A stretch of DNA of 64,000 bases from Stenotrophomonas acidaminiphila. GTDB taxonomy: Bacteria > Pseudomonadota > Gammaproteobacteria > Xanthomonadales > Xanthomonadaceae. Under the pieces are notes generated by a model. It had not been told where the DNA came from and did no database searches. It saw only the letters and a program-made list of their open reading frames with translations. Every line of letters starts with the position of its first letter. Positions within the stretch are counted from its first letter, which is position 1. The stretch spans positions 666,501 through 730,500 of the forward strand of contig CP019797.1 of assembly GCA_002951995.1 (NCBI GenBank). Reading direction: 5' to 3'. Position numbers and translations under genes: made by a program. Shown here piece after piece: positions 1 to 64,000 of the stretch.

Positions 1-29
1 GCCCCGGCGGCTCCCGGGGACGCCGCGCG

Positions 30-1295
30 GTGAGGCGCGTCCGTCGTGTCCCGGCCTGGTTGGGCGGCTGCGCGCTGGCGCTGGGGCTGGCGCCGCCGGC
101 AACGGCCGCCGATGGCGCCGCATGCCTGCCGCCGCTGCTGCAGCGGCTGGGTTGGCAGATACGCGAAAGCGACGTGACCGCACCGGTGGTGCACGGGGGC
201 GAACCCTGCCGGCGCGCCTCGCTGGACGACGCGCGCCGCCATGGCGACCTGCAGGTGCAGGTGCCGCGCGGCTACGCCGGTGCGTCGCGTGAGCGCCTGC
301 AGCGCGACCTGCTCGGGCATCCCGCGACCCTGTGCGCCTACGCCTTCCAACTGGGCGATGCCGCCCGCCGCGCCGCCACGCAGCTGCAGGACAACCGCGG
401 GTATCGCTTCTCCGCGCTGCAGCTGGGCTGGATCGGCTTCGGGCCCGGCGGCGCCCGCGCGCAGGGCTGGCAGCGCTTCCGCAGCTTCGGCCGCGGCTAT
501 GCGCCGGCCGGTTCCAATTCCGCAGCGATCGAGGCGTTCTACAGCGGCCGTGTGCGCTCGGAATGCGGCGTCGGCCGCCAGGTCGCGCAGCTGGCCACCC
601 AGCGCGAGCTGTATGGCGACGCCGGCTTCGACCGCGAATTCGCCCCGGGCGAGCTGTCGATCGGCACTTTCCTCACCCTGCACGACACGCCCAGCATCCT
701 GCTGGGGGCCAACGCGGGCGAGTTCTTCGCCGACGGCAAGGCGGTGCGCACCGCGCGCCTGGGGCGGCAGGCGTTCATGGGCGTGCCCGGCTTCATCGAG
801 CACGTGTTCGACAAGCGCTACCTGGACGACATCAACAACCAGGCCGAGAACTTCGTCATCACCGACGTCAGCGCGCAGGCGGCCGACGCATTGGCGCGGC
901 ACGGCGGCTTCAGCTACTACGACGGGCAGAACCGGCGCCTGTGGGAACTGTCGCGGCAGCTGCCCCGCGCCGGCCGGCGTTATTTCGAGCGGCTGCTGCA
1001 CGAACGCGACCCGGCGCTGCGTGCCGCCGTTCCCGAAGCGCAGCGGCCGTTGCTGGCGCAGATGGACCAGGTGCTGGCCGACCCGGTCTACGCCGGGCTG
1101 ATGCTCTACGTGCACCCCAAGGGCATCCGCCCGCTGGGCTACCACATCGCGCGCCTGCTCGACCGCAACCCACGCACCCCGTACAGCATCGACCTGGCGC
1201 TGCACAATCTGCACACCACGCTGTACCACCGCTGGCTGCAGGCGCAGTTGCGCGACTGTGCGCCGGTACCCGCTGACATCGACGAACGAGGTTGA
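30..1295 (+). CDS. Secreted protein of unknown function
   Basis: A 421-residue protein from a GTG start. The N-terminus (two Arg pairs, then a hydrophobic stretch ending in PPATAAD) looks like a Sec signal peptide, so the mature protein is probably periplasmic. I do not recognise the family. The middle is rich in Gly, Tyr and Phe (for example LQLGWIGFGPGGARAQGW and FSYYDGQNRRLWELSR) and there are no further membrane segments. It ends 2 bp before the ATG of the 6-phosphogluconate dehydrogenase gene, so the two are probably co-transcribed, but that link gives no clear function. The gene start lies close to the window edge and an earlier start cannot be excluded. Confidence 0.75.
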   Translation: MRRVRRVPAWLGGCALALGLAPPATAADGAACLPPLLQRLGWQIRESDVTAPVVHGGEPCRRASLDDARRHGDLQVQVPRGYAGASRERLQRDLLGHPATLCAYAFQLGDAARRAATQLQDNRGYRFSALQLGWIGFGPGGARAQGWQRFRSFGRGYAPAGSNSAAIEAFYSGRVRSECGVGRQVAQLATQRELYGDAGFDREFAPGELSIGTFLTLHDTPSILLGANAGEFFADGKAVRTARLGRQAFMGVPGFIEHVFDKRYLDDINNQAENFVITDVSAQAADALARHGGFSYYDGQNRRLWELSRQLPRAGRRYFERLLHERDPALRAAVPEAQRPLLAQMDQVLADPVYAGLMLYVHPKGIRPLGYHIARLLDRNPRTPYSIDLALHNLHTTLYHRWLQAQLRDCAPVPADIDERG

Positions 1296-1297
1296 AC

Positions 1298-2212
1298 ATG
1301 GAACTGGGCATGATCGGGCTGGGGCGCATGGGCGCCAACATGGCGCAGCGCCTGCACCGTGGGGGCATCGGCGTGACCGGGTTCGACCCCGGGCTGGCCG
1401 CGCGCGAGCGCATGGCCGGGGCCGGCGTGGCCACGGCCGCCTCGCTCGAAGCGCTGGTGCAGGCAATGCCGGCACCGCGCGCGCTGTGGCTGATGGTGCC
1501 GGCGGGCGCGGTCGACGCGCTGCTGGACCAGCTGTTGCCGCTGCTGTCGCCGGGCGACCTGGTCGTGGACGGCGGCAATTCCTGGTATCGCGATTCGCTG
1601 CGCCGCGCGCAGCGCTGCCAGCAGGCGCGGGTGGCGTTCGTCGACTGCGGCACCAGTGGCGGCGTCTGGGGCCTGCAGGAAGGCTACTGCCTGATGCTGG
1701 GCGGCGAGCCGGCGGCACTGGCGCGGTTGGCGCCGGCGCTGCGGGTGCTGGCGCCGGCAGCGGAGCGTGGCTGGGCGCACGTGGGGCCGGTTGGCGCGGG
1801 GCACTTCTGCAAGATGGTCCACAACGGCATCGAGTACGGAATGATGCAGGCCTACGCCGAGGGCTTCGCGCTGATGCAGAAGAAGCGCGAGTTCGACCTG
1901 GACCTGGCGCAGGTGGCCGAGACTTGGCGGCACGGCAGCGTGGTCCGCTCGTGGTTGCTGGACCTTGCCGCCGATGCGCTGCGGCACAACCCGCTGCTGG
2001 AAGGCATCGCGCCCTATGTCCAGGATTCCGGCGAGGGCCGCTGGACGGTCAGCGAGGCGATCGAGCTGGACGTGTCGGCGCCGGTCATCACGCTCTCGCT
2101 GCTGGAGCGGCTGCGCTCGCGCGAAGCCAATTCCTTCGCCGACCGGATGCTGGCGCAGATGCGCAGCGGGTTCGGCGGGCATGCGGTGAAGGCGGCCAAC
2201 GATGCTGAATGA
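1298..2212 (+). CDS. gnd: 6-phosphogluconate dehydrogenase, decarboxylating (short form)
   Basis: Oxidative decarboxylation of 6-phosphogluconate to ribulose-5-phosphate in the cytoplasmic pentose phosphate pathway. The 304-residue protein opens with the Rossmann motif GLGRMGANM, followed by DGGNSWYRDS, the substrate-loop motif GTSGGVWGLQEGY and the catalytic KMVHNGIEYGMMQ (Lys and Glu of the KxxHNxxE signature). About 300 residues is the length of the short YqeC-like class, not the 470-residue E. coli Gnd class. An in-frame TTG lies two codons upstream, but the ATG at 1298 places the Rossmann fold at the extreme N-terminus as in relatives. Cofactor preference (NAD or NADP) cannot be read safely here. 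Confidence 0.92.
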   Translation: MELGMIGLGRMGANMAQRLHRGGIGVTGFDPGLAARERMAGAGVATAASLEALVQAMPAPRALWLMVPAGAVDALLDQLLPLLSPGDLVVDGGNSWYRDSLRRAQRCQQARVAFVDCGTSGGVWGLQEGYCLMLGGEPAALARLAPALRVLAPAAERGWAHVGPVGAGHFCKMVHNGIEYGMMQAYAEGFALMQKKREFDLDLAQVAETWRHGSVVRSWLLDLAADALRHNPLLEGIAPYVQDSGEGRWTVSEAIELDVSAPVITLSLLERLRSREANSFADRMLAQMRSGFGGHAVKAANDAE

Positions 2213-2230
2213 ATGCGGAGGGGCGGGACG

Positions 2231-2590
2231 ATGAGCACGCACGCGCGCACATGGATGCTGTTGGCCGCATTCGGGTGCGGCCTGTCGCTGGCATTGCCAC
2301 TGCAGGCGCTGCCAGCGCCGGGGCCGTTGCCGCTACCGCCAGCGCCGGAAACCGACCCGATGAGCGATGCCTGGATCACCACGCGGATCCGTGCGGCGCT
2401 GGTGCCGCTGCAGCGCGATGCCGCGGTCGACGTGCGGGTGAACACGACGGCGGGCATCGTCACGTTGGAAGGCGTGGTCGACAGCCCACTGGCCCGCGAA
2501 CGCGTGCTCGAGCGGGTGGCCGCGGTCAGGGGCGTGCGCGGCGTCGAGGCGCAGGCGCTGCGGATTGCTGGGGCAGCGCCGTATCCGTGA
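2231..2590 (+). CDS. BON domain-containing secreted protein
   Basis: A 119-residue protein with a signal peptide (hydrophobic LLAAFGCGLSLALPLQALPAP) followed by one BON domain from about residue 45: DAWITTRIRAAL, then VDVRVNTTAGIVTLEGVVDS and RERVLERVAAVRGVRGVE. BON domains (OsmY, Kon, secretins) are thought to bind phospholipid or other envelope surfaces; this one is probably periplasmic. An ATG at 2213 is also in frame, but a GGAGG Shine-Dalgarno at 2217-2221 sits 9 bases before the ATG at 2231, which decides the start. It overlaps nothing and follows gnd by 18 bp, so it may share its transcript. Confidence 0.82.
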   Translation: MSTHARTWMLLAAFGCGLSLALPLQALPAPGPLPLPPAPETDPMSDAWITTRIRAALVPLQRDAAVDVRVNTTAGIVTLEGVVDSPLARERVLERVAAVRGVRGVEAQALRIAGAAPYP

Positions 2591-2783
2591 CGACCACCGC
2601 GTGCGCCGCGTTCACTCCGGCGCCGAATCATGCAATGCTTGCGTACCGGTTCGCATGCACTCGGCCGGCTCCAGTCCCAGGGGAGCCGTGCCCGCGGCAC
2701 TGCCTGCCAACGGCCTGGCGTCCCTGGGAAACCGTTCACGCTGATCCCGGTTTTCGTACCGGCCACAGGCTTAAGGAATGAGG

Positions 2784-4588
2784 ATGGCTTATCGATTCAC
2801 CGACGAGGGCTGGGACCGCTGGCGCTTCGCCGGCCTGGCGCTCGCCGCGCTGCTGATCGTCGTGGTGCCCTCGTTGTTGCTGCTGCAGCTTTCGCGCGAC
2901 AGCGTCAATGCCGCCAACTGGGTGGCGCACACCCAGGCGGTGAGCGCGCGGCTGTACGTGCTGCAGGCCGACATTCGCGACGTGGAGTCGGCCGCGCTGA
3001 CCATGTCCAAGGGCGTGTCGTCGGACGCGCTGCGGCAACGCCTGCGGCGGGCCGACGATGTCGGGCAGACCGTCGGCGAGCTGTCGAGCCTGGTCAGCGA
3101 CAGCCCGAGCAGCTGGTGCGCATCGGCCGCATCACCTCCATGCTGGAACGGCGCATGGCGCTGGCCAAGCAGATCGCCGACAGCGTCGATTCGCCGCGCC
3201 AGCGGCAGTTGATCGAGGAAATGACGTTCAGTTATCCGATCCGCGACATCGTGGTGGAGCTGCAGCGCCACGAGGAGCAGCTGCTGGCCAAGCGCGTGGC
3301 CGCGGCGCAGCGCCAGCAACGCCTGTCCACCCTGGTGACCTGGAGCACGCTGGCCGCGCAGCTGCTGCTGCTGGGGCTGGTGTTGTGGCTGCTGAAGCGG
3401 CAGATCGGCCGCCGCACCCGCGCCGAGCAGCGGTTGCTGCAGGCCAGCGCCCGCGCCAGCGCGGTGCTGCAGACGGTGCGCGAGCCCATCGTGCTGCTCA
3501 ACGCCGAGCAGCGCATCGTGCTGCACAACGCCGCGTTCGCCGAGCTGTACGGCGTCGAGGGCCGCGATGCCAACGGCCAGCTGCTGCAGTCGATCGGCGA
3601 TGGCGCCTGGGCCGACCCCATCATCCACCAGCGCCTGGCCGACGTGCTGCTGCGCGGCCGCGAGCTGTGGGACTACGAGCATGAACAGCGGGGCGTCGAC
3701 GGCCTGGTGCGGATCATGCTGGTCAATGCCAGGCGCATGCCGCTGCCCGACAGCGACGACGAAGTGGTGCTGATGACGGTCAGCGACATCACCCTGCAGC
3801 GTGCCGTGCAGCTGCGGGTGGAGGAACTGAACCGGCAGCTGGAAGGCAAGGTCGAGCAGATGGCCGAGGTCAACCGCGAGCTGGAGGCGTTCAGCTATTC
3901 GGTGTCGCACGACCTGCGCGCGCCGCTGCGGCACGTGGCCGGCTTCTCCGACAAGCTGGCGCGGCACCTGGGCGAGGACGCGGACGAACGCTCGCGCCAC
4001 TACCTGCAGGTGATCGGCGACTCGGCGCGGCGCATGGCGGCGCTGATCGACGACCTGCTGGTCTATTCGCGGCTGGGCCGTGGCGCGATGCGCCTGCAGG
4101 CGGTGGACATGCAGTCGCTGGTCGCCGACACCCGCGCGCTGCTGGATTCCAACCTGCGCGCCGAAGCCGGTGCCGACGGCGCGGTGCGCGACGTGCAGTG
4201 GAACATCGGCCCGCTGCCGGTGCTGGTGGCCGACGAGAACATGATGCGGCAGGTGTGGCTGAACCTGCTCGGCAACGCGGTGAAATACACCGCCGGCCGC
4301 GAACATGCGCTGATCGAGGTGTCCGCGCAGCAGTTGCCCGACGGCAGCCACCAGTTCACGGTGCGCGACAATGGCACCGGCTTCGACATGCAGTACGCCG
4401 GCAAGCTGTTCGGCGTGTTCCAGCGCCTGCACAAGGCCAGCGACTATCCCGGCACGGGCATCGGCCTGGCCAGCGTGCGCCGCGTGCTCACCCGCCATGG
4501 TGGCCGCATCTGGGCCGAGGCCCAGGTCGACCAGGGCGCCACCTTCCATTTCATCCTGCCACCCCCTGCGCCCGACGCGCACAGCTGA
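2784..4588 (+). pseudogene. Membrane sensor histidine kinase, interrupted by one apparent frameshift
   Basis: Codes for a sensor kinase of about 601 residues once one base is restored. The first 108 codons (frame of 2784) give TM1 (FAGLALAALLIVVVPSLLLLQ) and the start of a CHASE3-like sensor region. At the CCC run 3104-3106 the frame is lost; one extra C gives ...SDSPEQLVRIGR and continues in the other frame to 4588. That part holds TM2 (LAAQLLLLGLVLWLL), a PAS domain, the HisKA phospho-acceptor in FSYSVSHDLRAPL (His about 376), the N box NLLGNAVKYT (about 494-503) and the G box TGIGLASV. An AAGGA 6 bases before ATG 2784 favours that start over ATG 2778. Layout resembles kinases paired with Rcp1-like regulators, and such a regulator follows. 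Confidence 0.85.
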
Positions 4589-4599
4589 GGTCCACCCGA

Positions 4600-5040
4600 A
4601 TGAGTCCCCTGCGTACCATCCTCATTGCCGAAGACAGCCCCGCCGACGCCGAAATGGCGATCGACGCGCTGCGCGACGCGCGCCTGGCCAATCCCATCGT
4701 GCACGTGGAGGACGGCGTGGAGACGCTGGATTTCCTGATGCGCCGCGGGGCGTATGCCAACCGCGAGGAGGGCCTGCCGGCGGTCCTGCTGCTGGACATC
4801 AAGATGCCGCGCATGGACGGGCTGGAAGTGCTGCAGCGCATCCGCGCCGAGGACGAGCTCAAGCGCCTGCCGGTGGTGATCCTGTCGTCCTCGCGCGAGG
4901 AAAGCGACCTGGCGCGCAGTTGGGACCTGGGCGTCAATGCCTACGTGGTCAAGCCGGTGGACGTCGACCAGTTCTTCAACGCGGTCAAGACGCTCGGCAC
5001 CTTCTGGGCGGTCATCAACCAGGCCCCGGAGCTGGAGTAA
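4600..5040 (+). CDS. Single-domain response regulator (CheY/Rcp1-like)
   Basis: A stand-alone receiver domain of 146 residues. The acidic pair and flanks are in ILIAEDSPADAEM, the phospho-acceptor is Asp66 in LLLDIKMPRMDG, the switch Ser/Thr region is VVILSSSREE and the conserved Lys is Lys118 in VVKPVD. There is no output domain. The insert of about ten residues before the phospho-acceptor (FLMRRGAYANREEG) is typical of Rcp1-type regulators that act with phytochrome-like kinases. It starts 11 bp after the histidine kinase and ends 6 bp before the hybrid kinase, so the three form one operon and probably a phosphorelay. Confidence 0.9.
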   Translation: MSPLRTILIAEDSPADAEMAIDALRDARLANPIVHVEDGVETLDFLMRRGAYANREEGLPAVLLLDIKMPRMDGLEVLQRIRAEDELKRLPVVILSSSREESDLARSWDLGVNAYVVKPVDVDQFFNAVKTLGTFWAVINQAPELE

Positions 5041-5046
5041 GCCGCC

Positions 5047-6567
5047 ATGCCCAACAAAGGGACGCCGTTGGGTCCATTGCGCATCCTGCTGGTCGAGGAT
5101 TCGGCCGAGGACGCTGAACTGTTGTGCGACCAGATGCTCGAAGCCGGGCTGGAATGCAGCTTCGAGCGGGTCGACAACGAGCCGGAGCTGCGCACGCTGC
5201 TGGCGCAGTGGACCCCGGACATCGTGCTGTCGGACCTGAGCATGCCGGGTTTTTCCGGCTACCAGGCGCTGCGCATCCTGCGCGAGACGCATCCGCTGGT
5301 GCCCTTCATCTTCGTCTCCGGGACGATGGGCGAGGAAACCGCGGTCCAGGCGCTGCACGAAGGCGCCAACGACTACATCATCAAGCACCAGCCGGCACGG
5401 CTGCCCTCGGCGGTGGCGCGCGCCATCCGCGAGGCGCGGCGCGAGATGGAACGGCTGCGGGTCGAGGACGAGCTGATGCGCGCGCAGCGGCTGGAAAGCC
5501 TGGCGCTGCTGGCGGCCGGGCTCAGCCACGACCTGCGCAACATCCTGCAGCCGCTGCTGATCGTGCCGGACCTGATCCGCGACCGCAGCGACGACCCCAA
5601 GGTGGTGCGGCTGGCCGATGTCATCGCCGAGTGCGGGCGGCGCGGCCACGAGATGGTCGAGTCGATGCTGTCGTTCGTGCGCGGCTCGCGGCTGCCCAGC
5701 GAGCGCATCGTCCTGCAACGCCTGTTCCAGGGGGTCGGCATGCTGCTCAAGAGCAGCCTGCCGGGCAACATCGACCTGCACCTGGAGGTGCGCGACGAGC
5801 GCCTGGCGGTGGAGGGCAACTACACCGAACTGCAGCAGGTGCTGCTCAACCTGGCGCTCAACGCGATCCAGGCCATGCCCGACGGTGGCCGCCTGAGCCT
5901 GGTGGCCGAACGCGTGGCCACCACCGACGGCGAGCGCCTGTGCATCCGCGTGCAGGACCAGGGCATCGGCATGGACGCGGCGACCGTGGAGCGGCTGTTC
6001 AGCCCGTTCTTCACCACCAAGGCCAGCGGTACCGGGCTGGGGCTGGTGTCGTGCAAGCGCATCGTAGAGAGCCTGGACGGCACCATTGCGGTGTCCAGCC
6101 GCCCGGGCGAGGGCACCCGCTTCGACCTGCTGCTGCCACTGCATGGCGCGGTGGTGGAGCGCGAGGAGAGCGCCATGCCGGTGGTCCCGGCCGGCCGTGG
6201 CCAGCGGATACTGGTGGTGGACGACGAGGCCACGCGCCTGTCGCTGCTGGGCAACGCGCTGGCCAGCCAGGGCTACCGGCTGCGGCTGGCCGCCGACGGT
6301 GCCGCGGCGATGCGCCACCTGCAGGAGGCCGGCATGCCGGACGCGGTACTGGTCGACAGCGGCATCCCGCTGCTGTCCGCCGGGCAGCTGCTCACCGAGA
6401 TGCACGGCATGGGCTACCGCGGGCCGGCCATCGTGCTGGAGGAAAGCGGCAATGCCGCGTTTGCCGATGGCGGTGCGCCCACTGGCATCAGCGTGCACGT
6501 GCTGCCGCGCCCGCTGGAGATGCGGCGCGTGTTCCGGGTCGTGGCCGACGCACTGGGCACGGGGTAG
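5047..6567 (+). CDS. Hybrid response regulator / histidine kinase (REC-HK-REC)
   Basis: A 506-residue soluble protein. Residues 12-130 are a receiver (ILLVEDSAEDAE, phospho-acceptor Asp63 in IVLSDLSMPG, Lys in DYIIKH). A linker helix leads to a histidine kinase core with His161 in GLSHDLRNILQP, an N box in LLNLALNAIQAMPDGG and a G box in GTGLGLVSCKR. A second receiver starts near 385 (ILVVDDEATRLSLL) with Asp437 in VLVDSGIP. In this last domain the usual Lys is replaced (VLPRPLEM), so its phosphorylation chemistry may be impaired. No membrane segment is present. It is the third gene of the cassette and could receive phosphate from the upstream kinase. There is no DNA-binding output. Confidence 0.88.
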   Translation: MPNKGTPLGPLRILLVEDSAEDAELLCDQMLEAGLECSFERVDNEPELRTLLAQWTPDIVLSDLSMPGFSGYQALRILRETHPLVPFIFVSGTMGEETAVQALHEGANDYIIKHQPARLPSAVARAIREARREMERLRVEDELMRAQRLESLALLAAGLSHDLRNILQPLLIVPDLIRDRSDDPKVVRLADVIAECGRRGHEMVESMLSFVRGSRLPSERIVLQRLFQGVGMLLKSSLPGNIDLHLEVRDERLAVEGNYTELQQVLLNLALNAIQAMPDGGRLSLVAERVATTDGERLCIRVQDQGIGMDAATVERLFSPFFTTKASGTGLGLVSCKRIVESLDGTIAVSSRPGEGTRFDLLLPLHGAVVEREESAMPVVPAGRGQRILVVDDEATRLSLLGNALASQGYRLRLAADGAAAMRHLQEAGMPDAVLVDSGIPLLSAGQLLTEMHGMGYRGPAIVLEESGNAAFADGGAPTGISVHVLPRPLEMRRVFRVVADALGTG

Positions 6568-6743
6568 GAAGCCGGGACAAGCCAGGAACCCGTGGGGAAG
6601 GCGGGAGCGGGTCACAGCCGCGGCAACCGCCCGTGCTTGCGCCCTCCCTGGTTCCTGCTTCCGCTGCAGTGGTTCCTGGCCCGAAGCCCTATCATGTGCG
6701 TCCCGATTCCGACCGTTTGGCGCAACACCGCGCCTCCCCTTCG

Positions 6744-7232
6744 ATGACGACCGTCCTACTGAGCCTGGGCAGCAACGTGCGCCCGCACCATCACCTGCAG
6801 GCGGCGCTGCGGGTGCTGCGCGGGCGCTTCGGGCAGATCACCGTTTCCCCGGCCTACCGCACCCCGGCGGTGGGCTTCGACGGCCCGGATTTCCTCAACA
6901 ACGCGGTCATGCTCGACACCGGCATGCCGCTGCTGGAGCTGGACGACTGGCTGCATGCGGTCGAGGACGCGCACGGCCGCGACCGCAGCGGGCCGCGCTT
7001 CAGCGACCGCACCCTGGACATCGACGTGGTGTACTACGGCGACCTGGTGGTGGCAGGCCCCGGGCACCTGCGCATTCCCCGGCCCGAGCTCAAGCACGCC
7101 TTCGTGCTCAAACCACTGGCCGACATCGCGCCGGATTTCATCGACCCGGTCCGCGGCCTCAGCCTGCGGCAGATGTGGCAGGCACACCCGCAGCATGGCG
7201 ACGTGTTCGATACGGTCGAACTGGCGGACTGA
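6744..7232 (+). CDS. folK: 2-amino-4-hydroxy-6-hydroxymethyldihydropteridine pyrophosphokinase
   Basis: HPPK transfers pyrophosphate from ATP to hydroxymethyl-dihydropterin in folate synthesis. The 162-residue protein has the N-terminal LLSLGSNV motif, the pterin-site stretch GPDFLNNAVML and the HPPK signature DRSGPRFSDRTLDIDVVYYGD that carries the Mg-binding Asp residues, then LKHAFVLKPL. Length equals that of typical single-domain FolK. The neighbouring convergent gene is a pteridine reductase, so both genes deal with pterins. The ATG at 6744 puts the conserved LSLGSN at residue 5, as in relatives. Confidence 0.93.
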   Translation: MTTVLLSLGSNVRPHHHLQAALRVLRGRFGQITVSPAYRTPAVGFDGPDFLNNAVMLDTGMPLLELDDWLHAVEDAHGRDRSGPRFSDRTLDIDVVYYGDLVVAGPGHLRIPRPELKHAFVLKPLADIAPDFIDPVRGLSLRQMWQAHPQHGDVFDTVELAD

Positions 7233-7391
7233 GCGCGCCGTCCGACGGCCGGTGGCCCGCTTTCCGCGGCACCGCGGAAAGCCAGGTGGTGCGCCGCCGG
7301 GGCCGCGGCGGCGGTTCTGGCCAGGCGTCGCCCGCATCTGGTTCCTGCCGCTGAACCTGGCCGGCATCGGCGCGACCGCCGCCGCCATCGC

Positions 7392-8129
7392 TCAGGTCAG
7401 CGTGCGCCCACCGTCCAGCCGCAACGTCTGGCCGGTGATGTAACCGGCATCGTCGAGCAGCCAGCGCACCGCCGCGGCGATCTCGTGCGGGGTGCCGGTA
7501 CGCGCCAGCGGCGTGCGTTCCAGCAGCTTCTGCTTGGCGGCTTCGCTCTTGCCCTGTTCCGGCCACAGGATCGCGCCGGGCGCCACCGCGTTCACCCGCA
7601 CGTGCGGCGCCAGCTCCAGCGCCAGCGAACGGGTGGTCATTTCCAGCGCGGCCTTGGCCGCCGAATAGGCGGGGTGGTCGCGCAGCGGCTGGCTGGCGTG
7701 CAGGTCGGTCAGGTTGACGATGGCCCCGCGTTGGCGGCGCAGGTGCCCGGCGGCGGCCTGGGCCAGGAAGAACGGCGCGCGTGCGTTGACCGCGAACAGC
7801 TCGTCCCACTGCTCGACCTCGACCTGGCCCAGCGGCGTGGGGAAGAAGTTGGAGGCATTGTTGACCAGCGCGTCGAGCCGGCCGAAATGCGCCACCACCT
7901 CCTCGACCAGCTCCGGCAGCGCCCGTGGGTCGCGCAGGTCGGCCTGCACCGCCAGCACGCTGCCCGGACGCTCGCTCTCCAGGTCGAAGGCCAGCGCCTG
8001 CAGCTCCTCGCCCGACTGGTGCGCGTGCAGCGCCAGCCGGTAACCATGGGCGTGCAGGTGACGGGCGATGACCGCGCCGATACGGCGCGCGCTGCCCGTC
8101 ACCAAAGCCACCCGTTGCGGATCCGTCAT
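7392..8129 (-). CDS. Pteridine reductase (SDR family)
   Basis: A short-chain dehydrogenase of 245 residues that resembles FolM/PTR1 pteridine reductases, which reduce dihydrobiopterin or dihydrofolate with NADPH. The coenzyme site is TGSARRIG; the Arg pair is typical of the PTR1 branch instead of the usual TGxxxGxG. Other motifs are LVNNASNFFPTPL, the catalytic YSAAK (Tyr-x3-Lys) and VNAVAPGAILWPE. An in-frame extension reaches 8249, but the ATG at 8129 places the nucleotide motif at the usual distance. It is convergent with folK and divergent from midA. Xanthomonads use a pteridine reductase of this kind, but the substrate here is inferred. Confidence 0.88.
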   Translation of the reverse strand: MTDPQRVALVTGSARRIGAVIARHLHAHGYRLALHAHQSGEELQALAFDLESERPGSVLAVQADLRDPRALPELVEEVVAHFGRLDALVNNASNFFPTPLGQVEVEQWDELFAVNARAPFFLAQAAAGHLRRQRGAIVNLTDLHASQPLRDHPAYSAAKAALEMTTRSLALELAPHVRVNAVAPGAILWPEQGKSEAAKQKLLERTPLARTGTPHEIAAAVRWLLDDAGYITGQTLRLDGGRTLT

Positions 8130-8183
8130 CTGCGTTTTCCTCGCTCGGCTATCCTGTGCATTGTCTCCGCAAACCGCCGTCCC

Positions 8184-9368
8184 ATGCATTCCGACCTGCC
8201 CCTGCCCGAATCCGACGCGTTGGCCCACAGCGAGCAGCTGGCCGCGCACCTGCGCGCGGAGATCCTCGCCCAGGGCGGCGCGATGCCGTTCTCGCGGTTC
8301 ATGGAACTGGTGCTGTATGCCCCGGGCTGGGGCTATTACAGCGCCGGCGCCAGCAAGTTCGGCGCCGCCGGCGATTTCGTCACCGCGCCGGAGCTGGGCA
8401 CGCTGTTCGCCGCGGCCACCGCCAACGCGCTGGCGCCGGTGTTGCGCCAGCTGGGCACGCAGGCACGGGTGCTGGAACTGGGCGGCGGCAGCGGCGCGTT
8501 CGCCGAGGCCGCGCTACGCCACCTGGCCGGGCTGGACGCGCTGCCGGCGCGCTACGCCATCCTCGAGCCCAGCGCCGACCTGCGCCAGCGCCAGCGCCAG
8601 CGCCTGCAGGACGCGCTCGACCCGGCGGTGTTCGCGCGGGTGGAATGGCTGGATCGCCCGTTCGAGGATGAATGGGACGGGGTGCTGTTCGCCAACGAGG
8701 TGATCGACGCGCTGCCCACGCCGCGCTTCCTCATCGACCAGGGCGAGGTCTACGAGGAAACCGTCGAGCTCGACGGCGAAGGCCGCTTCGTGCGCGGCGC
8801 GCAGCCGGCGGACATGCTGCTGTCGGCGGCGGTCCGCCACCTCGAGCGCTACCTGGAACGCCCGTTCGCCGACGGCTACCGTTCGGAGCTGCTGCCGCAG
8901 CTGCCGTACTGGATCCAGGCGGTGGCCGGCGGCCTGCGCCGCGGCGCCATGCTGTTCGTCGACTACGGCTACACCCGCGCCGAGTTCTACCAGGACGACC
9001 GCCGCGACGGCACCCTGCGCGCGTTCTACCGCCACCGCGTGCACAACGACGTGTACCTGTGGCCGGGCCTGCAGGACATCACCGCCTCGGTGGACTTCAC
9101 CGCGCTGGCCGAGGCCGGCACCGGCGCCGGCTTCGACCTGGCCGGCTACTGCCACCAGGCCGGCTTCCTGTTCGGCAACGGCATCACCGGCCTGCTCGAG
9201 GACGCCGACGAACGCACCGACGAGGTCGGGCGCGTGCGTCTGCGCGAACAGTTCAAGCGGCTGACCCTGCCCACCGAAATGGGCGAGCGCTTCCAGGTGA
9301 TGGGCTTCAGTCGCGACGTGGACCTGTCGGCGGCGTTCGCGATGGGCGACCTGACCTGGCGCCTGTGA
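8184..9368 (+). CDS. Class I SAM-dependent methyltransferase, MidA/NDUFAF7 family
   Basis: A 394-residue protein of the DUF185 family. The motif VLELGGGSGAFAEAAL is the SAM-binding loop; MPFSRFMELVLYAPGWGYYS near the start and GAAGDFVTAPELGTLFA are family hallmarks, as is LFANEVIDALP. The mitochondrial homologue NDUFAF7 dimethylates an arginine of complex I subunit NDUFS2; the bacterial role is less clear and complex I maturation is only an inference. The ATG at 8184 fits the family length. The stop codon overlaps the GTG start of the next gene by 4 bases, so the two are coupled. Confidence 0.9.
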   Translation: MHSDLPLPESDALAHSEQLAAHLRAEILAQGGAMPFSRFMELVLYAPGWGYYSAGASKFGAAGDFVTAPELGTLFAAATANALAPVLRQLGTQARVLELGGGSGAFAEAALRHLAGLDALPARYAILEPSADLRQRQRQRLQDALDPAVFARVEWLDRPFEDEWDGVLFANEVIDALPTPRFLIDQGEVYEETVELDGEGRFVRGAQPADMLLSAAVRHLERYLERPFADGYRSELLPQLPYWIQAVAGGLRRGAMLFVDYGYTRAEFYQDDRRDGTLRAFYRHRVHNDVYLWPGLQDITASVDFTALAEAGTGAGFDLAGYCHQAGFLFGNGITGLLEDADERTDEVGRVRLREQFKRLTLPTEMGERFQVMGFSRDVDLSAAFAMGDLTWRL

Positions 9369-9778
9369 ACCGCCCGTTGTTCAAGCCGCTGCGCCACCTG
9401 CCGTTCTGGATCGGCCTGTGGGCGCTGGCGGTGCTGGGCGTGACCGTGGTGTGCCTGGTCCCGCCGCCGCCGTTGCCGCCGCTGCCGGAGAACGGCGACA
9501 AGGCCGAACACTTCATCGCCTATTTCCTGCTGTCGGCCAGCGCCGTGCAGTTGTTCCGCCGCGGCCGCGCGCTGCTGGCCGTCGGCCTGGCGCTGGTGGC
9601 GATGGGCGCATGCATCGAATTCGCGCAGGGCGCGTTGACCGACACCCGCAGCGCCGACCCGTTCGACGCGCTGGCCAATACCCTCGGTGTGGCCGCGGGC
9701 CTGGCGACGATGTTCACTCCGCTGCGCGATCTGCTGCTGCGGCTGCAGCCGCGTCGCGACGGCGCAGGGGAGCGGTAG
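9365..9778 (+). CDS. VanZ-like integral membrane protein
   Basis: A 137-residue protein with about four membrane segments (for example WIGLWALAVLGVTVVCLV and LLAVGLALVAMGACIEFAQG). The motif NGDKAEHFIAYFLL followed by IEFAQG and DPFDALANTLGVAAG is the VanZ-like pattern. Family members are linked to resistance to lipid-targeting or teicoplanin-type antibiotics in some bacteria, but most chromosomal copies have no known role. The GTG start overlaps the stop of the methyltransferase gene (GTGA), which implies translational coupling. Confidence 0.82.
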   Translation: MNRPLFKPLRHLPFWIGLWALAVLGVTVVCLVPPPPLPPLPENGDKAEHFIAYFLLSASAVQLFRRGRALLAVGLALVAMGACIEFAQGALTDTRSADPFDALANTLGVAAGLATMFTPLRDLLLRLQPRRDGAGER

Positions 9779-10103
9779 GCGCCTGCGTCTGCCCAGGCTG
9801 TTCCCGCGCAGCGGCGCCGTCCGCAGGCTCGCGCCAGCGATGGCCGACGCAAAGGCGACGTCGCGATCGGGCGTGCTTGCCGCGGAGGCGTGTGCGCCCG
9901 CGCCGTGCATTGAGAGGGTCCGGTGCGGGTGCTACCGTGCCATCCGGGCGATGGCCTGCACGCCGCGTCGGCACGCCGGGGCACCCGGTTGCAGGCGCTG
10001 ACCGAAAACGGCGATGCAGGGCACGGTGGCCATCCCGCGCCACCGCCGGTCTCTCCCGCCAGATCCCCATGCCGGCGGCCTTTCATCTTTGGACAACAGC
10101 GCA
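9779..10103. other. Intergenic stretch without recognisable gene
   Basis: About 325 GC-rich bases between the VanZ-like gene and the cupin gene. Reading frames here are short and have no ribosome binding site or recognisable product. I see no terminator with a T run and no strong promoter. Confidence 0.5.
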
Positions 10104-10475
10104 ATGCACATGCCGGACACCGCCATCAACCTGCAGGAAAAGCTGGCCCGGTTCTCGGAGCATTGGTCGCCCCGGGTCATCGCGGAAATGAACGACTACC
10201 AGTTCAAGCTCGCCAAGGTGCTGGGTGAGTTCGTCTGGCATTCGCATGCGGACACCGATGAGGTGTTCATCGTGCTGGCCGGCGAGATGGTGCTCGAGTT
10301 CAGGGACAGGACGGTCGCACTGGCCGCCGGCGAAATGTACGTGGTGCCCAGGGGCGTGGAGCACCGCCCGGTGGCGTCCAGCGAGTGCAGCATCATGCTG
10401 GTGGAGCCGCGCGGGGTGATCAACACCGGCGACGCCGGCGGCGCCTACACCGCAGCGAACGACGTCTGGGTGTAA
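10104..10475 (+). CDS. Cupin domain-containing protein
   Basis: A 123-residue single-domain cupin. Motif 1 is [19 protein letters not shown], with the two His and Glu that bind a metal ion, and motif 2 is [16 protein letters not shown]. The length and motif spacing match small stand-alone cupins of unknown substrate that occur in many proteobacteria. The longer frame from 10014 carries an unlikely Arg/Pro-rich leader, so the ATG at 10104 is preferred; the next ATG two codons later is also possible. It is convergent with the first hexosaminidase gene. Confidence 0.8.
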
Positions 10476-10541
10476 CCCGCGCGCAGCTGCCGGCGCAGCC
10501 GGGCGGCCCCTGCTGCGGCCCGCCCGCGCCCGTGCGCGCCG

Positions 10542-12839
10542 CTAGCGCAGCGTCACTCTGTCCACCACCCACATGTCCGGACGGAAGTCGCCGCTGAAGC
10601 GGATGCACAGCGCTTCGGTCCTGTCGGCGCGGCGCAGCAGCGGTGCGCGCAGGGTGACGAAGCCGTCGGCGTCGGGGTGTGCCGGGAGGGGAGCGGTGGC
10701 GATGAGGTCGCCGTCGCAGGAGCCGGCGCGGATGTCGAGTTCGCCGTGCGCGCTGCGCGCCGGCAGGTAGCGGCGGCGGGCGTTCTCTTCCTCGCTCTGG
10801 TCGATGATGTAGGGCAGGCGGCCGGCGCGTACTTCGATGCGCTGCGCGCCGGTCATGGGCGCCTGCTCCCAGCGCCAGCACGGCTGCATGAAGGCGACGT
10901 TGAACAGGGCGCGCCGGCCGTCGGCCTGCACGGTGTCGTCCTGCATGCGCAGCACCGGGCCTTCGGCGCTGCACGGCTGCAGCTGGGCGTTGCCGCGGCT
11001 GCGCAGGCTGGCGGCGGTCACCTCGAAGCGGTCCGCCGGCTGCAGCGCGGCGCCGCCGGCGAAGGCCGCGCCGCGCAGCTGCACCGGCAGCGCGGCCTCG
11101 ATGGGGCCGGTGTACAGCGGCGAGCGCAGCGTGGGCTCGCTGCCGTCGAGCGTGTAGCGCACCGGATAGCCGAGCGGATTGGACAGTTGCAGCGTCGCCC
11201 TGTCGTGGCCGGCGGGCGCATCGGCCAGCAGCACGCGGAACGGAGTGCGTGCGTAACCGACGCCCAACGCGGCGTAGCGCCGGGTCCAGGCCGGCAGCCG
11301 CTGCAGGAAGCTGGCGTAGTCCTTGCCGGCCTTGGGCGTCCAGCCGGTCTCGGCCACCGCCAGCAGGCGCGGGAAGGTGTTGTGCTCGACGGCGGCAAAA
11401 CGCACGTCGTCGGTGGTCCACATGTTCGCCTGCAGGCCAAGGATGTGCTGGCGCCGGTCCGCGTCCAGCGCCTCGGGCACCGGCTCGAAGCGGTAGAACC
11501 GCTCCATCGGGATCAGCTTCGGCCGCGGGCGCCCGCCGGGCTCGTCCGGCGAGTCGGTCTGCAGGTAGTCCAGGTACAGGTCGGCGTTGGGCGACATCAC
11601 CACGTCGTGGCCCTGGCGCGCCGCGGCCAGGCCGCCTTCGATGCCGCGCCAGGACATCACCGTGGCGTCGGGCGCCAGGCCGCCGTCGAGGATCTCGTCC
11701 CAGCCGATCAGGCGCTTGCCGTGCGCGTGCACGAGCGCTTCCAGGCGGTGGATGAACCAGCTCTGCAGCGCATCCTCGTCGGCCAGCCCGAGCGTGCGCA
11801 TGCGCGCCTGCACGCGCGGCGATGCCCGCCATTGCGTCTTGATGGCCTCGTCGCCGCCGACATGGATGTAGCGGCCGGGGAACAGCTGCGCGACTTCGGC
11901 GAACACGCCGTCGAGGAAGTCGAATGTGGCGTCGTCCACGTTGAACAGGTTGGCGTGGATGCCGCGGTGCGCCGAGACCGGGATCTGCCGGCCCTCGGTG
12001 CCCAGCGCCGGGTAGGCGGCGATGGCGGCGGTGGCATGGCCGGGCATGTCGATCTCCGGCACCACGCTGATGTGCAGCGCGGCGGCGTGGGCGACGATGT
12101 CGCGGATCTCGTCCTGCGAGTACCAGCCGCAGTATGGCGCGGGTTTGCCGCTGGCCGGATCGATGCCGGCGTCGCCGGCGGGGATGCGGCATCCGCCGAC
12201 CTGGGTCAATCGCGGATGGCGCTTGATCTCGATGCGCCAGCCCTGGTCGTCGGTCAGGTGCCAATGGAACACGTTGAGCTTGTGCAGCGCCATCGTATCG
12301 AGCAGCTGCCTGACCTGGGCCGGGGTCTGGAAATGCCGGGCCGAATCCAGCATGTAACCGCGCCACGGGAAGCGCGGCGCATCCTCGATGCGCATCGCCG
12401 GCAGCAGCACCCGCGCCGCGTCGCTCTGGGTGAGCAGCTGCCACAGGGTCATCGCGCCATGGAACAGGCCCGCCTCGCTGCTGGCGCGGATCGTGATGCC
12501 GTCGTCGCCGACGCTGAGCGCATAGCCTTCCGCCGGGATGCCGCTGGCCGGGTCGACAGCCAGGCGGATGCCGCGTGCACCTTGGCCGCGCGCGGCGATG
12601 GGCAGCGGCGTGCGCCCGGCCTTTGCGAGGAACCCGTTGAGCTGGCCCGCAACCCGCATCGCGGCGTCGCCCTCGGCCTGCACGACGGTGCTGGCATCCA
12701 CGGCGAAGGCCGCGGCACCGGCATCGACCCGCATCGAGGCCGGTTGTGGAATGAGCGAGGGGACGATGGCGTCGCCGCCGGCGCGGGCCGGCTGGCACAG
12801 CGCCAGCAGGCAGAGGGACAGCCACGCGGATCGACGCAT
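10542..12839 (-). CDS. Beta-N-acetylhexosaminidase, GH20 (copy 1)
   Basis: An exported glycoside hydrolase of 765 residues that removes terminal beta-GlcNAc or GalNAc. There is a signal peptide (MRRSAW, then SLCLLALCQPARAGG), a GH20 N-terminal domain 2, then the catalytic barrel with WRGYMLDSARHFQ, FHWHLTDDQGWRIEIK and the substrate-assisted pair Asp330-Glu331 in HVGGDEA. MSWRG and LGLQANMWT follow. About 250 residues continue past the barrel and are shared by all three GH20 copies of the locus. It is divergent from the NamZ-like gene, and no TonB receptor or operator copy lies next to it. The start at 12839 gives the best signal peptide; TTG-type starts further upstream are less likely. Confidence 0.9.
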   Translation of the reverse strand: MRRSAWLSLCLLALCQPARAGGDAIVPSLIPQPASMRVDAGAAAFAVDASTVVQAEGDAAMRVAGQLNGFLAKAGRTPLPIAARGQGARGIRLAVDPASGIPAEGYALSVGDDGITIRASSEAGLFHGAMTLWQLLTQSDAARVLLPAMRIEDAPRFPWRGYMLDSARHFQTPAQVRQLLDTMALHKLNVFHWHLTDDQGWRIEIKRHPRLTQVGGCRIPAGDAGIDPASGKPAPYCGWYSQDEIRDIVAHAAALHISVVPEIDMPGHATAAIAAYPALGTEGRQIPVSAHRGIHANLFNVDDATFDFLDGVFAEVAQLFPGRYIHVGGDEAIKTQWRASPRVQARMRTLGLADEDALQSWFIHRLEALVHAHGKRLIGWDEILDGGLAPDATVMSWRGIEGGLAAARQGHDVVMSPNADLYLDYLQTDSPDEPGGRPRPKLIPMERFYRFEPVPEALDADRRQHILGLQANMWTTDDVRFAAVEHNTFPRLLAVAETGWTPKAGKDYASFLQRLPAWTRRYAALGVGYARTPFRVLLADAPAGHDRATLQLSNPLGYPVRYTLDGSEPTLRSPLYTGPIEAALPVQLRGAAFAGGAALQPADRFEVTAASLRSRGNAQLQPCSAEGPVLRMQDDTVQADGRRALFNVAFMQPCWRWEQAPMTGAQRIEVRAGRLPYIIDQSEEENARRRYLPARSAHGELDIRAGSCDGDLIATAPLPAHPDADGFVTLRAPLLRRADRTEALCIRFSGDFRPDMWVVDRVTLR

Positions 12840-12938
12840 CAGGGGTTCCGGTTGGACCAAGGCCAGGCCGGATTATCCGACGATCGGCTATCGTTGCGCA
12901 TCGCCGATACCGTTGCGGACGCACGCATGCATGGATAC

Positions 12939-14171
12939 ATGAGAAACCTTTTCCTGTGCGCCCTGTTGCTGGCGGCGACGCCCGTGCAGGCGGCCACGGC
13001 GCCCGGCAACGGGCCCGAACCCGGCATCGAGGTATTGCTGCGCGAACGCGCCGGCGGGTTGCACGGCAAGCGCATCGGCCTGGTCACCAACATGACCGGC
13101 GTCGACCGCGCGCTGCGCAGCGACATCGACCTGCTGGCCGCGCGCGACGACGTCGAGCTGGTGGCGCTGTTCGGCCCCGAACATGGCGTGCGCGGCGACG
13201 TGCAGGCCGGTGGGCACGTGGATTCGTCGCGCGACGCGGCCACCGGATTGCCGGTGCACAGCCTCTATGGCGAGCACCGCGAACCGACGCCGGAGATGCT
13301 GCGCGGCATCGACCTGCTGTTGTTCGATATCCAGGATGTCGGCGCGCGTTTCTACACCTACCCGTACACCCTGGCCAACGTGCTGCGCGCGGCGCGGCGC
13401 GATGGCATCCCGGTGTGGGTGCTGGACCGGCCCAATCCGGTGGGCGGGCTGCAGGTGGAAGGCCCGGTGCTGGAGCCGGCGCAGGCCTCGTTCGTCGGCA
13501 TGTTCCCGATCCCGGTGCGTCACGGCATGACCATCGGCGAGCTGGCGCGGCTGTTCAACACCGCGTTCGGCATCGGCGCCGATCTGACCGTGGTGCCGAT
13601 GCGCGGCTGGCGGCGCGGCGATGCCGAGCCGGGCGGGGCGATGCCGTGGGTGCCGCCGTCGCCGAACATGCCCACGCGCGACACCGCGCTGGTCTACCTG
13701 GGCACGGCGCTGCTGGAGGGCACCAACGTGTCCGAGGGCCGCGGCACCACGCGCCCGTTCGAGACCCTCGGCGCGCCGTTCGTCGATGCGCGGCAACTGG
13801 CCGATGCGCTCAACGCGCTCGACCTGCCGGGCGTGCGTTTCCGCCCGACCGCGTTCACCCCGAGCTTCTCCAAGCACGCCGGCAAGGCCTGCGGCGGGGT
13901 GCAGATCCACGTCACCGACCGCGACGCCTTCCTGCCGTTCCGCACCGGGCTGGCGGTGGTCAAGACCCTGCACGACCTGTATCCGGACGCGTTCCGCTTC
14001 CAGTCCGATGCGCCGGGCGCGACGCCCGGCTTCTTCGACAAGCTGGCCGGCAATGCCTGGCTGCGCGAGGCGATCGGGCGCGGCGACACGCTCGATGCGA
14101 TGCAGGCGCGCTGGCAGCCGGCGCTGCAGCGTTTCGAGGCGCTGCGCACGCGCTATCTGCTGTACCCGTGA
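12939..14171 (+). CDS. NamZ-like exo-beta-N-acetylmuramidase (DUF1343, GH171)
   Basis: A 410-residue exported protein: signal peptide MRNLFLCALLLAATPVQAAT, then the DUF1343 fold with LVTNMTGVD, the hallmark FGPEHGVRG, DIQDVGARFYTYPYTL, LDRPNPVGG and SEGRGTTRPFE. Members of this family (Bacillus NamZ) cut MurNAc from the non-reducing end of peptidoglycan fragments. Its place between GH20 genes suggests stepwise release of GlcNAc and MurNAc from muropeptides or cell-wall debris; that is inference. An ATG at 12927 is also in frame and would add four residues. It is divergent from GH20 copy 1 and convergent with copy 2. Confidence 0.88.
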   Translation: MRNLFLCALLLAATPVQAATAPGNGPEPGIEVLLRERAGGLHGKRIGLVTNMTGVDRALRSDIDLLAARDDVELVALFGPEHGVRGDVQAGGHVDSSRDAATGLPVHSLYGEHREPTPEMLRGIDLLLFDIQDVGARFYTYPYTLANVLRAARRDGIPVWVLDRPNPVGGLQVEGPVLEPAQASFVGMFPIPVRHGMTIGELARLFNTAFGIGADLTVVPMRGWRRGDAEPGGAMPWVPPSPNMPTRDTALVYLGTALLEGTNVSEGRGTTRPFETLGAPFVDARQLADALNALDLPGVRFRPTAFTPSFSKHAGKACGGVQIHVTDRDAFLPFRTGLAVVKTLHDLYPDAFRFQSDAPGATPGFFDKLAGNAWLREAIGRGDTLDAMQARWQPALQRFEALRTRYLLYP

Positions 14172-14185
14172 GCCGACCCGCGCGC

Positions 14186-14210
14186 GGCCGCCGGCTGTCC
14201 ACCGGCGGCC
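14186..14210. other. Strong hairpin between convergent genes
   Basis: A perfect 9-bp stem (GGCCGCCGG with CCGGCGGCC) and 7-base loop lies in the 47-bp gap between namZ and GH20 copy 2. It has no T run on either side, so it may be a transcription-slowing or RNA-stabilising element and not a classical terminator. Confidence 0.5.
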
Positions 14211-14218
14211 ATGCGGGC

Positions 14219-16566
14219 TCAGTCGCGCGTGCGCAGGGTCGCCTGCTGCAACACCCACATCTGCGGCCGGGTGTCGCCGCTGAAGGTCATGCACAGGTCG
14301 GCGCGACCGCTGGCCGGGACGCGCAGCGGCGCCTCCAGGGTGATGAAGCCATCGGCGTCCGCGGCCTGCGGCAACGGCTGGGACGCCAGCACCGGGCCCT
14401 CGCAGCCATCGCGCACCTCGAACTCGCCATGTGCCGCCACCGCCTTGCGGAAGCCGCGCTTGGCTTCTTCCTCGCGCAGCAGGCCGAAGTTGTAGGGGAT
14501 GCGGCCGGCGCGCACCTGGATGGACGCCACGTCCTGCAGTTGCGCGTCCTCCCACAACCAGCACGGATTGAAGATGGTCACGTCGAAGCTCGCGCGCGGG
14601 CCTTCGGCGGGGGTGTCATCCTCCAGCCGCAGCAGCAGGCGGCCGCCCTGCGGGCACTGCGCCAGGGTCTTGTCGGTGCGGGTCAGCAGCGCGGCGGCGT
14701 CCAGCGTCCATTGGCTCGCGCGGTCGGCCAGCGGCTTGCCGTCGAAGAACGCCGCGGCCTGCAGCTCGGTGGGCACCGGAACGTCCAGCGGCGCGGTGTA
14801 GGCAGGCGACCGCGAGGTCGGCACGCTGCCATCGGTGGTGTAGCGGATGTCGCCATAACCCAGCGGATTGGACAGCTCGACCCGCGCCCGGTTGCCGGCG
14901 CGGTCGTCCTGGCGCTGCATCGCCACCGACAGTGCGGTCTGCCCGTAGGCGATGCCAAGCGCGCGGTAGCGGTGCAGCTGTACCGGCAGGCGTGCGAGGA
15001 AGCCGTCGTAGTCCTTGCGCTCCAGCGGCGTCCACGCGATTTCCGCCAGCGCCGCCATGCGCGGGAACAGGTTGTGCTGCAGCCGCTCCCAGGTGCGGGT
15101 GTGTTCGGTCCACATGTTGGCCTGCACACCGATCACGTGCCGGCGCTGCGCCGCCGGCAACTGCGCCGGCACCGGGTCGAACGCGTAGATCTTCTGCATC
15201 GAGGTGAACTTCGGCCGGCCCGGCGGCTCGTCCGGCAGGTTGGTCTGCAGGAAGTCCAGGTACAGGGTGTTGCCGGGCGACATCACCACGTCGTGGCCAT
15301 GGGTGGCGGCCTCGATGCCGCCTTCGATGCCACGCCAGGACATCACCGTGGCCTGCGGCGGCAGCCCGCCCTCGATGATCTCGTCCCAGCCGATCAGCTT
15401 GCGGTCGCGCGCCTCCAGGAACGCTTCCAGCCGCTTGAGCATGTGCGACTGCAGCGCTTCCTCGTCCTTCAGCCCGAGCCGGCGCATGTGCGCCTGCACC
15501 GCGGGCGATGCCTGCCACTGGTACTTCACCGCCTCGTCGCCGCCGATATGCACGTACGGGCCCGGGAACAGGTCGATCACCTCGGCCAGGATGCCTTCCA
15601 GGAACTGCAGCGTTTCCTCGCGCGGATTGAACAGGTAGGGATTCACGCCCCAGTTGTGCGACGGTTCGGTGGGGCCATCGACCACGCCATGCTCGGGATA
15701 GGCCGCCACCGCCGCCTGGGCGTGGCCGGGTACGTCGATTTCCGGAACGATGGTGATGTGGCGGGCGGCGGCATAGGCCACCACGTCGCGGATCTGCGCC
15801 TGCGTGTAGTGGCCGCAGTAGCGGTTGGGGGAGCCGTCGGCCCTGCGCCCGGCCTCGCCCGGCGGCACGCGGCAGCCGCCGACTTCGGTGAGGCGCGGGT
15901 AGCGCTTGATCTCGATGCGCCAGCCCTGGTCGTCGGTGAGGTGCCAGTGGAAGGTGTTGAGCTTGTGCGTGGCCATCGCGTCGAGCACCGCCTTGATCTG
16001 CTCCACGCTCCAGAAATGCCGCGCCGAATCGAGCATCAGCCCACGCCAGGCGAAACGCGGGGTGTCCTCGATCCGCATCGCCGGCAGCGCCACCGCACTG
16101 GACTGCGGCCCGGCGAGCAGTTGCCACAGCGTCATCGCGCCATTGAACAGCCCGTGTTCGTCACCGGCCTGGACGCTGATGCCGTCGTCGCCGATGTGCA
16201 GCGTGTAGGCCTCCGGCGAGGTGCCGGCGGCTGCGGGCACGATGCGGAACTCGATGCCCGGGCCCTGATCCTGGCCGTCGGCCAGCCGCAGCGGCGTGGT
16301 CCTGGCCAGCAGTTCGGTGAATTGCGTGGCGACGCGACCGGCGGCATCGCCCGGTGCGCGGACCGCGGTGGTCGCATCGACGACGAAGCGGCCCTCGGCC
16401 GGCTGCACCACGGCCGGCAATGGAATCACCGGCGCGCCCTGCACGTCGGCGGCGGCCACGGCCAGTGCGGGCGCGGGGAGGCGCTGGGCGTGCAGCCGGT
16501 GGCAATGGCGGCCGCGGCGAGCAGGGCGGCCGCCATCAGTGTGGCGGCGGTTCGGTTTCGGATCAT
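14219..16566 (-). pseudogene. Beta-N-acetylhexosaminidase lipoprotein, GH20 (copy 2), apparent frameshift near the N-terminus
   Basis: Hydrolase of the first parallel module, about 782 residues when one base is restored. The ATG at 16566 opens a lipoprotein signal peptide (MIRNRTAATLMAAALLAA, then lipobox IATGC), but the frame stops after 46 codons. The catalytic frame (GAPVIPLPAVVQPAEG onward) is joined by adding one C in the run at 16475-16478 or at 16469-16471. It has FHWHLTDDQGWRIEIK, catalytic Asp344-Glu345 in HIGGDEA and the same C-terminal extension as the other copies. Without repair, a GTG at 16459 would give a protein with no export signal, which argues for sequence error. Outer-membrane or periplasmic anchoring separates it from the signal-peptide copies 1 and 3. 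Confidence 0.85.
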
Positions 16567-16656
16567 CGTGACTCCCTGGAACTGGATGGCGGCGTGGCGG
16601 CCCGCGCCGGTGTCCGGGCGGTGGGGCCTGCGACGCGGGCCGCCGGCCGCCACTGT

Positions 16657-16689
16657 AAAAAAAGCGGGCCTGGAAAAGCTCCAGGCCCG
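16657..16689 (-). terminator. Rho-independent terminator between TonB receptor A and GH20 copy 2
   Basis: On the minus strand, a 10-bp stem (CGGGCCTGGA with TCCAGGCCCG, loop of 5) is followed by seven T. It lies after the receptor stop and before the hexosaminidase start within one apparent transcription unit, so it probably lowers GH20 expression relative to the receptor. The second module has the same arrangement. Confidence 0.85.
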
Positions 16690-16732
16690 TTGGAGGAGAA
16701 AGAACGCAATCGGTATTCCTGCAGCTCCGCCC

Positions 16733-19534
16733 TTAGAAGGCGAAGCGCAGCGAGGCCATGTAACGGCGGCCGCTCAGGTAGGCACCGCGGGTGAGCTGTT
16801 CCACGCCCGAGTAGGAGTGGTACTGCTCGTCCAGCAGGTTCATGCCTTCCAGGCCGACGGACAGGTTTTCGTTGATCCGGAAGGCGATGGACGCATCCAG
16901 CGAGGCATAGTCCATGGTCCACAGCTGGCGGCCGGCGCTGACGTTGGTGAAGTACTTGTCACGCCAGCCGTAGGTGACGCGCGCGGTCCAGGTGTCGTTC
17001 TCGAAGAACGGGCTGATGTTGAACTGGTTCTTCGAGTTGAACGGCAGCGGGCGGCCGCCGGTGGCTTCGCCGTCGGAGTAGGTGTAGTTGGCGACGATGC
17101 CGAAGCCAAGGCCGAAGTTCTGCTGCCAGGCCAGCGAATAACCCTTGATCTTCGCGTCGCCGGCATTGCGCGGACGGTCCACCAGGTAGGTGTCGTTCTT
17201 GTTCTGGTTCTGGTTCCAGTGCGTCTCCGGGGTGGACTCGGTGAGGATGTAGTCGGCCACGTCGCGGTAGAAGATCGAGCCGGCGACGATGGCGTTCTCC
17301 GAGAAGTACCACTCGGCCGAGAAATCCACGTTGGTGGACTGGTACGGCTTGAGGTTCGGGTTGCCGCCGCCGCCGGTCAGCGCGGTGTCGGACAGCCACA
17401 GGTAGGAGGAGATGTCCGTGTAGTTCGGGCGGGCGATGGTCTTGGCCACGGACGCACGCAGCACCAGCGACTCGGTGGCGTCGTACACCAGGTTCAGGTT
17501 CGGCAGCACGTTGTTGTACTTGTTCTTCTTCACCACCGGGTCGTACGACGCCGCCAGCTTCTCGGCCGACCATTCCGGCTTGGTACAGCCGGCCAGGCCG
17601 GTGTTGCATTCGTAGCTGCCCGACTCCAGGTCGGTGCGCACGTAGCGCACGCCGACGTTGCCGCGCAGCTTGTCGAAGCTGAAATCGGCCTGCACGTACG
17701 CCGCGCCGATGTCCTCGTTGATCGACCAGTTGTTGCGCGCGAACTCCTCGGCGCTGAACGGCGAGACGACCGGCATGGTCTGCCACGGTGCCAGCCACTT
17801 GCCGCTGCTGATGTACTCGGCCAGCTTCCAGCCATCGATGGTGAAGCGCTTGCCCAGGTCACCGTAGCCGCTGAACCCGTTGAGGTAGTTGCCGGGCAGC
17901 TCGCGCGGATCGAACTGCGAGGCCTTGGCGTCGCCATAGGTGGCTACCGCGGCCAGGCCGATGCCCTGCTGGACCTGGCTGGTCTCGTGCTTGCGCTGCT
18001 TGTAGCCGAAGCGGACCAGGTAGACCGGCGAGTCGAGCTTGATGCCGAAGTCGACCTGGCCGTAGGTTTCCTTGTCGACGGTCGGCTTCTCGACCAGGTT
18101 GCCGCCCCAGCCGGTATTCCAGCCGGGCTTGGACGGGTCACCGCCCCAGCCGCCGTCCATCTGGAACTGGTCCGGGTTCAGGAACGGATTGCTGCCGGTG
18201 AAGGTGACGCTGCCGGGATTGCCCGGGGCGTCGGCGATGGACCAGGTGTAGTCGGTGCGCGCCAGAAACTCGCCGAACACCTGCTTCGGGCCGCCGTCGG
18301 CCTTGGTGCGGCCGATATGGGTGGACGCGAACCAGCGCTCGTCGTTCCAGTCGAGCTTGACGTCGTAGGTCGACGACTCGACGTTGGCGCGGCGGTTCTG
18401 CAGGTCGAACACCACCAGCCCGTTCTTGTGGCTGGCACTGGTGATCAGCCCGTCCTTGACGGTGATGTCGCTCAGCGTCTTCAGGCTGTTCCAGGTGTTG
18501 CCCTGGTGGGTGAACATCGACTGCGCCATGTGGTCGAAGTTGGCGTCGATCTTCAGCGCGTTCAACTCGATGTTCATCTGTTCCACCGGCTTGAACTGCA
18601 GCGCCAGCGAGTAGGTCTTGCGCTCGCGCTGCTGCTCGAAGAAGTGCGCGCTGGTGGAGTTGGGGCCGACCGCGTTCGGGTTGGCGTACAGGGTTTCGGC
18701 GCAGGTGCCGGTACAGGTGGCCGGCAGCGTCGGCTGCACGCCGTTGACCGGCGGCTTGGACCAGTCCGGCGGCAGGTTGGTCACCGAGCCCGGGGCACCG
18801 CCGACGCCGGCGATGTAGTCCTTGGCCCGCACGATGCCGTAGGACTCGATGCCGTCGCGGCGGATGCTCTCGTTGGAGGCCTGGGCCGAGACGATCACGC
18901 CGAAGCTGCCGGCGTCGTTCTTCCACGCGAACGCGGCCGAGGCGTTGGGATCGGTCTTCTCGACGCGGTCGTTGCGGCCATAGCTGACGCGGCCGGACAG
19001 GCTGACCTTCTCCGGCATGTCCAGCGGCTTGCGGGTGGAGACGATCACGGTGCCGCCGATCGAGCCTTCATCGATGCGCGCTTCCGGCGACTTGAACACT
19101 TCCACCTTGCCGACCAGCTCGGGCGCCAGCAGCGAGTAGTTGAAGGTGCGGGTCGGGAAGTCGGACATGTTCCAGTCGCCGGAGGCGATGGACTGGCCGT
19201 TGAGCAGGGTGCGGTTCAACGCCGGATCGGTGCCGAGGATCGAGACCTTCTCGCCCTGGCCGTAGGCGCGGTCGATGGTCACGCCGGGGATGATGGTCAT
19301 CGCCTCGGCCACGTTGGTGGCCGGGAACTTGCCCACGTCCTCGGCGGTGATGACGTCGACGATGGCGTCGGCATTGCGCTTGGTCTCCAGCGACTGCTGC
19401 AGGCTGGCGCGGATGCCGGTGACGACGACGCGGTCGAGGTCGGTGGCCTCCTTCTTGCCGGCCTCCTGCGCGTGCGCGGAAAAGCTCAGGCAGGTGACGA
19501 TGGCGGCGGACAGTACGGACTTGCGGTACCTCAT
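16733..19534 (-). CDS. TonB-dependent receptor A (GlcNAc/chito-oligosaccharide uptake)
   Basis: A 933-residue outer-membrane receptor. Signal peptide MRYRKSVLSAAIVTCLSFSAHAQ, plug domain with VVVTGIRASLQQSLETKRNA and ITAEDVGKFPATNVAEAM, then the beta-barrel ending in RRYMASLRFAF with the C-terminal Phe needed for barrel assembly. The plug sequence is the Caulobacter/Xanthomonas carbohydrate-receptor type without an FecA-like signalling extension. The start at 19534 is supported by AGGAG 8 bases upstream; earlier in-frame ATGs have none. It follows nagK A by 114 bp and precedes GH20 copy 2. The substrate (GlcNAc oligomers or GlcNAc glycans) is inferred from the neighbours. Confidence 0.92.
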   Translation of the reverse strand: MRYRKSVLSAAIVTCLSFSAHAQEAGKKEATDLDRVVVTGIRASLQQSLETKRNADAIVDVITAEDVGKFPATNVAEAMTIIPGVTIDRAYGQGEKVSILGTDPALNRTLLNGQSIASGDWNMSDFPTRTFNYSLLAPELVGKVEVFKSPEARIDEGSIGGTVIVSTRKPLDMPEKVSLSGRVSYGRNDRVEKTDPNASAAFAWKNDAGSFGVIVSAQASNESIRRDGIESYGIVRAKDYIAGVGGAPGSVTNLPPDWSKPPVNGVQPTLPATCTGTCAETLYANPNAVGPNSTSAHFFEQQRERKTYSLALQFKPVEQMNIELNALKIDANFDHMAQSMFTHQGNTWNSLKTLSDITVKDGLITSASHKNGLVVFDLQNRRANVESSTYDVKLDWNDERWFASTHIGRTKADGGPKQVFGEFLARTDYTWSIADAPGNPGSVTFTGSNPFLNPDQFQMDGGWGGDPSKPGWNTGWGGNLVEKPTVDKETYGQVDFGIKLDSPVYLVRFGYKQRKHETSQVQQGIGLAAVATYGDAKASQFDPRELPGNYLNGFSGYGDLGKRFTIDGWKLAEYISSGKWLAPWQTMPVVSPFSAEEFARNNWSINEDIGAAYVQADFSFDKLRGNVGVRYVRTDLESGSYECNTGLAGCTKPEWSAEKLAASYDPVVKKNKYNNVLPNLNLVYDATESLVLRASVAKTIARPNYTDISSYLWLSDTALTGGGGNPNLKPYQSTNVDFSAEWYFSENAIVAGSIFYRDVADYILTESTPETHWNQNQNKNDTYLVDRPRNAGDAKIKGYSLAWQQNFGLGFGIVANYTYSDGEATGGRPLPFNSKNQFNISPFFENDTWTARVTYGWRDKYFTNVSAGRQLWTMDYASLDASIAFRINENLSVGLEGMNLLDEQYHSYSGVEQLTRGAYLSGRRYMASLRFAF

Positions 19535-19648
19535 GATGTCTCTCCTCATCATTGGCGTGATTGTGGGTTGAACCGCGGTTGCTGGGGGTGCCGGTGCGCG
19601 GGCGCGTGCCCGTGCGGCGGTGTCGTGGCTGCGTGGGTGGGAGCGTGC

Positions 19649-20665
19649 TCAGGTGCTGCGGTGCTGCAGGTACCAACTGGCTGCGCCGATGACGCCCAGT
19701 TGCCCGTGCTCGACCAGTTTCACGGGGATGCGCTGCAGCGCCTTGGCCATGGGCCCCTTGTTGAGGAACCGCTCGACGAAGGTGCTGCCGATGAGGAACG
19801 GGCCGAGCTTGGGCAGGATGCCGCCGGCCAGGTAGATGCCGCCCTGCACGCCGTAGAGCAGGGCCATGTCGCCGATGGTGGAGCCGAGGATTCCGCAGAA
19901 CAGCTCCAGGGTCTGGACCGCGAGCGGGTCGCTGCCCTCGCAGGCGGCGGCGCTGACCGCGTCGGGGGTGGCGTGCACGGGCGCGGTGCCGCGCACCGCG
20001 CACAGGGCGTTGTAGAGGTTGAGCAGGCCGGGCCCGGACAGCGCGCCGTGCTCGATGGAGACATGGCTGCGGTTGCGCAGCATGTGCTGCAGCACGGCCA
20101 TTTCCAGTTCGGTGCCGGCGGCCAGCGCGGCCTGCCCGGCTTCGGTGGCGAGCACGACCGAGCGCTCGCCGACGGGGATCCAGAGCGCGGCGCCCAGGCC
20201 GGTGCCGGGGCCGACGACGAGGGTGGGGCCGCGCGGCGCCTGCGCCGGGCCGGTGAGCTGCAGCACCTGGCTGCCGTCGATATGGGCGGCGGCGTGGGCG
20301 ACGGCCTCGAAATCGTTGACCAGGTGCACGGCCTCGAAGCCGAGGTCGTCGCGGATGCGGCTGGCCGACAGCGGCCACGGCAGGTTGGCCGAGATCACGC
20401 TGCCGTCGGCCAGCGCGTAGCCGGCGCTGGCGATGACGCATTCGCGCGCGCCGGGGGCGTGGGCGTGGAAGTCGGCCAGGATCTGGCCCAGCCCGGCGTG
20501 GTCGGCGCAGCGGTAGCGGCGGTAGGCGATCACGTCGACGGCCTGGCCCGGCGTGGCACGGACCAGCCCCACCCGCACATGGGTGCCGCCGACATCGGCG
20601 GCGATCAGCGGCACGGCCGGCGCGGCGATGGGCTGGTGCTGGGTTGGACTGAAGCTGGCGACCAC
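19649..20665 (-). CDS. N-acetylglucosamine kinase A, glucokinase family
   Basis: Cytoplasmic sugar kinase of 338 residues that would convert GlcNAc to GlcNAc-6-phosphate; the family (NagK-II of xanthomonads) belongs to the Glk group and not to ROK. ATP site IAADVGGTHVRVG, substrate motif IASAGYALADG, catalytic Asp in LVNDFEAVAHA, then VVGPGTGLGAAL and IYLAGGILPKLG. I chose the GTG at 20665 because GGGGAA lies just upstream and the second copy starts in the same way. A TTG at 20755 would place the operator inside the gene. Residues from about 75 to the end are nearly identical to copy B at DNA level. Confidence 0.85.
   Translation of the reverse strand: MVASFSPTQHQPIAAPAVPLIAADVGGTHVRVGLVRATPGQAVDVIAYRRYRCADHAGLGQILADFHAHAPGARECVIASAGYALADGSVISANLPWPLSASRIRDDLGFEAVHLVNDFEAVAHAAAHIDGSQVLQLTGPAQAPRGPTLVVGPGTGLGAALWIPVGERSVVLATEAGQAALAAGTELEMAVLQHMLRNRSHVSIEHGALSGPGLLNLYNALCAVRGTAPVHATPDAVSAAACEGSDPLAVQTLELFCGILGSTIGDMALLYGVQGGIYLAGGILPKLGPFLIGSTFVERFLNKGPMAKALQRIPVKLVEHGQLGVIGAASWYLQHRST
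19671..20440. repeat. 770-bp near-identical tract, copy A (in nagK A)
   Basis: Matches 26204-26973 at a constant offset of 6533 bp with only about nine single-base differences that I could count, i.e. roughly 99 percent identity. Identity stops abruptly in the 5' third of the gene and just inside the 3' end. This is the mark of recent gene conversion or partial duplication. Confidence 0.9.
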
Positions 20666-20728
20666 GCGGTTCCCCGGAGTGTCTGCAGTTCCATGGGGAG
20701 CTGCGGCATCCGGAGTTTCGGCGTTGCC

Positions 20729-20742
20729 TGACAACGATGTCA
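20729..20742. promoter_or_regulatory. Putative NagQ operator, module A
   Basis: TGACAACGATGTCA, an imperfect palindrome identical to the module B site and one of three related copies in the window. It lies 64 bp before the nagK A start. Read on the minus strand, it includes TTGACA, which could double as a -35 element, so bound repressor would block polymerase. Confidence 0.75.
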
Positions 20743-20964
20743 AGCTGTTCTGCAAAAAATTTTCAGATCAACAATGCCGCCAGAATTTCAAATAACCCAA
20801 TGATTGCAATGGCAAAAATTATTTCATTCGAAACGATGCTTCAAATTTGGAGGGTGCGTAGGACCAGTCTGTTGTATTCGTGAAATTTTTTCGCATCGCC
20901 CGGGCCTGGATCGTTGTCCGCGCCGGGGGCCGGCACCGCAGCGGCCTGCGTGGTCCGTCCCCAT

Positions 20965-20994
20965 GAAGAAAAGGGCCACCGTTTCCGGTGGCCC
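20965..20994 (-). terminator. Rho-independent terminator after GH20 copy 3
   Basis: On the minus strand a 9-bp stem (GGGCCACCG with CGGTGGCCC, 4-base loop) is followed by TTTTCTTC. It lies 12 bp after the stop of the module B hexosaminidase and closes that transcription unit. Confidence 0.82.
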
Positions 20995-21005
20995 CTGGGG
21001 CGTGC

Positions 21006-23306
21006 TCAGTGCGTGGTTTCCAGTTGTATCCAGTCCAGCGTCCACAGCGCCGGTCGGGTGTCGCCGGTGAAACGGATGCACAGGTCGGCGCGCGGCGGCA
21101 CCGCGTGCAGTGGCGCGCGCAGCTCCACGAACCCGTCGGCGCCCGGCGCCGCCGGCAGCGGCACCGACACCAGCGGCGTGCCCTTGCAGTCGGCCAGGAT
21201 CTCCAGCTCGCCATGCGCGGTGCGGGCGGGCGCGAAGCGGCGGCTGGGTTCGTCGTGGGCGAGCTGGAAGTTGTACGGGATGCGCCCGGCGCGGACCTTC
21301 ACCGCGCTCACCCCCGCCAGGTCCGCGTCCTGCCACAGCCAGCACGGGCTGAAGATGTTGACGTTGAACACCGCGCGCTCGCCGTCGGCGGGGCCGTCGT
21401 CCTCCAGGCGCAACAGCAGCTTGCCGTCGCCGGGGCAGAGGCCGAGCCGGGTGTCGTCGCGGGTAAGCAGCGAATCGGCGGTGACTGCGAAGCGGCTGGC
21501 CGCGGCAAGCGGCTTGCCGTCGAAGAACGCCGCGGCGCGCACCTCGGCCGGCAGCCTGACCTGCAGCGGCTGTACGTAGCGCGGCGACGCGGCGCTCACC
21601 GCGCTGCCGTCCAGCGTGTAATGCACCGCGTAGCCGAGCGGATTGTCGAGCGTGACCGTGGCGGTGCCGGCGCTGCGGTCGCCCTGGTCGTGCATGTCCA
21701 CCTGGAACGGCGTCTGCGCGTAGTGGATGCCCATCGCGCGGTAGCGCTGCAGATGGCGCGGCAGGCGCTGCAGGAACCCATCGAAATCGCGCTTGTCCGC
21801 CGGACTCCAGCCGGTTTCGGCCACCGCGGCCAGGCGCGGGAACAGGTTGTGCTCCAGATTGCGGTCGTTGCGCGTGTGCTCGGTGAACATGTTGGCCTGC
21901 AGGCCGAGGATGTGCTGGCGCTTGTCGGCGGCCAGTTCCGCGGGCACCGGCTCGAACCCGTAGGCCTTGCGCAGCTCGATGGTCGTCGGCCGGCCCGGCG
22001 GCTCGTCCGGCGAGGACGTCTGCAGGTAGTCCATGTACATGTGGGTGACCGGCGACATGATCACGTCGTGGCCTTCGCTGGCCGCCTTCAGGCCGCCTTC
22101 GGTGCCGCGCCAGGACATCACCGTGGCTTCGGGCGGCAGGCCGCCCTCGAGGATTTCGTCCCAGCCGATCAGGCGGCGGTCGTGCTGCTCCAGGAACTTC
22201 TCCAGGCGCTTGATCATGTGGCTCTGCATTTCCATCTCGTCCTTCAGGCCGAGCCGGCGCATGTGCTCCTGCACGCGGGGGGAAGCGATCCACTGGTCCT
22301 TGACCGCCTCGTCGCCACCGACGTGCACGTACCTGGCCGGGAACATGTCGATCACTTCCAGCAGCACGTTTTCCAGGAACTGCAGGGTGCTCTCTTCGGT
22401 GTTGAACAGGTTGGGGAACACCCCCCACTGGTTGTCGATGGCCAGCTTCCGGCCGGTCACGCCCAGCTCGGGGTAGGCGGCGATGGCCGCGGTGGCGTGG
22501 CCGGGGACGTCGATCTCCGGGATCACCTGGATGTGGCGCTCGGCGGCGTACGCCACGATCTCGCGGATCTGCGCCTGCGTGTAGTAACCGCAGTAGCGGC
22601 GTGGCTCGCCGGTGGCCGGGTCGCGGCCGGCGTCGCCCAGCGACACCCGGCAGCTGCCCACCTCGGTGAGCTTCGGGTAGCGCTTGATCTCCATGCGCCA
22701 GCCCTGGTCGTCGGTGAGGTGCCAGTGGAAGGTGTTGAGCTTGTGCTGGGCCATGGCATCGAGCAGTTTCCTGATCTCGTCCATGCTCTGGAAATGGCGG
22801 GCCGAATCCAGCATCAGCCCGCGCCAGACGAAGCGCGGCGCATCGGTGATGGTGGCGGCGGCGACCTCGCCGGGGGTCTGGTCGGTCAGCAGCTGCGCGG
22901 CGGTGACGGCGCCGTAGAACAGGCCGCGGTCATCGCTGGCACTGACATCGATGCCGGTATTGGAGACCTTCAGCGTGTAGGCCTCGGCCGGCTTGGTCGC
23001 CGACGGGTCCAGGCGGAAGCGGATCTGCGCCTTGCTGGCGTTCTCGGCCACCGCCAGCGTGGGCCCGCCGTTCTGCCTGAGCAGCTCGACGAACTGGGCG
23101 GCGACGCGGCGCGAGGCTTCGTCATTGCCGCCGACCCGGGCGGCATCCTTCAGTACGAAGTCCTTGCCCCCGTCGGCCTGGTAACTGGCGGGCAGCGGGA
23201 TCAGCGACGGTGCGCCGGCGGCGTGGACCTGCACGGCGGTGAGGCCGAGCAGCAGGCAACTGCCGAGCAGGGTTGCGCGACGACGCGCACGGAGGGACTT
23301 CGTCAT
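21006..23306 (-). CDS. Beta-N-acetylhexosaminidase, GH20 (copy 3)
   Basis: Exported hydrolase of module B, 766 residues, with a signal peptide (RRRATLLGSCLLLGLTAVQ, then VHAAG). Domain 2 covers the first 150 residues; the catalytic barrel has WRGLMLDSARHFQ, FHWHLTDDQGWRMEIK, the catalytic pair Asp332-Glu333 in HVGGDEA and MSWRGTEGG. A C-terminal region with CLWRD-like Cys/Trp features (SPCWLWQDADL) is conserved in all three copies. Unlike copy 2 it has no lipobox and may be released into the periplasm or secreted. It is separated from the receptor B gene by a terminator hairpin and is followed by a second terminator. Confidence 0.92.
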   Translation of the reverse strand: MTKSLRARRRATLLGSCLLLGLTAVQVHAAGAPSLIPLPASYQADGGKDFVLKDAARVGGNDEASRRVAAQFVELLRQNGGPTLAVAENASKAQIRFRLDPSATKPAEAYTLKVSNTGIDVSASDDRGLFYGAVTAAQLLTDQTPGEVAAATITDAPRFVWRGLMLDSARHFQSMDEIRKLLDAMAQHKLNTFHWHLTDDQGWRMEIKRYPKLTEVGSCRVSLGDAGRDPATGEPRRYCGYYTQAQIREIVAYAAERHIQVIPEIDVPGHATAAIAAYPELGVTGRKLAIDNQWGVFPNLFNTEESTLQFLENVLLEVIDMFPARYVHVGGDEAVKDQWIASPRVQEHMRRLGLKDEMEMQSHMIKRLEKFLEQHDRRLIGWDEILEGGLPPEATVMSWRGTEGGLKAASEGHDVIMSPVTHMYMDYLQTSSPDEPPGRPTTIELRKAYGFEPVPAELAADKRQHILGLQANMFTEHTRNDRNLEHNLFPRLAAVAETGWSPADKRDFDGFLQRLPRHLQRYRAMGIHYAQTPFQVDMHDQGDRSAGTATVTLDNPLGYAVHYTLDGSAVSAASPRYVQPLQVRLPAEVRAAAFFDGKPLAAASRFAVTADSLLTRDDTRLGLCPGDGKLLLRLEDDGPADGERAVFNVNIFSPCWLWQDADLAGVSAVKVRAGRIPYNFQLAHDEPSRRFAPARTAHGELEILADCKGTPLVSVPLPAAPGADGFVELRAPLHAVPPRADLCIRFTGDTRPALWTLDWIQLETTH

Positions 23307-23341
23307 CGGGGCGGAGCTCCTGTGTTTTCTGGAGGGTACTC

Positions 23342-23378
23342 AAAAAAACGCCGGGCCCGGAATGCTCCAGGCCCGGCG
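23342..23378 (-). terminator. Rho-independent terminator between TonB receptor B and GH20 copy 3
   Basis: On the minus strand a 9-bp outer stem (CGCCGGGCC with GGCCCGGCG), extended by an inner GGA/TCC pairing, is followed by seven T. Same position and partly the same sequence as the module A hairpin (16657-16689), so both modules appear to attenuate GH20 relative to the receptor. Confidence 0.85.
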
Positions 23379-23415
23379 CGTCATGCTGCCCGGCGGTGCG
23401 GCGTGCCGGGATGGA

Positions 23416-26091
23416 TCAGTACTTGAAGCGGAAGTTCAGGTAGTACTGGCGGCCGTTGCTGTAGAACGCGCTGGGAATGCTCGCGCTCTGGTAGTACTTC
23501 AGCGACGGGTTGTTGAGGTTCAGCGCATCGAAGCTGACGCTCATCCAGTCGGTGGCCTTGTAGCTCAGCGACAGCGACAGGGTGCCGAAATCGTCCTGGT
23601 AGTACGGGTTGGCACCCTTCAGGCCGATCAGGAACGCCGAGCGGTAGGTGTAGCTCACCCGCGCGCCGAAGGAGTCGTTCTCGAAGTAGCCACCGACGTT
23701 GTAGGTGTTCTTCGAGGTGCCGAGCAGGTTGTTGCTGCCGTCCGCCCAGGTGTGCGAGGTGCTGCCGTCGGCGTAGGTGTAGTTGGCGTTGACGCCGAAG
23801 TTGTCGCCGATCGGCTGTTCGTAGGCGAGTTCGACGCCGGTCACCTTGCCGTTGGAGTTGACCGGCACCGCGACCTGGTATTCCTCCAGCTTGTTGGTCA
23901 GCTCGCTGAACAGCATCTGCTTCTCGGTGCCGAAGGCGACATAGTCCTTCAGGTTCATCGAGTAGGCGCCGACCGACAGCAGGCCGCGCGGCATGAAGTA
24001 CCACTCGAGGTTGGCGTCGAAGTTGGTCGAGACCACCGGGTTGAGCTTCGGGTTGCCGCCGCTGCCGGTGCGGCTCAGGTCCGAGCCGCTCGACGCGGCG
24101 CCCAGCGCCGAGTAGTCCGGCAGCGTCTGGGTCTGCGAGGCGGCGAAGCGGAACACCAGGTCGTCGGACAGATCGAACTTCAGGTTCGCGCTCGGCAGCA
24201 CGCGGTCGTGCTTGTTGTTGAAGGACAGGGCCTTCCAGGCGCCGAACAGGCTGCTGACGTCGGCATTGGCCGGGTTGCTGACGGCCTGGTAGGTGTCGAT
24301 GTCCTGGTCGATGTTGACGTAACGCAGGCCGACGTTGCCGCTCCAGCGGTCACCGGAGAAATTGGCCTGCACGTAGCCGGCGAAGTTCTTTTCCTCGACC
24401 TTCCACTCGGCGCCATAGTTGTGGCGGCCGGTGGGGCCGTCATTGCCCGACAGCCAGGTGGAGTTGTTGAGGATGGCTTCCTTCAGCGCCGCCGGGGTGA
24501 AGTACCACAGGTTGCGCGGGAAGCTGCCGCCGATGTTGCTGGCGAAACCGCCCGGATACGACGCGGTGGCGCCGTTCTTGAGCGCGCTCCAGATATCGCC
24601 CGGCGACGCACCTTCCGGCGACAGCGCTTCGCGCTTGTGGTCGGCGTAGCGGATGCCGAAGTCGATCGAGTTCAGCGTGCCGTTGTCGAAGTACTGGTTG
24701 AAGTCGGCGGTGAACCACTTCTCCTTGTCCAGCGCGGTGACCTCCTGGTTGCCCCAGGTGCCGAAGCTGGTCACGTCGCTCGGGTCGGTGCCGCCGCCCA
24801 GGCTCCAGTCGACCGGCGAGCCGTTGCCATGGGTGGCCCAGCTTGCGCCTCCATTGGCGGCCAGCGTCACCTCGGCGATGAACTGGCGCGGGGTCGAGCC
24901 TTCGCCCTTGGTGGAGCCGGCCTGGAACTTGGCGCCGAGCCGGTCGTTGACCTGCCAGTCGGCGTCGAGCGTGACGTAGTTGCTCTTTGCCGTGGCCTCG
25001 CGGTAGATCATGTCGTACACGGCATAGTTGGTGCCGGGCTTGCCCGCGTACGTCGCGTTGGTCAGCACGCCGTCCTTGACCACGTAGCCGGGCTTGGGCG
25101 ACTCGCTGTTGGCGAAGTTGCCGCCCCACAGCATGAAGTTGCGGTTGTAGTTGTTGGCGTCCATCTTCGAGCTGAAGCCTTCCACGCCCAGGGTCAGGTT
25201 GTCCGCCGGCTTGAACTGCAGCGAAAGCAGGCCGCCCTTGCGCTCGCGGGTCTGCTCGAACAGGGTCGAGCCGAGCAGCGCCGGCGCGTAGACGCCGATC
25301 AGGTCCGGGTTGTTCAGGCCCACTTCGTTGAGGTTGCCGTTGCCGTCCCTGCCGGTGATCTGGAAGAAGCCGGAGGGCAGCTCCTGGGCTTCGCGGCGCA
25401 GTTCACGCTTCTGGCTGAACGCCTGCACCATGACGCCGAAGGTGTTGTCGTCGTTCTTGTAGTTGAACAGGCCGGCCAGCTGCGGGTCGTTGGACTTGGC
25501 CTGGTCCGAGCGCACCGCGCCGATCGAGGCCTCGGCGGTGATCTGCTTGGCGAATTCCAGCGGCTTGCGGGTGATGATGTTGACCGTGCCGGTGGTGCCG
25601 CCGTCCTGCAGCTTGGCCTGCGAGGACTTGTTCACTTCCACCGAGCGCACCAGTTCCGACGGCAGCAGGGTGTAGCTGACGCTGCGGCCGACGTTGCTGC
25701 CCTGGCTGAGCACGAACCAGTCGGCCGAGCCGACGCTGTGGCCGTTGATCAGGGTTTGGGTCAGGCTCGGGCTGGTGCCGCGCAGGCTGACGCGGTCGGC
25801 TTCGTCGAAGCCGCCTTCGTCGGCGCTGGACGAGCTGATGTTCACGCCCGGCAGGCGCTGCAGGGTGTCGGCGACGTTGTGCGCCGGCAGCTTGCCGACA
25901 TCTTCGGCGGTGACGACCTCGACGCGTGCGTTGGCTTCGCGCTTGGTGTCCAGCGACTTTTCCATCGAGCCGCGGATGCCGGTGACGGTGACGGTGTCCA
26001 GGTCGGTCGCCTTGGGCTGCGCTTCCTGCGCGTGGGCGCTGAAGGCAAGGCAGCCGGCGATGGCTGCCGAAAGCAGGGTCTTGCGGTGCAT
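23416..26091 (-). CDS. TonB-dependent receptor B (amino-sugar uptake)
   Basis: An 891-residue outer-membrane receptor with signal peptide MHRKTLLSAAIAGCLAFSAHAQ, plug domain (TVTVTGIRGSMEKSLDTKRE, VVTAEDVGKLPAHNVADTL, RVSLRGTSPSLTQTL) and a beta-barrel ending in YYLNFRFKY. It is clearly related to receptor A at the N-terminus but the barrels differ in length and sequence, so the two may import different GlcNAc-containing ligands. GAGGAG lies 8 bases before the ATG at 26091, as in receptor A, which decides the start. It follows nagK B by 60 bp. Substrate assignment rests on context. Confidence 0.92.
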   Translation of the reverse strand: MHRKTLLSAAIAGCLAFSAHAQEAQPKATDLDTVTVTGIRGSMEKSLDTKREANARVEVVTAEDVGKLPAHNVADTLQRLPGVNISSSSADEGGFDEADRVSLRGTSPSLTQTLINGHSVGSADWFVLSQGSNVGRSVSYTLLPSELVRSVEVNKSSQAKLQDGGTTGTVNIITRKPLEFAKQITAEASIGAVRSDQAKSNDPQLAGLFNYKNDDNTFGVMVQAFSQKRELRREAQELPSGFFQITGRDGNGNLNEVGLNNPDLIGVYAPALLGSTLFEQTRERKGGLLSLQFKPADNLTLGVEGFSSKMDANNYNRNFMLWGGNFANSESPKPGYVVKDGVLTNATYAGKPGTNYAVYDMIYREATAKSNYVTLDADWQVNDRLGAKFQAGSTKGEGSTPRQFIAEVTLAANGGASWATHGNGSPVDWSLGGGTDPSDVTSFGTWGNQEVTALDKEKWFTADFNQYFDNGTLNSIDFGIRYADHKREALSPEGASPGDIWSALKNGATASYPGGFASNIGGSFPRNLWYFTPAALKEAILNNSTWLSGNDGPTGRHNYGAEWKVEEKNFAGYVQANFSGDRWSGNVGLRYVNIDQDIDTYQAVSNPANADVSSLFGAWKALSFNNKHDRVLPSANLKFDLSDDLVFRFAASQTQTLPDYSALGAASSGSDLSRTGSGGNPKLNPVVSTNFDANLEWYFMPRGLLSVGAYSMNLKDYVAFGTEKQMLFSELTNKLEEYQVAVPVNSNGKVTGVELAYEQPIGDNFGVNANYTYADGSTSHTWADGSNNLLGTSKNTYNVGGYFENDSFGARVSYTYRSAFLIGLKGANPYYQDDFGTLSLSLSYKATDWMSVSFDALNLNNPSLKYYQSASIPSAFYSNGRQYYLNFRFKY

Positions 26092-26151
26092 GTTGTCTCT
26101 CCTCAACATCGGAATGAAAGGCACGGGCGTGCCGCTTTACGTCTGGTCTTG

Positions 26152-27204
26152 CTATTGCATCTGTTGCTTATGCTGCGAGGCTTGCGTGGCCAACTTTTCC
26201 AGATACCAACTGGCTGCGCCGATGACGCCCAGTTGCCCGTGCTCGACCAGTTTCACGGGGATGCGCTGCAGCGCCCTGGCCATGGGTCCCTTGTTGAGGA
26301 ACCGCTCGACGAAGGTGCTGCCGATGAGGAACGGGCCGAGCTTGGGCAGGATGCCGCCGGCCAGGTAGATGCCGCCCTGCACGCCGTAGAGCAGGGCCAT
26401 GTCGCCGATGGTGGAGCCAAGGATTCCGCAGAACAGCTCCAGGGTCTGGACCGCGAGCGGGTCGCTGCCCTCGCAGGCGGCGGCGCTGACCGCGTCGGGG
26501 GTGGCGTGCACGGGCGCGGTGCCGCGCACCGCGCACAGGGCGTTGTAGAGGTTGAGCAGGCCGGGCCCGGACAGCGCGCCGTGCTCGATGGAGACATGGC
26601 TGCGGTTGCGCAGCATGTGCTGCAGCACGGCCATTTCCAGTTCGGTGCCGGCGGCCAGCGCGGCCTGCCCGGCTTCGGTGGCGAGCACGACCGAGCGCTC
26701 GCCGACGGGGATCCAGAGCGCGGCGCCCAGGCCGGTGCCGGGGCCGACGACGAGGGTGGGGCCGCGCGGCGCCTGCGCCGGGCCGGTGAGCTGCAGCACC
26801 AGGCTGCCGTCGATGTGGGCGGCGGCGTGGGCGACGGCCTCGAAATCGTTGACCAGGTGCACGGCCTCGAAGCCGAGGTCGTCGCGGATGCGGCTGGCCG
26901 ACAGCGGCCACGGCAGATTGGCCGAGATCACGTTGCCGTCGGCCAACGCGTAGCCGGCGCTGGCGATGACGCAGTGCGCCACCTGCGGGTGGTGGCTGGC
27001 GAAGTCGGACAGGATCGCGCTCAGGCTCGGATGGTCGCCGCAGCGGTACTTGCGGTAGGACAGGATCTCGATGGTCCCGCCATCGCTGCCGCCGGCGCGG
27101 ATCAGGCCGACGCGGACATGGGTGCCGCCGACGTCGGCGGCCATGAAAGGTAGAGACGCGCTGTCGAGCGGAAAGGTCTGCAGTGTGGGGGCGGCAGCGG
27201 TCAC
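26152..27204 (-). CDS. N-acetylglucosamine kinase B, glucokinase family
   Basis: Second NagK-like kinase, 350 residues, GTG start with GGGAAA upstream. ATP site MAADVGGTHVRVG, then IASAGYALADG, LVNDFEAVAHA, GPGTGLGAAL and YLAGGILPKLG as in copy A. The N-terminal 70 residues and the last 15 (EKLATQASQHKQQMQ) differ from copy A, while the middle is nearly identical in DNA. Leading gene of module B, with a putative NagQ operator 68 bp upstream. Xanthomonads carry two NagK-II genes; whether both act on GlcNAc or one prefers another sugar such as MurNAc or glucose cannot be told from sequence. Confidence 0.87.
   Translation of the reverse strand: MTAAAPTLQTFPLDSASLPFMAADVGGTHVRVGLIRAGGSDGGTIEILSYRKYRCGDHPSLSAILSDFASHHPQVAHCVIASAGYALADGNVISANLPWPLSASRIRDDLGFEAVHLVNDFEAVAHAAAHIDGSLVLQLTGPAQAPRGPTLVVGPGTGLGAALWIPVGERSVVLATEAGQAALAAGTELEMAVLQHMLRNRSHVSIEHGALSGPGLLNLYNALCAVRGTAPVHATPDAVSAAACEGSDPLAVQTLELFCGILGSTIGDMALLYGVQGGIYLAGGILPKLGPFLIGSTFVERFLNKGPMARALQRIPVKLVEHGQLGVIGAASWYLEKLATQASQHKQQMQ
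26204..26973. repeat. 770-bp near-identical tract, copy B (in nagK B)
   Basis: Direct-repeat partner of 19671-20440, same orientation, offset 6533 bp. Recombination between the two copies would delete or duplicate receptor B, GH20 copy 3 and the module A promoter. The tract ends sharply at both sides. Confidence 0.9.
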
Positions 27205-27271
27205 TCGGTTTCCCTATGGCGTTGGGGGAGCGCCCGTCAGGCGCCATCGGGAGCCGAGTCTGTAATCGTTC

Positions 27272-27285
27272 TGACAACGATGTCA
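27272..27285. promoter_or_regulatory. Putative NagQ operator, module B
   Basis: TGACAACGATGTCA, identical to the module A site, 68 bp before the nagK B start. It overlaps the TTGACA candidate -35 box of the minus-strand promoter. Confidence 0.75.
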
Positions 27286-27472
27286 ACGAATAGTTGAAAC
27301 TTTCGATGCTGCGCCGCAGCGCCGTTCTGCGCGGCGGCGACGGCTGCGGTTCGGTTGCATTCGAAAGCAGGCGGCCGGCAAACCCTGCGTTTTCAAGCGC
27401 GCGAGCACTGGCTGCATGCCGTGCGGCGCGCTGCCAGCGTGGGCGGCAGGCGGGTCACGCGTACACGCGTTG

Positions 27473-27502
27473 TTGACAAACGCGTCGGCACCCAACCATA
27501 AA
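27473..27502 (+). promoter_or_regulatory. Candidate sigma70 promoter of nagP-nagQ-nagB-nagA
   Basis: Consensus -35 TTGACA at 27473-27478 and a CATAAA -10 at 27497-27502 with an 18-bp spacer. The palindrome at 27505-27518 directly follows the -10 box, where a bound repressor would block initiation. Confidence 0.7.
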
Positions 27503-27504
27503 TG

Positions 27505-27518
27505 TGACAACGTTGTTC
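27505..27518. promoter_or_regulatory. Putative NagQ operator before nagP
   Basis: TGACAACGTTGTTC, with the fully symmetric core GACAACGTTGT but one weaker outer half, 58 bp before the nagP ATG. Xanthomonas NagQ boxes are palindromes of this kind. The LacI regulator encoded two genes downstream is the likely ligand-controlled binder. Confidence 0.75.
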
Positions 27519-27575
27519 CCAGTTACCACCGGTCGGCGTGAGCCGTCCCTCTCGCAGCTGCAGGAGCCTTGACCA

Positions 27576-28859
27576 ATGTCCGCTGTTCCCGCTTCCACGC
27601 CGCGCACCGGCATGGCGTCGTCGATCGCCATCGTCGGCGGCCTGTTCTTCATCCTTGGATTCTGTACCTGGATCAACGGGCCGCTGATCACCTTCGTCAA
27701 GCTCGCCTTCGAGGTCAGCGAGGTGTCAGCGTTCCTGGTGCTGATGGTGTTCTACCTGTCCTACTTCTTCCTGGCGCTGCCGGCGTCGCTGATCCTCAAC
27801 CGCACCGGCATGAAGAAGGGCCTGGCGCTGAGCCTGGCGGTGATGGCGGTGGGGGCCATGATGTTCGGCCAGTTCGCGACGCAGCGCTGGTTCGCCGGTG
27901 CGCTGGGCGGCCTGTTCGTGATCGGCGGCGGCATGGCGCTGCTGCAGACCGCGGTGAACCCCTACATCTCGATCCTCGGTCCGATCGAGGGCGCGGCCCA
28001 GCGCATCGCGCTGATGGGCATCTGCAACAAGGTCGCGGGCATCCTGGCGCCGATCGTGATCGGTTCGCTGGTGCTGCACGGCATCGGTGATCTCGACGCC
28101 CAGGTGCAGGTCGCGGACGCGGCCACCAAGGCGCAGCTGCTCAGCGATTTCGCCGCCAAGATCCATACCCCGTACATGGTGATCGCCGGGGTGCTGCTGC
28201 TGGTGGCGGTGGGCGTGCTGTTCTCGCCGCTGCCGGAAGTGCGCGCGGCCGAGGCCAACGCCGTGGCCGCCGACGGCGCCGCGGAAAAGCACAGCATCTT
28301 CCAGTTCCCGCACCTGTGGCTGGGCGTACTGTGTCTGTTCGTCTACGTCGGCGCCGAGGTGATGGCCGGCGACGCCATCGGCACCTACGGCCATGGCTTC
28401 GACCTGCCGCTGGACCAGACCAAGCTGTTCACCTCGTATACGCTGACGGCGATGCTGGTCGGCTATCTGGTCGGCCTGGTGCTGATCCCGCGCTTCATCT
28501 CGCAGGAGCGCTGGCTGGCGGTCTCGGCGGCGCTCGGCGTGCTGTTCAGCGTGGGCGCGTACGTCACCCACGGCTACGTCTCGGTAGGCTTCGTGGCCGC
28601 GCTGGGCTTCGCCAACGCGATGATGTGGCCGGCGATCTTCCCGCTGGCGATCCGCGGCCTGGGCCGCTTCACCCAGACCGGCTCGGCGCTGCTGGTGATG
28701 GGCATCGCCGGCGGCGCGATCATTCCGCAGGCGTTCGCGGTGCTCAAGCAGCATTTCGACTTCCAGCTGGTGTTCGCCGCGCTGATGGTGCCGTGCTACC
28801 TGTACATCCTCTATTTCGCTGTCCGCGGGCAGCGTGCGGGCCGCGCGCATGGCGGCTGA
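27576..28859 (+). CDS. nagP: N-acetylglucosamine MFS transporter NagP
   Basis: Inner-membrane sugar:proton symporter of 427 residues with about 12 hydrophobic segments, in the FHS (fucose/glucose-galactose) branch of the major facilitator superfamily. Segments include IAIVGGLFFILGFCTWINGPL near the start, FLVLMVFYLSYFFLALPASL, and NRTGMKKGLALSL with the basic loop typical of the fold. NPYISILGP and the late motif NAMMWPAIFPLAIRGLGRFT are characteristic. It is first in the catabolic operon, preceded by a good promoter and an operator, and followed by the regulator and GlcNAc enzymes. Function is assigned from family and context. Confidence 0.9.
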   Translation: MSAVPASTPRTGMASSIAIVGGLFFILGFCTWINGPLITFVKLAFEVSEVSAFLVLMVFYLSYFFLALPASLILNRTGMKKGLALSLAVMAVGAMMFGQFATQRWFAGALGGLFVIGGGMALLQTAVNPYISILGPIEGAAQRIALMGICNKVAGILAPIVIGSLVLHGIGDLDAQVQVADAATKAQLLSDFAAKIHTPYMVIAGVLLLVAVGVLFSPLPEVRAAEANAVAADGAAEKHSIFQFPHLWLGVLCLFVYVGAEVMAGDAIGTYGHGFDLPLDQTKLFTSYTLTAMLVGYLVGLVLIPRFISQERWLAVSAALGVLFSVGAYVTHGYVSVGFVAALGFANAMMWPAIFPLAIRGLGRFTQTGSALLVMGIAGGAIIPQAFAVLKQHFDFQLVFAALMVPCYLYILYFAVRGQRAGRAHGG

Positions 28860-28902
28860 ATCGAGCATCATGGCGGCCAGTCAGTCCAGCCAGGAAACCG
28901 TC

Positions 28903-29978
28903 ATGCGCAGGCCCACCATCAAGGACGTCGCCGAGCGGGCAAAGGTGTCGCTCAAGACCGTGTCGCGGGTCATCAACAACGAACCGTCGGTGATGCAGGC
29001 CACCCGCGCGCGGGTGCTGCGCGCGGTCGCCGAGCTGGATTACGAGCCGGATCCGTCGGCGCGCAACCTGCGCAGCAACACCACGTTCGTGATCGGGCTG
29101 GTCTACGACAACCCGAACCCGTACCACATCATCGGCGTGCAGAACGGCGTGCTGTCGGCCTGCCGCGAGACCGGCTTCGGCCTGCAGATCCATCCGTGCG
29201 ACTCGACCTCGCCGATGCTGGCCGAGGAACTGGCCGACTGGGTGCAGCGTTCGCGCCTGGCCGGGCTGGTGCTGACCGCGCCGATGTCCGAGCGCCCGGA
29301 GCTGGTGGCCGCGCTCAACGCGCGCGGGATCAAGACGGTGCGGATCATCGCCGCCACCGAAGACCCGGCCGACGGCGCCTGCGTGTTCGTCGACGACCGC
29401 GATGCCGCCTACGAGATCACCGAGCACCTGATCCAGCTCGGGCACCAGCGCATCGGCTTCCTGTGGGGCGGGCCGGAGCACCGCTCCAGCGGCGAGCGCT
29501 ATGCCGGCTACGAGGCCGCGCTCAAGGACTACGGCATCCCGCTGGACAAGCACCTGGTGATCCCGGGCGACTACACCTTCGACGATGGCTTCCGCGGTGC
29601 GCGCCGGCTGCTGGCGCTGCGCGAGCCGCCCACCGCGATCTTCGGCTCCAACGACGAGATCGCCGCCGGGGTGCTGGCGGCGGCCAACTCGGCCGGGCTC
29701 AACGTGCCCTACGACCTGTCCATCGCCGGTTTCGAGGACAGCCCGTTCTCGCGCCAGTCGTGGCCGGCGCTGACCACCGCCAAGCAGGCCACCGGCGACA
29801 TCGCCCGGCATGCCGCGCGGCTGCTGATCAGCCAGCTGCGCACCGACGCCTACGAGGACAACCCGGTGCAGCTGCAGAACCAGGGCTTCGTGCCGCAGCT
29901 GGTGGTGCGCGGCTCCACCGCGCCGCTGCGCCAGCAGCCGTTGCGGCCGCCTTCCCCTTCCCCGATCTTTCCGAGTAG
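28903..29978 (+). CDS. nagQ: LacI-family regulator NagQ (3' end affected by an apparent frameshift)
   Basis: DNA-binding repressor of about 358 residues. Helix-turn-helix at the N-terminus (TIKDVAERAKVSLKTVSRVINNE), then the periplasmic-binding-like effector domain (FVIGLVYDNPNPYHII, LVLTAPMSERPEL, LWGGPEHRSSGERYAGYEAAL, AIFGSNDEIAAGVLAAA). AGGAA 6 bases before the ATG at 28903 decides the start over two upstream ATGs. As given, the frame runs without a stop into the next gene. One extra C in the runs at 29954-29957 or 29960-29963 yields a natural end (FPDLSE, stop TAG at 29976-29978) five bases before the nagB-II ATG. Probably senses GlcNAc-6-phosphate and controls the three operator sites. 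Confidence 0.87.
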
Positions 29979-29982
29979 AACC

Positions 29983-31008
29983 ATGTTGCCCAGCGAGACC
30001 GAAACCCTGATGTTCAACGAGGCCGCGTCCAGCGCCTCGGTGATCGCCGCCCAGTTCGCCCGCAACCACGAGCGCGTGCGCGCGCTGGCCGCGGACCTGC
30101 GCCAGAACCCGCCGCCGTTCGTGGTCACCTGCGCGCGCGGCAGTTCCGATCATGCCGCGACCTACGCCAAGTACCTGTTCGAGACCCGGCTGGGGCTGGT
30201 GACCGCCTCGGCCTCGCCGTCGGTGGGGTCGGTCTACGAGGCCCGGCAGCAGCTGCAGGGCGCGCTGTACCTGGTGATCTCGCAGTCCGGCAAGAGCCCG
30301 GACCTGCTGCGCAACGCCGAGGCGGCCAAGGCCGCCGGCTCGCGCGTGGTGGCGCTGGTCAACGTCGAGGATTCGCCGCTGGCGCAGCTGGCCGATACGG
30401 TGATCCCGCTCGGTGCCGGTGCCGAGCGCAGCGTGGCCGCGACCAAGAGTTACCTGGCCTCGCTGGCCGCGATCCTGCAGTTGTGCGCCTACTGGCGCGA
30501 TGACCCGACCCTGATCGCCGCGCTCGACGCCCTGCCTGCGGCCCTGGCCCAGGCCTGGCAGTGCGACTGGAGCGCGCTCACCGAAGGCCTGGTCGATGCC
30601 CACAACCTGTTCGTGGTCGGCCGCGGCCCCGGCCTGGCCGCGGCGCAGGAGGCGGCGCTCAAGTTCAAGGAAACCTGTGGCCTGCATGCCGAAGGCTACA
30701 GCTCGGCGGAGGTCAAGCACGGGCCGATGGCGCTGGTCGGCCGCGATTTCCCGGTGCTGGCCTTCGCCCAGCCGGACGAGACCGGCGCCGGTACCCGCGC
30801 CCTGGCCGACGAGTTCGCCGCGCGTGGCGCACGCGTGTGGCTGGCGGGCGAGGGCGGCGACCTGCCGGTGGCGGCCGCGCCGCACCCGCTGTGCGCGCCG
30901 CTGCTGACGGTGCAGAGCTTCTACCGCGCGATCAACGCGCTGGCGCTGCGCCGGGGCCATAATCCGGACCTGCCGCCGCACCTGAACAAGGTGACCGAAA
31001 CCGTCTGA
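29983..31008 (+). CDS. Glucosamine-6-phosphate deaminase NagB-II (SIS family)
   Basis: Converts glucosamine-6-phosphate to fructose-6-phosphate and ammonia. The 341-residue protein has two SIS domains: the first with TCARGSSDHAATYAKYLFE and VISQSGKSPDLLRN, the second with VVGRGPGLAAAQEAALKFKE and EVKHGPMALV. It lacks the glutaminase domain of GlmS, which with operon context favours the deaminase. This class is unrelated to classical NagB. In the sequence as given the upstream frame is open through this gene, so a 701-residue NagQ-NagB-II fusion could be called; I treat it as a separate gene because the ATG at 29983 gives the family length and a one-base repair separates the two. Confidence 0.9.
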   Translation: MLPSETETLMFNEAASSASVIAAQFARNHERVRALAADLRQNPPPFVVTCARGSSDHAATYAKYLFETRLGLVTASASPSVGSVYEARQQLQGALYLVISQSGKSPDLLRNAEAAKAAGSRVVALVNVEDSPLAQLADTVIPLGAGAERSVAATKSYLASLAAILQLCAYWRDDPTLIAALDALPAALAQAWQCDWSALTEGLVDAHNLFVVGRGPGLAAAQEAALKFKETCGLHAEGYSSAEVKHGPMALVGRDFPVLAFAQPDETGAGTRALADEFAARGARVWLAGEGGDLPVAAAPHPLCAPLLTVQSFYRAINALALRRGHNPDLPPHLNKVTETV

Positions 31009-31183
31009 GCGCCGGTCCCCGGCCTGCGCGGCGGGCCGCGCGTCGCAGGGGGCGGCACAGGCCGCCGCCGGCTCACCGCGCAGGCGCGCGCGACCTGCCG
31101 CCGCCGCCATCGAACGGGCAGGGACGCTGCCGTTGTTCATCCTCCCGGCGCAGGGCTGCGGGAGGGCATCCGGAACCAAGAAG

Positions 31184-32323
31184 ATGACCAGCTACGCATT
31201 GACCCACGCCCGCATCCTGGGCAACGACGACTTCCACTCCGGCCACGCGGTACTGGTGCAGGACGGCAAGGTGGCGGCGGTACTGCCCGAGGCCTCGCTG
31301 CCGGCAGGCGTGCCGCGGCACGATCTGGGCGGCGGCTGGCTGCTGCCGGGCTTCATCGACGTGCAGGTCAACGGCGGTGGTGGCGCGCTGCTCAACAACG
31401 CCCCGGACGTGGCGTCGCTGCGCACGATGATGCGCGGGCACCGCCGCTTCGGCACCACCGGCATGATGCCGACCCTGATCAGCGACGATGCGGCGGTGAT
31501 GGCCCAGGCCATCGCCGCGGTGCGCCAGGCCATCGCCGAAGGCGTCCCCGGCATCCTCGGCATCCATCTGGAAGGCCCGTACATCGCGCCGGCGCGCAAG
31601 GGCACCCACGATGCCGGCAAGTTCCGCGTGCCGGGGCCGGACGAGGTGGCGATGGCGACCGCGCTCGACAACGGTGTCACCGTGATCACGCTGGCACCCG
31701 AGCGGGTGCCGGTGGAGACCATCCGCGCGATGGTCGGCAACGGCGCCATCGTCTGCGCCGGCCACACCGCCGGCAGTTACGAGGAAACCCGCGCCGGCCT
31801 GGAGGCCGGCATCAGCGGCTTCACCCACCTCTACAACGCGATGACGCCGCTGCAGGGGCGCGAACCCGGCGTGGTCGGCGCCGCGCTGGAGGACCCGCAC
31901 AGCTGGTGCGGGGTGATCGTCGATGGCGTGCACGTGCACCCGGCCAGCCTGCGCGTGGCGCTGGCGGCCAAGCCGCGCGGCAAGGTGATGCTGGTGACCG
32001 ATGCCATGCCGATGGTCGGCGCCGACGATCCGTCGTTCGCGCTGTATGGCGAGGTCATCACCGCCGTCGATGGCGTGGTGCGCAACGCCGCCGGCTCGCT
32101 CGCCGGCTCGGCGCTGGACATGGCCACCGCGGTGCGCAACACGGTCAGGCTGCTGGGGCTGCCGTTGGCCGAAGCCGCGCGCATGGCCTCGACGTATCCG
32201 GCGCAGTTCCTGCGCGTGGACGACCGTTACGGGCATATCGCCGCGGGTTACCAGGCGGATTTCGTGCTGCTGGATGAAAGGCTGCAGGTGCAGGCGACGT
32301 GGATCGCCGGGCAGCGCGAGTGA
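31184..32323 (+). CDS. nagA: N-acetylglucosamine-6-phosphate deacetylase
   Basis: Removes acetate from GlcNAc-6-phosphate to give glucosamine-6-phosphate in the cytoplasm. The 379-residue amidohydrolase has WLLPGFIDVQVNG, the metal ligand Glu in GIHLEGPYIAPARKGTHD, His ligands in CAGHTAGSYEE and FTHLYNAMTPLQGREPG, the substrate His in VDGVHVHP, and the catalytic Asp in LVTDAMPMVG. The ATG at 31184 gives the usual N-terminus; the longer frame to 31133 has no support. It lies 175 bp after nagB-II. Last catabolic enzyme of the operon. Confidence 0.94.
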   Translation: MTSYALTHARILGNDDFHSGHAVLVQDGKVAAVLPEASLPAGVPRHDLGGGWLLPGFIDVQVNGGGGALLNNAPDVASLRTMMRGHRRFGTTGMMPTLISDDAAVMAQAIAAVRQAIAEGVPGILGIHLEGPYIAPARKGTHDAGKFRVPGPDEVAMATALDNGVTVITLAPERVPVETIRAMVGNGAIVCAGHTAGSYEETRAGLEAGISGFTHLYNAMTPLQGREPGVVGAALEDPHSWCGVIVDGVHVHPASLRVALAAKPRGKVMLVTDAMPMVGADDPSFALYGEVITAVDGVVRNAAGSLAGSALDMATAVRNTVRLLGLPLAEAARMASTYPAQFLRVDDRYGHIAAGYQADFVLLDERLQVQATWIAGQRE

Positions 32324-32916
<593 letters not shown>

Positions 32917-34005
32917 ATGAGCAGTTCCCCATCCAGCCAGACACCCACCCGCTTTGCATCGGTCGATGCGCTGCGCGGCATCACCGTCGCGGCCATGCTG
33001 CTGGTCAACAACCCGGGCACCTGGAGCCACGTGTACGCGCCGCTGGAACACGCGGAGTGGAACGGCTGCACGCCCACCGACCTGGTGTTCCCGTTCTTCC
33101 TGGTGATTGTCGGCGTGTCGATCGCGCTGGGCGTGGTGCCGCGGGTCGAGCAGGGTGCCGACCGCGCCGCGCTGAGCCGTACGGTGCTGGTGCGGGCGGC
33201 ACGCATCGTCGGTCTGGGCCTGCTGCTGCACCTGCTGGCGTGGTGGTGGCTGGACCTGGCGCATTACCGTCCGCTGGGGGTGCTGCAGCGTATCGGCGTG
33301 TGTTTCGCCGCCGTCGGCGCGCTGGCGATCTGGTCGCGCGCGACCACGCAGTGGGCCTGCCTGCTGTTGTTGCTGTCCGGCTACGCGGCGCTGCTGGCCG
33401 CGGGGGGCACGCTCGAGCCGTGGCACAACCTGCCCAGTCGCGTGGACACCGTCGTGTTCGGCGACCTGGCTTACCGCTACGACGCCGCCACCGGGCTGGG
33501 GCATGATCCGGAAGGGCTGCTGTCGACGCTCGGCGCCCTGGCCTCGACCCTGCTCGGCCTGCGCGCCGGCGCGCTGCTGCGCCAGGGCCGTGCGGCGCGG
33601 CTGCTCCCGGCCGCGCTGGTGCTGTTGCTGCTGGGGGCGCTGTGGTCCAGCTGGCAGCCGCTCAACAAGAACCTGTGGACGCCGTCCTACGTGCTGTGGA
33701 CGTCCGGTTGGGCACTGGCTGCGCTGTGGCTGGCGCACGTGCTCATCGACCGCGTGCAGTGGCCGCCGCTGGGCCGGCGCTTCGGCGTCAATGCGATCAC
33801 CGCCTACGCCGGCTCCGGGGTGACGGTGCTGGCATTGCTGGGCACCGGCAGCTGGGGGTGGCTGTACAGCCACGTGTTCGATCGCTGGATCACCCCGCTG
33901 GCCGGTGCCGAAGCCGCCTCGCTGGCGATGGCCATCGCCTTCGTCGCGGCCTGGTGGCTGCCGATGTGGTGGCTGGACCGGCGCCGGATCTACCTGAAGA
34001 TCTAG
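32917..34005 (+). CDS. nagX: NagX-like membrane protein (heparan-alpha-glucosaminide N-acetyltransferase family)
   Basis: A 362-residue inner-membrane protein with about ten hydrophobic segments. The start FASVDALRGITVAAMLLVNNPG and CTPTDLVFPFFLVIVGVSIAL, with WWLDLAHYRPLGVLQRIGVCF, match the DUF5009/HGSNAT family. Human HGSNAT transfers acetyl from cytosolic acetyl-CoA to glucosamine ends across a membrane; bacterial NagX, found in xanthomonad and alteromonad GlcNAc loci, is proposed to help use glucosamine by acetylating it. Fits the locus: glucosamine made into GlcNAc can enter by NagP. The 593-bp gap to nagA suggests separate transcription. Confidence 0.86.
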   Translation: MSSSPSSQTPTRFASVDALRGITVAAMLLVNNPGTWSHVYAPLEHAEWNGCTPTDLVFPFFLVIVGVSIALGVVPRVEQGADRAALSRTVLVRAARIVGLGLLLHLLAWWWLDLAHYRPLGVLQRIGVCFAAVGALAIWSRATTQWACLLLLLSGYAALLAAGGTLEPWHNLPSRVDTVVFGDLAYRYDAATGLGHDPEGLLSTLGALASTLLGLRAGALLRQGRAARLLPAALVLLLLGALWSSWQPLNKNLWTPSYVLWTSGWALAALWLAHVLIDRVQWPPLGRRFGVNAITAYAGSGVTVLALLGTGSWGWLYSHVFDRWITPLAGAEAASLAMAIAFVAAWWLPMWWLDRRRIYLKI

Positions 34006-34124
34006 CCCCCAAAGCCGGGTCCGCGCCCATTCCCCGGGCAACGGACGTTGACCTGGGCCTGTTCCCGGCGCTGTTCTATCCTGCATCGGTAGCGATTAGC
34101 GATGTGCCATGGGATGGAACCACG

Positions 34125-35207
34125 ATGTGCAGGAAGCGGAAACGCGCGCTGGCGGTGATGCTGTGGATGGCGATGCTGCCGGCGTGGGCGCTATCGGCCA
34201 CCCCGGTGCCCTCGTTGCCTGCGCGGGAGCAGATGCTGGGCCTGCTGGAGCAACGGGCGCTGCATCGGAACCTGGTGGACTGGAGGGCGTTGCGTCGCGA
34301 GCTTGCCGCGACCACCGATGCCGAACGGCAACGCGCGCTGCTGGCCGACGCCATCCACCGCGCGACCGCCGGTCATGGCGGGTGGATGGCGGCCGCGGAG
34401 CTGCGCGACAGGTACCGCGCGGCGGCGCCCGCGGCCGCGCTGCCCGCGGCTGTGGAAGCGTCTGCTGCGCCGGAGGCCGGGCGGATCGACCCGCGGCTAG
34501 GTCGGATCACGATCGGGCCCTATCTGCCCGATCCGGGGCTCACCCGCGCGCAGCAGCGGGAAGCCGAGCAGCAGCACGCGCAGCGTCTGCGGGACACGCT
34601 CTGGGGCCTGGACGATGGCAGCCGTTGCGGCTGGATCGTGGACCTGGCCGACAACACCGGCGGCAACATGTGGCCGATGCTGCTGGGGGTGGGGCCGCTG
34701 CTGCGCGGCCGCGTCGGTGGCACGGACGTGGTCGGGCATTTCCAGGATGCAGGCGGGCTGCAGCCATGGCGCTACCGCGACGGTGCGGTCTGGGTGGGCC
34801 AGGCCCTGCGGCTGGCGGCGGACGACGCGGGCCGGCGCCTGCGCCATCCCGAGGCACCGCTCGCGGTGCTCCAGTCCGGGCGTACCGCCAGTTCCGGCGA
34901 GGCCATCGTGCTGGCGCTGCGCGGACGTCGCGGCAGCCGCAGTTTCGGCACGCCGACGATGGGCTACTCCACTGGCAACGTTCCGGTGACACTGGTCGAC
35001 GGCAGCACGCTGCTGCTCACCACCACGGTGATGAAGGACCGCAACGGCATGGGCGATGGCAGCCGCATCGTTGCGGATGTTCCGGCGGCGCTGCCGGCCG
35101 ATGCGCTGCGCCTGGCGCAGGCATGGCTGCTGGCGCAGCCGGCCTGTGGCGGAAAACCCACGGGAAGTGCAGGGGCAGGCGCGCCATCCTGGAAAACCGC
35201 CCCCTGA
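34125..35207 (+). CDS. S41-family peptidase-like protein
   Basis: A 360-residue protein with a signal peptide (RALAVMLWMAMLPAWALSAT). The C-terminal half resembles the catalytic core of tail-specific (S41) proteases: CGWIVDLADNTGGNMWPM, then LAVLQSGRTASSGEAIVLALRGR where the Ser of SSGE is the expected nucleophile, and FGTPTMGYSTGN. There is no PDZ domain, so it is a minimal form. Substrate unknown; periplasmic or outer-membrane location inferred. An ATG near 34109 begins a different frame and is not used. The gene ends 10 bp before the convergent cca gene. It is not clearly part of the GlcNAc system. Confidence 0.8.
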   Translation: MCRKRKRALAVMLWMAMLPAWALSATPVPSLPAREQMLGLLEQRALHRNLVDWRALRRELAATTDAERQRALLADAIHRATAGHGGWMAAAELRDRYRAAAPAAALPAAVEASAAPEAGRIDPRLGRITIGPYLPDPGLTRAQQREAEQQHAQRLRDTLWGLDDGSRCGWIVDLADNTGGNMWPMLLGVGPLLRGRVGGTDVVGHFQDAGGLQPWRYRDGAVWVGQALRLAADDAGRRLRHPEAPLAVLQSGRTASSGEAIVLALRGRRGSRSFGTPTMGYSTGNVPVTLVDGSTLLLTTTVMKDRNGMGDGSRIVADVPAALPADALRLAQAWLLAQPACGGKPTGSAGAGAPSWKTAP

Positions 35208-35217
35208 CTGGTTCTCC

Positions 35218-36444
35218 CTATGCCCGGCGTGCCGCGCCGATGGCGTTGATCCGGGCCTTGTTCAAGGCTTCGCCCACCGCCGGGCCGCTGAGGCCTTCGG
35301 CGGCGAGGTCGCGCGCATTGATCGCCAGCGCCGCGGCATGCAGGCGCAGCAGCGTGGCGCGTTGCGGGTACTCGCTGTCCTCGAAACCGAGCCGGCCGCG
35401 CTTGTCGCATTCGCAGGCCAGCGCCATCTGCGCGATGCGCTCCGGGCGCCTGAAGCCGTCGCAGCGCTGCAGCAGGTCCAGTACGGTGGCGTCGCGCAGT
35501 TCGTCGATCCGGTGCACGTTGAGATGCTCGCGGCACACCGCCGCGGCCAGCTGGCGGTGGTCGGCGGGGATGCGCAGGCGGTCGCACAGCGCCGCCAGCG
35601 GCTTCAGCCCGCGCTGTTCGTGCATGACATGGCGTGGCAGCTGGTCGGCCGGGGTGAGTGCCTTGCCGAGATCATGGGTGAGCGCGGCGAAGCCGATGAG
35701 GTCGTCGCCCGGCGCCAGCCGCGCGGCCATGTCGCTGACCATTTCCTGGTGCACCCCGGTGTCCACTTCCGGGTGGAATTCGACGCGCTGCGGGATGCCG
35801 TACAGCGCGGCCACTTCCGGCAGGATCGGCGCCAGTGCGCCGGTATCGTGCAGGGTGCGCAGGAATGCCGAAGGGCGCGCCGCGCGCAGCGCCTTGCGCA
35901 GTTCCTGCCAGATGCGTTCGGGTACCAGCGCGTCCAGTTCGCCGCTGGCGGCGATCTCCCGCATCAGCGCGGCGGTTTCCGGGGCCAGGGTGAAACCCAG
36001 CGGCGCGAAGCGCGCCATGAACCGTGCCGCGCGCAGTACCCGCAGCGGATCCTCGACGAAGGCCGGGCCGACGTGGCGCAGCACGCGCGCCTGGAGGTCG
36101 CGCGCGCCGCCCCAGGGGTCGACCAGCGTGCCGCTGTCCTCGTCGCAGGCGATGGCATTGATGGTGAAGTCGCGGCGTTGCAGGTCCTGCTCCAGCGTCA
36201 CCGACGGGTCGGCGTCGACCACGAAGCCGCGGTAGCCGCGTCCGCTCTTGCGCTCGGTGCGCGCCAGCGCGTGTTCCTCGCCGGTATGCGGGTGCAGGAA
36301 CACCGGGAAGTCGCGGCCCACGGCCTTGAAGCCACGCGCCTCCATCTGCTGCTGGGTGGCGCCGACCACCACCCAGTCGCGGTCGCCCGCATCCAGCCCC
36401 AGCAGCCGGTCGCGGACCGCGCCGCCGACCAGGTAGGTCTTCAT
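35218..36444 (-). CDS. cca: CCA-adding tRNA nucleotidyltransferase (multifunctional)
   Basis: Adds or repairs the 3' CCA of tRNAs without a template. The 408-residue protein has the class II nucleotidyltransferase N-terminus ([13 protein letters not shown]), the acidic motif [23 protein letters not shown] and [11 protein letters not shown], then an HD domain ([14 protein letters not shown]) with phosphodiesterase/phosphatase function as in E. coli Cca (412 residues). The start overlaps the stop of slt by 3 bases, so the pair is translationally coupled, an arrangement I would expect to be conserved in relatives. Confidence 0.95.
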
Positions 36445-38399
36445 GCGCCGTCCTTGGCCGCCGGGCAGGCGAAGCCGCGCGACGCCGGGACGTTGCGGCC
36501 GGCGATGCGGTCGCCCAGCGGCACCGCCTTGCCGTTGAGGCGCCAGTCGTAGATCACGCTGAACGCAAGCACGCGCGCGACGTACTCGCGCGTCTCCTTG
36601 TAGCTGATGGTCTCGATCCAGAAGTCGGGGTCGTAGCCCGGCCGCTGCGACTGCCAGCGCGCCGTCGGCGTGGGCCCGGCGTTGTAGGCGGCGATGGTGA
36701 CGTAGGGCAGGCCGCCGTAGGTGTCCAGCAGCTGCCGCAGGTAGGCGGTGCCGATGGCGATGTTGGTGTCCGGATCGTAAAGGCTGGCCGCGCCGCCGTA
36801 GCCGTCGAGCCCGATGCGCCGGGCGACGCTGGCGCCGGTGGCGGGCAGCACCTGCATCAGCCCCAGGGCGTTGGCCGGCGAGCGCGCGTTCGGGTTGAAG
36901 ATGCTCTCGGCGCGGATCTCGGCGGCGACCCACGCCGGATCCAGCGCGTTGCGCGCCGCTTCGCGGCGGATGGTGTCGTCGTGGTACAGCGGGAACCGCA
37001 GCGCGTACAGGCGCATCTCCTGCGGCCCCTTGAGGGCGAACACGGCGCGGTCGAACCAGCCCGCCTCACCCGCCACTTCGACGGCCAGCCGGCGCCGGGT
37101 GTCGTCGAACCGCGACAGCGCGTCGGCCCATTCGCGCGCGGCCCAGGTGGCGCGGTCGATGCGGAACAGTTCCAGCGCGCGCACCAGCGCCGGGTCGCGC
37201 GCCACCGCCGCGCGCGCCTGCGCGTCGCTGCCGGGGTTCCACGGACACAGCGCGTAGGGCTGGCGCAGCTTGTCGGCGGCAAGGAAGCCATGGAAGGTCG
37301 GCTCGGTGGCGACGGCGCGGTACAGCGGCATGGCCTCGGCGGCCCTGCCGGTCTTTTCCAGCAGCCGTGCCTCGAACCAGCGCCAGCGCGAGTCACCGCG
37401 CTGGTTCGCGGGCATCGCCCGGATCGCGGCCAGCGCCGCGGGCCAGTCGCCGCGCGCCATCGCTTCGCGCGCGCGCCATTCGTGCAGGCGCTCGTCGTAC
37501 GCCGATTCCGGGACCGCGGCCAACCGCCGCGCCGAATCCGGCAGGTAGGACGCCACCGTCCACAACGCGATCTGGTAGCGCACCTGCGCCTGCTGCGCGG
37601 CGTCCAGCCGCAGCGCCTGCGCATACTGCGGCAACTGCCGTTCGGCGGCGTCGGGGTCGGTCCGCGCCAGCTTTGCCAGGCCGTCGCTGGCGATGCGCCG
37701 GCTGCGTTCGTTCTGCGGCCACTTCAACGCGCGCACGTCCGGTTTGTCGACGAACGCGGCGTAATTATTGGCCAGGGCCAGCTCGGCGGCCGGCAGACCG
37801 CGCGCGGCCGCGCGCATCACCCCGGGCTGCTGGGCGTCGGCCGCGGCGTCGATGCGCTCCCAGCGCAGTGCCGGGGTCAGCCCGCCGCGCTCGGCCAGGC
37901 CGGCGAACACCGGATCGCACGCATCGGGCAGCGACTTGCCGCTGCTGCGCCACAGCGCCTGCGCGTCGCGGATCCAGCCGGCATCGGCCTTGCCGGTGGC
38001 CAGGCGTGCGTTGAGCTCGGCGCACTGCAGCCCGGGGTCGTTGCTGGGCCGCCAGTTGGCGAGCAGGGTCGGCCAGTCCTGGCGCCGCGCCAGCGCCGGC
38101 AGCCACGCGGCGCGGAATGCCTCGGCCACGGCCTGGCCCTGGTAGCGCTTGAGGAAGTCCAGCGCCTGCGGCGTGTCCACGGTGTCGATGCCACGGCGCA
38201 GCGCGCTGTATTCGAGCCAGCCGTACAGCGGGTGGTCGCGCAGGCCCGCGCTCGCGGCGGCATCGAACTGGCCGCGTTCGGCGTTGTCGATGGCCACGCG
38301 CATGGCCGCGCGCCGGGCGTCGAGGGTCTGTGCGCCGGTGCCGGTACAGGCCAGCAGCAGGGACGCGGCGAAAGGCAGCAGGCAGGTCGTTCGTTTCAT
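36441..38399 (-). CDS. slt: Soluble lytic murein transglycosylase (Slt70-like)
   Basis: Cleaves peptidoglycan glycan strands to 1,6-anhydromuropeptides in the periplasm. 652 residues: signal peptide ([20 protein letters not shown]), a long alpha-helical superhelix (U and L domains, residues about 30-460), then the SLT catalytic domain with Glu in [28 protein letters not shown] and [14 protein letters not shown]. Length agrees with E. coli Slt70 (645). LLACT might also act as a lipobox. The TTG two codons upstream is less likely than ATG 38399. Its products feed muropeptide recycling, a possible link to the NamZ and GH20 genes. Confidence 0.93.
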
Positions 38400-38586
38400 C
38401 GGCAAAGCATAGCCGGGGCATCGTCAACAGCGCCGCGGCGATTCCGGCTCGCGCATGAACATCGCCGTCGCGCGGCCGCTGAACCGAAACGCGGGCTGAA
38501 CGTGACCGGCCGCGCCGCTGCCGTGCGCCGCTGTGGCCGGCGTAGTGTCGACACCGGGGCGCTACGCCTCGCCGAAGGAGCGGAGC

Positions 38587-38994
38587 ATGGCATTCAGTGC
38601 AGCTGGCAGTTCCGGACCGATCGCCGACATCAATGTCACCCCGCTGGTGGACGTGATGCTGGTGTTGCTGATCATCTTCATCGTCACCGCGCCGCTGGTG
38701 TCCTGGCCGATCCCGGTGGATCTGCCGCAGCCCACCACCCGCCAGGTCCCCCGCGTGGATCCGCCGCCGCCGATCGAATTGCGGGTGGACGCGGCCAACC
38801 AGCTCACGTGGAATGGCCAGGCGCTGCCGGTCGCTTCGCTGCAGGCGCGGCTGCAGGAGCAGGCGCGTCTGCATGCCGGCAACCTGCCGGAGCTGCGCAT
38901 CGACGCCAGCCCGGACGCCGAGTACGACACGATGGCCAAGGTGCTGGCGGCGGCCGACAACGCACGGATGGAGCGCATCGCCTTCCTGCGATGA
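38587..38994 (+). CDS. ExbD/TolR-family biopolymer transport protein
   Basis: A 135-residue inner-membrane protein with one N-terminal transmembrane helix that contains the functional Asp ([17 protein letters not shown]) and a periplasmic domain of about 90 residues ([34 protein letters not shown]). ExbD couples the proton gradient to TonB, which both receptors in the GlcNAc locus need. No exbB or tonB lies beside it, so it is an orphan here and must pair with partners elsewhere. AAGGAG lies about 6 bases before the ATG at 38587, which decides the start over the longer frame. Confidence 0.88.
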
Positions 38995-39103
38995 AGGGGT
39001 GCCCGGGCCGTGCGCGAAGGCGGGCGGCCCGGGACAGGCGCGCGGCGGCGGACGATGAGCCGCGCGCGGCGGCCGGGGGCGCCCGCCGCACTACACTACG
39101 CGC

Positions 39104-39982
39104 ATGCAGACTTCACGATTCGCGCCGCTGTTGCCGGCGCTGGCGGTGCTCGGCTCGGTGACTTCGCTGGCCATCGGCACGTCCTACGCCAAGCACCTGT
39201 TCCCGCTGATCGGCGCCCAGGGTACCAGCGCGCTGCGCGTGGGCTTTTCGGCGCTGTTCCTGCTGCTGCTGTGGCGGCCGTGGCGCTGGCATACCCGCCG
39301 CGCCGACGGCGCCGCGATCCTGCGCTACGGGCTGGCGCTGGGGCTGATGAACCTGCTGTTCTACATGGCGCTGCGCACGATTCCGTTCGGCATCGCGGTG
39401 GCCATCGAGTTCATCGGGCCGCTGGCGGTGGCGATGTTCTCCTCGCGGCGGGCGATCGATTTCCTGTGGGTCGGCTGCGCGCTGGCCGGGCTGCTGCTGT
39501 TGCTGCCGCTGGGCGGCGGGCCGGCGCTGGACGTGGCCGGCGTGCTGTACGCGCTGGGCGCCGCGGCCTGCTGGGCGCTGTACATCGTGTTCGGCAAGCG
39601 CGCCGGGCACCTGCATGCCGGGCACTCGGTATCGCTGGGCGTGGCGGTCGCGGCGCTGGTGGTGGTGCCGGTGGGCGTGGCCCATGCCGGAACGGCACTG
39701 CTGCAGCCGTCGATCCTGCTGGCCGGGCTGCTGGTGGCGGTGGTGTCCAGCGCGATCCCGATGTCGCTGGAGATGATGGCGCTCAAGCGCCTGCCGAAGG
39801 AGACCTTCGGCATCCTGATCAGCATGGAACCGGCGGTGGCCGCGCTGTGGGCGCTGCTGCTGCTGCACGAACAGCTGTCCGGCCTGCAGTGGCTGGCGAT
39901 CGGCTGCACGGTATTGGCCTCGGTGGGGAGCGCGGCGACCGCGCGGCGCCGGCCACCGCCCGCGGCTGCCGTGGTGACATGA
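39104..39982 (+). CDS. EamA-family exporter (RhtA-like)
   Basis: Inner-membrane protein of 292 residues with about ten hydrophobic helices in two EamA repeats. ALRVGFSALFLLLLWRPW, LMNLLFYMALRTIPFGIAVAIEFIGPLAV and ALKRLPKETFGILISMEPAVAALW match RhtA, the threonine/homoserine exporter, more than other drug/metabolite transporters. The substrate is inferred. It stands alone, with no obvious operon partner. The ATG at 39104 is the first good start. Confidence 0.88.
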   Translation: MQTSRFAPLLPALAVLGSVTSLAIGTSYAKHLFPLIGAQGTSALRVGFSALFLLLLWRPWRWHTRRADGAAILRYGLALGLMNLLFYMALRTIPFGIAVAIEFIGPLAVAMFSSRRAIDFLWVGCALAGLLLLLPLGGGPALDVAGVLYALGAAACWALYIVFGKRAGHLHAGHSVSLGVAVAALVVVPVGVAHAGTALLQPSILLAGLLVAVVSSAIPMSLEMMALKRLPKETFGILISMEPAVAALWALLLLHEQLSGLQWLAIGCTVLASVGSAATARRRPPPAAAVVT

Positions 39983-40123
39983 GCCGGTGCCGGGCGTAGC
40001 CCCTTGTGCCGGGGATGCGCCGCAGGGACACCCGGGTCCAGGGGCGCGGCTGCGTCGCTGCGGGGAATCGGGACAGTGGCCGCGTCGGCGCTGCGGCCCT
40101 TGGCGCGGCCGCGTGCGGCGACG

Positions 40124-40888
40124 CTAGCGCAGGCTGTTGGCGGGGACTTCGACCTGCATCTCCACCGCCAGATGGTCCGAATGGGCCGCGGCGACGGCGC
40201 CGGTTTCGAGCGCGCGCAGGCTGTCGCTGACCAGGATATGGTCGATCGCCCGTTCCGGGCGCCAGCTGGGGAAGGTGGGCACCAGGCAGCCGGGCGGCTG
40301 CAGCCGGGTCTTGCGGTACAGCACCTGCATTTCCGGGCGCTCGGCCTTGCAGTTGAAATCGCCCATCAGCACCGCGTTGGGGTAGTCGGACATCAGGTCG
40401 GCGATGAAATCCAGCTGCGACAGGCGCGAACCCACGCCCAGCGACAGGTGCGCGACGGCGACCGCCAGCCCTTCGCGGCCGTCGCCGAAGCGCGCCAGCA
40501 GCACGCCGCGTCCGCCGATGCGGCCGGGCAGGGCGTGATCCTGCACTTCCACCGGTTCCAGCCGGCTGAGCAGGCCATTGGCGCTGGACGCGACCCCGCC
40601 CATGCGCCGGTTGGGCTGGTGGCTCCAGTAGTTGAAGCCGGCGCGCTGGGCCAGGTAGTGGGTCTGGTTGGTGAAACCCGAGCGCAGGCTGCCGGGGTCG
40701 GCCTCCTGCAGGCCGACGATGTCGCGGCCGCTGGCGAGCCTGGCGATCGCATCCAGGCTGGAGCGCTTGCTGCCCGACGGCAGCGCGTGCGACCAGCTGC
40801 GGGTCACGTAGTCGCTGTAGCGGCGCGTGCTGGAGCCGGCCTGGATGTTGGCCGTGAGCAGGCGCAGGGTGTGGGTGGAGGAATTCAC
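40124..40888 (-). CDS. Endonuclease/exonuclease/phosphatase family protein
   Basis: A 254-residue single-domain protein of the DNase I-like (EEP) fold, no signal peptide. Motifs: RLLTANIQAGSS, IVGLQEADPGSLR (metal-binding Glu), VAVAHLSLG (His), LMGDFNCKAE (Asp-Asn) and AAAHSDHLAVEMQV (catalytic Asp-His). The substrate could be DNA, lipid or inositol phosphate; nothing in the sequence decides. It starts upstream of, and reads in the same direction as, no clear partner; the DsbA-like gene lies 43 bp behind its start on the same strand, so it may belong to that transcript. Confidence 0.85.
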   Translation of the reverse strand: MNSSTHTLRLLTANIQAGSSTRRYSDYVTRSWSHALPSGSKRSSLDAIARLASGRDIVGLQEADPGSLRSGFTNQTHYLAQRAGFNYWSHQPNRRMGGVASSANGLLSRLEPVEVQDHALPGRIGGRGVLLARFGDGREGLAVAVAHLSLGVGSRLSQLDFIADLMSDYPNAVLMGDFNCKAERPEMQVLYRKTRLQPPGCLVPTFPSWRPERAIDHILVSDSLRALETGAVAAAHSDHLAVEMQVEVPANSLR

Positions 40889-40931
40889 GGCGGTGGAACC
40901 AGGGCCTCGTGTCGACGAGGCCCTTGATACC

Positions 40932-41755
40932 TTACTTGGCGTTGGCGGCGCGTTCGCGTGCGATCAGGTGGTCGGCGATGCGCAGCATGTCCTCGTAGCT
41001 CTTGCCCTTGACCAGGTACTTGCCGTTGACGATCAGCGACGGCGTGCCGGTGATCTTGCTGCGCTGGGCGAACTGCTTGGCGCGATTGGTCTTGGCCACC
41101 ACCGAGAAGCTGCCCATGGTGTCGGCGAAGGTCTTCGGGTTGACGCCGAACTTGGCGTAGAAGTTGGCGATGTCCTCGACCGAATCGCGGCCCAGCTCGC
41201 CCTTGAGCGACTGCTCGACATGGATGGCCGAGTACAGCGCCTCATGGGTCTTCTCCTGCACGCCCAGTGCCTCGGCGGCATAGAAGGCGCGGCCGTAGTC
41301 GTCCCACATGCTGCCGAACATGGCCGGCACGTAGACGAAGTTGACGTCCGACGGCAGGCCGGCCTTCCACGGCCCGATCAGCGGCTGGAAGCGCGCGCAG
41401 GCCGGGCAGACGTAGCCGAACACCTCGGCCACTTCGATCTTGCCGGTCGCCGGCTGGATCGGCTGGCCGCCGTCGATGACCAGGTAGTCGGTGCCGGCCA
41501 CCGGTTCGGGGCCGACCAGGCGCGCCTGCGCCGGCACCGGGGTGTTCTCCGCGCTCTGCGCGGCGGCCTGCCCGCTGGCCGCTTCCGGCGTGGCGGCGGC
41601 TTCGGCAGCAGCGTCGGCGGCGGGGCGGCCGGGGCGTTGGCGGCGGCCGGTTGTTCGGCGGCCGGGGCGACGGCGTCGGCCGAGCCGTCCTGGGCCTTGC
41701 AGGCCACCATCAGCGGCAGCAGGGCGGCCAAGGCGAGTACGAAACGGATCTTCAT
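40932..41755 (-). pseudogene. Thiol:disulfide interchange lipoprotein, DsbA family (copy 1), apparent frameshift
   Basis: Periplasmic disulfide oxidoreductase of about 274 residues after one repair. The ATG at 41755 gives a lipoprotein signal (MKIRFVLALAALLPLMVACKA) and an Ala/Pro-rich linker. One G is missing from the run at 41622-41625; restoring it joins the linker (PAADAAAEAAATPEAASG) to the thioredoxin domain that runs to 40932. Active site CPAC in VFGYVCPACARFQ; the cis-Pro loop is GTPSLIVNGKYL. An Ala-rich tether and lipobox suggest membrane anchoring. A second DsbA-like gene lies just upstream on the same strand. Restored length is a multiple of three, which supports the repair. Confidence 0.87.
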
Positions 41756-41874
41756 GGGTGGATCTCCAGCAGGGATTCGTCGGGTCGTCGGGCCGCCAGC
41801 GGCGACCGCGGGGCGCATGATGACATTATCTGCGGCGGCGGCTGAACCGGTTGCCGGAGCACGCCGGCATGGGC

Positions 41875-42522
41875 TCAGCGGCGCCGGGCGGCAGCGCGCT
41901 CGCGTTCCACCAGGGCACTGGCGATGCGCAACTGGTCCTCGAAGCTGCGGCCCTTGACCAGGTATTTGCCGTTGACCACCAGTGCCGGCGTACCGGGCAC
42001 CCGCACGCGCAGGGCGAAGGCGCGCGCGGCCTTCACCCTGGCGTCGGTCTGGTCGCTGCGCAGCGCATCGACATAGCGCTCCGGCTGCACCCCGTAGGCG
42101 GCATAGAACGTCGCCAGTTCCTGTGGCGACACGTTCTGCATCGGCAGGCTGCGCCGTTCGTGCAGGGCCTTGAACACATCGGCGTGGCTGCGCTTGAGCA
42201 CGCCGGTCTGCTCGGCGGCGTAGAAGGCGCGCGCATAGGCGTCCCAATGGCCGCCGAAGGCAGCCGGCACCGCGGTGAAGCGCACGTCGCCCGGCAGCCT
42301 GGCGACCCAGGCTTCGAGCAGCGGTTCGAAATGGGCGCAGTGGATGCAGGGGTAGCCGAACACTTCGACCACCTCGATCTTGCCGGCCAGGGGGGCGAAC
42401 GGGCCGGGTTCTGCGATCAGCTCATAGTCCTGGCCTTCCACCGGTGCGGCGGCGTCGGCGGCACAGGCGGCCAGCGGCAGCAGGGCCAGCAACAGCAGGG
42501 ACAAGCGCGCGAAATACGTCAT
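41875..42522 (-). CDS. Thiol:disulfide interchange protein, DsbA family (copy 2)
   Basis: A 215-residue periplasmic oxidoreductase. The signal region (FARLSLLLLALLPLAACAAD) ends with a possible lipobox LAAC. Active site CIHC in VFGYPCIHCAHFEP; cis-Pro in VPGTPALVVNGKYLVKG. GGAG 6 bases before the ATG at 42522 decides the start. It is about 50 percent similar to copy 1 by eye, and the differing CxxC dipeptides (PA versus IH) imply different redox potentials and perhaps division of labour, one for general substrates and one for cytochrome c maturation, given cytochrome c4 next door. That is inference. Confidence 0.9.
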   Translation of the reverse strand: MTYFARLSLLLLALLPLAACAADAAAPVEGQDYELIAEPGPFAPLAGKIEVVEVFGYPCIHCAHFEPLLEAWVARLPGDVRFTAVPAAFGGHWDAYARAFYAAEQTGVLKRSHADVFKALHERRSLPMQNVSPQELATFYAAYGVQPERYVDALRSDQTDARVKAARAFALRVRVPGTPALVVNGKYLVKGRSFEDQLRIASALVERERAAARRR

Positions 42523-42540
42523 CGGGATCTCCAACTGGAA

Positions 42541-42569
42541 AAAGAGACGCCGACCGCAGGGGTCGGCGT
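42541..42569 (-). terminator. Probable terminator after cytochrome c4
   Basis: A 9-bp stem (ACGCCGACC with GGTCGGCGT, loop of 5) followed on the minus strand by CTCTTTTTCC. It lies between the cytochrome c4 stop and the DsbA copy 2 start. Confidence 0.7.
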
Positions 42570-42618
42570 ATCCGGAACACGACTGCCCGTCGCCGTGGCG
42601 ACCGCGACCGTCAGGCGG

Positions 42619-43395
42619 TCAACGCGCGGTGGCCACGGCCACGTCGTCGGCGCGCGCGTGCAGGCCCTGCACGTAGCTGGCCAGCGCCTGGATTTCCTGC
42701 TCGGTGAGCTTGCCGGCCACCTGGGCCATGATCCGGAACTGCGACGGATCGGTTTCCTGGGTCTGGCCCGCCTGGTAGTGCTGCAGGCGCTGGGTGACGT
42801 ACATGGCGTGCTGGCCGCCGATGTGCGGGTAGGCCGGGCCGGGATTGCCGGCGCCGGTCGGGCCGTGGCAGGCCATGCAGGCCGGGATCTCGCGGCTGGC
42901 GTCGCCGTTGCGGTACAGCTTCTGGCCGACCTCGTAGAACTTCATGCCGGCGTACGGGCCGTCGGCGATGGCGGTGTCGTCGGCCACGCCGGCGCCGGAC
43001 TTCTGGCGGGCGAAGAAGGCGCCGATGTCGCGCATGTCCTGCGCGGTCATGCCCTGCACGAACGGCAGCATGGCGGCGACCGCGCCCTCGGTGCGCTGGC
43101 CGCCGGCGATCAGCGCCAGCTGGCGGGCGATGTAGCGCTCGCTCTGGCCGGCCAGCCGCGGATACATCTCCACCGCGGAGTTGCCGTCGGCGCCATGGCA
43201 GGCGGCGCAGGCCTGTGCCTTGCCTTCGCCGGCCTCGGCATCGCCGGGCAGGGTCTTGCTGAGGTCGATCTCCAGCGGTGCGGTCTGCACCGGCGCGTTG
43301 TCGGGCACCGGCGTGACCGAACTCTGTGCGAACGCGACGACCGCGATCAGCGGGATGACAAGGGCGGAAACGGCTAAGACACGAGCGTGGCGCAT
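42619..43395 (-). CDS. Diheme cytochrome c4
   Basis: A 258-residue periplasmic electron carrier with a signal peptide (VLAVSALVIPLIAVVAFAQ) and two heme c sites, CAACH and CMACH, about 100 residues apart. Distal Met ligands lie in AAMLPFVQGM and QFRIMAQVAG. The internal duplication (CHGADGN..., CHGPTGAGNPG...) and GQHAMYVTQRLQHYQAG are typical of cytochrome c4, which passes electrons to terminal oxidases such as cbb3. GGAG 7 bases before the ATG at 43395 supports the start. It is divergent from engB. Confidence 0.94.
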   Translation of the reverse strand: MRHARVLAVSALVIPLIAVVAFAQSSVTPVPDNAPVQTAPLEIDLSKTLPGDAEAGEGKAQACAACHGADGNSAVEMYPRLAGQSERYIARQLALIAGGQRTEGAVAAMLPFVQGMTAQDMRDIGAFFARQKSGAGVADDTAIADGPYAGMKFYEVGQKLYRNGDASREIPACMACHGPTGAGNPGPAYPHIGGQHAMYVTQRLQHYQAGQTQETDPSQFRIMAQVAGKLTEQEIQALASYVQGLHARADDVAVATAR

Positions 43396-43520
43396 GCAGA
43401 AGCTCCGTGTGGAACGGGCCGGGCGGGTCCGCGCCGGCATCGACCGGATTATCCACGCCGTTTCATGGCAGGGTCAACGCACGGGCGCCAGCGGGACCCG
43501 CGGCGTGCGATCCTATGGGC

Positions 43521-44120
43521 ATGTCACAGCTCCTAGAACGCGCCCGATATCTGCTTTCGGCCCACAATGCCCGGCAATTGCCGCCGGACGAGGGCGCCGA
43601 GGTGGCCTTCGCCGGTCGCTCCAACGCCGGAAAATCCAGCGCGCTCAACGCGCTGACCCGGCAGAACGCGCTGGCCCGGGTCTCCAAGACGCCGGGCCGC
43701 ACCCAGCAGCTGGTGTTCTTCCAGGTCACCCCGCAGGCGCACCTGGTCGACCTGCCCGGCTATGGCTACGCCAAGGTCCCGCAGGAACTGCAGGCGCACT
43801 GGCAGGCCTTCATCGACAACTATTTCCGCACCCGCGACGCGCTCAAGGGACTGGTGGTGGTGATGGACATCCGCCACCCGCTCAAGGACTACGACCGGCA
43901 GATGCTGGCCTACGCGGTGCAGCGCGGCCTGCCGGCGCATGCGCTGTTGACCAAGGCCGACAAGCTCGGCCGTGGCCAGCAGGCGCAGACGCTGCAGAAG
44001 GTGCGCAGGGAACTGGCCGATGCGTTCGGCGATTCGGTGAGCGTGCAGGCGTTCTCCGGCGAGTCCAAGCAGGGCGTGGACGAGGCCCGCGCTGTGATCG
44101 GCGGCTGGCTGGGCCTGTAA
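43521..44120 (+). CDS. engB: Ribosome biogenesis GTPase EngB/YihA
   Basis: An essential GTPase that assists late 50S assembly. The 199-residue protein has G1 AGRSNAGKSS, G2 Thr in SKTPGRTQQL, G3 VDLPGYGYAKV and G4 LTKADK, in the usual order and length. An ATG at 43515 lies two codons upstream; both are possible, and 43521 gives the common MSQLL start. It is divergent from cytochrome c4. Confidence 0.95.
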   Translation: MSQLLERARYLLSAHNARQLPPDEGAEVAFAGRSNAGKSSALNALTRQNALARVSKTPGRTQQLVFFQVTPQAHLVDLPGYGYAKVPQELQAHWQAFIDNYFRTRDALKGLVVVMDIRHPLKDYDRQMLAYAVQRGLPAHALLTKADKLGRGQQAQTLQKVRRELADAFGDSVSVQAFSGESKQGVDEARAVIGGWLGL

Positions 44121-44226
44121 CGCCGGCACCAGGCGGGCACTCCAGCCCCTTCCCACGCGCCGCGCACCCGCCCGCTGGCGGCTGCTCCCATCCCCCGGCC
44201 AAGCTGGAACGTGACGGGAGCAAAGT

Positions 44227-44307
44227 CCCCTGAGTCAGGGGGCGCGCCGAAGGCGGGGGTGTGGCAAACGGAAGACGGGGCCCACGGTCTGCGGTGCGGA
44301 CCGTGGG
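44227..44307. repeat. Two palindromes in the engB downstream region
   Basis: CCCCTGA/TCAGGGG at 44227-44241 and a 9-bp stem CCCACGGTC/GACCGTGGG at 44281-44307, both in the 214-bp gap between the convergent engB and metallo-hydrolase genes. No T run follows; they may end transcription weakly from both sides or be part of an intergenic repeat family. Confidence 0.55.
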
Positions 44308-44334
44308 GCGCCAGCGCGCGGCGCGGGCGGTCGC

Positions 44335-45297
44335 TCACAGCGGTGAGAACTCGCCCGGCACCCAGGCGAAGGCTTCACCCGCGCGGCGCACGTGCCCCAG
44401 GCCGGGGAACGGCAGGTGCGCGCCAGCCACCCACCACCGCCCTGCCGCGGCCTCGGCCATCAGCCGGCGGCGGCTGGCAATGGCGGCCGTGCGGTCGCTG
44501 TCGGCTTCGTAGCTGGCGTCGGGCCGCGCGAACTGGACCGCGTGGAAGTGCACGATGTCGCCCCATACCAGCAGCTGCTGGCCGTTGCCGCCGTCGATCC
44601 GCCAGGAGACATGGCCCGGGGTGTGGCCGTGGCTGTCCAGCGCGGTGATGCCGGCGGGCAGGGTATCGCCTGTGACAAAACGTCGCAGGCGTCCGGCCGC
44701 GGCGTACGGCGCCACCGCACTGCGCGCCATCGGGAAGGCGAAGCGCAGCGACTGCGGCGCGCCGGCTTCACTGGCCGGGTCCAGCCAGTAACCGGCATCG
44801 GCCTGTGACAGCCACACGCGGGCGTTGGCGAACGCCGGCTTGCCGTCGGCGTCGAGCAGCCCGCACAGGTGATCGGGATGGGCGTGGGTCAACAGCACGT
44901 CGTCCACCTCGGCTGGGTCGTAGCCGGCGGCGCGCAGGTTGACCAGTACCTGGCCCAGGCCGGGGCCGAAGCACTGCGCGGCCCCGGTATCGACCAGCGC
45001 CAAGTGTGTGCCGCGCTGCACCAGATAGGCGTTGACCGCGGTCTGCAGGCCCTTGCCGTCTTCGGGCACGTAGCCGTGTTCGAGCAGGCGGGTGACCGCG
45101 CCCGGGTCAATGCCGCTCAGTGCCTGCCGCGGCAGCGCGACGGTGCCGTCAAACAGCGCGGTGACCTGCACCTCGCCGATCTGCTGGTGATACACGCCGG
45201 GTACCTGCGCGCGCGGGACATGGGCGGTGCCGGCGTGGGCGCCGCCGGCGGCCAGCAGCAGGGCCAGGGCAAGGGGACGAAGGGCAGCGTGGGACAT
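44335..45297 (-). CDS. Exported metallo-beta-lactamase-fold hydrolase
   Basis: A 320-residue protein with a signal peptide (LRPLALALLLAAGGAHAGT). The metal-binding signature is LLTHAHPDHLCGL, with further ligands in DSHGHTPGHVSW and WGDIVHFHAV. The overall pattern (alpha/beta-beta/alpha, YLVQRGTHLALVDTGAA) fits quorum-quenching lactonase, methyl parathion hydrolase-like and other MBL proteins; the sequence does not tell which. The ATG at 45297 starts the signal peptide directly; the longer frame to 45441 overlaps the AraC gene and is not used. Confidence 0.87.
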   Translation of the reverse strand: MSHAALRPLALALLLAAGGAHAGTAHVPRAQVPGVYHQQIGEVQVTALFDGTVALPRQALSGIDPGAVTRLLEHGYVPEDGKGLQTAVNAYLVQRGTHLALVDTGAAQCFGPGLGQVLVNLRAAGYDPAEVDDVLLTHAHPDHLCGLLDADGKPAFANARVWLSQADAGYWLDPASEAGAPQSLRFAFPMARSAVAPYAAAGRLRRFVTGDTLPAGITALDSHGHTPGHVSWRIDGGNGQQLLVWGDIVHFHAVQFARPDASYEADSDRTAAIASRRRLMAEAAAGRWWVAGAHLPFPGLGHVRRAGEAFAWVPGEFSPL

Positions 45298-45406
45298 GGG
45301 CAGTTCCGTCAGGGGCGGCATCGCGCCGCGGAGCCGCCATGTTGCGCCCGGCCCCGCCTGCGATGCGCTCGCAATGCCGCGCGATCCGCTCACCGCCGCC
45401 GCGCCG

Positions 45407-46240
45407 TCACTGGTTGCCGATCGCGGACGGCTCCATGCCATAGCGTTCGTGGAAGCGCCGGTTGAAGCTGGACAGCGAGCGGTAGCCGACGCGCGCGGCC
45501 ACGGTCTTCAGCGGCAGGCGGGTGGTGTAGAGCAGCTGCATCGCGTGCGCCAGCCGCGCATCGCCGATCAGCTCGCGCAGGCCGAGCCGTTCGCTGGCCA
45601 GGCGCCGGCGCAGGGTGGCGCCACTGATGCCCAGGTGCTGTTCGAAATCGCACGACTGCCAGTTGCGTCCGGGCTGGGCGGCGACCAGGTCGCGGATGCG
45701 CTCGCCCAGGCCGGGTTCGGGCGCGACCAGCAGGCTGCCATGGCCGGACGCGCAGAACGCCACGGCCAGGCTGGCCAGCGCCAGCCGGGCCGCGGTGTAG
45801 TCGCCGTGTTCCAGTGCCTGCCGCCACTGCAGCAGCGGCGCGCCGTGCGCGGCCAGCGGCAGCCGCGCCAGCGGCGGGCCGGCTTCGGGCAACGGCCCGC
45901 TCCACAAGGTGCGGGTGGCGTGCAGCACTTCGGCGCACAGCGGCACGATGGCGCTGAGATAGAGGCCACTGTCGGGGTCGGGGACGTTGACCACGTCGAT
46001 CCGGCAGCGGCGGGTGATCAGGAACAGGTCGCCGGGTGCCAGGTCCAGCACCTGCTGCGCGGTGCGCACGTGCTTGCGTCCCTGCAGCAGGATCGCGAAC
46101 TGCGGGCGCGGGATCTCCACCGAGGACGCGCCGTGCTCGCGGCGCGCGGTGATACAGGCATAGTCCCCGGCGTTCTGGCAGTCGGCCAGCGTCGCCAGCT
46201 GTTGCAGCAGCGGGCCGGGCGTCGTCGCCAGGGCCACCAT
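45407..46240 (-). CDS. AraC-family transcriptional regulator
   Basis: A 277-residue regulator. The N-terminal part (ITARREHGASSVEIPRPQFAILLQGRKHV) is the AraC-type N-terminal cupin-like domain seen in CfaD/RhaS-like group PF06719. The C-terminal double helix-turn-helix has FEQHLGISGATLRRRLASE, and LPLKTVAARVGYRSLSSFNRRFHERYG. The ATG shares its A with the stop codon of the VIT1 gene, so they are coupled. It may control the VIT1 transporter or the divergently spaced hydrolase; no effector is evident. Confidence 0.88.
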   Translation of the reverse strand: MVALATTPGPLLQQLATLADCQNAGDYACITARREHGASSVEIPRPQFAILLQGRKHVRTAQQVLDLAPGDLFLITRRCRIDVVNVPDPDSGLYLSAIVPLCAEVLHATRTLWSGPLPEAGPPLARLPLAAHGAPLLQWRQALEHGDYTAARLALASLAVAFCASGHGSLLVAPEPGLGERIRDLVAAQPGRNWQSCDFEQHLGISGATLRRRLASERLGLRELIGDARLAHAMQLLYTTRLPLKTVAARVGYRSLSSFNRRFHERYGMEPSAIGNQ

Positions 46241-46943
46241 CAACCGGCCAGGTGGGTGTCGAACAGATTGCCGATGGCCGCCGCCGCGCCCATCGCCAGT
46301 GCGCCCCAGAACACCACCCGCAGCGCACCGCGCAGGCGCGAGGCGCCGCCGGCGTGGGCGGCCATCGCGCCGGTGATGCACAACCCGACCAGGGTGGACG
46401 CGGTGGTGATCTGCGCGACGTAGGCGTAGGGGGCCAGCAGTGCGGTGAGTACCGGCAGGATCGCGCCGACGACGAACGCGCCGGCCGAGGCCAGCGCCGC
46501 CTGCAGCGGCCGCGCCCGCAGTTCCTCGGTGATGCCCAGCTCGTCGCGCGCATGCGCAGCCAGCGCATCGTGCGCGGTCAGCTGCACGGCCACCTCGTGC
46601 GCCAGTTCCGGGGTCAGCCCGCGCCGCCGGTAGATGCCGGCCAGTTCCTCCAGCTCGGTATGCGGGTCTTCGCGCAGTTCACGGCGTTCCAGCGCCAGGT
46701 CGGCATGCTCGGTGTCGGCCTGCGACTGCACCGACACGTATTCGCCGGCGGCCATCGACATGGCGCCGGCCACGGTGCCGGCGACGCCGGTGGCCAGGAT
46801 GGTGGAGGCCGGCGCGCCGCTGGCGGCGATGCCGACCACCAGGCCGGCGACGGAGACGATGCCGTCGTTGGCCCGAGCACGGCCGCGCGCAGCCAGCCGA
46901 CACGTTCGGAGCGGTGGGATTCGGTGTGTCGGGTCGGTTTCAT
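46240..46943 (-). pseudogene. VIT1/CCC1-family Fe/Mn transporter, apparent frameshift
   Basis: An inner-membrane protein of about 234 residues after one repair. The ATG at 46943 gives MKPTRHTESHRSERVGWLRAAVLG, after which the frame is lost at the CCC run 46872-46874; one more C continues with the family hallmark GANDGIVSVAGLVVGIAASG. Then AGAMSMAAGEYVSVQSQ, the metal-binding cytoplasmic helix (ELAGIYRRRGLTPELA) and three more membrane segments. Members export iron or manganese. The repaired length is a multiple of three and the break lies in the most conserved motif, so sequence error is likely. Confidence 0.87.
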
Positions 46944-47284
46944 GGCCGCAGTGTAGGACGGCACGTGGACCGTTGGTGAAAACGACTCGCAGCCGCGGCG
47001 CCGGACCGGTCAAGTCGCCGCCGGTGGGATGCTGAAAACCGCCACCGCGACATGCCGGCAATAGGGGCCGCGATATAGTGCGCGCTCGGGAGCTGTTCGC
47101 GGTCCATCGCGGGCGAGGGCCGGTGGCCCGTGGCGGAGCCGGGCAGGCGCAGCGTGCGTGGATGCGCGCCTTGCCGGCGCTGGACGGGACGCGGTGACGC
47201 GCGCGACGGACTGCGGGCCGGTTCTTGTGATGCCGGGGGCAGGCCCCCATTTCCCCGCCCAGCCAGAACACTGCGAGCCAGCCC
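46944..47284. other. Intergenic region upstream of glutamate-cysteine ligase
   Basis: 341 bp without a supported gene. A TATAGT box lies at 47074-47079, followed by a GC-rich stretch able to fold, and a GGGGG/CCCCC hairpin lies at about 47233-47246 just before the start codon. It probably carries the promoter and a structured leader of the ligase gene. Confidence 0.45.
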
Positions 47285-48663
47285 TTGTCGAGCCCCAGCC
47301 ACGTTGCCGATACGCCCATTACCGACCGCTCGCAGCTGGTGGAGGTGCTCGCTTCCGGCGAGAAGCCGCGCCCGCAGTGGCGCATCGGCACCGAGCACGA
47401 GAAGTTCGGGTTCCGCCTGGACGACCTGCGCCCGCCGACGTTCGAGGGCGAGCGCGGCATCCAGGCGCTGCTGACCGGGCTGACCCGTTTCGGCTGGGAG
47501 CCGGTGCAGGAGCGTATCGATCAGGGGCCGGGCAACACCATCGCGCTGCTGCGCGACGGCGCCTCGGTGACGCTGGAGCCGGCCGGGCAGCTGGAGCTGT
47601 CCGGCGCCGCGCTGGAGAGCATCCACCAGACCTGCGTGGAAACCGGCACCCACCTCAACGAGGTGGCGCAGGTGGCCGGCGAGCTGCAGCTGGGTTTCCT
47701 CGGCATGGGCTTCCAGCCGAAGTGGACCCGCGCCGACATGCCGTGGATGCCCAAGGGCCGCTACCGCATCATGCGTGACTACATGCCCAGGGTCGGCTCG
47801 CTCGGCCTGGACATGATGACCCGCACCTGCACGGTCCAGGTCAACCTCGACTACGCCAGCGAAGCGGACATGGTGAAGAAGTTCCGCGTGTCGCTGGCGC
47901 TGCAGCCCATCGCCACCGCGCTGTTCGCCGATTCGCCGTTCACCGAGGGCCGGCCCAACGGTTACCTGAGCTACCGCTCGCACATCTGGACCGACACCGA
48001 TGCCGACCGCACCGGCATGCTCGACTTCGTGTTCGAGGACGGCTTCGGCTACGAGCGCTACGTCGACTACCTGCTCGACGTGCCGATGTATTTCTCCTAC
48101 CGCGACGGCGTCTACCACGATGCCAGCGGCAAGTCGTTCCGGCGCTTCCTCAAGGGCGAACTGGACGTGCTGCCGGGTGCGCTGCCGACGCTGCGCGACT
48201 GGTCCGACCACATGACCACCGCCTTCCCGAGGTGCGGCTGAAGAAGTACCTGGAAATGCGCGGCGCCGACAGCGGCCCGTGGAGCCGGATCTGTGCGCTG
48301 CCGGCGTTCTGGGTGGGCCTGCTGTACGACGACACGGCGCTGGATGCGGCCTGGGACCTGGTCAGGGATTTCAGCCTCGCCGAGCGCCACGCGCTGCGCG
48401 ACGGCGTGCCGCGGCAGGCGCTGCACCTGCCGTTCCGCGGCGGCAGCGTGCGCGACCTGGCGCGGCGCGCGCTGGAGATCGCGCGCGAGGGCCTGCGCCG
48501 CCGCGCGGCGCTCAACGCCGACGGCCAGGACGAGACCCGCTTCCTCGACGTGCTGCAGGAAATCGTGGACTCGGGCAAGACCGCCGCCGAGCGCAAGCTG
48601 GAGCTGTTCCATGGGGCATGGAACGGCAGCGTCGACCCGGTGTTCCGCGAGTTCGCCTACTGA
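47285..48663 (+). pseudogene. Glutamate-cysteine ligase, apparent frameshift
   Basis: First step of glutathione synthesis, 459 residues after one repair. Belongs to the plant/alphaproteobacterial-type GCS2 class found in xanthomonads, not to E. coli GshA. TTG start, then [38 protein letters not shown] (active site), [19 protein letters not shown] and [14 protein letters not shown]. At the CCC run 48226-48228 one C is missing: restoring it changes FPRCG-stop into [20 protein letters not shown] and opens the last 144 residues. The glutathione transferase gene follows by 54 bp. Glutathione is also needed by the formaldehyde genes at 60-62 kb. Confidence 0.9.
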
Positions 48664-48717
48664 TCCGGCACCCTGGCGCGTTGCTAGACTGCCGGCTTCC
48701 TTGACGGAGGCAGGCGC

Positions 48718-49353
48718 ATGGGCAACACGACGGACGAGATCGTCTTCTACACCCACCCGCAATCGCGCGGCCGCATCGTGCGCTGGATGCTGGAGGAGGT
48801 CGGGCAGCCGTACCGCACCGAGGTGCTGGGTTACGGCGAGGACATGAAGTCGCCGGCCTACCTGGCCATCAATCCGATGGGCAAGGTGCCGGCCATCGTC
48901 CACCGCGGGGTGGTGGTGACCGAGGCCGCGGCCATCTGCGGCTACCTGGCCGATGCGTTCCCGCAGGCCGGGCTGGCGCCGGCGCAGGACGACCCGCTGC
49001 GCGGCAGTTATTTCCGCTGGCTGTTCTTCGCCGCCGGGCCGGTGGAGGCCGCGGTCAGCGCCAAGGCGTTCGGCCTGCTGGCGCCGCCGGACAAGGCCGG
49101 CATGGTCGGCTATGGCAGTTTCGAGCGGATGGCCGACACCCTGGAGAAGGCCGCTGCCGGCGCCGCGCCGTGGCTGCTGGGCGAGCGGTTCAGCGCCGCC
49201 GACGTCTACCTGGGCAGCCAGGTGCTGTGGGGCACGATGTTCAAGACCCTGCCCGAGCGCCCGGCGTTCGCCGAATACGCCGCGCGCCTGCGTGCGCGTC
49301 CGGCCTGGCAGCGCGCGTCCGCGCTGGACGACGCGCTGGCGGCGCCGCAGTGA
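48718..49353 (+). CDS. Glutathione S-transferase family protein
   Basis: A 211-residue cytoplasmic protein with a thioredoxin-like N-terminal domain (FYTHPQSRGRIVRWMLEEVG, PMGKVPAIV, TEAAAICGYLADAFP) and an all-helical C-terminal domain with FSAADVYLGSQVLWG. The catalytic Ser/Arg near residue 16 (PQSRGR) fits the bacterial Ser- or Arg-type classes. It follows the glutamate-cysteine ligase gene by 54 bp, so synthesis and use of glutathione may be co-expressed. Substrate unknown. Confidence 0.9.
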   Translation: MGNTTDEIVFYTHPQSRGRIVRWMLEEVGQPYRTEVLGYGEDMKSPAYLAINPMGKVPAIVHRGVVVTEAAAICGYLADAFPQAGLAPAQDDPLRGSYFRWLFFAAGPVEAAVSAKAFGLLAPPDKAGMVGYGSFERMADTLEKAAAGAAPWLLGERFSAADVYLGSQVLWGTMFKTLPERPAFAEYAARLRARPAWQRASALDDALAAPQ

Positions 49354-49506
49354 GCGGCGCCGGCGGCGATCACGCCGCGGCTTGACCCCGGTCAGGGCGG
49401 CCCGCGTCGCGGGCACGCAGTATCCGGCCGGCGGGCACGGTCGCCCGCCGCCGGAACGGCCACGGGGCGGGTCGCCGGTCGCGTGCTGCGCCCCGGGAGT
49501 ATGTCG

Positions 49507-49749
49507 ATGACGCAATTCAGGATTCCCCTGTCCGGCCCGGCGCCGGACCTGCAGCTGCTGGAAGACGCGCTGCAGGACGCCGATCCTTCCGTGCTGCTGG
49601 ATATCGAACCGCTCAGCCGGGTGCTGCGCATTTCCACCCTGCTCGACGAACACAGCCTGCTGCCGGCGCTGGACCGCGGCGGCCTGGCGGTTTCCGCCGC
49701 GCAGCTGGAACGGGTGCCTTCGGAATGCTGCGGCGGCTGCGGCGGCTGA
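49507..49749 (+). CDS. Small protein with Cys-rich C-terminal tail
   Basis: An 80-residue protein I do not recognise. The body (DLQLLEDALQDADPSVLLDIEPLSRVLRISTLL...) has alternating strand/helix character like a ferredoxin-type or heavy-metal-associated fold, but it has no CxxC near the N-terminus. It ends in ECCGGCGG, a cluster of three Cys that could bind a metal. GGGAG 7 bases before the ATG at 49507 favours that start; the ATG at 49501 lies too close to the ribosome site. Confidence 0.65.
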   Translation: MTQFRIPLSGPAPDLQLLEDALQDADPSVLLDIEPLSRVLRISTLLDEHSLLPALDRGGLAVSAAQLERVPSECCGGCGG

Positions 49750-49966
49750 GCCGTCGCGGCGCGCAGTCCCGGCTGGACGCCGGCACGTGGGCGCCCCGCG
49801 TGCCGGCCTTCCCCCCGCCAGGCGCGACGATGCGGAGGGGATGGCCTGTTGGGAAAGCCACCGGCCGGCGTGGCGGATGCGCCGCCGGCCGCCGCGTGAT
49901 GTTTTCCATGCAGTGCGCCCTGCATCGGCCAGCGTATGCTCCCGCGACCCGACCGTGGAGCTTCCC

Positions 49967-50749
49967 GTGAAGACGTCGTCCCTGCTCGCCGCGACCGCCT
50001 TGCTCGCGCTGCCTTGCGCCTTGCAGGCGCGGGCCGCCCTCCCGATGCTCAACGGCACCAGCCCCGGTGCACGCGAGGTGCATGCCGACGACGGCGGGCC
50101 GGTCTATGTCAACGGCAGGGAAACCCGGCTGAAGCGCTTCAATGACGATTACGTCGAGGCGCACGACCCGGCCCGCGGCGTGACCCTGTCGATCACCACG
50201 TCCGCCGGCGGCGTGCAGATGTCCCATACCGGCCAGGGCGACGCGAACGGGGTGTGTTCGATCGGCCGCCATGAAGGGCGGCCGATCGCACGACGCGCCC
50301 GCCGGTCTGCCGCGGGAAGTGACCTGCGAATCGCAGGGCAACACCCTGGCCGGGTGCGACATGGACACCCGCGGTGATGTCGAGCTCGTGCGCCGGCTGA
50401 GCCGCACCGAATGCGTGGAGGGCCGGAACGGGGGCCGTTGCGCAGTTCCGTCCGGGTCAAGGACGGGTGCCGCGCGGTGTTCCGCAACACGCCGGGGGAC
50501 GGCGGGCACCAGGCCGACCACGGCCAGCACCGCGGTTACGTGGCGCCCGTGGCCGCCGCCGACGGTGCCGGGCTGCTGGGCGCCTGCAATCGGCGTGCGC
50601 GCGCATCCGGCGCGCTGGTCACGCGCGTGCCGGTGAACGACGAGGCCGCCGAACTGATCGTCGATCATCCGGACGGCCGCTACCTGTGCATGGCGCGCAA
50701 CGATGCCCAGGTGGTGTCCTTGACCCGGTTGCTGCGCCAGCCGAAGTGA
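49967..50749 (+). pseudogene. DUF3011 domain protein with two apparent frameshifts
   Basis: A secreted protein of about 260 residues spread over three frames. Frame 1 (GTG 49967) gives a signal peptide (SLLAATALLALPCALQARAA) and about 95 residues with GGPVYVNGRETRLKRFNDDYVEAHD. Frame 2 gives the DUF3011 pattern VTCESQGNTLAGCDMDTRG, VELVRRLSRTECVEGRN. Frame 3 continues with LRSSVRVKDGCRAVFRNTPG to a stop at 50749. The first switch lies at a 12-bp perfect hairpin (50259-50288), the second at the GGGGG run 50430-50434, where one base is missing before the expected WG. It may be a decayed gene, but the conserved Cys all remain, so error is equally likely. Confidence 0.72.
50259..50288. other. Perfect 12-bp inverted repeat inside the DUF3011 gene
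   Basis: CGATCGGCCGCC and its exact complement flank a 6-base loop. It coincides with the first frame change of the gene. Strong GC hairpins of this kind cause polymerase or base-calling slips. Confidence 0.8.
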
Positions 50750-50983
50750 TCGTCTGGGCGGCGTGGTGCCGCCCTGGCGATGGGATGGCGCAGGTGGCGG
50801 CGACAGGATGCCCCCGCGCCTGCGCGGTGTATTGCCCGGGCGGCGCGTTGTCATGTGCCGTTCCGGTGGATGCCATGGCCGCTGGCGCCGCGTCGTCGGA
50901 CGCTGCGGCCGGCATCGCCATGGCGGCGGGCGGGATCGCCGCGCAAGCCGCCGGGGAACGCCAGCGGCACTGCCCGGGACAAA

Positions 50984-51016
50984 GAAAAAGGCGCGTCGAC
51001 AGACGCGCCTTTTTCC
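50984..51016. terminator. Bidirectional terminator downstream of the adhesin gene
   Basis: An 8-bp stem (GGCGCGTC with GACGCGCC, loop GACA) with A runs on one side and TTTTT on the other. It can end the adhesin transcript (minus strand, stop at 51032) and any read-through from the DUF3011 side. Confidence 0.88.
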
Positions 51017-51460
51017 TTCACCGGCCCGCCGTCATTCCGGCTGGCGGATGGGACAGCGCACCTCCTCCAGGGACGTGCAGGCGTCGCTGGCCGGGGCGAT
51101 GGCCGCATCGGCCAGGCGGTACAAGCCGGCGGCGGACGAAGCGGTGGGCGGGCGGGTTGCGGGCGTGCGCACGCTGGCGGCCACTTCACGGCCCACCTGC
51201 AGGTTCTGCGCGACGGACAGGCCCTTTACCTCCAGCGTTCCTTCGCGGTAGGTAATGTCGTAGTTGCCCAGCCGTGCCCCCTGCGCATCGCTGGCGACGA
51301 TGGCGTAGCTGCCAGGCTGCGCGCTCACGCCACTGCCGTCGCTGAACAGCCTGACCGCGTCGATGGTGTCATCGTTGACCAGGCCCTGCGCCGTGTAGCC
51401 GTTGAGCGGTGAGCGCTGGCCAATGGTCTTGCTGGCGTTGTTGGCGGTGATGATCAGGCC

Positions 51461-52432
51461 GGCCTTGCCGATGCTCAGGGTGCCGTTGACGTAGGTGATG
51501 TCGTAGTTGGACAGGCCGCTGCCATCGGCATTGCTCGCGGTGATGGTGTACTCACCGACGTTGGCGGTGGCCGCGCTGCCGGTCGAGGCCAGCTGGACCG
51601 AGGACACCGTGTCGCCGTCGGCCAGGCCGCTGACGGTGAAGCCGTTGATGCCGCCGGTCTGGCCATAGGTCTTGCTGCCGTTGTTGGCGGTGATGGTCAG
51701 CCCGGCCTTGCCGATGGTCAGGGTGCCGTTGACGTAGGTGATGTCGTAGTTGGACAGGCCGCTGCCGTCGGCGTTGCTGGCGGTGATGGTGTAGTTGCCG
51801 ACGCTGGCGGTGGCCGCGGTGCCGGCCGAGGCCAGCTCGACCGAGGACACCGTGTCGCCGTTGACCAGGCCGCTGGCGGTGAAGCCGTTGATGCCGCCGG
51901 TCTGGCCATAGGCCTTGTTGCCGTTGTTGGCGGTGATGGTCAGCCCGGCCTTGCCGATGCTCAGGGTGCCGTTGACGTAGCGGATGTCGTAGTTGGACAG
52001 GCCGCTGCCGTCGGCATTGCTCGCGGTGATGGTGTAGTTGCCGACGTTGGCGGTGGCCGCGGTGCCGGCCGAGGCCAGCTGGACCGAAGACACGGTGTCG
52101 CCGTTGACCAGGCCGCTGGCGGTGAAGCCGTTGGTACCGCCTGCCTGGCCGTAGGTCTTGTTGCCGTTGTTGGCGGTGATGGTCAGCCCGGCCTTGCCGA
52201 TGGTCAGGGTGCCGTTGACGTAGGTGATGTCGTAGTTGGACAGGCCGTTGCCCGCGGCATTGCTGGCGGTGATGGTGTAGTTGCCGACGTTGGCGGTGGC
52301 CGCGGTGCCGGCCGAGGCCAGCTGGACCGAGGACACGGTGTCGCCGTTGACCAGGCCGCTGGCGCTGAAGCCATTGACACCACCCGCCTGGCCGTAGGTC
52401 TTGCTGCCGTTGTTGGCGGCGATGGTCAGGCC
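51461..52432 (-). repeat. Tandem 243-bp MBG repeats in the adhesin
   Basis: Four head-to-tail units of exactly 243 bp (81 residues) begin at 51461, 51704, 51947 and 52190, with diverged units on both sides. Each codes for an MBG-type strand-rich unit (IGKAGLTITANNG..KTYG, NYDITYVNGTL). High identity between units implies recent expansion; the copy number may vary between strains and may be collapsed in an assembly. Confidence 0.9.
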
Positions 52433-55400
52433 GGCCTTGCCGATGGTCAGGGTGCCGGCGAGCAGCTCGATGTCATAGCCGAACTGGCTGGAATAGAGCC
52501 CGCTGGCACGCAGGTTGGCGCCGGTGTAGGTGCCGGCGTTGGCGCTGCTGGCGGTGTAGACGGCGCTGCCGGACACCAGCGCCGGATCGTAGCCGATGGG
52601 GAACACCAGGGCGCCGACGCTGCTGCTGGCGCTGCCGTCGTAGGTCTTGCTGGCGTTGCCGACGTTGACGCTGAGCGTGGTCATGAAGCTGCGCAGCAGC
52701 GGCGCGCTGTGGCCCTCGTACATGCGCCAGGTGGCGCCCGTGCCACCGGCGTCGTCGATGCTCCAGCCGGCCGCCACGAAGGGCGCCAGCCCGGTGAGCT
52801 GGGCGCTGGTCAACCCGGAGATGCCGCTGCCGTTGCCGGCGCCGACGCCCTGGGCCAGGCCGCTGCTGCTGGTGTTCCAGAAGCTGCCGGTGGCGGTGCC
52901 GACATTGCTGCCCACCAGGCCGCCGACCGCGCCCGCGCTGGAACTGGCCGTGCCGGTGGCATAGACACGCAGCAGGCTGCCGTCGTTGAACCCGACCAGG
53001 CCGCCCGCGGTGGCGCTGCCCTGGGCGCTGCCGGTGGCGTAGCTGTCGCGGATGACGCCGGTGCTGGCGTTGCTGCCGGCCAGGCCGCCACCATTGAGGC
53101 CGCCGCCGGCGCTGCCCGTGGCCAGCGACTCGCTGAGGGTCCCGGCGTTGCTGCCGACCAGGGCGCCGACATTGCCCGTGCCGGTGACGGTGGTGTCGCT
53201 GCTGACCCGCTCGATAACCCCGCCGGCGGCGTTGTAGCCCACCACGGCGCCGCTGTAGCTGCCGCCGGCCACGCTGCCGCCCACCAGGTTGAGGTTGCCG
53301 ACGTAGCCGGCGTTGTAGCCGAACAGGCCGCTGTAGGTACTGCCGGGACGGTTGATGACCAGGCCGCTGATGCGATGCCCCTGCCCGTCGAGCCGGCCGC
53401 TGAAGGGGGTGGCCAGGCTGCCGATGGAGAGGAAGCCGGTGCCGCTGTTCCACAGCGCGCTGCTGGAGGCGTTGATGTCGTTGGCCAGGACGAAGCGGCT
53501 GCCCGCCAAGCTGGTCGACGCCAGGCCCTGCAGGCCGTAGACATCGGTGATGCGGTACGGCGTGGCGGTGCTGCCATCGCCACCCAGCGCGCGCACGAAG
53601 GTGGCGCCGGCGCCGAGGCGGAAGTCGGTGACGCTGAAGCCGGGCAGGCTGGCCGCCACCTGGCGCCAGGTGCCGCCGGTGAGATCCAGCACGCCGAGGT
53701 TGACGCCCCCGTTGCTGGTTACGGTGCCGGCAGCGGACAGGGCCAGGCTGCCGTTGGCCGCATCGATGCCATCGCCCAGCACGACGTTGCCGCCGTTGCT
53801 GGTGCTGAGGGTCAGGCCGGCGTTGTCGCCCCAGGTCAGGCGGTCGGCGACGCTGAGGTTGCCGCCTGCCGACAACTGGCGGGTGCCGCTGATGCCGAAG
53901 GTGCCGCCGCTGTCCAGGCTGAGCAGGCCGCCGGAGCCGAGGTTGGTGTCCAGGCGGTAGCTGGCCGCGCTGGCCGCCAGGTAGAGGCCGTAGCCGCTGC
54001 TGGTGAGGTTCGCAAAGTCGCCGTACGAGAGGAAGGCGAGGTCGCTGTCGGCATGGCTGCCGCGTGCGGCCAGGTAGCGGCTGCGGGTCGCCGAGAGGCT
54101 GCCCTGGCCGGTGAACAGTCGCATGGCGGCGCTGTAGACGTCCAGCCCCTGGATGCCGTTGGTGCCGATCACGTCGCCGAAGCCGGCACCGGTGTCGAGG
54201 TTGCCGTCCAGGTAGGCGATGGCGCCATTGGCGTCCAGACTGCTGGCATCGCCGAGGATGTAGTAGTAGCCGTCCGCCCCGCTGCTGGCGCTGCCGATGG
54301 CCACGCCGCCGGACACGGCGGTCAGCGTCGCGCCCGCCAGGGCGGCGGCACCGGCATTGCCGAAGGCCTTGCCGCTGATGGCGATGGGCGTGGTGCCGTA
54401 GCGCCAGCTGAAATACGGGTAGAGGTTGGCGCCGGTGCCCCAGATGGACGAGGAGAAACCGGCCGGCAAGCCACCCTGGAGCTGGGCGGTGGTGCGCCCG
54501 GTGATCCCGTTTACCAGGCCACCGGCTGCGGCCAGCGGCTGGCCGCTGGTCTGGGTGTTCCAGTAGGCGTTGCTGATGGCGCCATTGGTGCCGTTGTTGT
54601 AGCCGACGAACCCGCCTGTCTGGGTGCCGCCCGCGACGTAGCCGGTGGAGTAGCTGTTGCTGATGGTGCCGTTGATGAAATTGACCCCGGCAAAGCCGCC
54701 GATGTTGCTCGCAGAGCCCTGGCCGATCACCGCGCCGGTGGCGTAGGAGTCGGTGATGTTGCCTTCGTTGTGGCCGACGAAGCCGCCGACCGGCCCCGAC
54801 GACGCCCTCACCGTGCCGGTGGCGTAGGACTGGCTGATGGAGCCGCCATCGCCGCTGTAGCCGTTGGCGCCCACCAGGCCACCGACATAGCCGAGGTTGG
54901 CGGTCGTGTTGGTGCCGGTGACGTTGCCGGTGGCATGGGAGCGGGTGATGCTGCCGCCGTTGACGTTGAAGCCGACCAGACCACCGACCTGGTAGCCGGC
55001 GCCGGTGACATTGCCGGTGGCGGAGGCATCGGCGATGGCGCCGCCGTCGTTGGTGCCGACCAGCCCGCCGGTGTTGGCTTCGCTGGTGCTGGTGCCGCTG
55101 ACCGTGGTGCTGGCCGACGCGTTGCCGAGGGTGCCGCCCAGCATGTAGCCGACCAGGGCACCGACGTTGTCTCTGCCGGTGACGTTGCCGCCCACCAGCC
55201 TGACGTTGGCCAGGGTCGCGCCGGAGGTGTAGCCGAACAGGCCGACATAGTCGGTGGCCGCGCGGTTGATGACCAGGCCGCTGATGCTGTGGCCCTGTCC
55301 GTTGAAGCTGCCGGTGAACTGCTGTGCGTTGCTGCCGACCGGGCGGAAGCCCGACGCGCCCCACACCTCGCCGTAGTAGCCGCCACTGGCGGCCATGGCG

Positions 55401-55604
55401 CTGGCCAGGCTCAGGTCGGTGCCCAGCCGGTAATTGGCATTAAGGTCCAGCCCCATCAGTTGCAGGGCGTGGGGGGTGAAGATGGTCGTGGAGTATTCGT
55501 TGCGCAGCATCGGCCGGGTATCGCCTTCGAACATCACCCACATGTTGGTGAAGTCGAAGCCGGTGTAGGCCGACTGGTTGCGCACGGCGCTGGTCAGGCC
55601 GGTA

Positions 55605-55612
55605 CCCCCCCC
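55605..55612. repeat. Eight-base C (poly-G) tract in the adhesin
   Basis: The longest mononucleotide run of G/C that I noticed in the window. It lies exactly where the adhesin frame is lost; nine bases would restore the frame. Confidence 0.9.
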
Positions 55613-57788
55613 AGCGAGCTGGACTGGCCGGTGCTGTTGATGTCCCAATAGCTGTTGTTGACGGTGATGGTCGGCAGGTAGCCGCCACCGATCAGGCCGC
55701 CGGTGGTGGTGTAGCCGGTGACCTTGCCGCTGGCGTAGGTGTTGGTCAGCGTCGCGCTGGAGATCACCTCGCCCAGCAGCCCGCCCGCAAACGCGCTGGT
55801 GTTGCTGACCGTGGCGGTGACCGAGCCGGTGGCATAGGAGTCGGCCATGGCAATGCTCTGCACGCTGCCCGCCAGCCCACCCACCACGGTCAGGCCGGTC
55901 ACGTCGGCGGCAGAGGACGAGTAGCGGATGATGCCGTTGTTGACCGTGCCGGCCAGGCCGCCGACGAAGGCGCTGGAGCCGGACACGCTGCCGGTCATGT
56001 GAACGTTGCTGAGGGTGCCGCCGAGGGTGGCGGCGATGCCGCCGACGTTCATCTGGCCGGTGATGCGGGCATTGGACAGGGTCAGGTCACGAACGTTGCC
56101 GCTCACGGTGCGGAACAGCCCGACGTCGTTCTCCAGCCCGCGGTTGATGGTCAGCTTGTCGATGCTGTGGCCAAGGCCGGCGAAGTTGGTGCTCGCCCCG
56201 TCCAGCGGGTTGAAGCCGGCACCGCCGTTCCAGCTGGCGGTGGCGCTGGCGTCGATGTCGTTGCCCAGGGCGTAGAAGCCGGTGCTGGTGATGTTCTGCA
56301 ACGCACCGATGTCATGGATCAGGACGTAGCCGGTGCCCGCCAGGCTGAGGCTGGCATTGCTGCCGGACAGGGTCACACGGGCGCCCTTGTTCAGGCTGTA
56401 GCTGCCGCTGTAGGACAGCGACAGCCCGGCGTTGTTGCCGGTGGCGGTGATGTCCTTGTTGATGATGATGCTGCCGGCGGCGTTGAGCGCCAGCACGGTG
56501 TTGGCGCTCCAGCTGATGGGCGCGTCCACGGTGATGTTGCCGGCCTGGCTGCCGCCGACGCCGGTGGTCACCGTCACCCCGGTGCTGGCCAGGGCGTTGC
56601 TGAGGGTGGTGACGTTGAGCACGCTGTCGTTGGCGTTGCCGTTGAAACCGCCCATGCCGGAGCTTGTGCCGTTGGAAATGGTCACGTTGTACGGGTCGAT
56701 CAGCCACTCGCCGGTCTTGCCGTTGGGCGCCAGGGTGGTGATCCTGACGTCGTCGGCGATCTTCACGTGGGCGCCGCTGGTCTCGATGAAGCCGCCATCA
56801 CCGCCGTCCGGGGCACTGGCATCGAGGGTGCCGGCGACGTTCACGACGCCGCCGTCGAAGTCGCCCATCAGCAGGATCCTGCCGTCCTTCTCGCCCACCG
56901 TGCGGGCTTCGATCACCCCGGTATTGTTGACCACGGTCTTGAGCAGGGCATCGCCGGCGTGGGCGGTCAGCAGCACCTGGCCGCCACCGGCCTTGATCAG
57001 CTGGTGGTTCTCCACCAGGGCATCGACCATGGCCTCATCGACCCGCAGGTTGAGCAGGCCGTTGCCGGCGAAGTCCAGGGTCATGGCATCGCCGGCGGCC
57101 AGCGCCACGCTGCCCTGGTTGGCGACGATCACGCCGTGGTTGCTGACCCTGCCGCCGAGCAGGGCGATGGCGCCGCCTGCGCGGGTGTTGAGCGAGCCGT
57201 GGTTGATCACCGCCGCATTGCGGCCGTCGCCCTTGAAGCGGTAGTTGCCGGCGGCGAAGTCGGCGTCGCTGATGCCCAGGGTGGAGGCGACCAGGCCGCC
57301 GACGTTCACCTGGGCGCTGGCGCCGAACAGTACGCCGTTGGGATTGACCAGGAAGACCCGGCCATTGGCGTCCAGCTGGCCCATGATCAGGGAGCCGTCG
57401 ACGCCGAGTACGCGGTTGAGCGCGATCGCGTTCGCGCCGGGCTGGTTGAAGGTGACCTTCTGCCCGGCACCGATGTTGAAGCTCTGCCAGTTGATCGCCA
57501 GTTTGTCGCTGGCCTGGTTGATGACCAGCTGGTTGCCGCCGGGCGCGCCGATCTGGCCGCTGCCGGACACGATGTTGCCGCCGGTCGGCAGCGATTGCGC
57601 CATCAGCCCCTGGCTGCTGATGGACACCAGCAGGCCCAGCGCCAATGGCGTCAGCCGCGGGCCGGCCGGCAGGCGGCGCGTGGCGCCGCTCGTCGCGCCG
57701 GGAGAGGCACCCAGTTCGGAGGCCACCTGGACCTGGCCCAGGGCGCGGTTGAACACGAGACGGTAGATGCGATTCATGGCCGGTGTCC

Positions 57789-59474
57789 TTAGAAAGTGGT
57801 GCTGATGCGTGCCCAGTACTGGGTGCTGTGTCCATCGGCGGCGCGGTAGCTGCCCGTAGGGCGGGCGCCGCTCACTTCCAGCCGCAGTTCCGGCTTCCAG
57901 GGCAGCCGCAGGCCGATCGCGACACCGGCGCCTTCCAGCGTCGTGGGCTGGAAGCCGATGCGGCGGTTGTCGGCTGCCGGGGAGGTGCGGCCCCAGTCGT
58001 AGAACAGGTTCAGTTCGACCAGGTCGCCCCAGCGACGGCCATTGAACGGCGAGGGCGTGTCGGCAAAGCCCGGCGCGCTGACCTGGTACTCGAAGGTCGC
58101 CTGCACGCCACGGTCACCCAGTGCCGTGGACAGCGGATAGGCGCGCACGCTGGTCGGTCCGCCGACGCTGAACTGCTCCACCGGGGTCAGCGCATCATCG
58201 CTGAACTGGGCGTTGCCGCGCAGCAGCAGGCGCTGGTTGCCGGGCAGGGCCTGCAGGCGCGCCAGCGCCAGCCGGCTCACCCAGAAGTAGGAGTCGTGCG
58301 CGGCATACAGCCAGTTGAAGGCCGGGGAACCATCCTTGACGGATTTGCGCACCGACAGCTGCGCCAGGTTCATGCCACGCCAGCGGCGGTCCGTATGGCG
58401 CAGGCTCATTCCGGCCTCGACCACGTCGAAGGTGTGGCGCGAGAGTTCGATGTCCAGGCCCTCGAGCCTGGATTCCTCATGGACCCAGCGCGCCGACGCC
58501 TGGACCTGCAGGTCCGGGCGCTGGATGAACTTCCAGTCGCTGCCCGCGTAGAAGAGCGTGGTCGGGCCCTTGATGCCGATGGCGGCGAACGGCCCGGAGT
58601 TGAGCTCGATCTCGCTACGGCTGGCGCCGGCAATGGCGCTCAGCCCATCGACCGTTGCCAGCGGAGCGCTCAGGGACAGCGCCGCCTGCCAGCTGTTGGC
58701 CGGGTCCAGCCCGTAGCCGACGCTTGCGGCGAGCACGTCGCCCAGGCCCAGTGCATTGAACGCGCTCACGCCCAGCTCGGCGCGGTACTGGCCGGTGCTG
58801 TCGGTGCCGTGGTTGCTCAGGCCGGCGGTGATTTCATAGGGGCGTTCACTGTCGCGGGCGACCAGGATGATGTCGGTCTCGCCTTCGTTCTGGCCCGGCT
58901 GCAGCACCGAGGTGACCGACACCCCGGGCAGGTCGCGTGCGTAGAGAAGGGCGCGTTCCAGCTCCGCCTGGCGCAGCGGGCGGCCGATCAGGCCCAGGCT
59001 GCTGGCGCTGAGCTGGTCGTCGCGATAGCGCCGGCTGCCCTGTACCAGCACCCGCCCGACCCGGCCTTCCATCACCTTCAGCGTCAGTGTCTGGCTGTCA
59101 TCGATCTGCTGCGGCGGCACGTAGGCCACCGAAACCAGGAAGCCGGCCTCACGGTAGGCCTGGGTGATGCGCGCGGTGATCTGTTTGATCTGCTCGAAGG
59201 TCAGCGCTGCCGGCAGCGTGGGGCTGATGTCGCGCAGGGCCTGGTTGGCGACGGCATCGATCGCCGCGCGGCTGATGCCGCTGTCCGGGTGCTCGCCGAC
59301 GCCTTCGACCGCGATGCGGGCGATATGCACGGTGGCAGGCGCCGTGGTGGGCGCGGCATCCTGCGCCCATGCGCAGGGGCTGAGGACGCACGCCAGCGCG
59401 GCGGCCAGTACGGCGCAACGCAGTGGGTGGATACGGGGGACGCGAATCGGGGTGTTGCTGCCATTGAGAGGCAT
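57789..59474 (-). CDS. Two-partner secretion outer-membrane transporter (FhaC/ShlB family, TpsB)
   Basis: An Omp85-type transporter of 561 residues that exports the adjacent adhesin. Signal peptide (CAVLAAALACVLSPCAWAQ), two POTRA domains (VHIARIAVEGVGEHPDSG; AYREAGFLVSVAYVPPQQI; LKVMEGRVGRVLVQG), then a 16-strand barrel with EQFSVGGPTSVRAYP, the loop 6 region with the VRAYP (VRGY-like) motif, and a C-terminal Phe (WARISTTF). The ATG at 59474 precedes the signal peptide. The gene is upstream of the adhesin and in one operon with it (12-bp gap). Confidence 0.93.
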   Translation of the reverse strand: MPLNGSNTPIRVPRIHPLRCAVLAAALACVLSPCAWAQDAAPTTAPATVHIARIAVEGVGEHPDSGISRAAIDAVANQALRDISPTLPAALTFEQIKQITARITQAYREAGFLVSVAYVPPQQIDDSQTLTLKVMEGRVGRVLVQGSRRYRDDQLSASSLGLIGRPLRQAELERALLYARDLPGVSVTSVLQPGQNEGETDIILVARDSERPYEITAGLSNHGTDSTGQYRAELGVSAFNALGLGDVLAASVGYGLDPANSWQAALSLSAPLATVDGLSAIAGASRSEIELNSGPFAAIGIKGPTTLFYAGSDWKFIQRPDLQVQASARWVHEESRLEGLDIELSRHTFDVVEAGMSLRHTDRRWRGMNLAQLSVRKSVKDGSPAFNWLYAAHDSYFWVSRLALARLQALPGNQRLLLRGNAQFSDDALTPVEQFSVGGPTSVRAYPLSTALGDRGVQATFEYQVSAPGFADTPSPFNGRRWGDLVELNLFYDWGRTSPAADNRRIGFQPTTLEGAGVAIGLRLPWKPELRLEVSGARPTGSYRAADGHSTQYWARISTTF

Positions 59475-59592
59475 CAGCGTGGTATCCGTCAGTGGTTTTG
59501 AGAGCGCTTGCCTGGGAACGCGACCGGCTTACTTTCTAACCGGGAAAAGTGCCCCGATGGCATCACCCGATTTGCAGGTGGGCGGGATCATA

Positions 59593-59608
59593 TGTGACCC
59601 CTATCGCA
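59593..59608. promoter_or_regulatory. CRP/Clp-like binding site upstream of the adhesin operon
   Basis: TGTGACCCCTATCGCA, which matches TGTGA-N6-TCRCA, the recognition pattern of CRP and the xanthomonad Clp protein. It lies 119 bp before the tpsB start. Clp is c-di-GMP responsive in Xanthomonas, so adhesin expression might follow the biofilm switch. Confidence 0.5.
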
Positions 59609-60111
59609 ATTTGAATTACCCGCTTCGCGGCAGGGTCGGGACCGGCCCTGAAAACGGCCAGCGTCCGCGGTCCATGCGGCCGCAGGGCCCGTCGCCCGGG
59701 GGCCATCGGACCCGCCCTGCAGGTGTCATTGCGGGCGCGGAACTCCACGGGGCATTGCCGCCCCCGGGAGCGGCCCGGGGTACCCGGGCGTTGCGTCCCC
59801 GGCGATGCGGAGGGAGCGCCCGGGGCCGCTCGTTCACGCCGGCACCGGCGCGCGGCCCGGCGTGGATCGGGCACTGCGGACCAGCGCATCCGGCGGCCGC
59901 AGCGATGGCCGGATGCGCCGCCCATCGCTGCGGCTGCACCCCATGTGTTTGCGCGCTGGCGCCTGCCGTCCGCGTCCGCGCCCTCCGGGTGCCAGGAGCG
60001 GCATTGGTCCTGCTCCGTGCCGCCCGCTGGACCCGCTCCGCAGGTCAGCCCCGGGCCAGGCCGGGCCGCACGCGTGCGCAGCAGCGCTGACAGCCGGGCC
60101 TTCGTCCAATA

Positions 60112-60126
60112 TACTGTCCCCCAGTA
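60112..60126. promoter_or_regulatory. Putative FrmR operator
   Basis: TACTGTCCCCCAGTA: inverted TACTG/CAGTA arms around a C tract, the design of RcnR/FrmR-family operators. It lies 19 bp before the frmR GTG and overlaps a TATACT that could be the -10 box, so binding would repress its own operon. Confidence 0.75.
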
Positions 60127-60144
60127 CAGGATAGGAGCCCGCGC

Positions 60145-60420
60145 GTGCCGCATTCACCCGAGGAAAAGAAAAAGGTCCTGGCGCGGGTGCGGCGGATCCG
60201 CGGGCAATGCGATGCGCTGGAGCGCGCGCTGCAGGCCGGAGCCGACTGCGGGCCGGTGCTGCAGCAGATCGCGGCCATCCGCGGTGCCGTCAACGGGCTG
60301 ATGTCCGAAGTGATGGAAGCGCACCTGCGCGAGGAATTCGGCCAGCCGGCGCAGTCGGACGCGCAACGCGCCGCGCGCGTGGCCGAGATGTCCGGCCTGA
60401 TCCGTTCCTACCTCAAGTAG
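60145..60420 (+). CDS. frmR: Formaldehyde-responsive repressor FrmR
   Basis: A 91-residue all-helical regulator of the CsoR/RcnR/FrmR family. MPHSPEEKKKVLARVRRIRGQCDALERAL is the family N-terminus, with the invariant Cys36-like residue in RGQCDAL that reacts with formaldehyde; the N-terminal Pro-His also fits the FrmR type, and NGLMSEVMEAHLREEF follows. GTG start with AGGAG 7 bases upstream. First gene of the frmRAB-like operon with an operator overlapping its promoter. Confidence 0.92.
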   Translation: MPHSPEEKKKVLARVRRIRGQCDALERALQAGADCGPVLQQIAAIRGAVNGLMSEVMEAHLREEFGQPAQSDAQRAARVAEMSGLIRSYLK

Positions 60421-61665
<1,245 letters not shown>

Positions 61666-61716
61666 CGGGCGGCCGGGGCACGCCCCGGCCATGCCTCCGC
61701 GCGACTGGAGAGAACC

Positions 61717-62547
61717 ATGCAACGAATCGAACACCGCGCCTGCTTCGGCGGCTGGCAGGACGTGTACCGGCACCGCTCCCAGGTGCTGGGCTGCGACATG
61801 ACGCTGGGCGTCTACCTGCCGCCGCAGGCGCAGGACGGGGCCCGGCTGCCGGTGCTGTACTGGCTGTCCGGGCTGACCTGCACCGAGCAGAACTTCATCA
61901 CCAAGGCCGGCGCGCAGCGCTACGCCGCCGAGCACGGCATCATCCTGGTGGCGCCCGACACCAGCCCGCGCGGCGACGACGTTGCCGATGCCGAAGGCTA
62001 CGACCTGGGCAAGGGCGCGGGGTTCTACCTCAATGCCACGCAGCCGCCGTGGGCGCCGCACTACCGCATGTACGACTACGTCGTCAGCGAGCTGCCGGCG
62101 CTGGTCCAGGCGCAGTTTCCGGCCAGCGATGCGCGCGCGATCAGCGGCCATTCGATGGGCGGGCACGGTGCGCTGGTGATCGCGCTGCGCAACCCGGGGC
62201 GCTACCGCAGCGTGTCGGCGTTCGCGCCGATCGTGGCGCCGTCGCAGGTGCCGTGGGGCGAGAAGGCGTTTGCCGCCTATCTCGGCCAGGACCGCGATGC
62301 GTGGCGGCAGTACGACGCCACCGCGCTGGTGGCCGGGGCCGCGGAGCGGCTGCCGCTGCTGGTGGACCAGGGCGGCGCCGACGAGTTCCTCGAGCCGCAG
62401 CTGCGCCCGCAGCTGCTGGCCGATGCCTGCGCGGCCGCCGGCCATCCGCTGCAGCTGCGGATGCAGCCCGGTTACGACCACAGCTACTACTTCATCGCCA
62501 GCTTCATCGGCGAGCACATCGCCCATCACGCCCGCGCGCTGGCCTGA
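61717..62547 (+). CDS. fghA: S-formylglutathione hydrolase
   Basis: Hydrolyses S-formylglutathione to formate and glutathione, the last step of formaldehyde detoxification. 276-residue alpha/beta hydrolase of the esterase D family: [18 protein letters not shown], the nucleophile in [22 protein letters not shown], an acid near [10 protein letters not shown], and the catalytic His in GYDHSYYF. It starts 51 bp after frmA and the ATG has GGAG upstream. E. coli names this frmB. Confidence 0.95.
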
Positions 62548-63116
62548 GCGGCCGCGGGAGCGGGGCGTCGGTGTGGTCGCGGCAGTCCGCTGCGGCCGCA
62601 TCGCGCCGCGGCGGAATCCCCGCTGCGGCGCCTGATCCGCGGCTTCCGGGCTGTCCCTGGCTGTGGCCGCGGCGCGATTCGCCGCATTCCCCGCCTGCCC
62701 ATCGCCGCCGTCGCTGTCGCAGGCGGAGCCGTGGACGAGGTTGCAGTGGCCGCAGGCAGTCGCGGCAACAGCTGCCGGAGCAGGTGCGGGACGCATGTGA
62801 CGGCCGCCAGCGCGACCCAGCGGCCACGTATTCCTGCGCGGTGCCTGCGGACGACGTAGCCGCAGCGACCGGGCCTGCGGGAGCGGTTGGCCGGTGATGC
62901 GCGACCGTTGCGCCGCCCGTGCCCTGTGGGCGCGTGCGTGGGCCCCGGGTACCGGCGCGGCCGGTTCGTTCGTCCGGCAGCGCTGCCAGCTGCGGGGCGA
63001 GGACCGCGCGCCTGTGCGTCCGCCGCCGGCCGCTCCGTGCGTGTCTGCGCCGACGTTCCTGTCGGCCTGGCGGGATGCGGCCGGGTCAGGCGCCGCGGTG
63101 GCCGTGATGGCCGCGA
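62548..63116. other. Intergenic stretch with no supported gene
   Basis: 569 GC-rich bases between convergent genes. It includes motifs such as CTGCGGGAGCGG that resemble degenerate interspersed repeats of xanthomonads, but I cannot define units. Overlapping frames in all phases have atypical composition (Arg, Pro, Cys) and no ribosome site. Confidence 0.45.
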
Positions 63117-63803
63117 TCACGGTGCTGTCTCGTCCACCACGAAGTCGGTGTAGGCGTAGCGCGCATCGCGCAGCACGGTATCGCCCTGCCGCAACTGCAG
63201 CGGCGCGGCGAACATCGGGCCGGCGCTGACGCAGGTGTGGAACTCGCCGTTCTCGCCGCAGGCGTCGATGGCGTCCGGCAGCGCGTCGAGCAGGGCGTGG
63301 TCGAAGTCACGGCCGGCGAAGGCGGCGTCCAGTACCCGGGTATCCACGCAGCACAACTGCGCGCGCAGGCCGCCGTCGATCATCTGCCGCGCCAGGGTGG
63401 CGGTATCGCGCCCGAACAGCGGGAACAGGCAGTCCCAGTCCAGCGCGGCGTACTGCTGCTGGCGCCAGTGGCGGATGTCCTCCAGCAGCAGGTCGCCGAA
63501 GGCCAGGGTACGCAGTGCCGGCCAGCGCAGGCGGGCGGCTTCAAGCGCCTGGCCCATGCGCTGCAGGTAGCCGGCATTGTCGCAGTCCTGCGCGATCCAG
63601 GCGCGCAGCAGCGGCAGGCCGGCGGCGTGCGCCTGCTGTCGCAGCACTTCCTCGCGTATGCCCTGCATCGACGCGCGCTCATAGCCCTCGGTGAGGGTGC
63701 TCAGCAGGGCGACTACTTCGATGTCCGGGCGCTGGCGCAGGGCGTGCAGCGCCCAGGCGGCATCCTTGCCGCCGCTCCAGGAAAGCAGGACCGGGGTGGC
63801 CAC
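63117..63803 (-). CDS. PP-loop ATPase, diphthine-ammonia-ligase-like (DUF71)
   Basis: A 228-residue adenine nucleotide alpha-hydrolase-fold protein. PP-loop LLSWSGGKDAAWAL near the start, then ALLSTLTEGYERASMQGIREEVL, FGDLLLEDIRHWRQQQ, and the family motif GENGEFHTCVSAGPMF. The archaeal/eukaryotic relative amidates diphthine, a modification bacteria lack, so its substrate here is unknown. GTG start at 63803; it abuts the upstream gene with no gap, so they are in one operon. Confidence 0.88.
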   Translation of the reverse strand: MATPVLLSWSGGKDAAWALHALRQRPDIEVVALLSTLTEGYERASMQGIREEVLRQQAHAAGLPLLRAWIAQDCDNAGYLQRMGQALEAARLRWPALRTLAFGDLLLEDIRHWRQQQYAALDWDCLFPLFGRDTATLARQMIDGGLRAQLCCVDTRVLDAAFAGRDFDHALLDALPDAIDACGENGEFHTCVSAGPMFAAPLQLRQGDTVLRDARYAYTDFVVDETAP

Positions 63804-64000
63804 TCAGCGTACGTCGCGCAGTTCCCAGTGGCTGCCCGCCAGCCAGCGCAGGCGCTGCTTGAGCACGTCGCCGGGAATGCGGGTAATGGCGACCAGGTCG
63901 ATGCGCAGGTCCGATTGCCTGCCGCTGACCGTCGCCTCGGGATCGGTCACGCCCCAGCTCGGGTCGACGTCGTCGGGATCCTCCTGGGTGGCGCGCCAGC
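63804..64000 (-). CDS. C-terminal part of an unknown protein (cut by window end)
   Basis: The last 65 residues of a minus-strand frame, ending in LRWLAGSHWELRDVR. It has an acidic stretch (EDPDDVDPSWGVTDPEA) and SDLRIDLVAITRIPGDVLKQRL. No family recognised. Its stop is directly followed by the GTG of the PP-loop gene, which supports a real coupled gene. Confidence 0.6.
   Translation of the reverse strand, partial: WRATQEDPDDVDPSWGVTDPEATVSGRQSDLRIDLVAITRIPGDVLKQRLRWLAGSHWELRDVR

Follow-up and report, generated by a model that had tools for sequence, protein, structure and literature searches.

Two tandem operator–nagK–TonB receptor–terminator–GH20 units adjoin a divergent nagP/LacI/nagB/nagA cluster on the Stenotrophomonas acidaminiphila chromosome (Table 1; positions are those of the window, the whole 64,000-nucleotide stretch analyzed). 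These two GlcNAc-uptake operons are, with good probability, two recombining slots rather than the outcome of a single simple duplication. The nagK tract that runs from codon ~78 almost to the stop codon has been homogenized repeatedly by gene conversion. The receptor 5' ends, with leader hairpin and signal peptide, are slot-specific, and the receptor bodies behind them, of old lineages, have been exchanged.

As the original prediction held, the modules share gene order and strand, which was borne out by operators, GTG nagK starts, receptors, terminators and GH20 genes. The conserved control layer that it described was also found: both operators are exact copies of TGACANCGNTGTCA, both receptor ribosome sites contain AGGAGAGA, and a G+C-rich stem followed by a T run lies in both receptor-to-GH20 gaps. 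The strong divergence claimed for receptors and hydrolases corresponds to amino acid identities of 32% and 59%, respectively. A TonB receptor, a hydrolase, an inner-membrane transporter and a regulator thus occur together, as in a CUT (carbohydrate utilization with TonB receptor) locus. The nagP product scored 350 bits against NagP_SO3503 (cut-off, 625), and the nagB part of the LacI–NagB ORF scored 349.5 bits against NagB_SO3506 (cut-off, 430), both under the cut-off. A plasmid search with nagK2 and a PADLOC search with both receptors gave no match.

Table 1. Features of the tandem nag locus, in window coordinates
Feature	Position	Strand	Remarks
GH20A catalytic ORF	14219..16459	-	PF00728; signal-peptide part (ATG 16566) out of frame
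Terminator-like hairpin and T run, receptor A/GH20A	16665..16689	-	folding z -1.2
TonB-dependent receptor A	16733..19534	-	TIGR01782, 656.8 bits; start inferred, ORF from 19552
Leader hairpin, receptor A: ATGATG-AGGAGAGA-CATCAT	19533..19552	-	same design as receptor B leader
nagK2	19649..20665	-	PF02685; GTG start from alignment to nagK1, ORF open further upstream
Gene-conversion tract, nagK2	19672..20440	-	alignment to nagK1
Operator, module A	20729..20742		exact match
GH20B, beta-N-acetylhexosaminidase	21006..23306	-	PF00728; Sec-like signal peptide by eye
Terminator-like hairpin and T run, receptor B/GH20B	23348..23379	-	folding z -3.4
TonB-dependent receptor B	23416..26091	-	TIGR01782, 620.7 bits; PF00593, PF07715; start inferred, ORF from 26124
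Leader hairpin, receptor B: ATGTTG-AGGAGAGA-CAACAT	26090..26109	-	ribosome site in loop, start codon in stem
nagK1, glucokinase-fold sugar kinase, probable GlcNAc kinase	26152..27204	-	GTG start; PF02685; PRK12408 subfamily above cut-off
Gene-conversion tract, nagK1	26205..26973	-	8 differences in 769 bp vs nagK2
Operator, module B	27272..27285		exact match; minus strand reads TGACATCGTTGTCA
Operator-like site before nagP	27505..27518		2 mismatches
nagP, sugar MFS permease, probably GlcNAc	27576..28859	+	gluP subfamily above cut-off; divergent from module B
LacI-type regulator (NagR/NagI-like) and NagB-II-like deaminase, one ORF	28834..31008	+	PF00356, PF13377, PF01380
nagA, GlcNAc-6-P deacetylase	31133..32323	+	TIGR00221 above cut-off

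The two kinase genes, whose resemblance the original prediction did not mention, differ at 86 of 225 bp before codon 78, within the first ~230 bp, and at only 8 of 769 bp (99% identity) from that codon on. At four-fold degenerate sites, 2 of 166 differ in the 3' part and 9 of 24 in the 5' part. Between species, at least 17 of 161 four-fold sites in the 3' part of K1 orthologues differ in all 28 pairs from eight genomes. An alternative, that strong protein-level selection on the kinase suffices to explain the identity, would fit a constrained enzyme, and identity between species is also high around nt 781-840; against this, four-fold sites are near-identical too and identity falls abruptly at nt 232, leaving that explanation an almost negligible probability. 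Trees of the two parts conflict. In the 5' part, sisterhood of K1 and K2 was rejected by the AU test in seven of eight genomes (p-AU 0.034 to 1e-54; 6e-11 for the genome of the window). In the 3' part, a clade of the K1s from four genomes was rejected (p-AU 4e-53), as was a clade of the K2s from the same genomes (p-AU 2e-26), and the two copies of one genome were sisters in eight Stenotrophomonas-type genomes. This sisterhood held in seven of the eight in a second, 36-row tree, where the Iso1 copies were not resolved as sisters; silent-site likeness is weaker in Iso1 (17/156 differ) and S. humi (12/154). Closer paralogues than orthologues, at silent sites too, together with conflicting intragenic trees, are the pattern of concerted evolution. 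These results indicate that the near-identity of the nagK pair is due to recurrent gene conversion rather than recent duplication.

Within-genome 3' sisters would also be expected if each genome had gained its second nagK by a recent duplication of its own, with no need for conversion, and the copies of X. chitinilytica and Pseudoxanthomonas RX3 are sisters in both parts, so that these pairs could be younger duplications. However, the nagK slot, its operator and the flanking genes are orthologous between genomes, and the 5' parts group by slot; this account, which fits only X. chitinilytica and RX3 (the copies of the latter being far more divergent), is very improbable. An assembly artefact, whether copy collapse or mis-joining, appears more improbable still. 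Several genes in this assembly are split or fused, but six further genome records repeat the pattern, with K1 and K2 5' parts and flanks distinct; three of these records bear LDJ accessions and may stem from one project.

Of the 15 tandem Stenotrophomonas-type genomes, seven show gene conversion, their copies differing at 4 to 31 positions of the 3' part; seven others lack it (133-157 differences in 763-766 bp), and the SY1 pair shows 82 differences. This set leaves out G054 (L125), which has the tandem locus with nagK2 in two ORFs; S. pictorum (L020) has the B side only. By the same 3'-difference measure, all three Pseudoxanthomonas pairs are unconverted (151-188 differences). Six genomes with full or partial conversion have their maximum-likelihood tract boundary at nt 229-232; it lies at nt 256 in S. 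nitritireducens and at nt 163 in X. chitinilytica. A fixed boundary as a special site was rejected, as a similar one (232-238) occurs in the unconverted terrae and PS02298; it probably just shows where a rapidly evolving 5' part ends. Both kinases match NF009073 (PRK12408) at 507.8 and 510.8 bits (cut-off, 240), a subfamily that appears to be of the NagK-II type; the name GlcNAc kinase is taken from context.

Receptors A and B as one clade were rejected (p-AU 1e-34), and each lineage spans Luteimonas, Pseudoxanthomonas and Stenotrophomonas. That the two are each other's closest receptor lineages is at most tentative, the tree warning of long branches that meet at this point. The 5' ends follow the slot: with slots assigned by position, the slot's own 5' end was present in 14/14 B slots and 16/16 A slots. 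The bodies do not, a single clade being rejected for B slots (2e-79) and for A slots (5e-5); here slots were labeled by start motif, in agreement with the listed positions. Between SY1 and ATCM1_4, flanks of 78-98% DNA identity enclose an unalignable receptor body of ~2.5 kb, which in SY1 sits between orthologous nagK and GH20 genes. In the tree of the 160-nt 5' end, support for the B slots was only 56/95, and grouping of SY1 and G055 with the kin of the putative donors was not rejected by the AU test (p 0.135). It is plausible that A and B take different ligands; searches for a solved GlcNAc-oligomer receptor for comparison of barrel loops found none.

In both receptor leaders, the stem holds the start codon and the loop holds the ribosome site. 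The full six-pair stem is formed by 45 of the 67 receptors and, in shuffled sequences, by 0.2 of 67; these 67 come from 98 rows after removal of 28 without a start found and of L008, L068 and L069. One two-sided change was seen, from ATGATG/CATCAT to ATGTTG/CAACAT. Conservation of the hairpin is mostly due to shared descent of the receptor 5' ends. A regulatory RNA was considered and rejected, since hairpin B is not the predicted minimum free energy fold of its 46-nt stretch, the folding z-scores are weak (-1.6 and -0.5) and no Rfam family matches. Among 14 genes with a start found on L081-L110, a set that includes at least one non-receptor, GH20B on L086, and covers only a minority of the 39 TIGR01782 matches in the genome, the hairpin is confined to the two nag receptors. 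L081 and L104 carry other short stems, unlike that of the nag receptors.

The two GH20 genes descend from distinct, old lineages: their grouping as one clade was rejected (p-AU 0.003), and GH20B clusters with the sole GH20 gene of other Stenotrophomonas, with GH20A falling outside, in trees that leave out GH20A of L014, L122 and L124. The original prediction had explained the modules by duplication followed by specialization, one operator–nagK–receptor–GH20 unit being copied in an ancestor and its receptors and hydrolases then diverging toward different ligands. The two units do share their gene order, their operator, the type of terminator and the leader of the receptor, and the nagK copies are clearly paralogues. 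However, among the module genes a duplicate pair is apparent for nagK alone; the three-genus span of both receptor lineages and the placement of the GH20 genes refute the duplication as a recent event, and an ancient one before the family radiated is possible. As a whole, this explanation is unlikely.

By sequence, the best solved chain for GH20B is 6q63. In GH20A, the first 107 nt from the signal-peptide-like ATG are out of frame with the catalytic ORF, a break that the original prediction had missed; the GH20A of another S. acidaminiphila genome (L014) has an in-frame lipoprotein-like start, and the break is probably an assembly error. Among the GH20A starts listed, only those of L014 and L123 contain a lipobox-like Cys, and those of L023, L122, L124 and L125 have none; such a Cys is also present in L022 GH20B and in the GH20 of L042. 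Given this mixed distribution, a split into lipoprotein A and soluble B was rejected as not general. The receptor-to-GH20 hairpin folds less distinctly in module A than in module B (Table 1), and a purpose-made detector found terminators at only 37 of 63 such junctions.

The operator was found at a 12/12 score upstream of 83 of 84 related nagK genes. The 3.66-Mb genome holds only three exact copies, the third near a zwf-like gene, and 11 sites with one mismatch allowed, against 2 for a reversed-pattern control; exact TTGACANCGTTGTCA occurs in 87 of 91 genomes of the genus and its reversed control in 0 of 91. With one extra T, the module B operator contains a TTGACA -35-like box; no sigma-70-like promoter pair was found (0, against 0.8 in shuffles). 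A common palindromic operator thus precedes the kinase–receptor operons, and a LacI-family gene (PF00356, PF13377) lies beside nagP, nagB and nagA, as in NagR/NagI regulons. The single shared LacI-type regulator proposed earlier is therefore well supported as a prediction. In S. maltophilia, the available part of PMC13055268 describes a LacI repressor, NagI, that controls nagP and responds to GlcNAc-6P, and by analogy the regulator here may have this identity and inducer. LacI and NagB form one ORF in the window and separate ORFs in every relative with both found, the join being one base off in a C-rich run compared with four aligned relatives. A new bifunctional regulator was rejected on these grounds; as glk and two GH20 genes of the same genome are split across frames, an assembly error is likelier, and the "fusion" is probably one.

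In the proposed scheme, the neighboring LacI regulator probably represses both operons until GlcNAc-6-P appears. The GH20 enzymes would free GlcNAc, the two receptors would carry different GlcNAc-bearing ligands over the outer membrane, NagP would move GlcNAc inward, and NagK would make GlcNAc-6-P, both substrate and inducer. We infer a selective reason for keeping the kinase uniform. Recombination appears to do two opposite jobs, keeping the cytoplasmic kinase and control signals uniform and changing the surface receptor wholesale. By this route, soil and water bacteria could shift their glycan range or escape receptor-directed phages with regulation intact. Tentatively, the locus may even be a standing receptor-exchange site. 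Gene-converted nagK, leader, signal peptide and TonB box would serve as the upstream homology arm, and terminator and GH20 as the downstream arm; with homology on both sides, incoming DNA would replace only the receptor body, and operator, kinase and targeting signals would stay. Phages or bacteriocins that use TonB receptors, or changing glycans, might drive the swaps, and conversion of nagK would preserve a working upstream arm for each slot. A single recombination event between the nagK tracts would be enough to remove module B.

Among the literature matches listed, mostly without subscription papers, no title concerned nagK gene conversion, receptor exchange or the leader hairpin. Concerted evolution of the tufA/tufB type (PMC6053082, in the part available) likewise shows within-genome paralogues closer than orthologues, at synonymous sites too; the cases surveyed there are ongoing and cover the full gene length, whereas nagK is partly spared here and the neighboring receptors differ. 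The word kinase is absent from the main text of that survey. The GlcNAc system of Boulanger 2010, as outlined in PMC3826837 and PMC13055268, has several TonB receptors and two cytoplasmic NagK kinases, as here; the portions of these accounts at hand do not mention kinase gene conversion or slot-specific receptor leaders. For two Xanthomonas species, the accessible sections of PMC5343134 place a GlcNAc kinase and TonB receptors under a predicted LacI-type NagR, as is also predicted here, but assign nagAB and nagP to NagQ (GntR), whereas here the nagP-nagB-nagA cluster itself includes a LacI gene. The S. maltophilia nagPIBAF cluster with its GlcNAc-6P-responsive NagI has the order nagP-LacI-nagB-nagA found here, but TonB does not appear in the main text of PMC13055268. 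The NagK described in that paper (Smlt4435, 24% identical to NagK-IIA) is a different kinase from those here, and about half of the kinase activity is left without it. A nagK relative occurs in most of 91 Stenotrophomonas genomes, with 62 to 100% identity to nagK1 and coordinates mostly just behind the operator among the matches listed, and is a candidate for this residual GlcNAc kinase activity in S. maltophilia.

The parallel tandem modules of the original prediction are a sound observation: their order, GTG starts, ribosome sites, operator and hairpin were all found in the sequence (see table). The history attached to them, duplication followed by ligand specialisation, should be replaced by one of two recombining slots, as suggested by trees, tree-topology (AU) tests and identity profiles, with gene conversion of the kinases, exchange of receptor bodies, and hydrolases of separate old lineages. 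The window's genome, a single contig of 3.66 Mb, is close to S. acidaminiphila; the proteins of the S. acidaminiphila locus L014 are 96% (nagK1), 97% (receptor B), and 99% (receptor A) identical to those of the window. In the divergent cluster, matches to the equivalog models NagP, NagB-II, and NagX all fell under their cut-offs.

Features of the tandem locus and related sites (window positions unless a locus or genome is named)
Feature	Strand	Position	Content or context
Module B	minus	operator 27272-27285	operator, nagK1, receptor B, terminator, GH20B
Module A	minus, after module B	operator 20729-20742	operator, nagK2, receptor A, terminator, GH20A
Divergent cluster	plus		nagP first, LacI regulator + NagB-II-like deaminase, nagA, NagX-like gene
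Similar nagK tract		26205-26973 vs 19672-20440	nagK1 vs nagK2
GGCAC...GTGCC hairpin		26120-26133	between nagK1 and receptor B
LacI/NagB ORF		28834-31008	724 aa
GH20A signal-peptide part		16459-16566	not in frame with catalytic ORF
Third GH20 gene		10542-12860	adjoins module A
NamZ exo-beta-N-acetylmuramidase gene		13047-14171	adjoins module A
Split frames		G000:C1:1641360-1642306, 87308-88338, 1303247-1304167	glk and two GH20 genes, by family matches
Extra A-lineage receptor		L121 13444; L122 12723	after receptor A
Third exact operator copy		L003 1501-1514; L126 5789-5802 (G000:C1:1643788-1643801)	between glucose-6-phosphate dehydrogenase-like and ABC ATPase-like genes (named by eye), glucokinase nearby

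nagK1 and nagK2 (K1 and K2) are 99% identical over 769 bp (8 differences), and the 225 aligned bp before this tract share 62% identity. Four-fold degenerate sites differ at 2/166 in the 3′ part (from codon 78) and at 9/24 in the 5′ part; between the K1 genes of the window and S. acidaminiphila, 17/161 such sites of the 3′ part differ. Trees of 36 genes from 18 tandem genomes were in conflict between the two parts. The 5′ parts grouped mostly K1 with K1 and K2 with K2, and the 3′ parts of the same genome were sisters in seven Stenotrophomonas-type genomes (the window, acidaminiphila, nitritireducens, mori, X. chitinilytica, humi, and strain SY1). The copies of strain Iso1 stood beside humi without resolution in this tree and were sisters in another 3′-part tree; those of Pseudoxanthomonas RX3 were sisters in both parts. 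AU tests rejected the swapped groupings, namely K1+K2 sisters in the 5′ part (7/8 genomes) and, in the 3′ part, a clade of the K1s or of the K2s of four genomes. These comparisons are taken to show nagK gene conversion in 7 of the 15 tandem Stenotrophomonas-type genomes, whose 3′ parts differ at 4 to 31 positions (the window, acidaminiphila, nitritireducens, mori, X. chitinilytica, Iso1, and humi). With 5′ parts that are likewise sisters, X. chitinilytica is the least secure of these, and SY1, with 82 differences, is counted as a partial or older conversion. Conversion was not seen in seven further tandem Stenotrophomonas-type genomes (133-157 differences) or in three Pseudoxanthomonas (151-188).

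Both receptors belong to TIGR01782. A tree of 94 receptors placed A and B in two strongly supported lineages, each including Luteimonas, Pseudoxanthomonas, and Stenotrophomonas, and a grouping that united receptors A and B from the window and S. acidaminiphila was rejected. Receptor 5′ ends follow the slot, as assigned by position: the leader ATGTTG...CAACATG with MHRK was present in 14/14 B slots (a GTGTTG variant in X. chitinilytica), and ATGATG...CATCATG with MRYRK in 16/16 A slots. The bodies behind these ends do not group by slot. Behind the B leader, the bodies of SY1 and genome G055 grouped with receptors of S. tumulicola, S. pennii, S. chelatiphaga, and [Pseudomonas] boreopolis (support 100), and the A-slot bodies of S. 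nitritireducens, S. terrae, and genomes G051 and G081 grouped with Pseudoxanthomonas receptors (support 99). Receptor A of S. nitritireducens is 92-100% identical to that of the window per 25-residue stretch over residues 1-75 and 15-88% over the remainder. Similarly, SY1 and strain ATCM1_4 share 81-98% of DNA positions per 100 bp over nagK1 and the leader, followed by ~2.5 kb that is unalignable and then 78-98% through GH20B. The pattern is that of a receptor replaced within a constant frame. Taken alone, the tree of 160-nt receptor 5′ ends was weak: support for the B slots was 56/95, and the AU test did not reject the grouping with the putative donors (p 0.135). The case for replacement behind a constant 5′ end therefore comes mainly from the identity profiles. 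Solved receptors gave weak matches to A and B, confined to the plug region. The small hairpin upstream of receptor B recurs in B slots of several Stenotrophomonas relatives, and two Stenotrophomonas genomes carry an extra A-lineage receptor without its own nagK.

In GH20 trees, GH20B clustered with the sole GH20 of other Stenotrophomonas, and GH20A of the window, strain PS02298, G081, and G054 formed a separate clade outside that group; a single group of GH20A and GH20B of the tandem clade was rejected (AU, 0.003). Terminator-like hairpins, counted with our own detector without shuffle control, followed the receptor at 37/63 receptor-to-GH20 junctions and occurred at 0/84 nagK ends; GH20 expression is thus probably weaker, or driven by separate promoters. 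The neighboring third GH20 and NamZ genes would fit use of peptidoglycan fragments.

Within the genus, 16/91 genomes had three nagK-type matches at E 1e-60, comprising two cluster copies (the second partial in G054) and, among the matches listed, a glucokinase at 44-48%. Most others had two, a cluster copy (62-67%) and, among the matches listed, a glucokinase (44-50%). In the family sample, 36/119 genomes had a nagK match at E 1e-105, and two copies lay ≤15 kb apart, by position, in the window's genome, G071, and G149. Three Pseudoxanthomonas loci have the order nagK-receptorB-nagK-receptorA-GH20 without the middle GH20, an arrangement that may represent an earlier or a reduced version of the tandem locus.

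The LacI regulator and NagB-II-like deaminase form one ORF in the window and two in relatives. This could possibly be a genuine fusion, but the length difference from relatives is one base within a C-rich run, and an assembly error is likely. GH20A of S. acidaminiphila has a lipoprotein-like start in frame with the catalytic ORF. The split glk and GH20 frames elsewhere in the window's genome point to indel errors in the assembly or to real pseudogenes.

Upstream of 84 nagK genes, drawn from 69 loci and the window, TGACANCGNTGTCA was the best site, matching at 12/12 positions in 83 genes and at 11/12 in one. Among 1680 upstream regions with shuffled letters, no score exceeded 10, a value attained in <1%. 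The T directly 5′ of TGACANCGNTGTCA completes a TTGACA hexamer, so that operator and -35 region probably overlap; no sigma-70 promoter pair was called. TTGACANCGTTGTCA was present in 87/91 genus genomes (reversed control, 0/91). The third operator copy may mean that the regulator's reach extends to central sugar metabolism or that a second LacI protein uses the site. One regulator shared by both modules, as originally proposed, is likely in the window's species, given the conserved common operator and two precedents: the nagP operon of S. maltophilia, described as controlled by the LacI repressor NagI with repression relieved by GlcNAc-6P (PMC13055268), and the NagR regulon of two Xanthomonas species, predicted by comparative genomics and described as containing a GlcNAc kinase and TonB receptors (PMC5343134).
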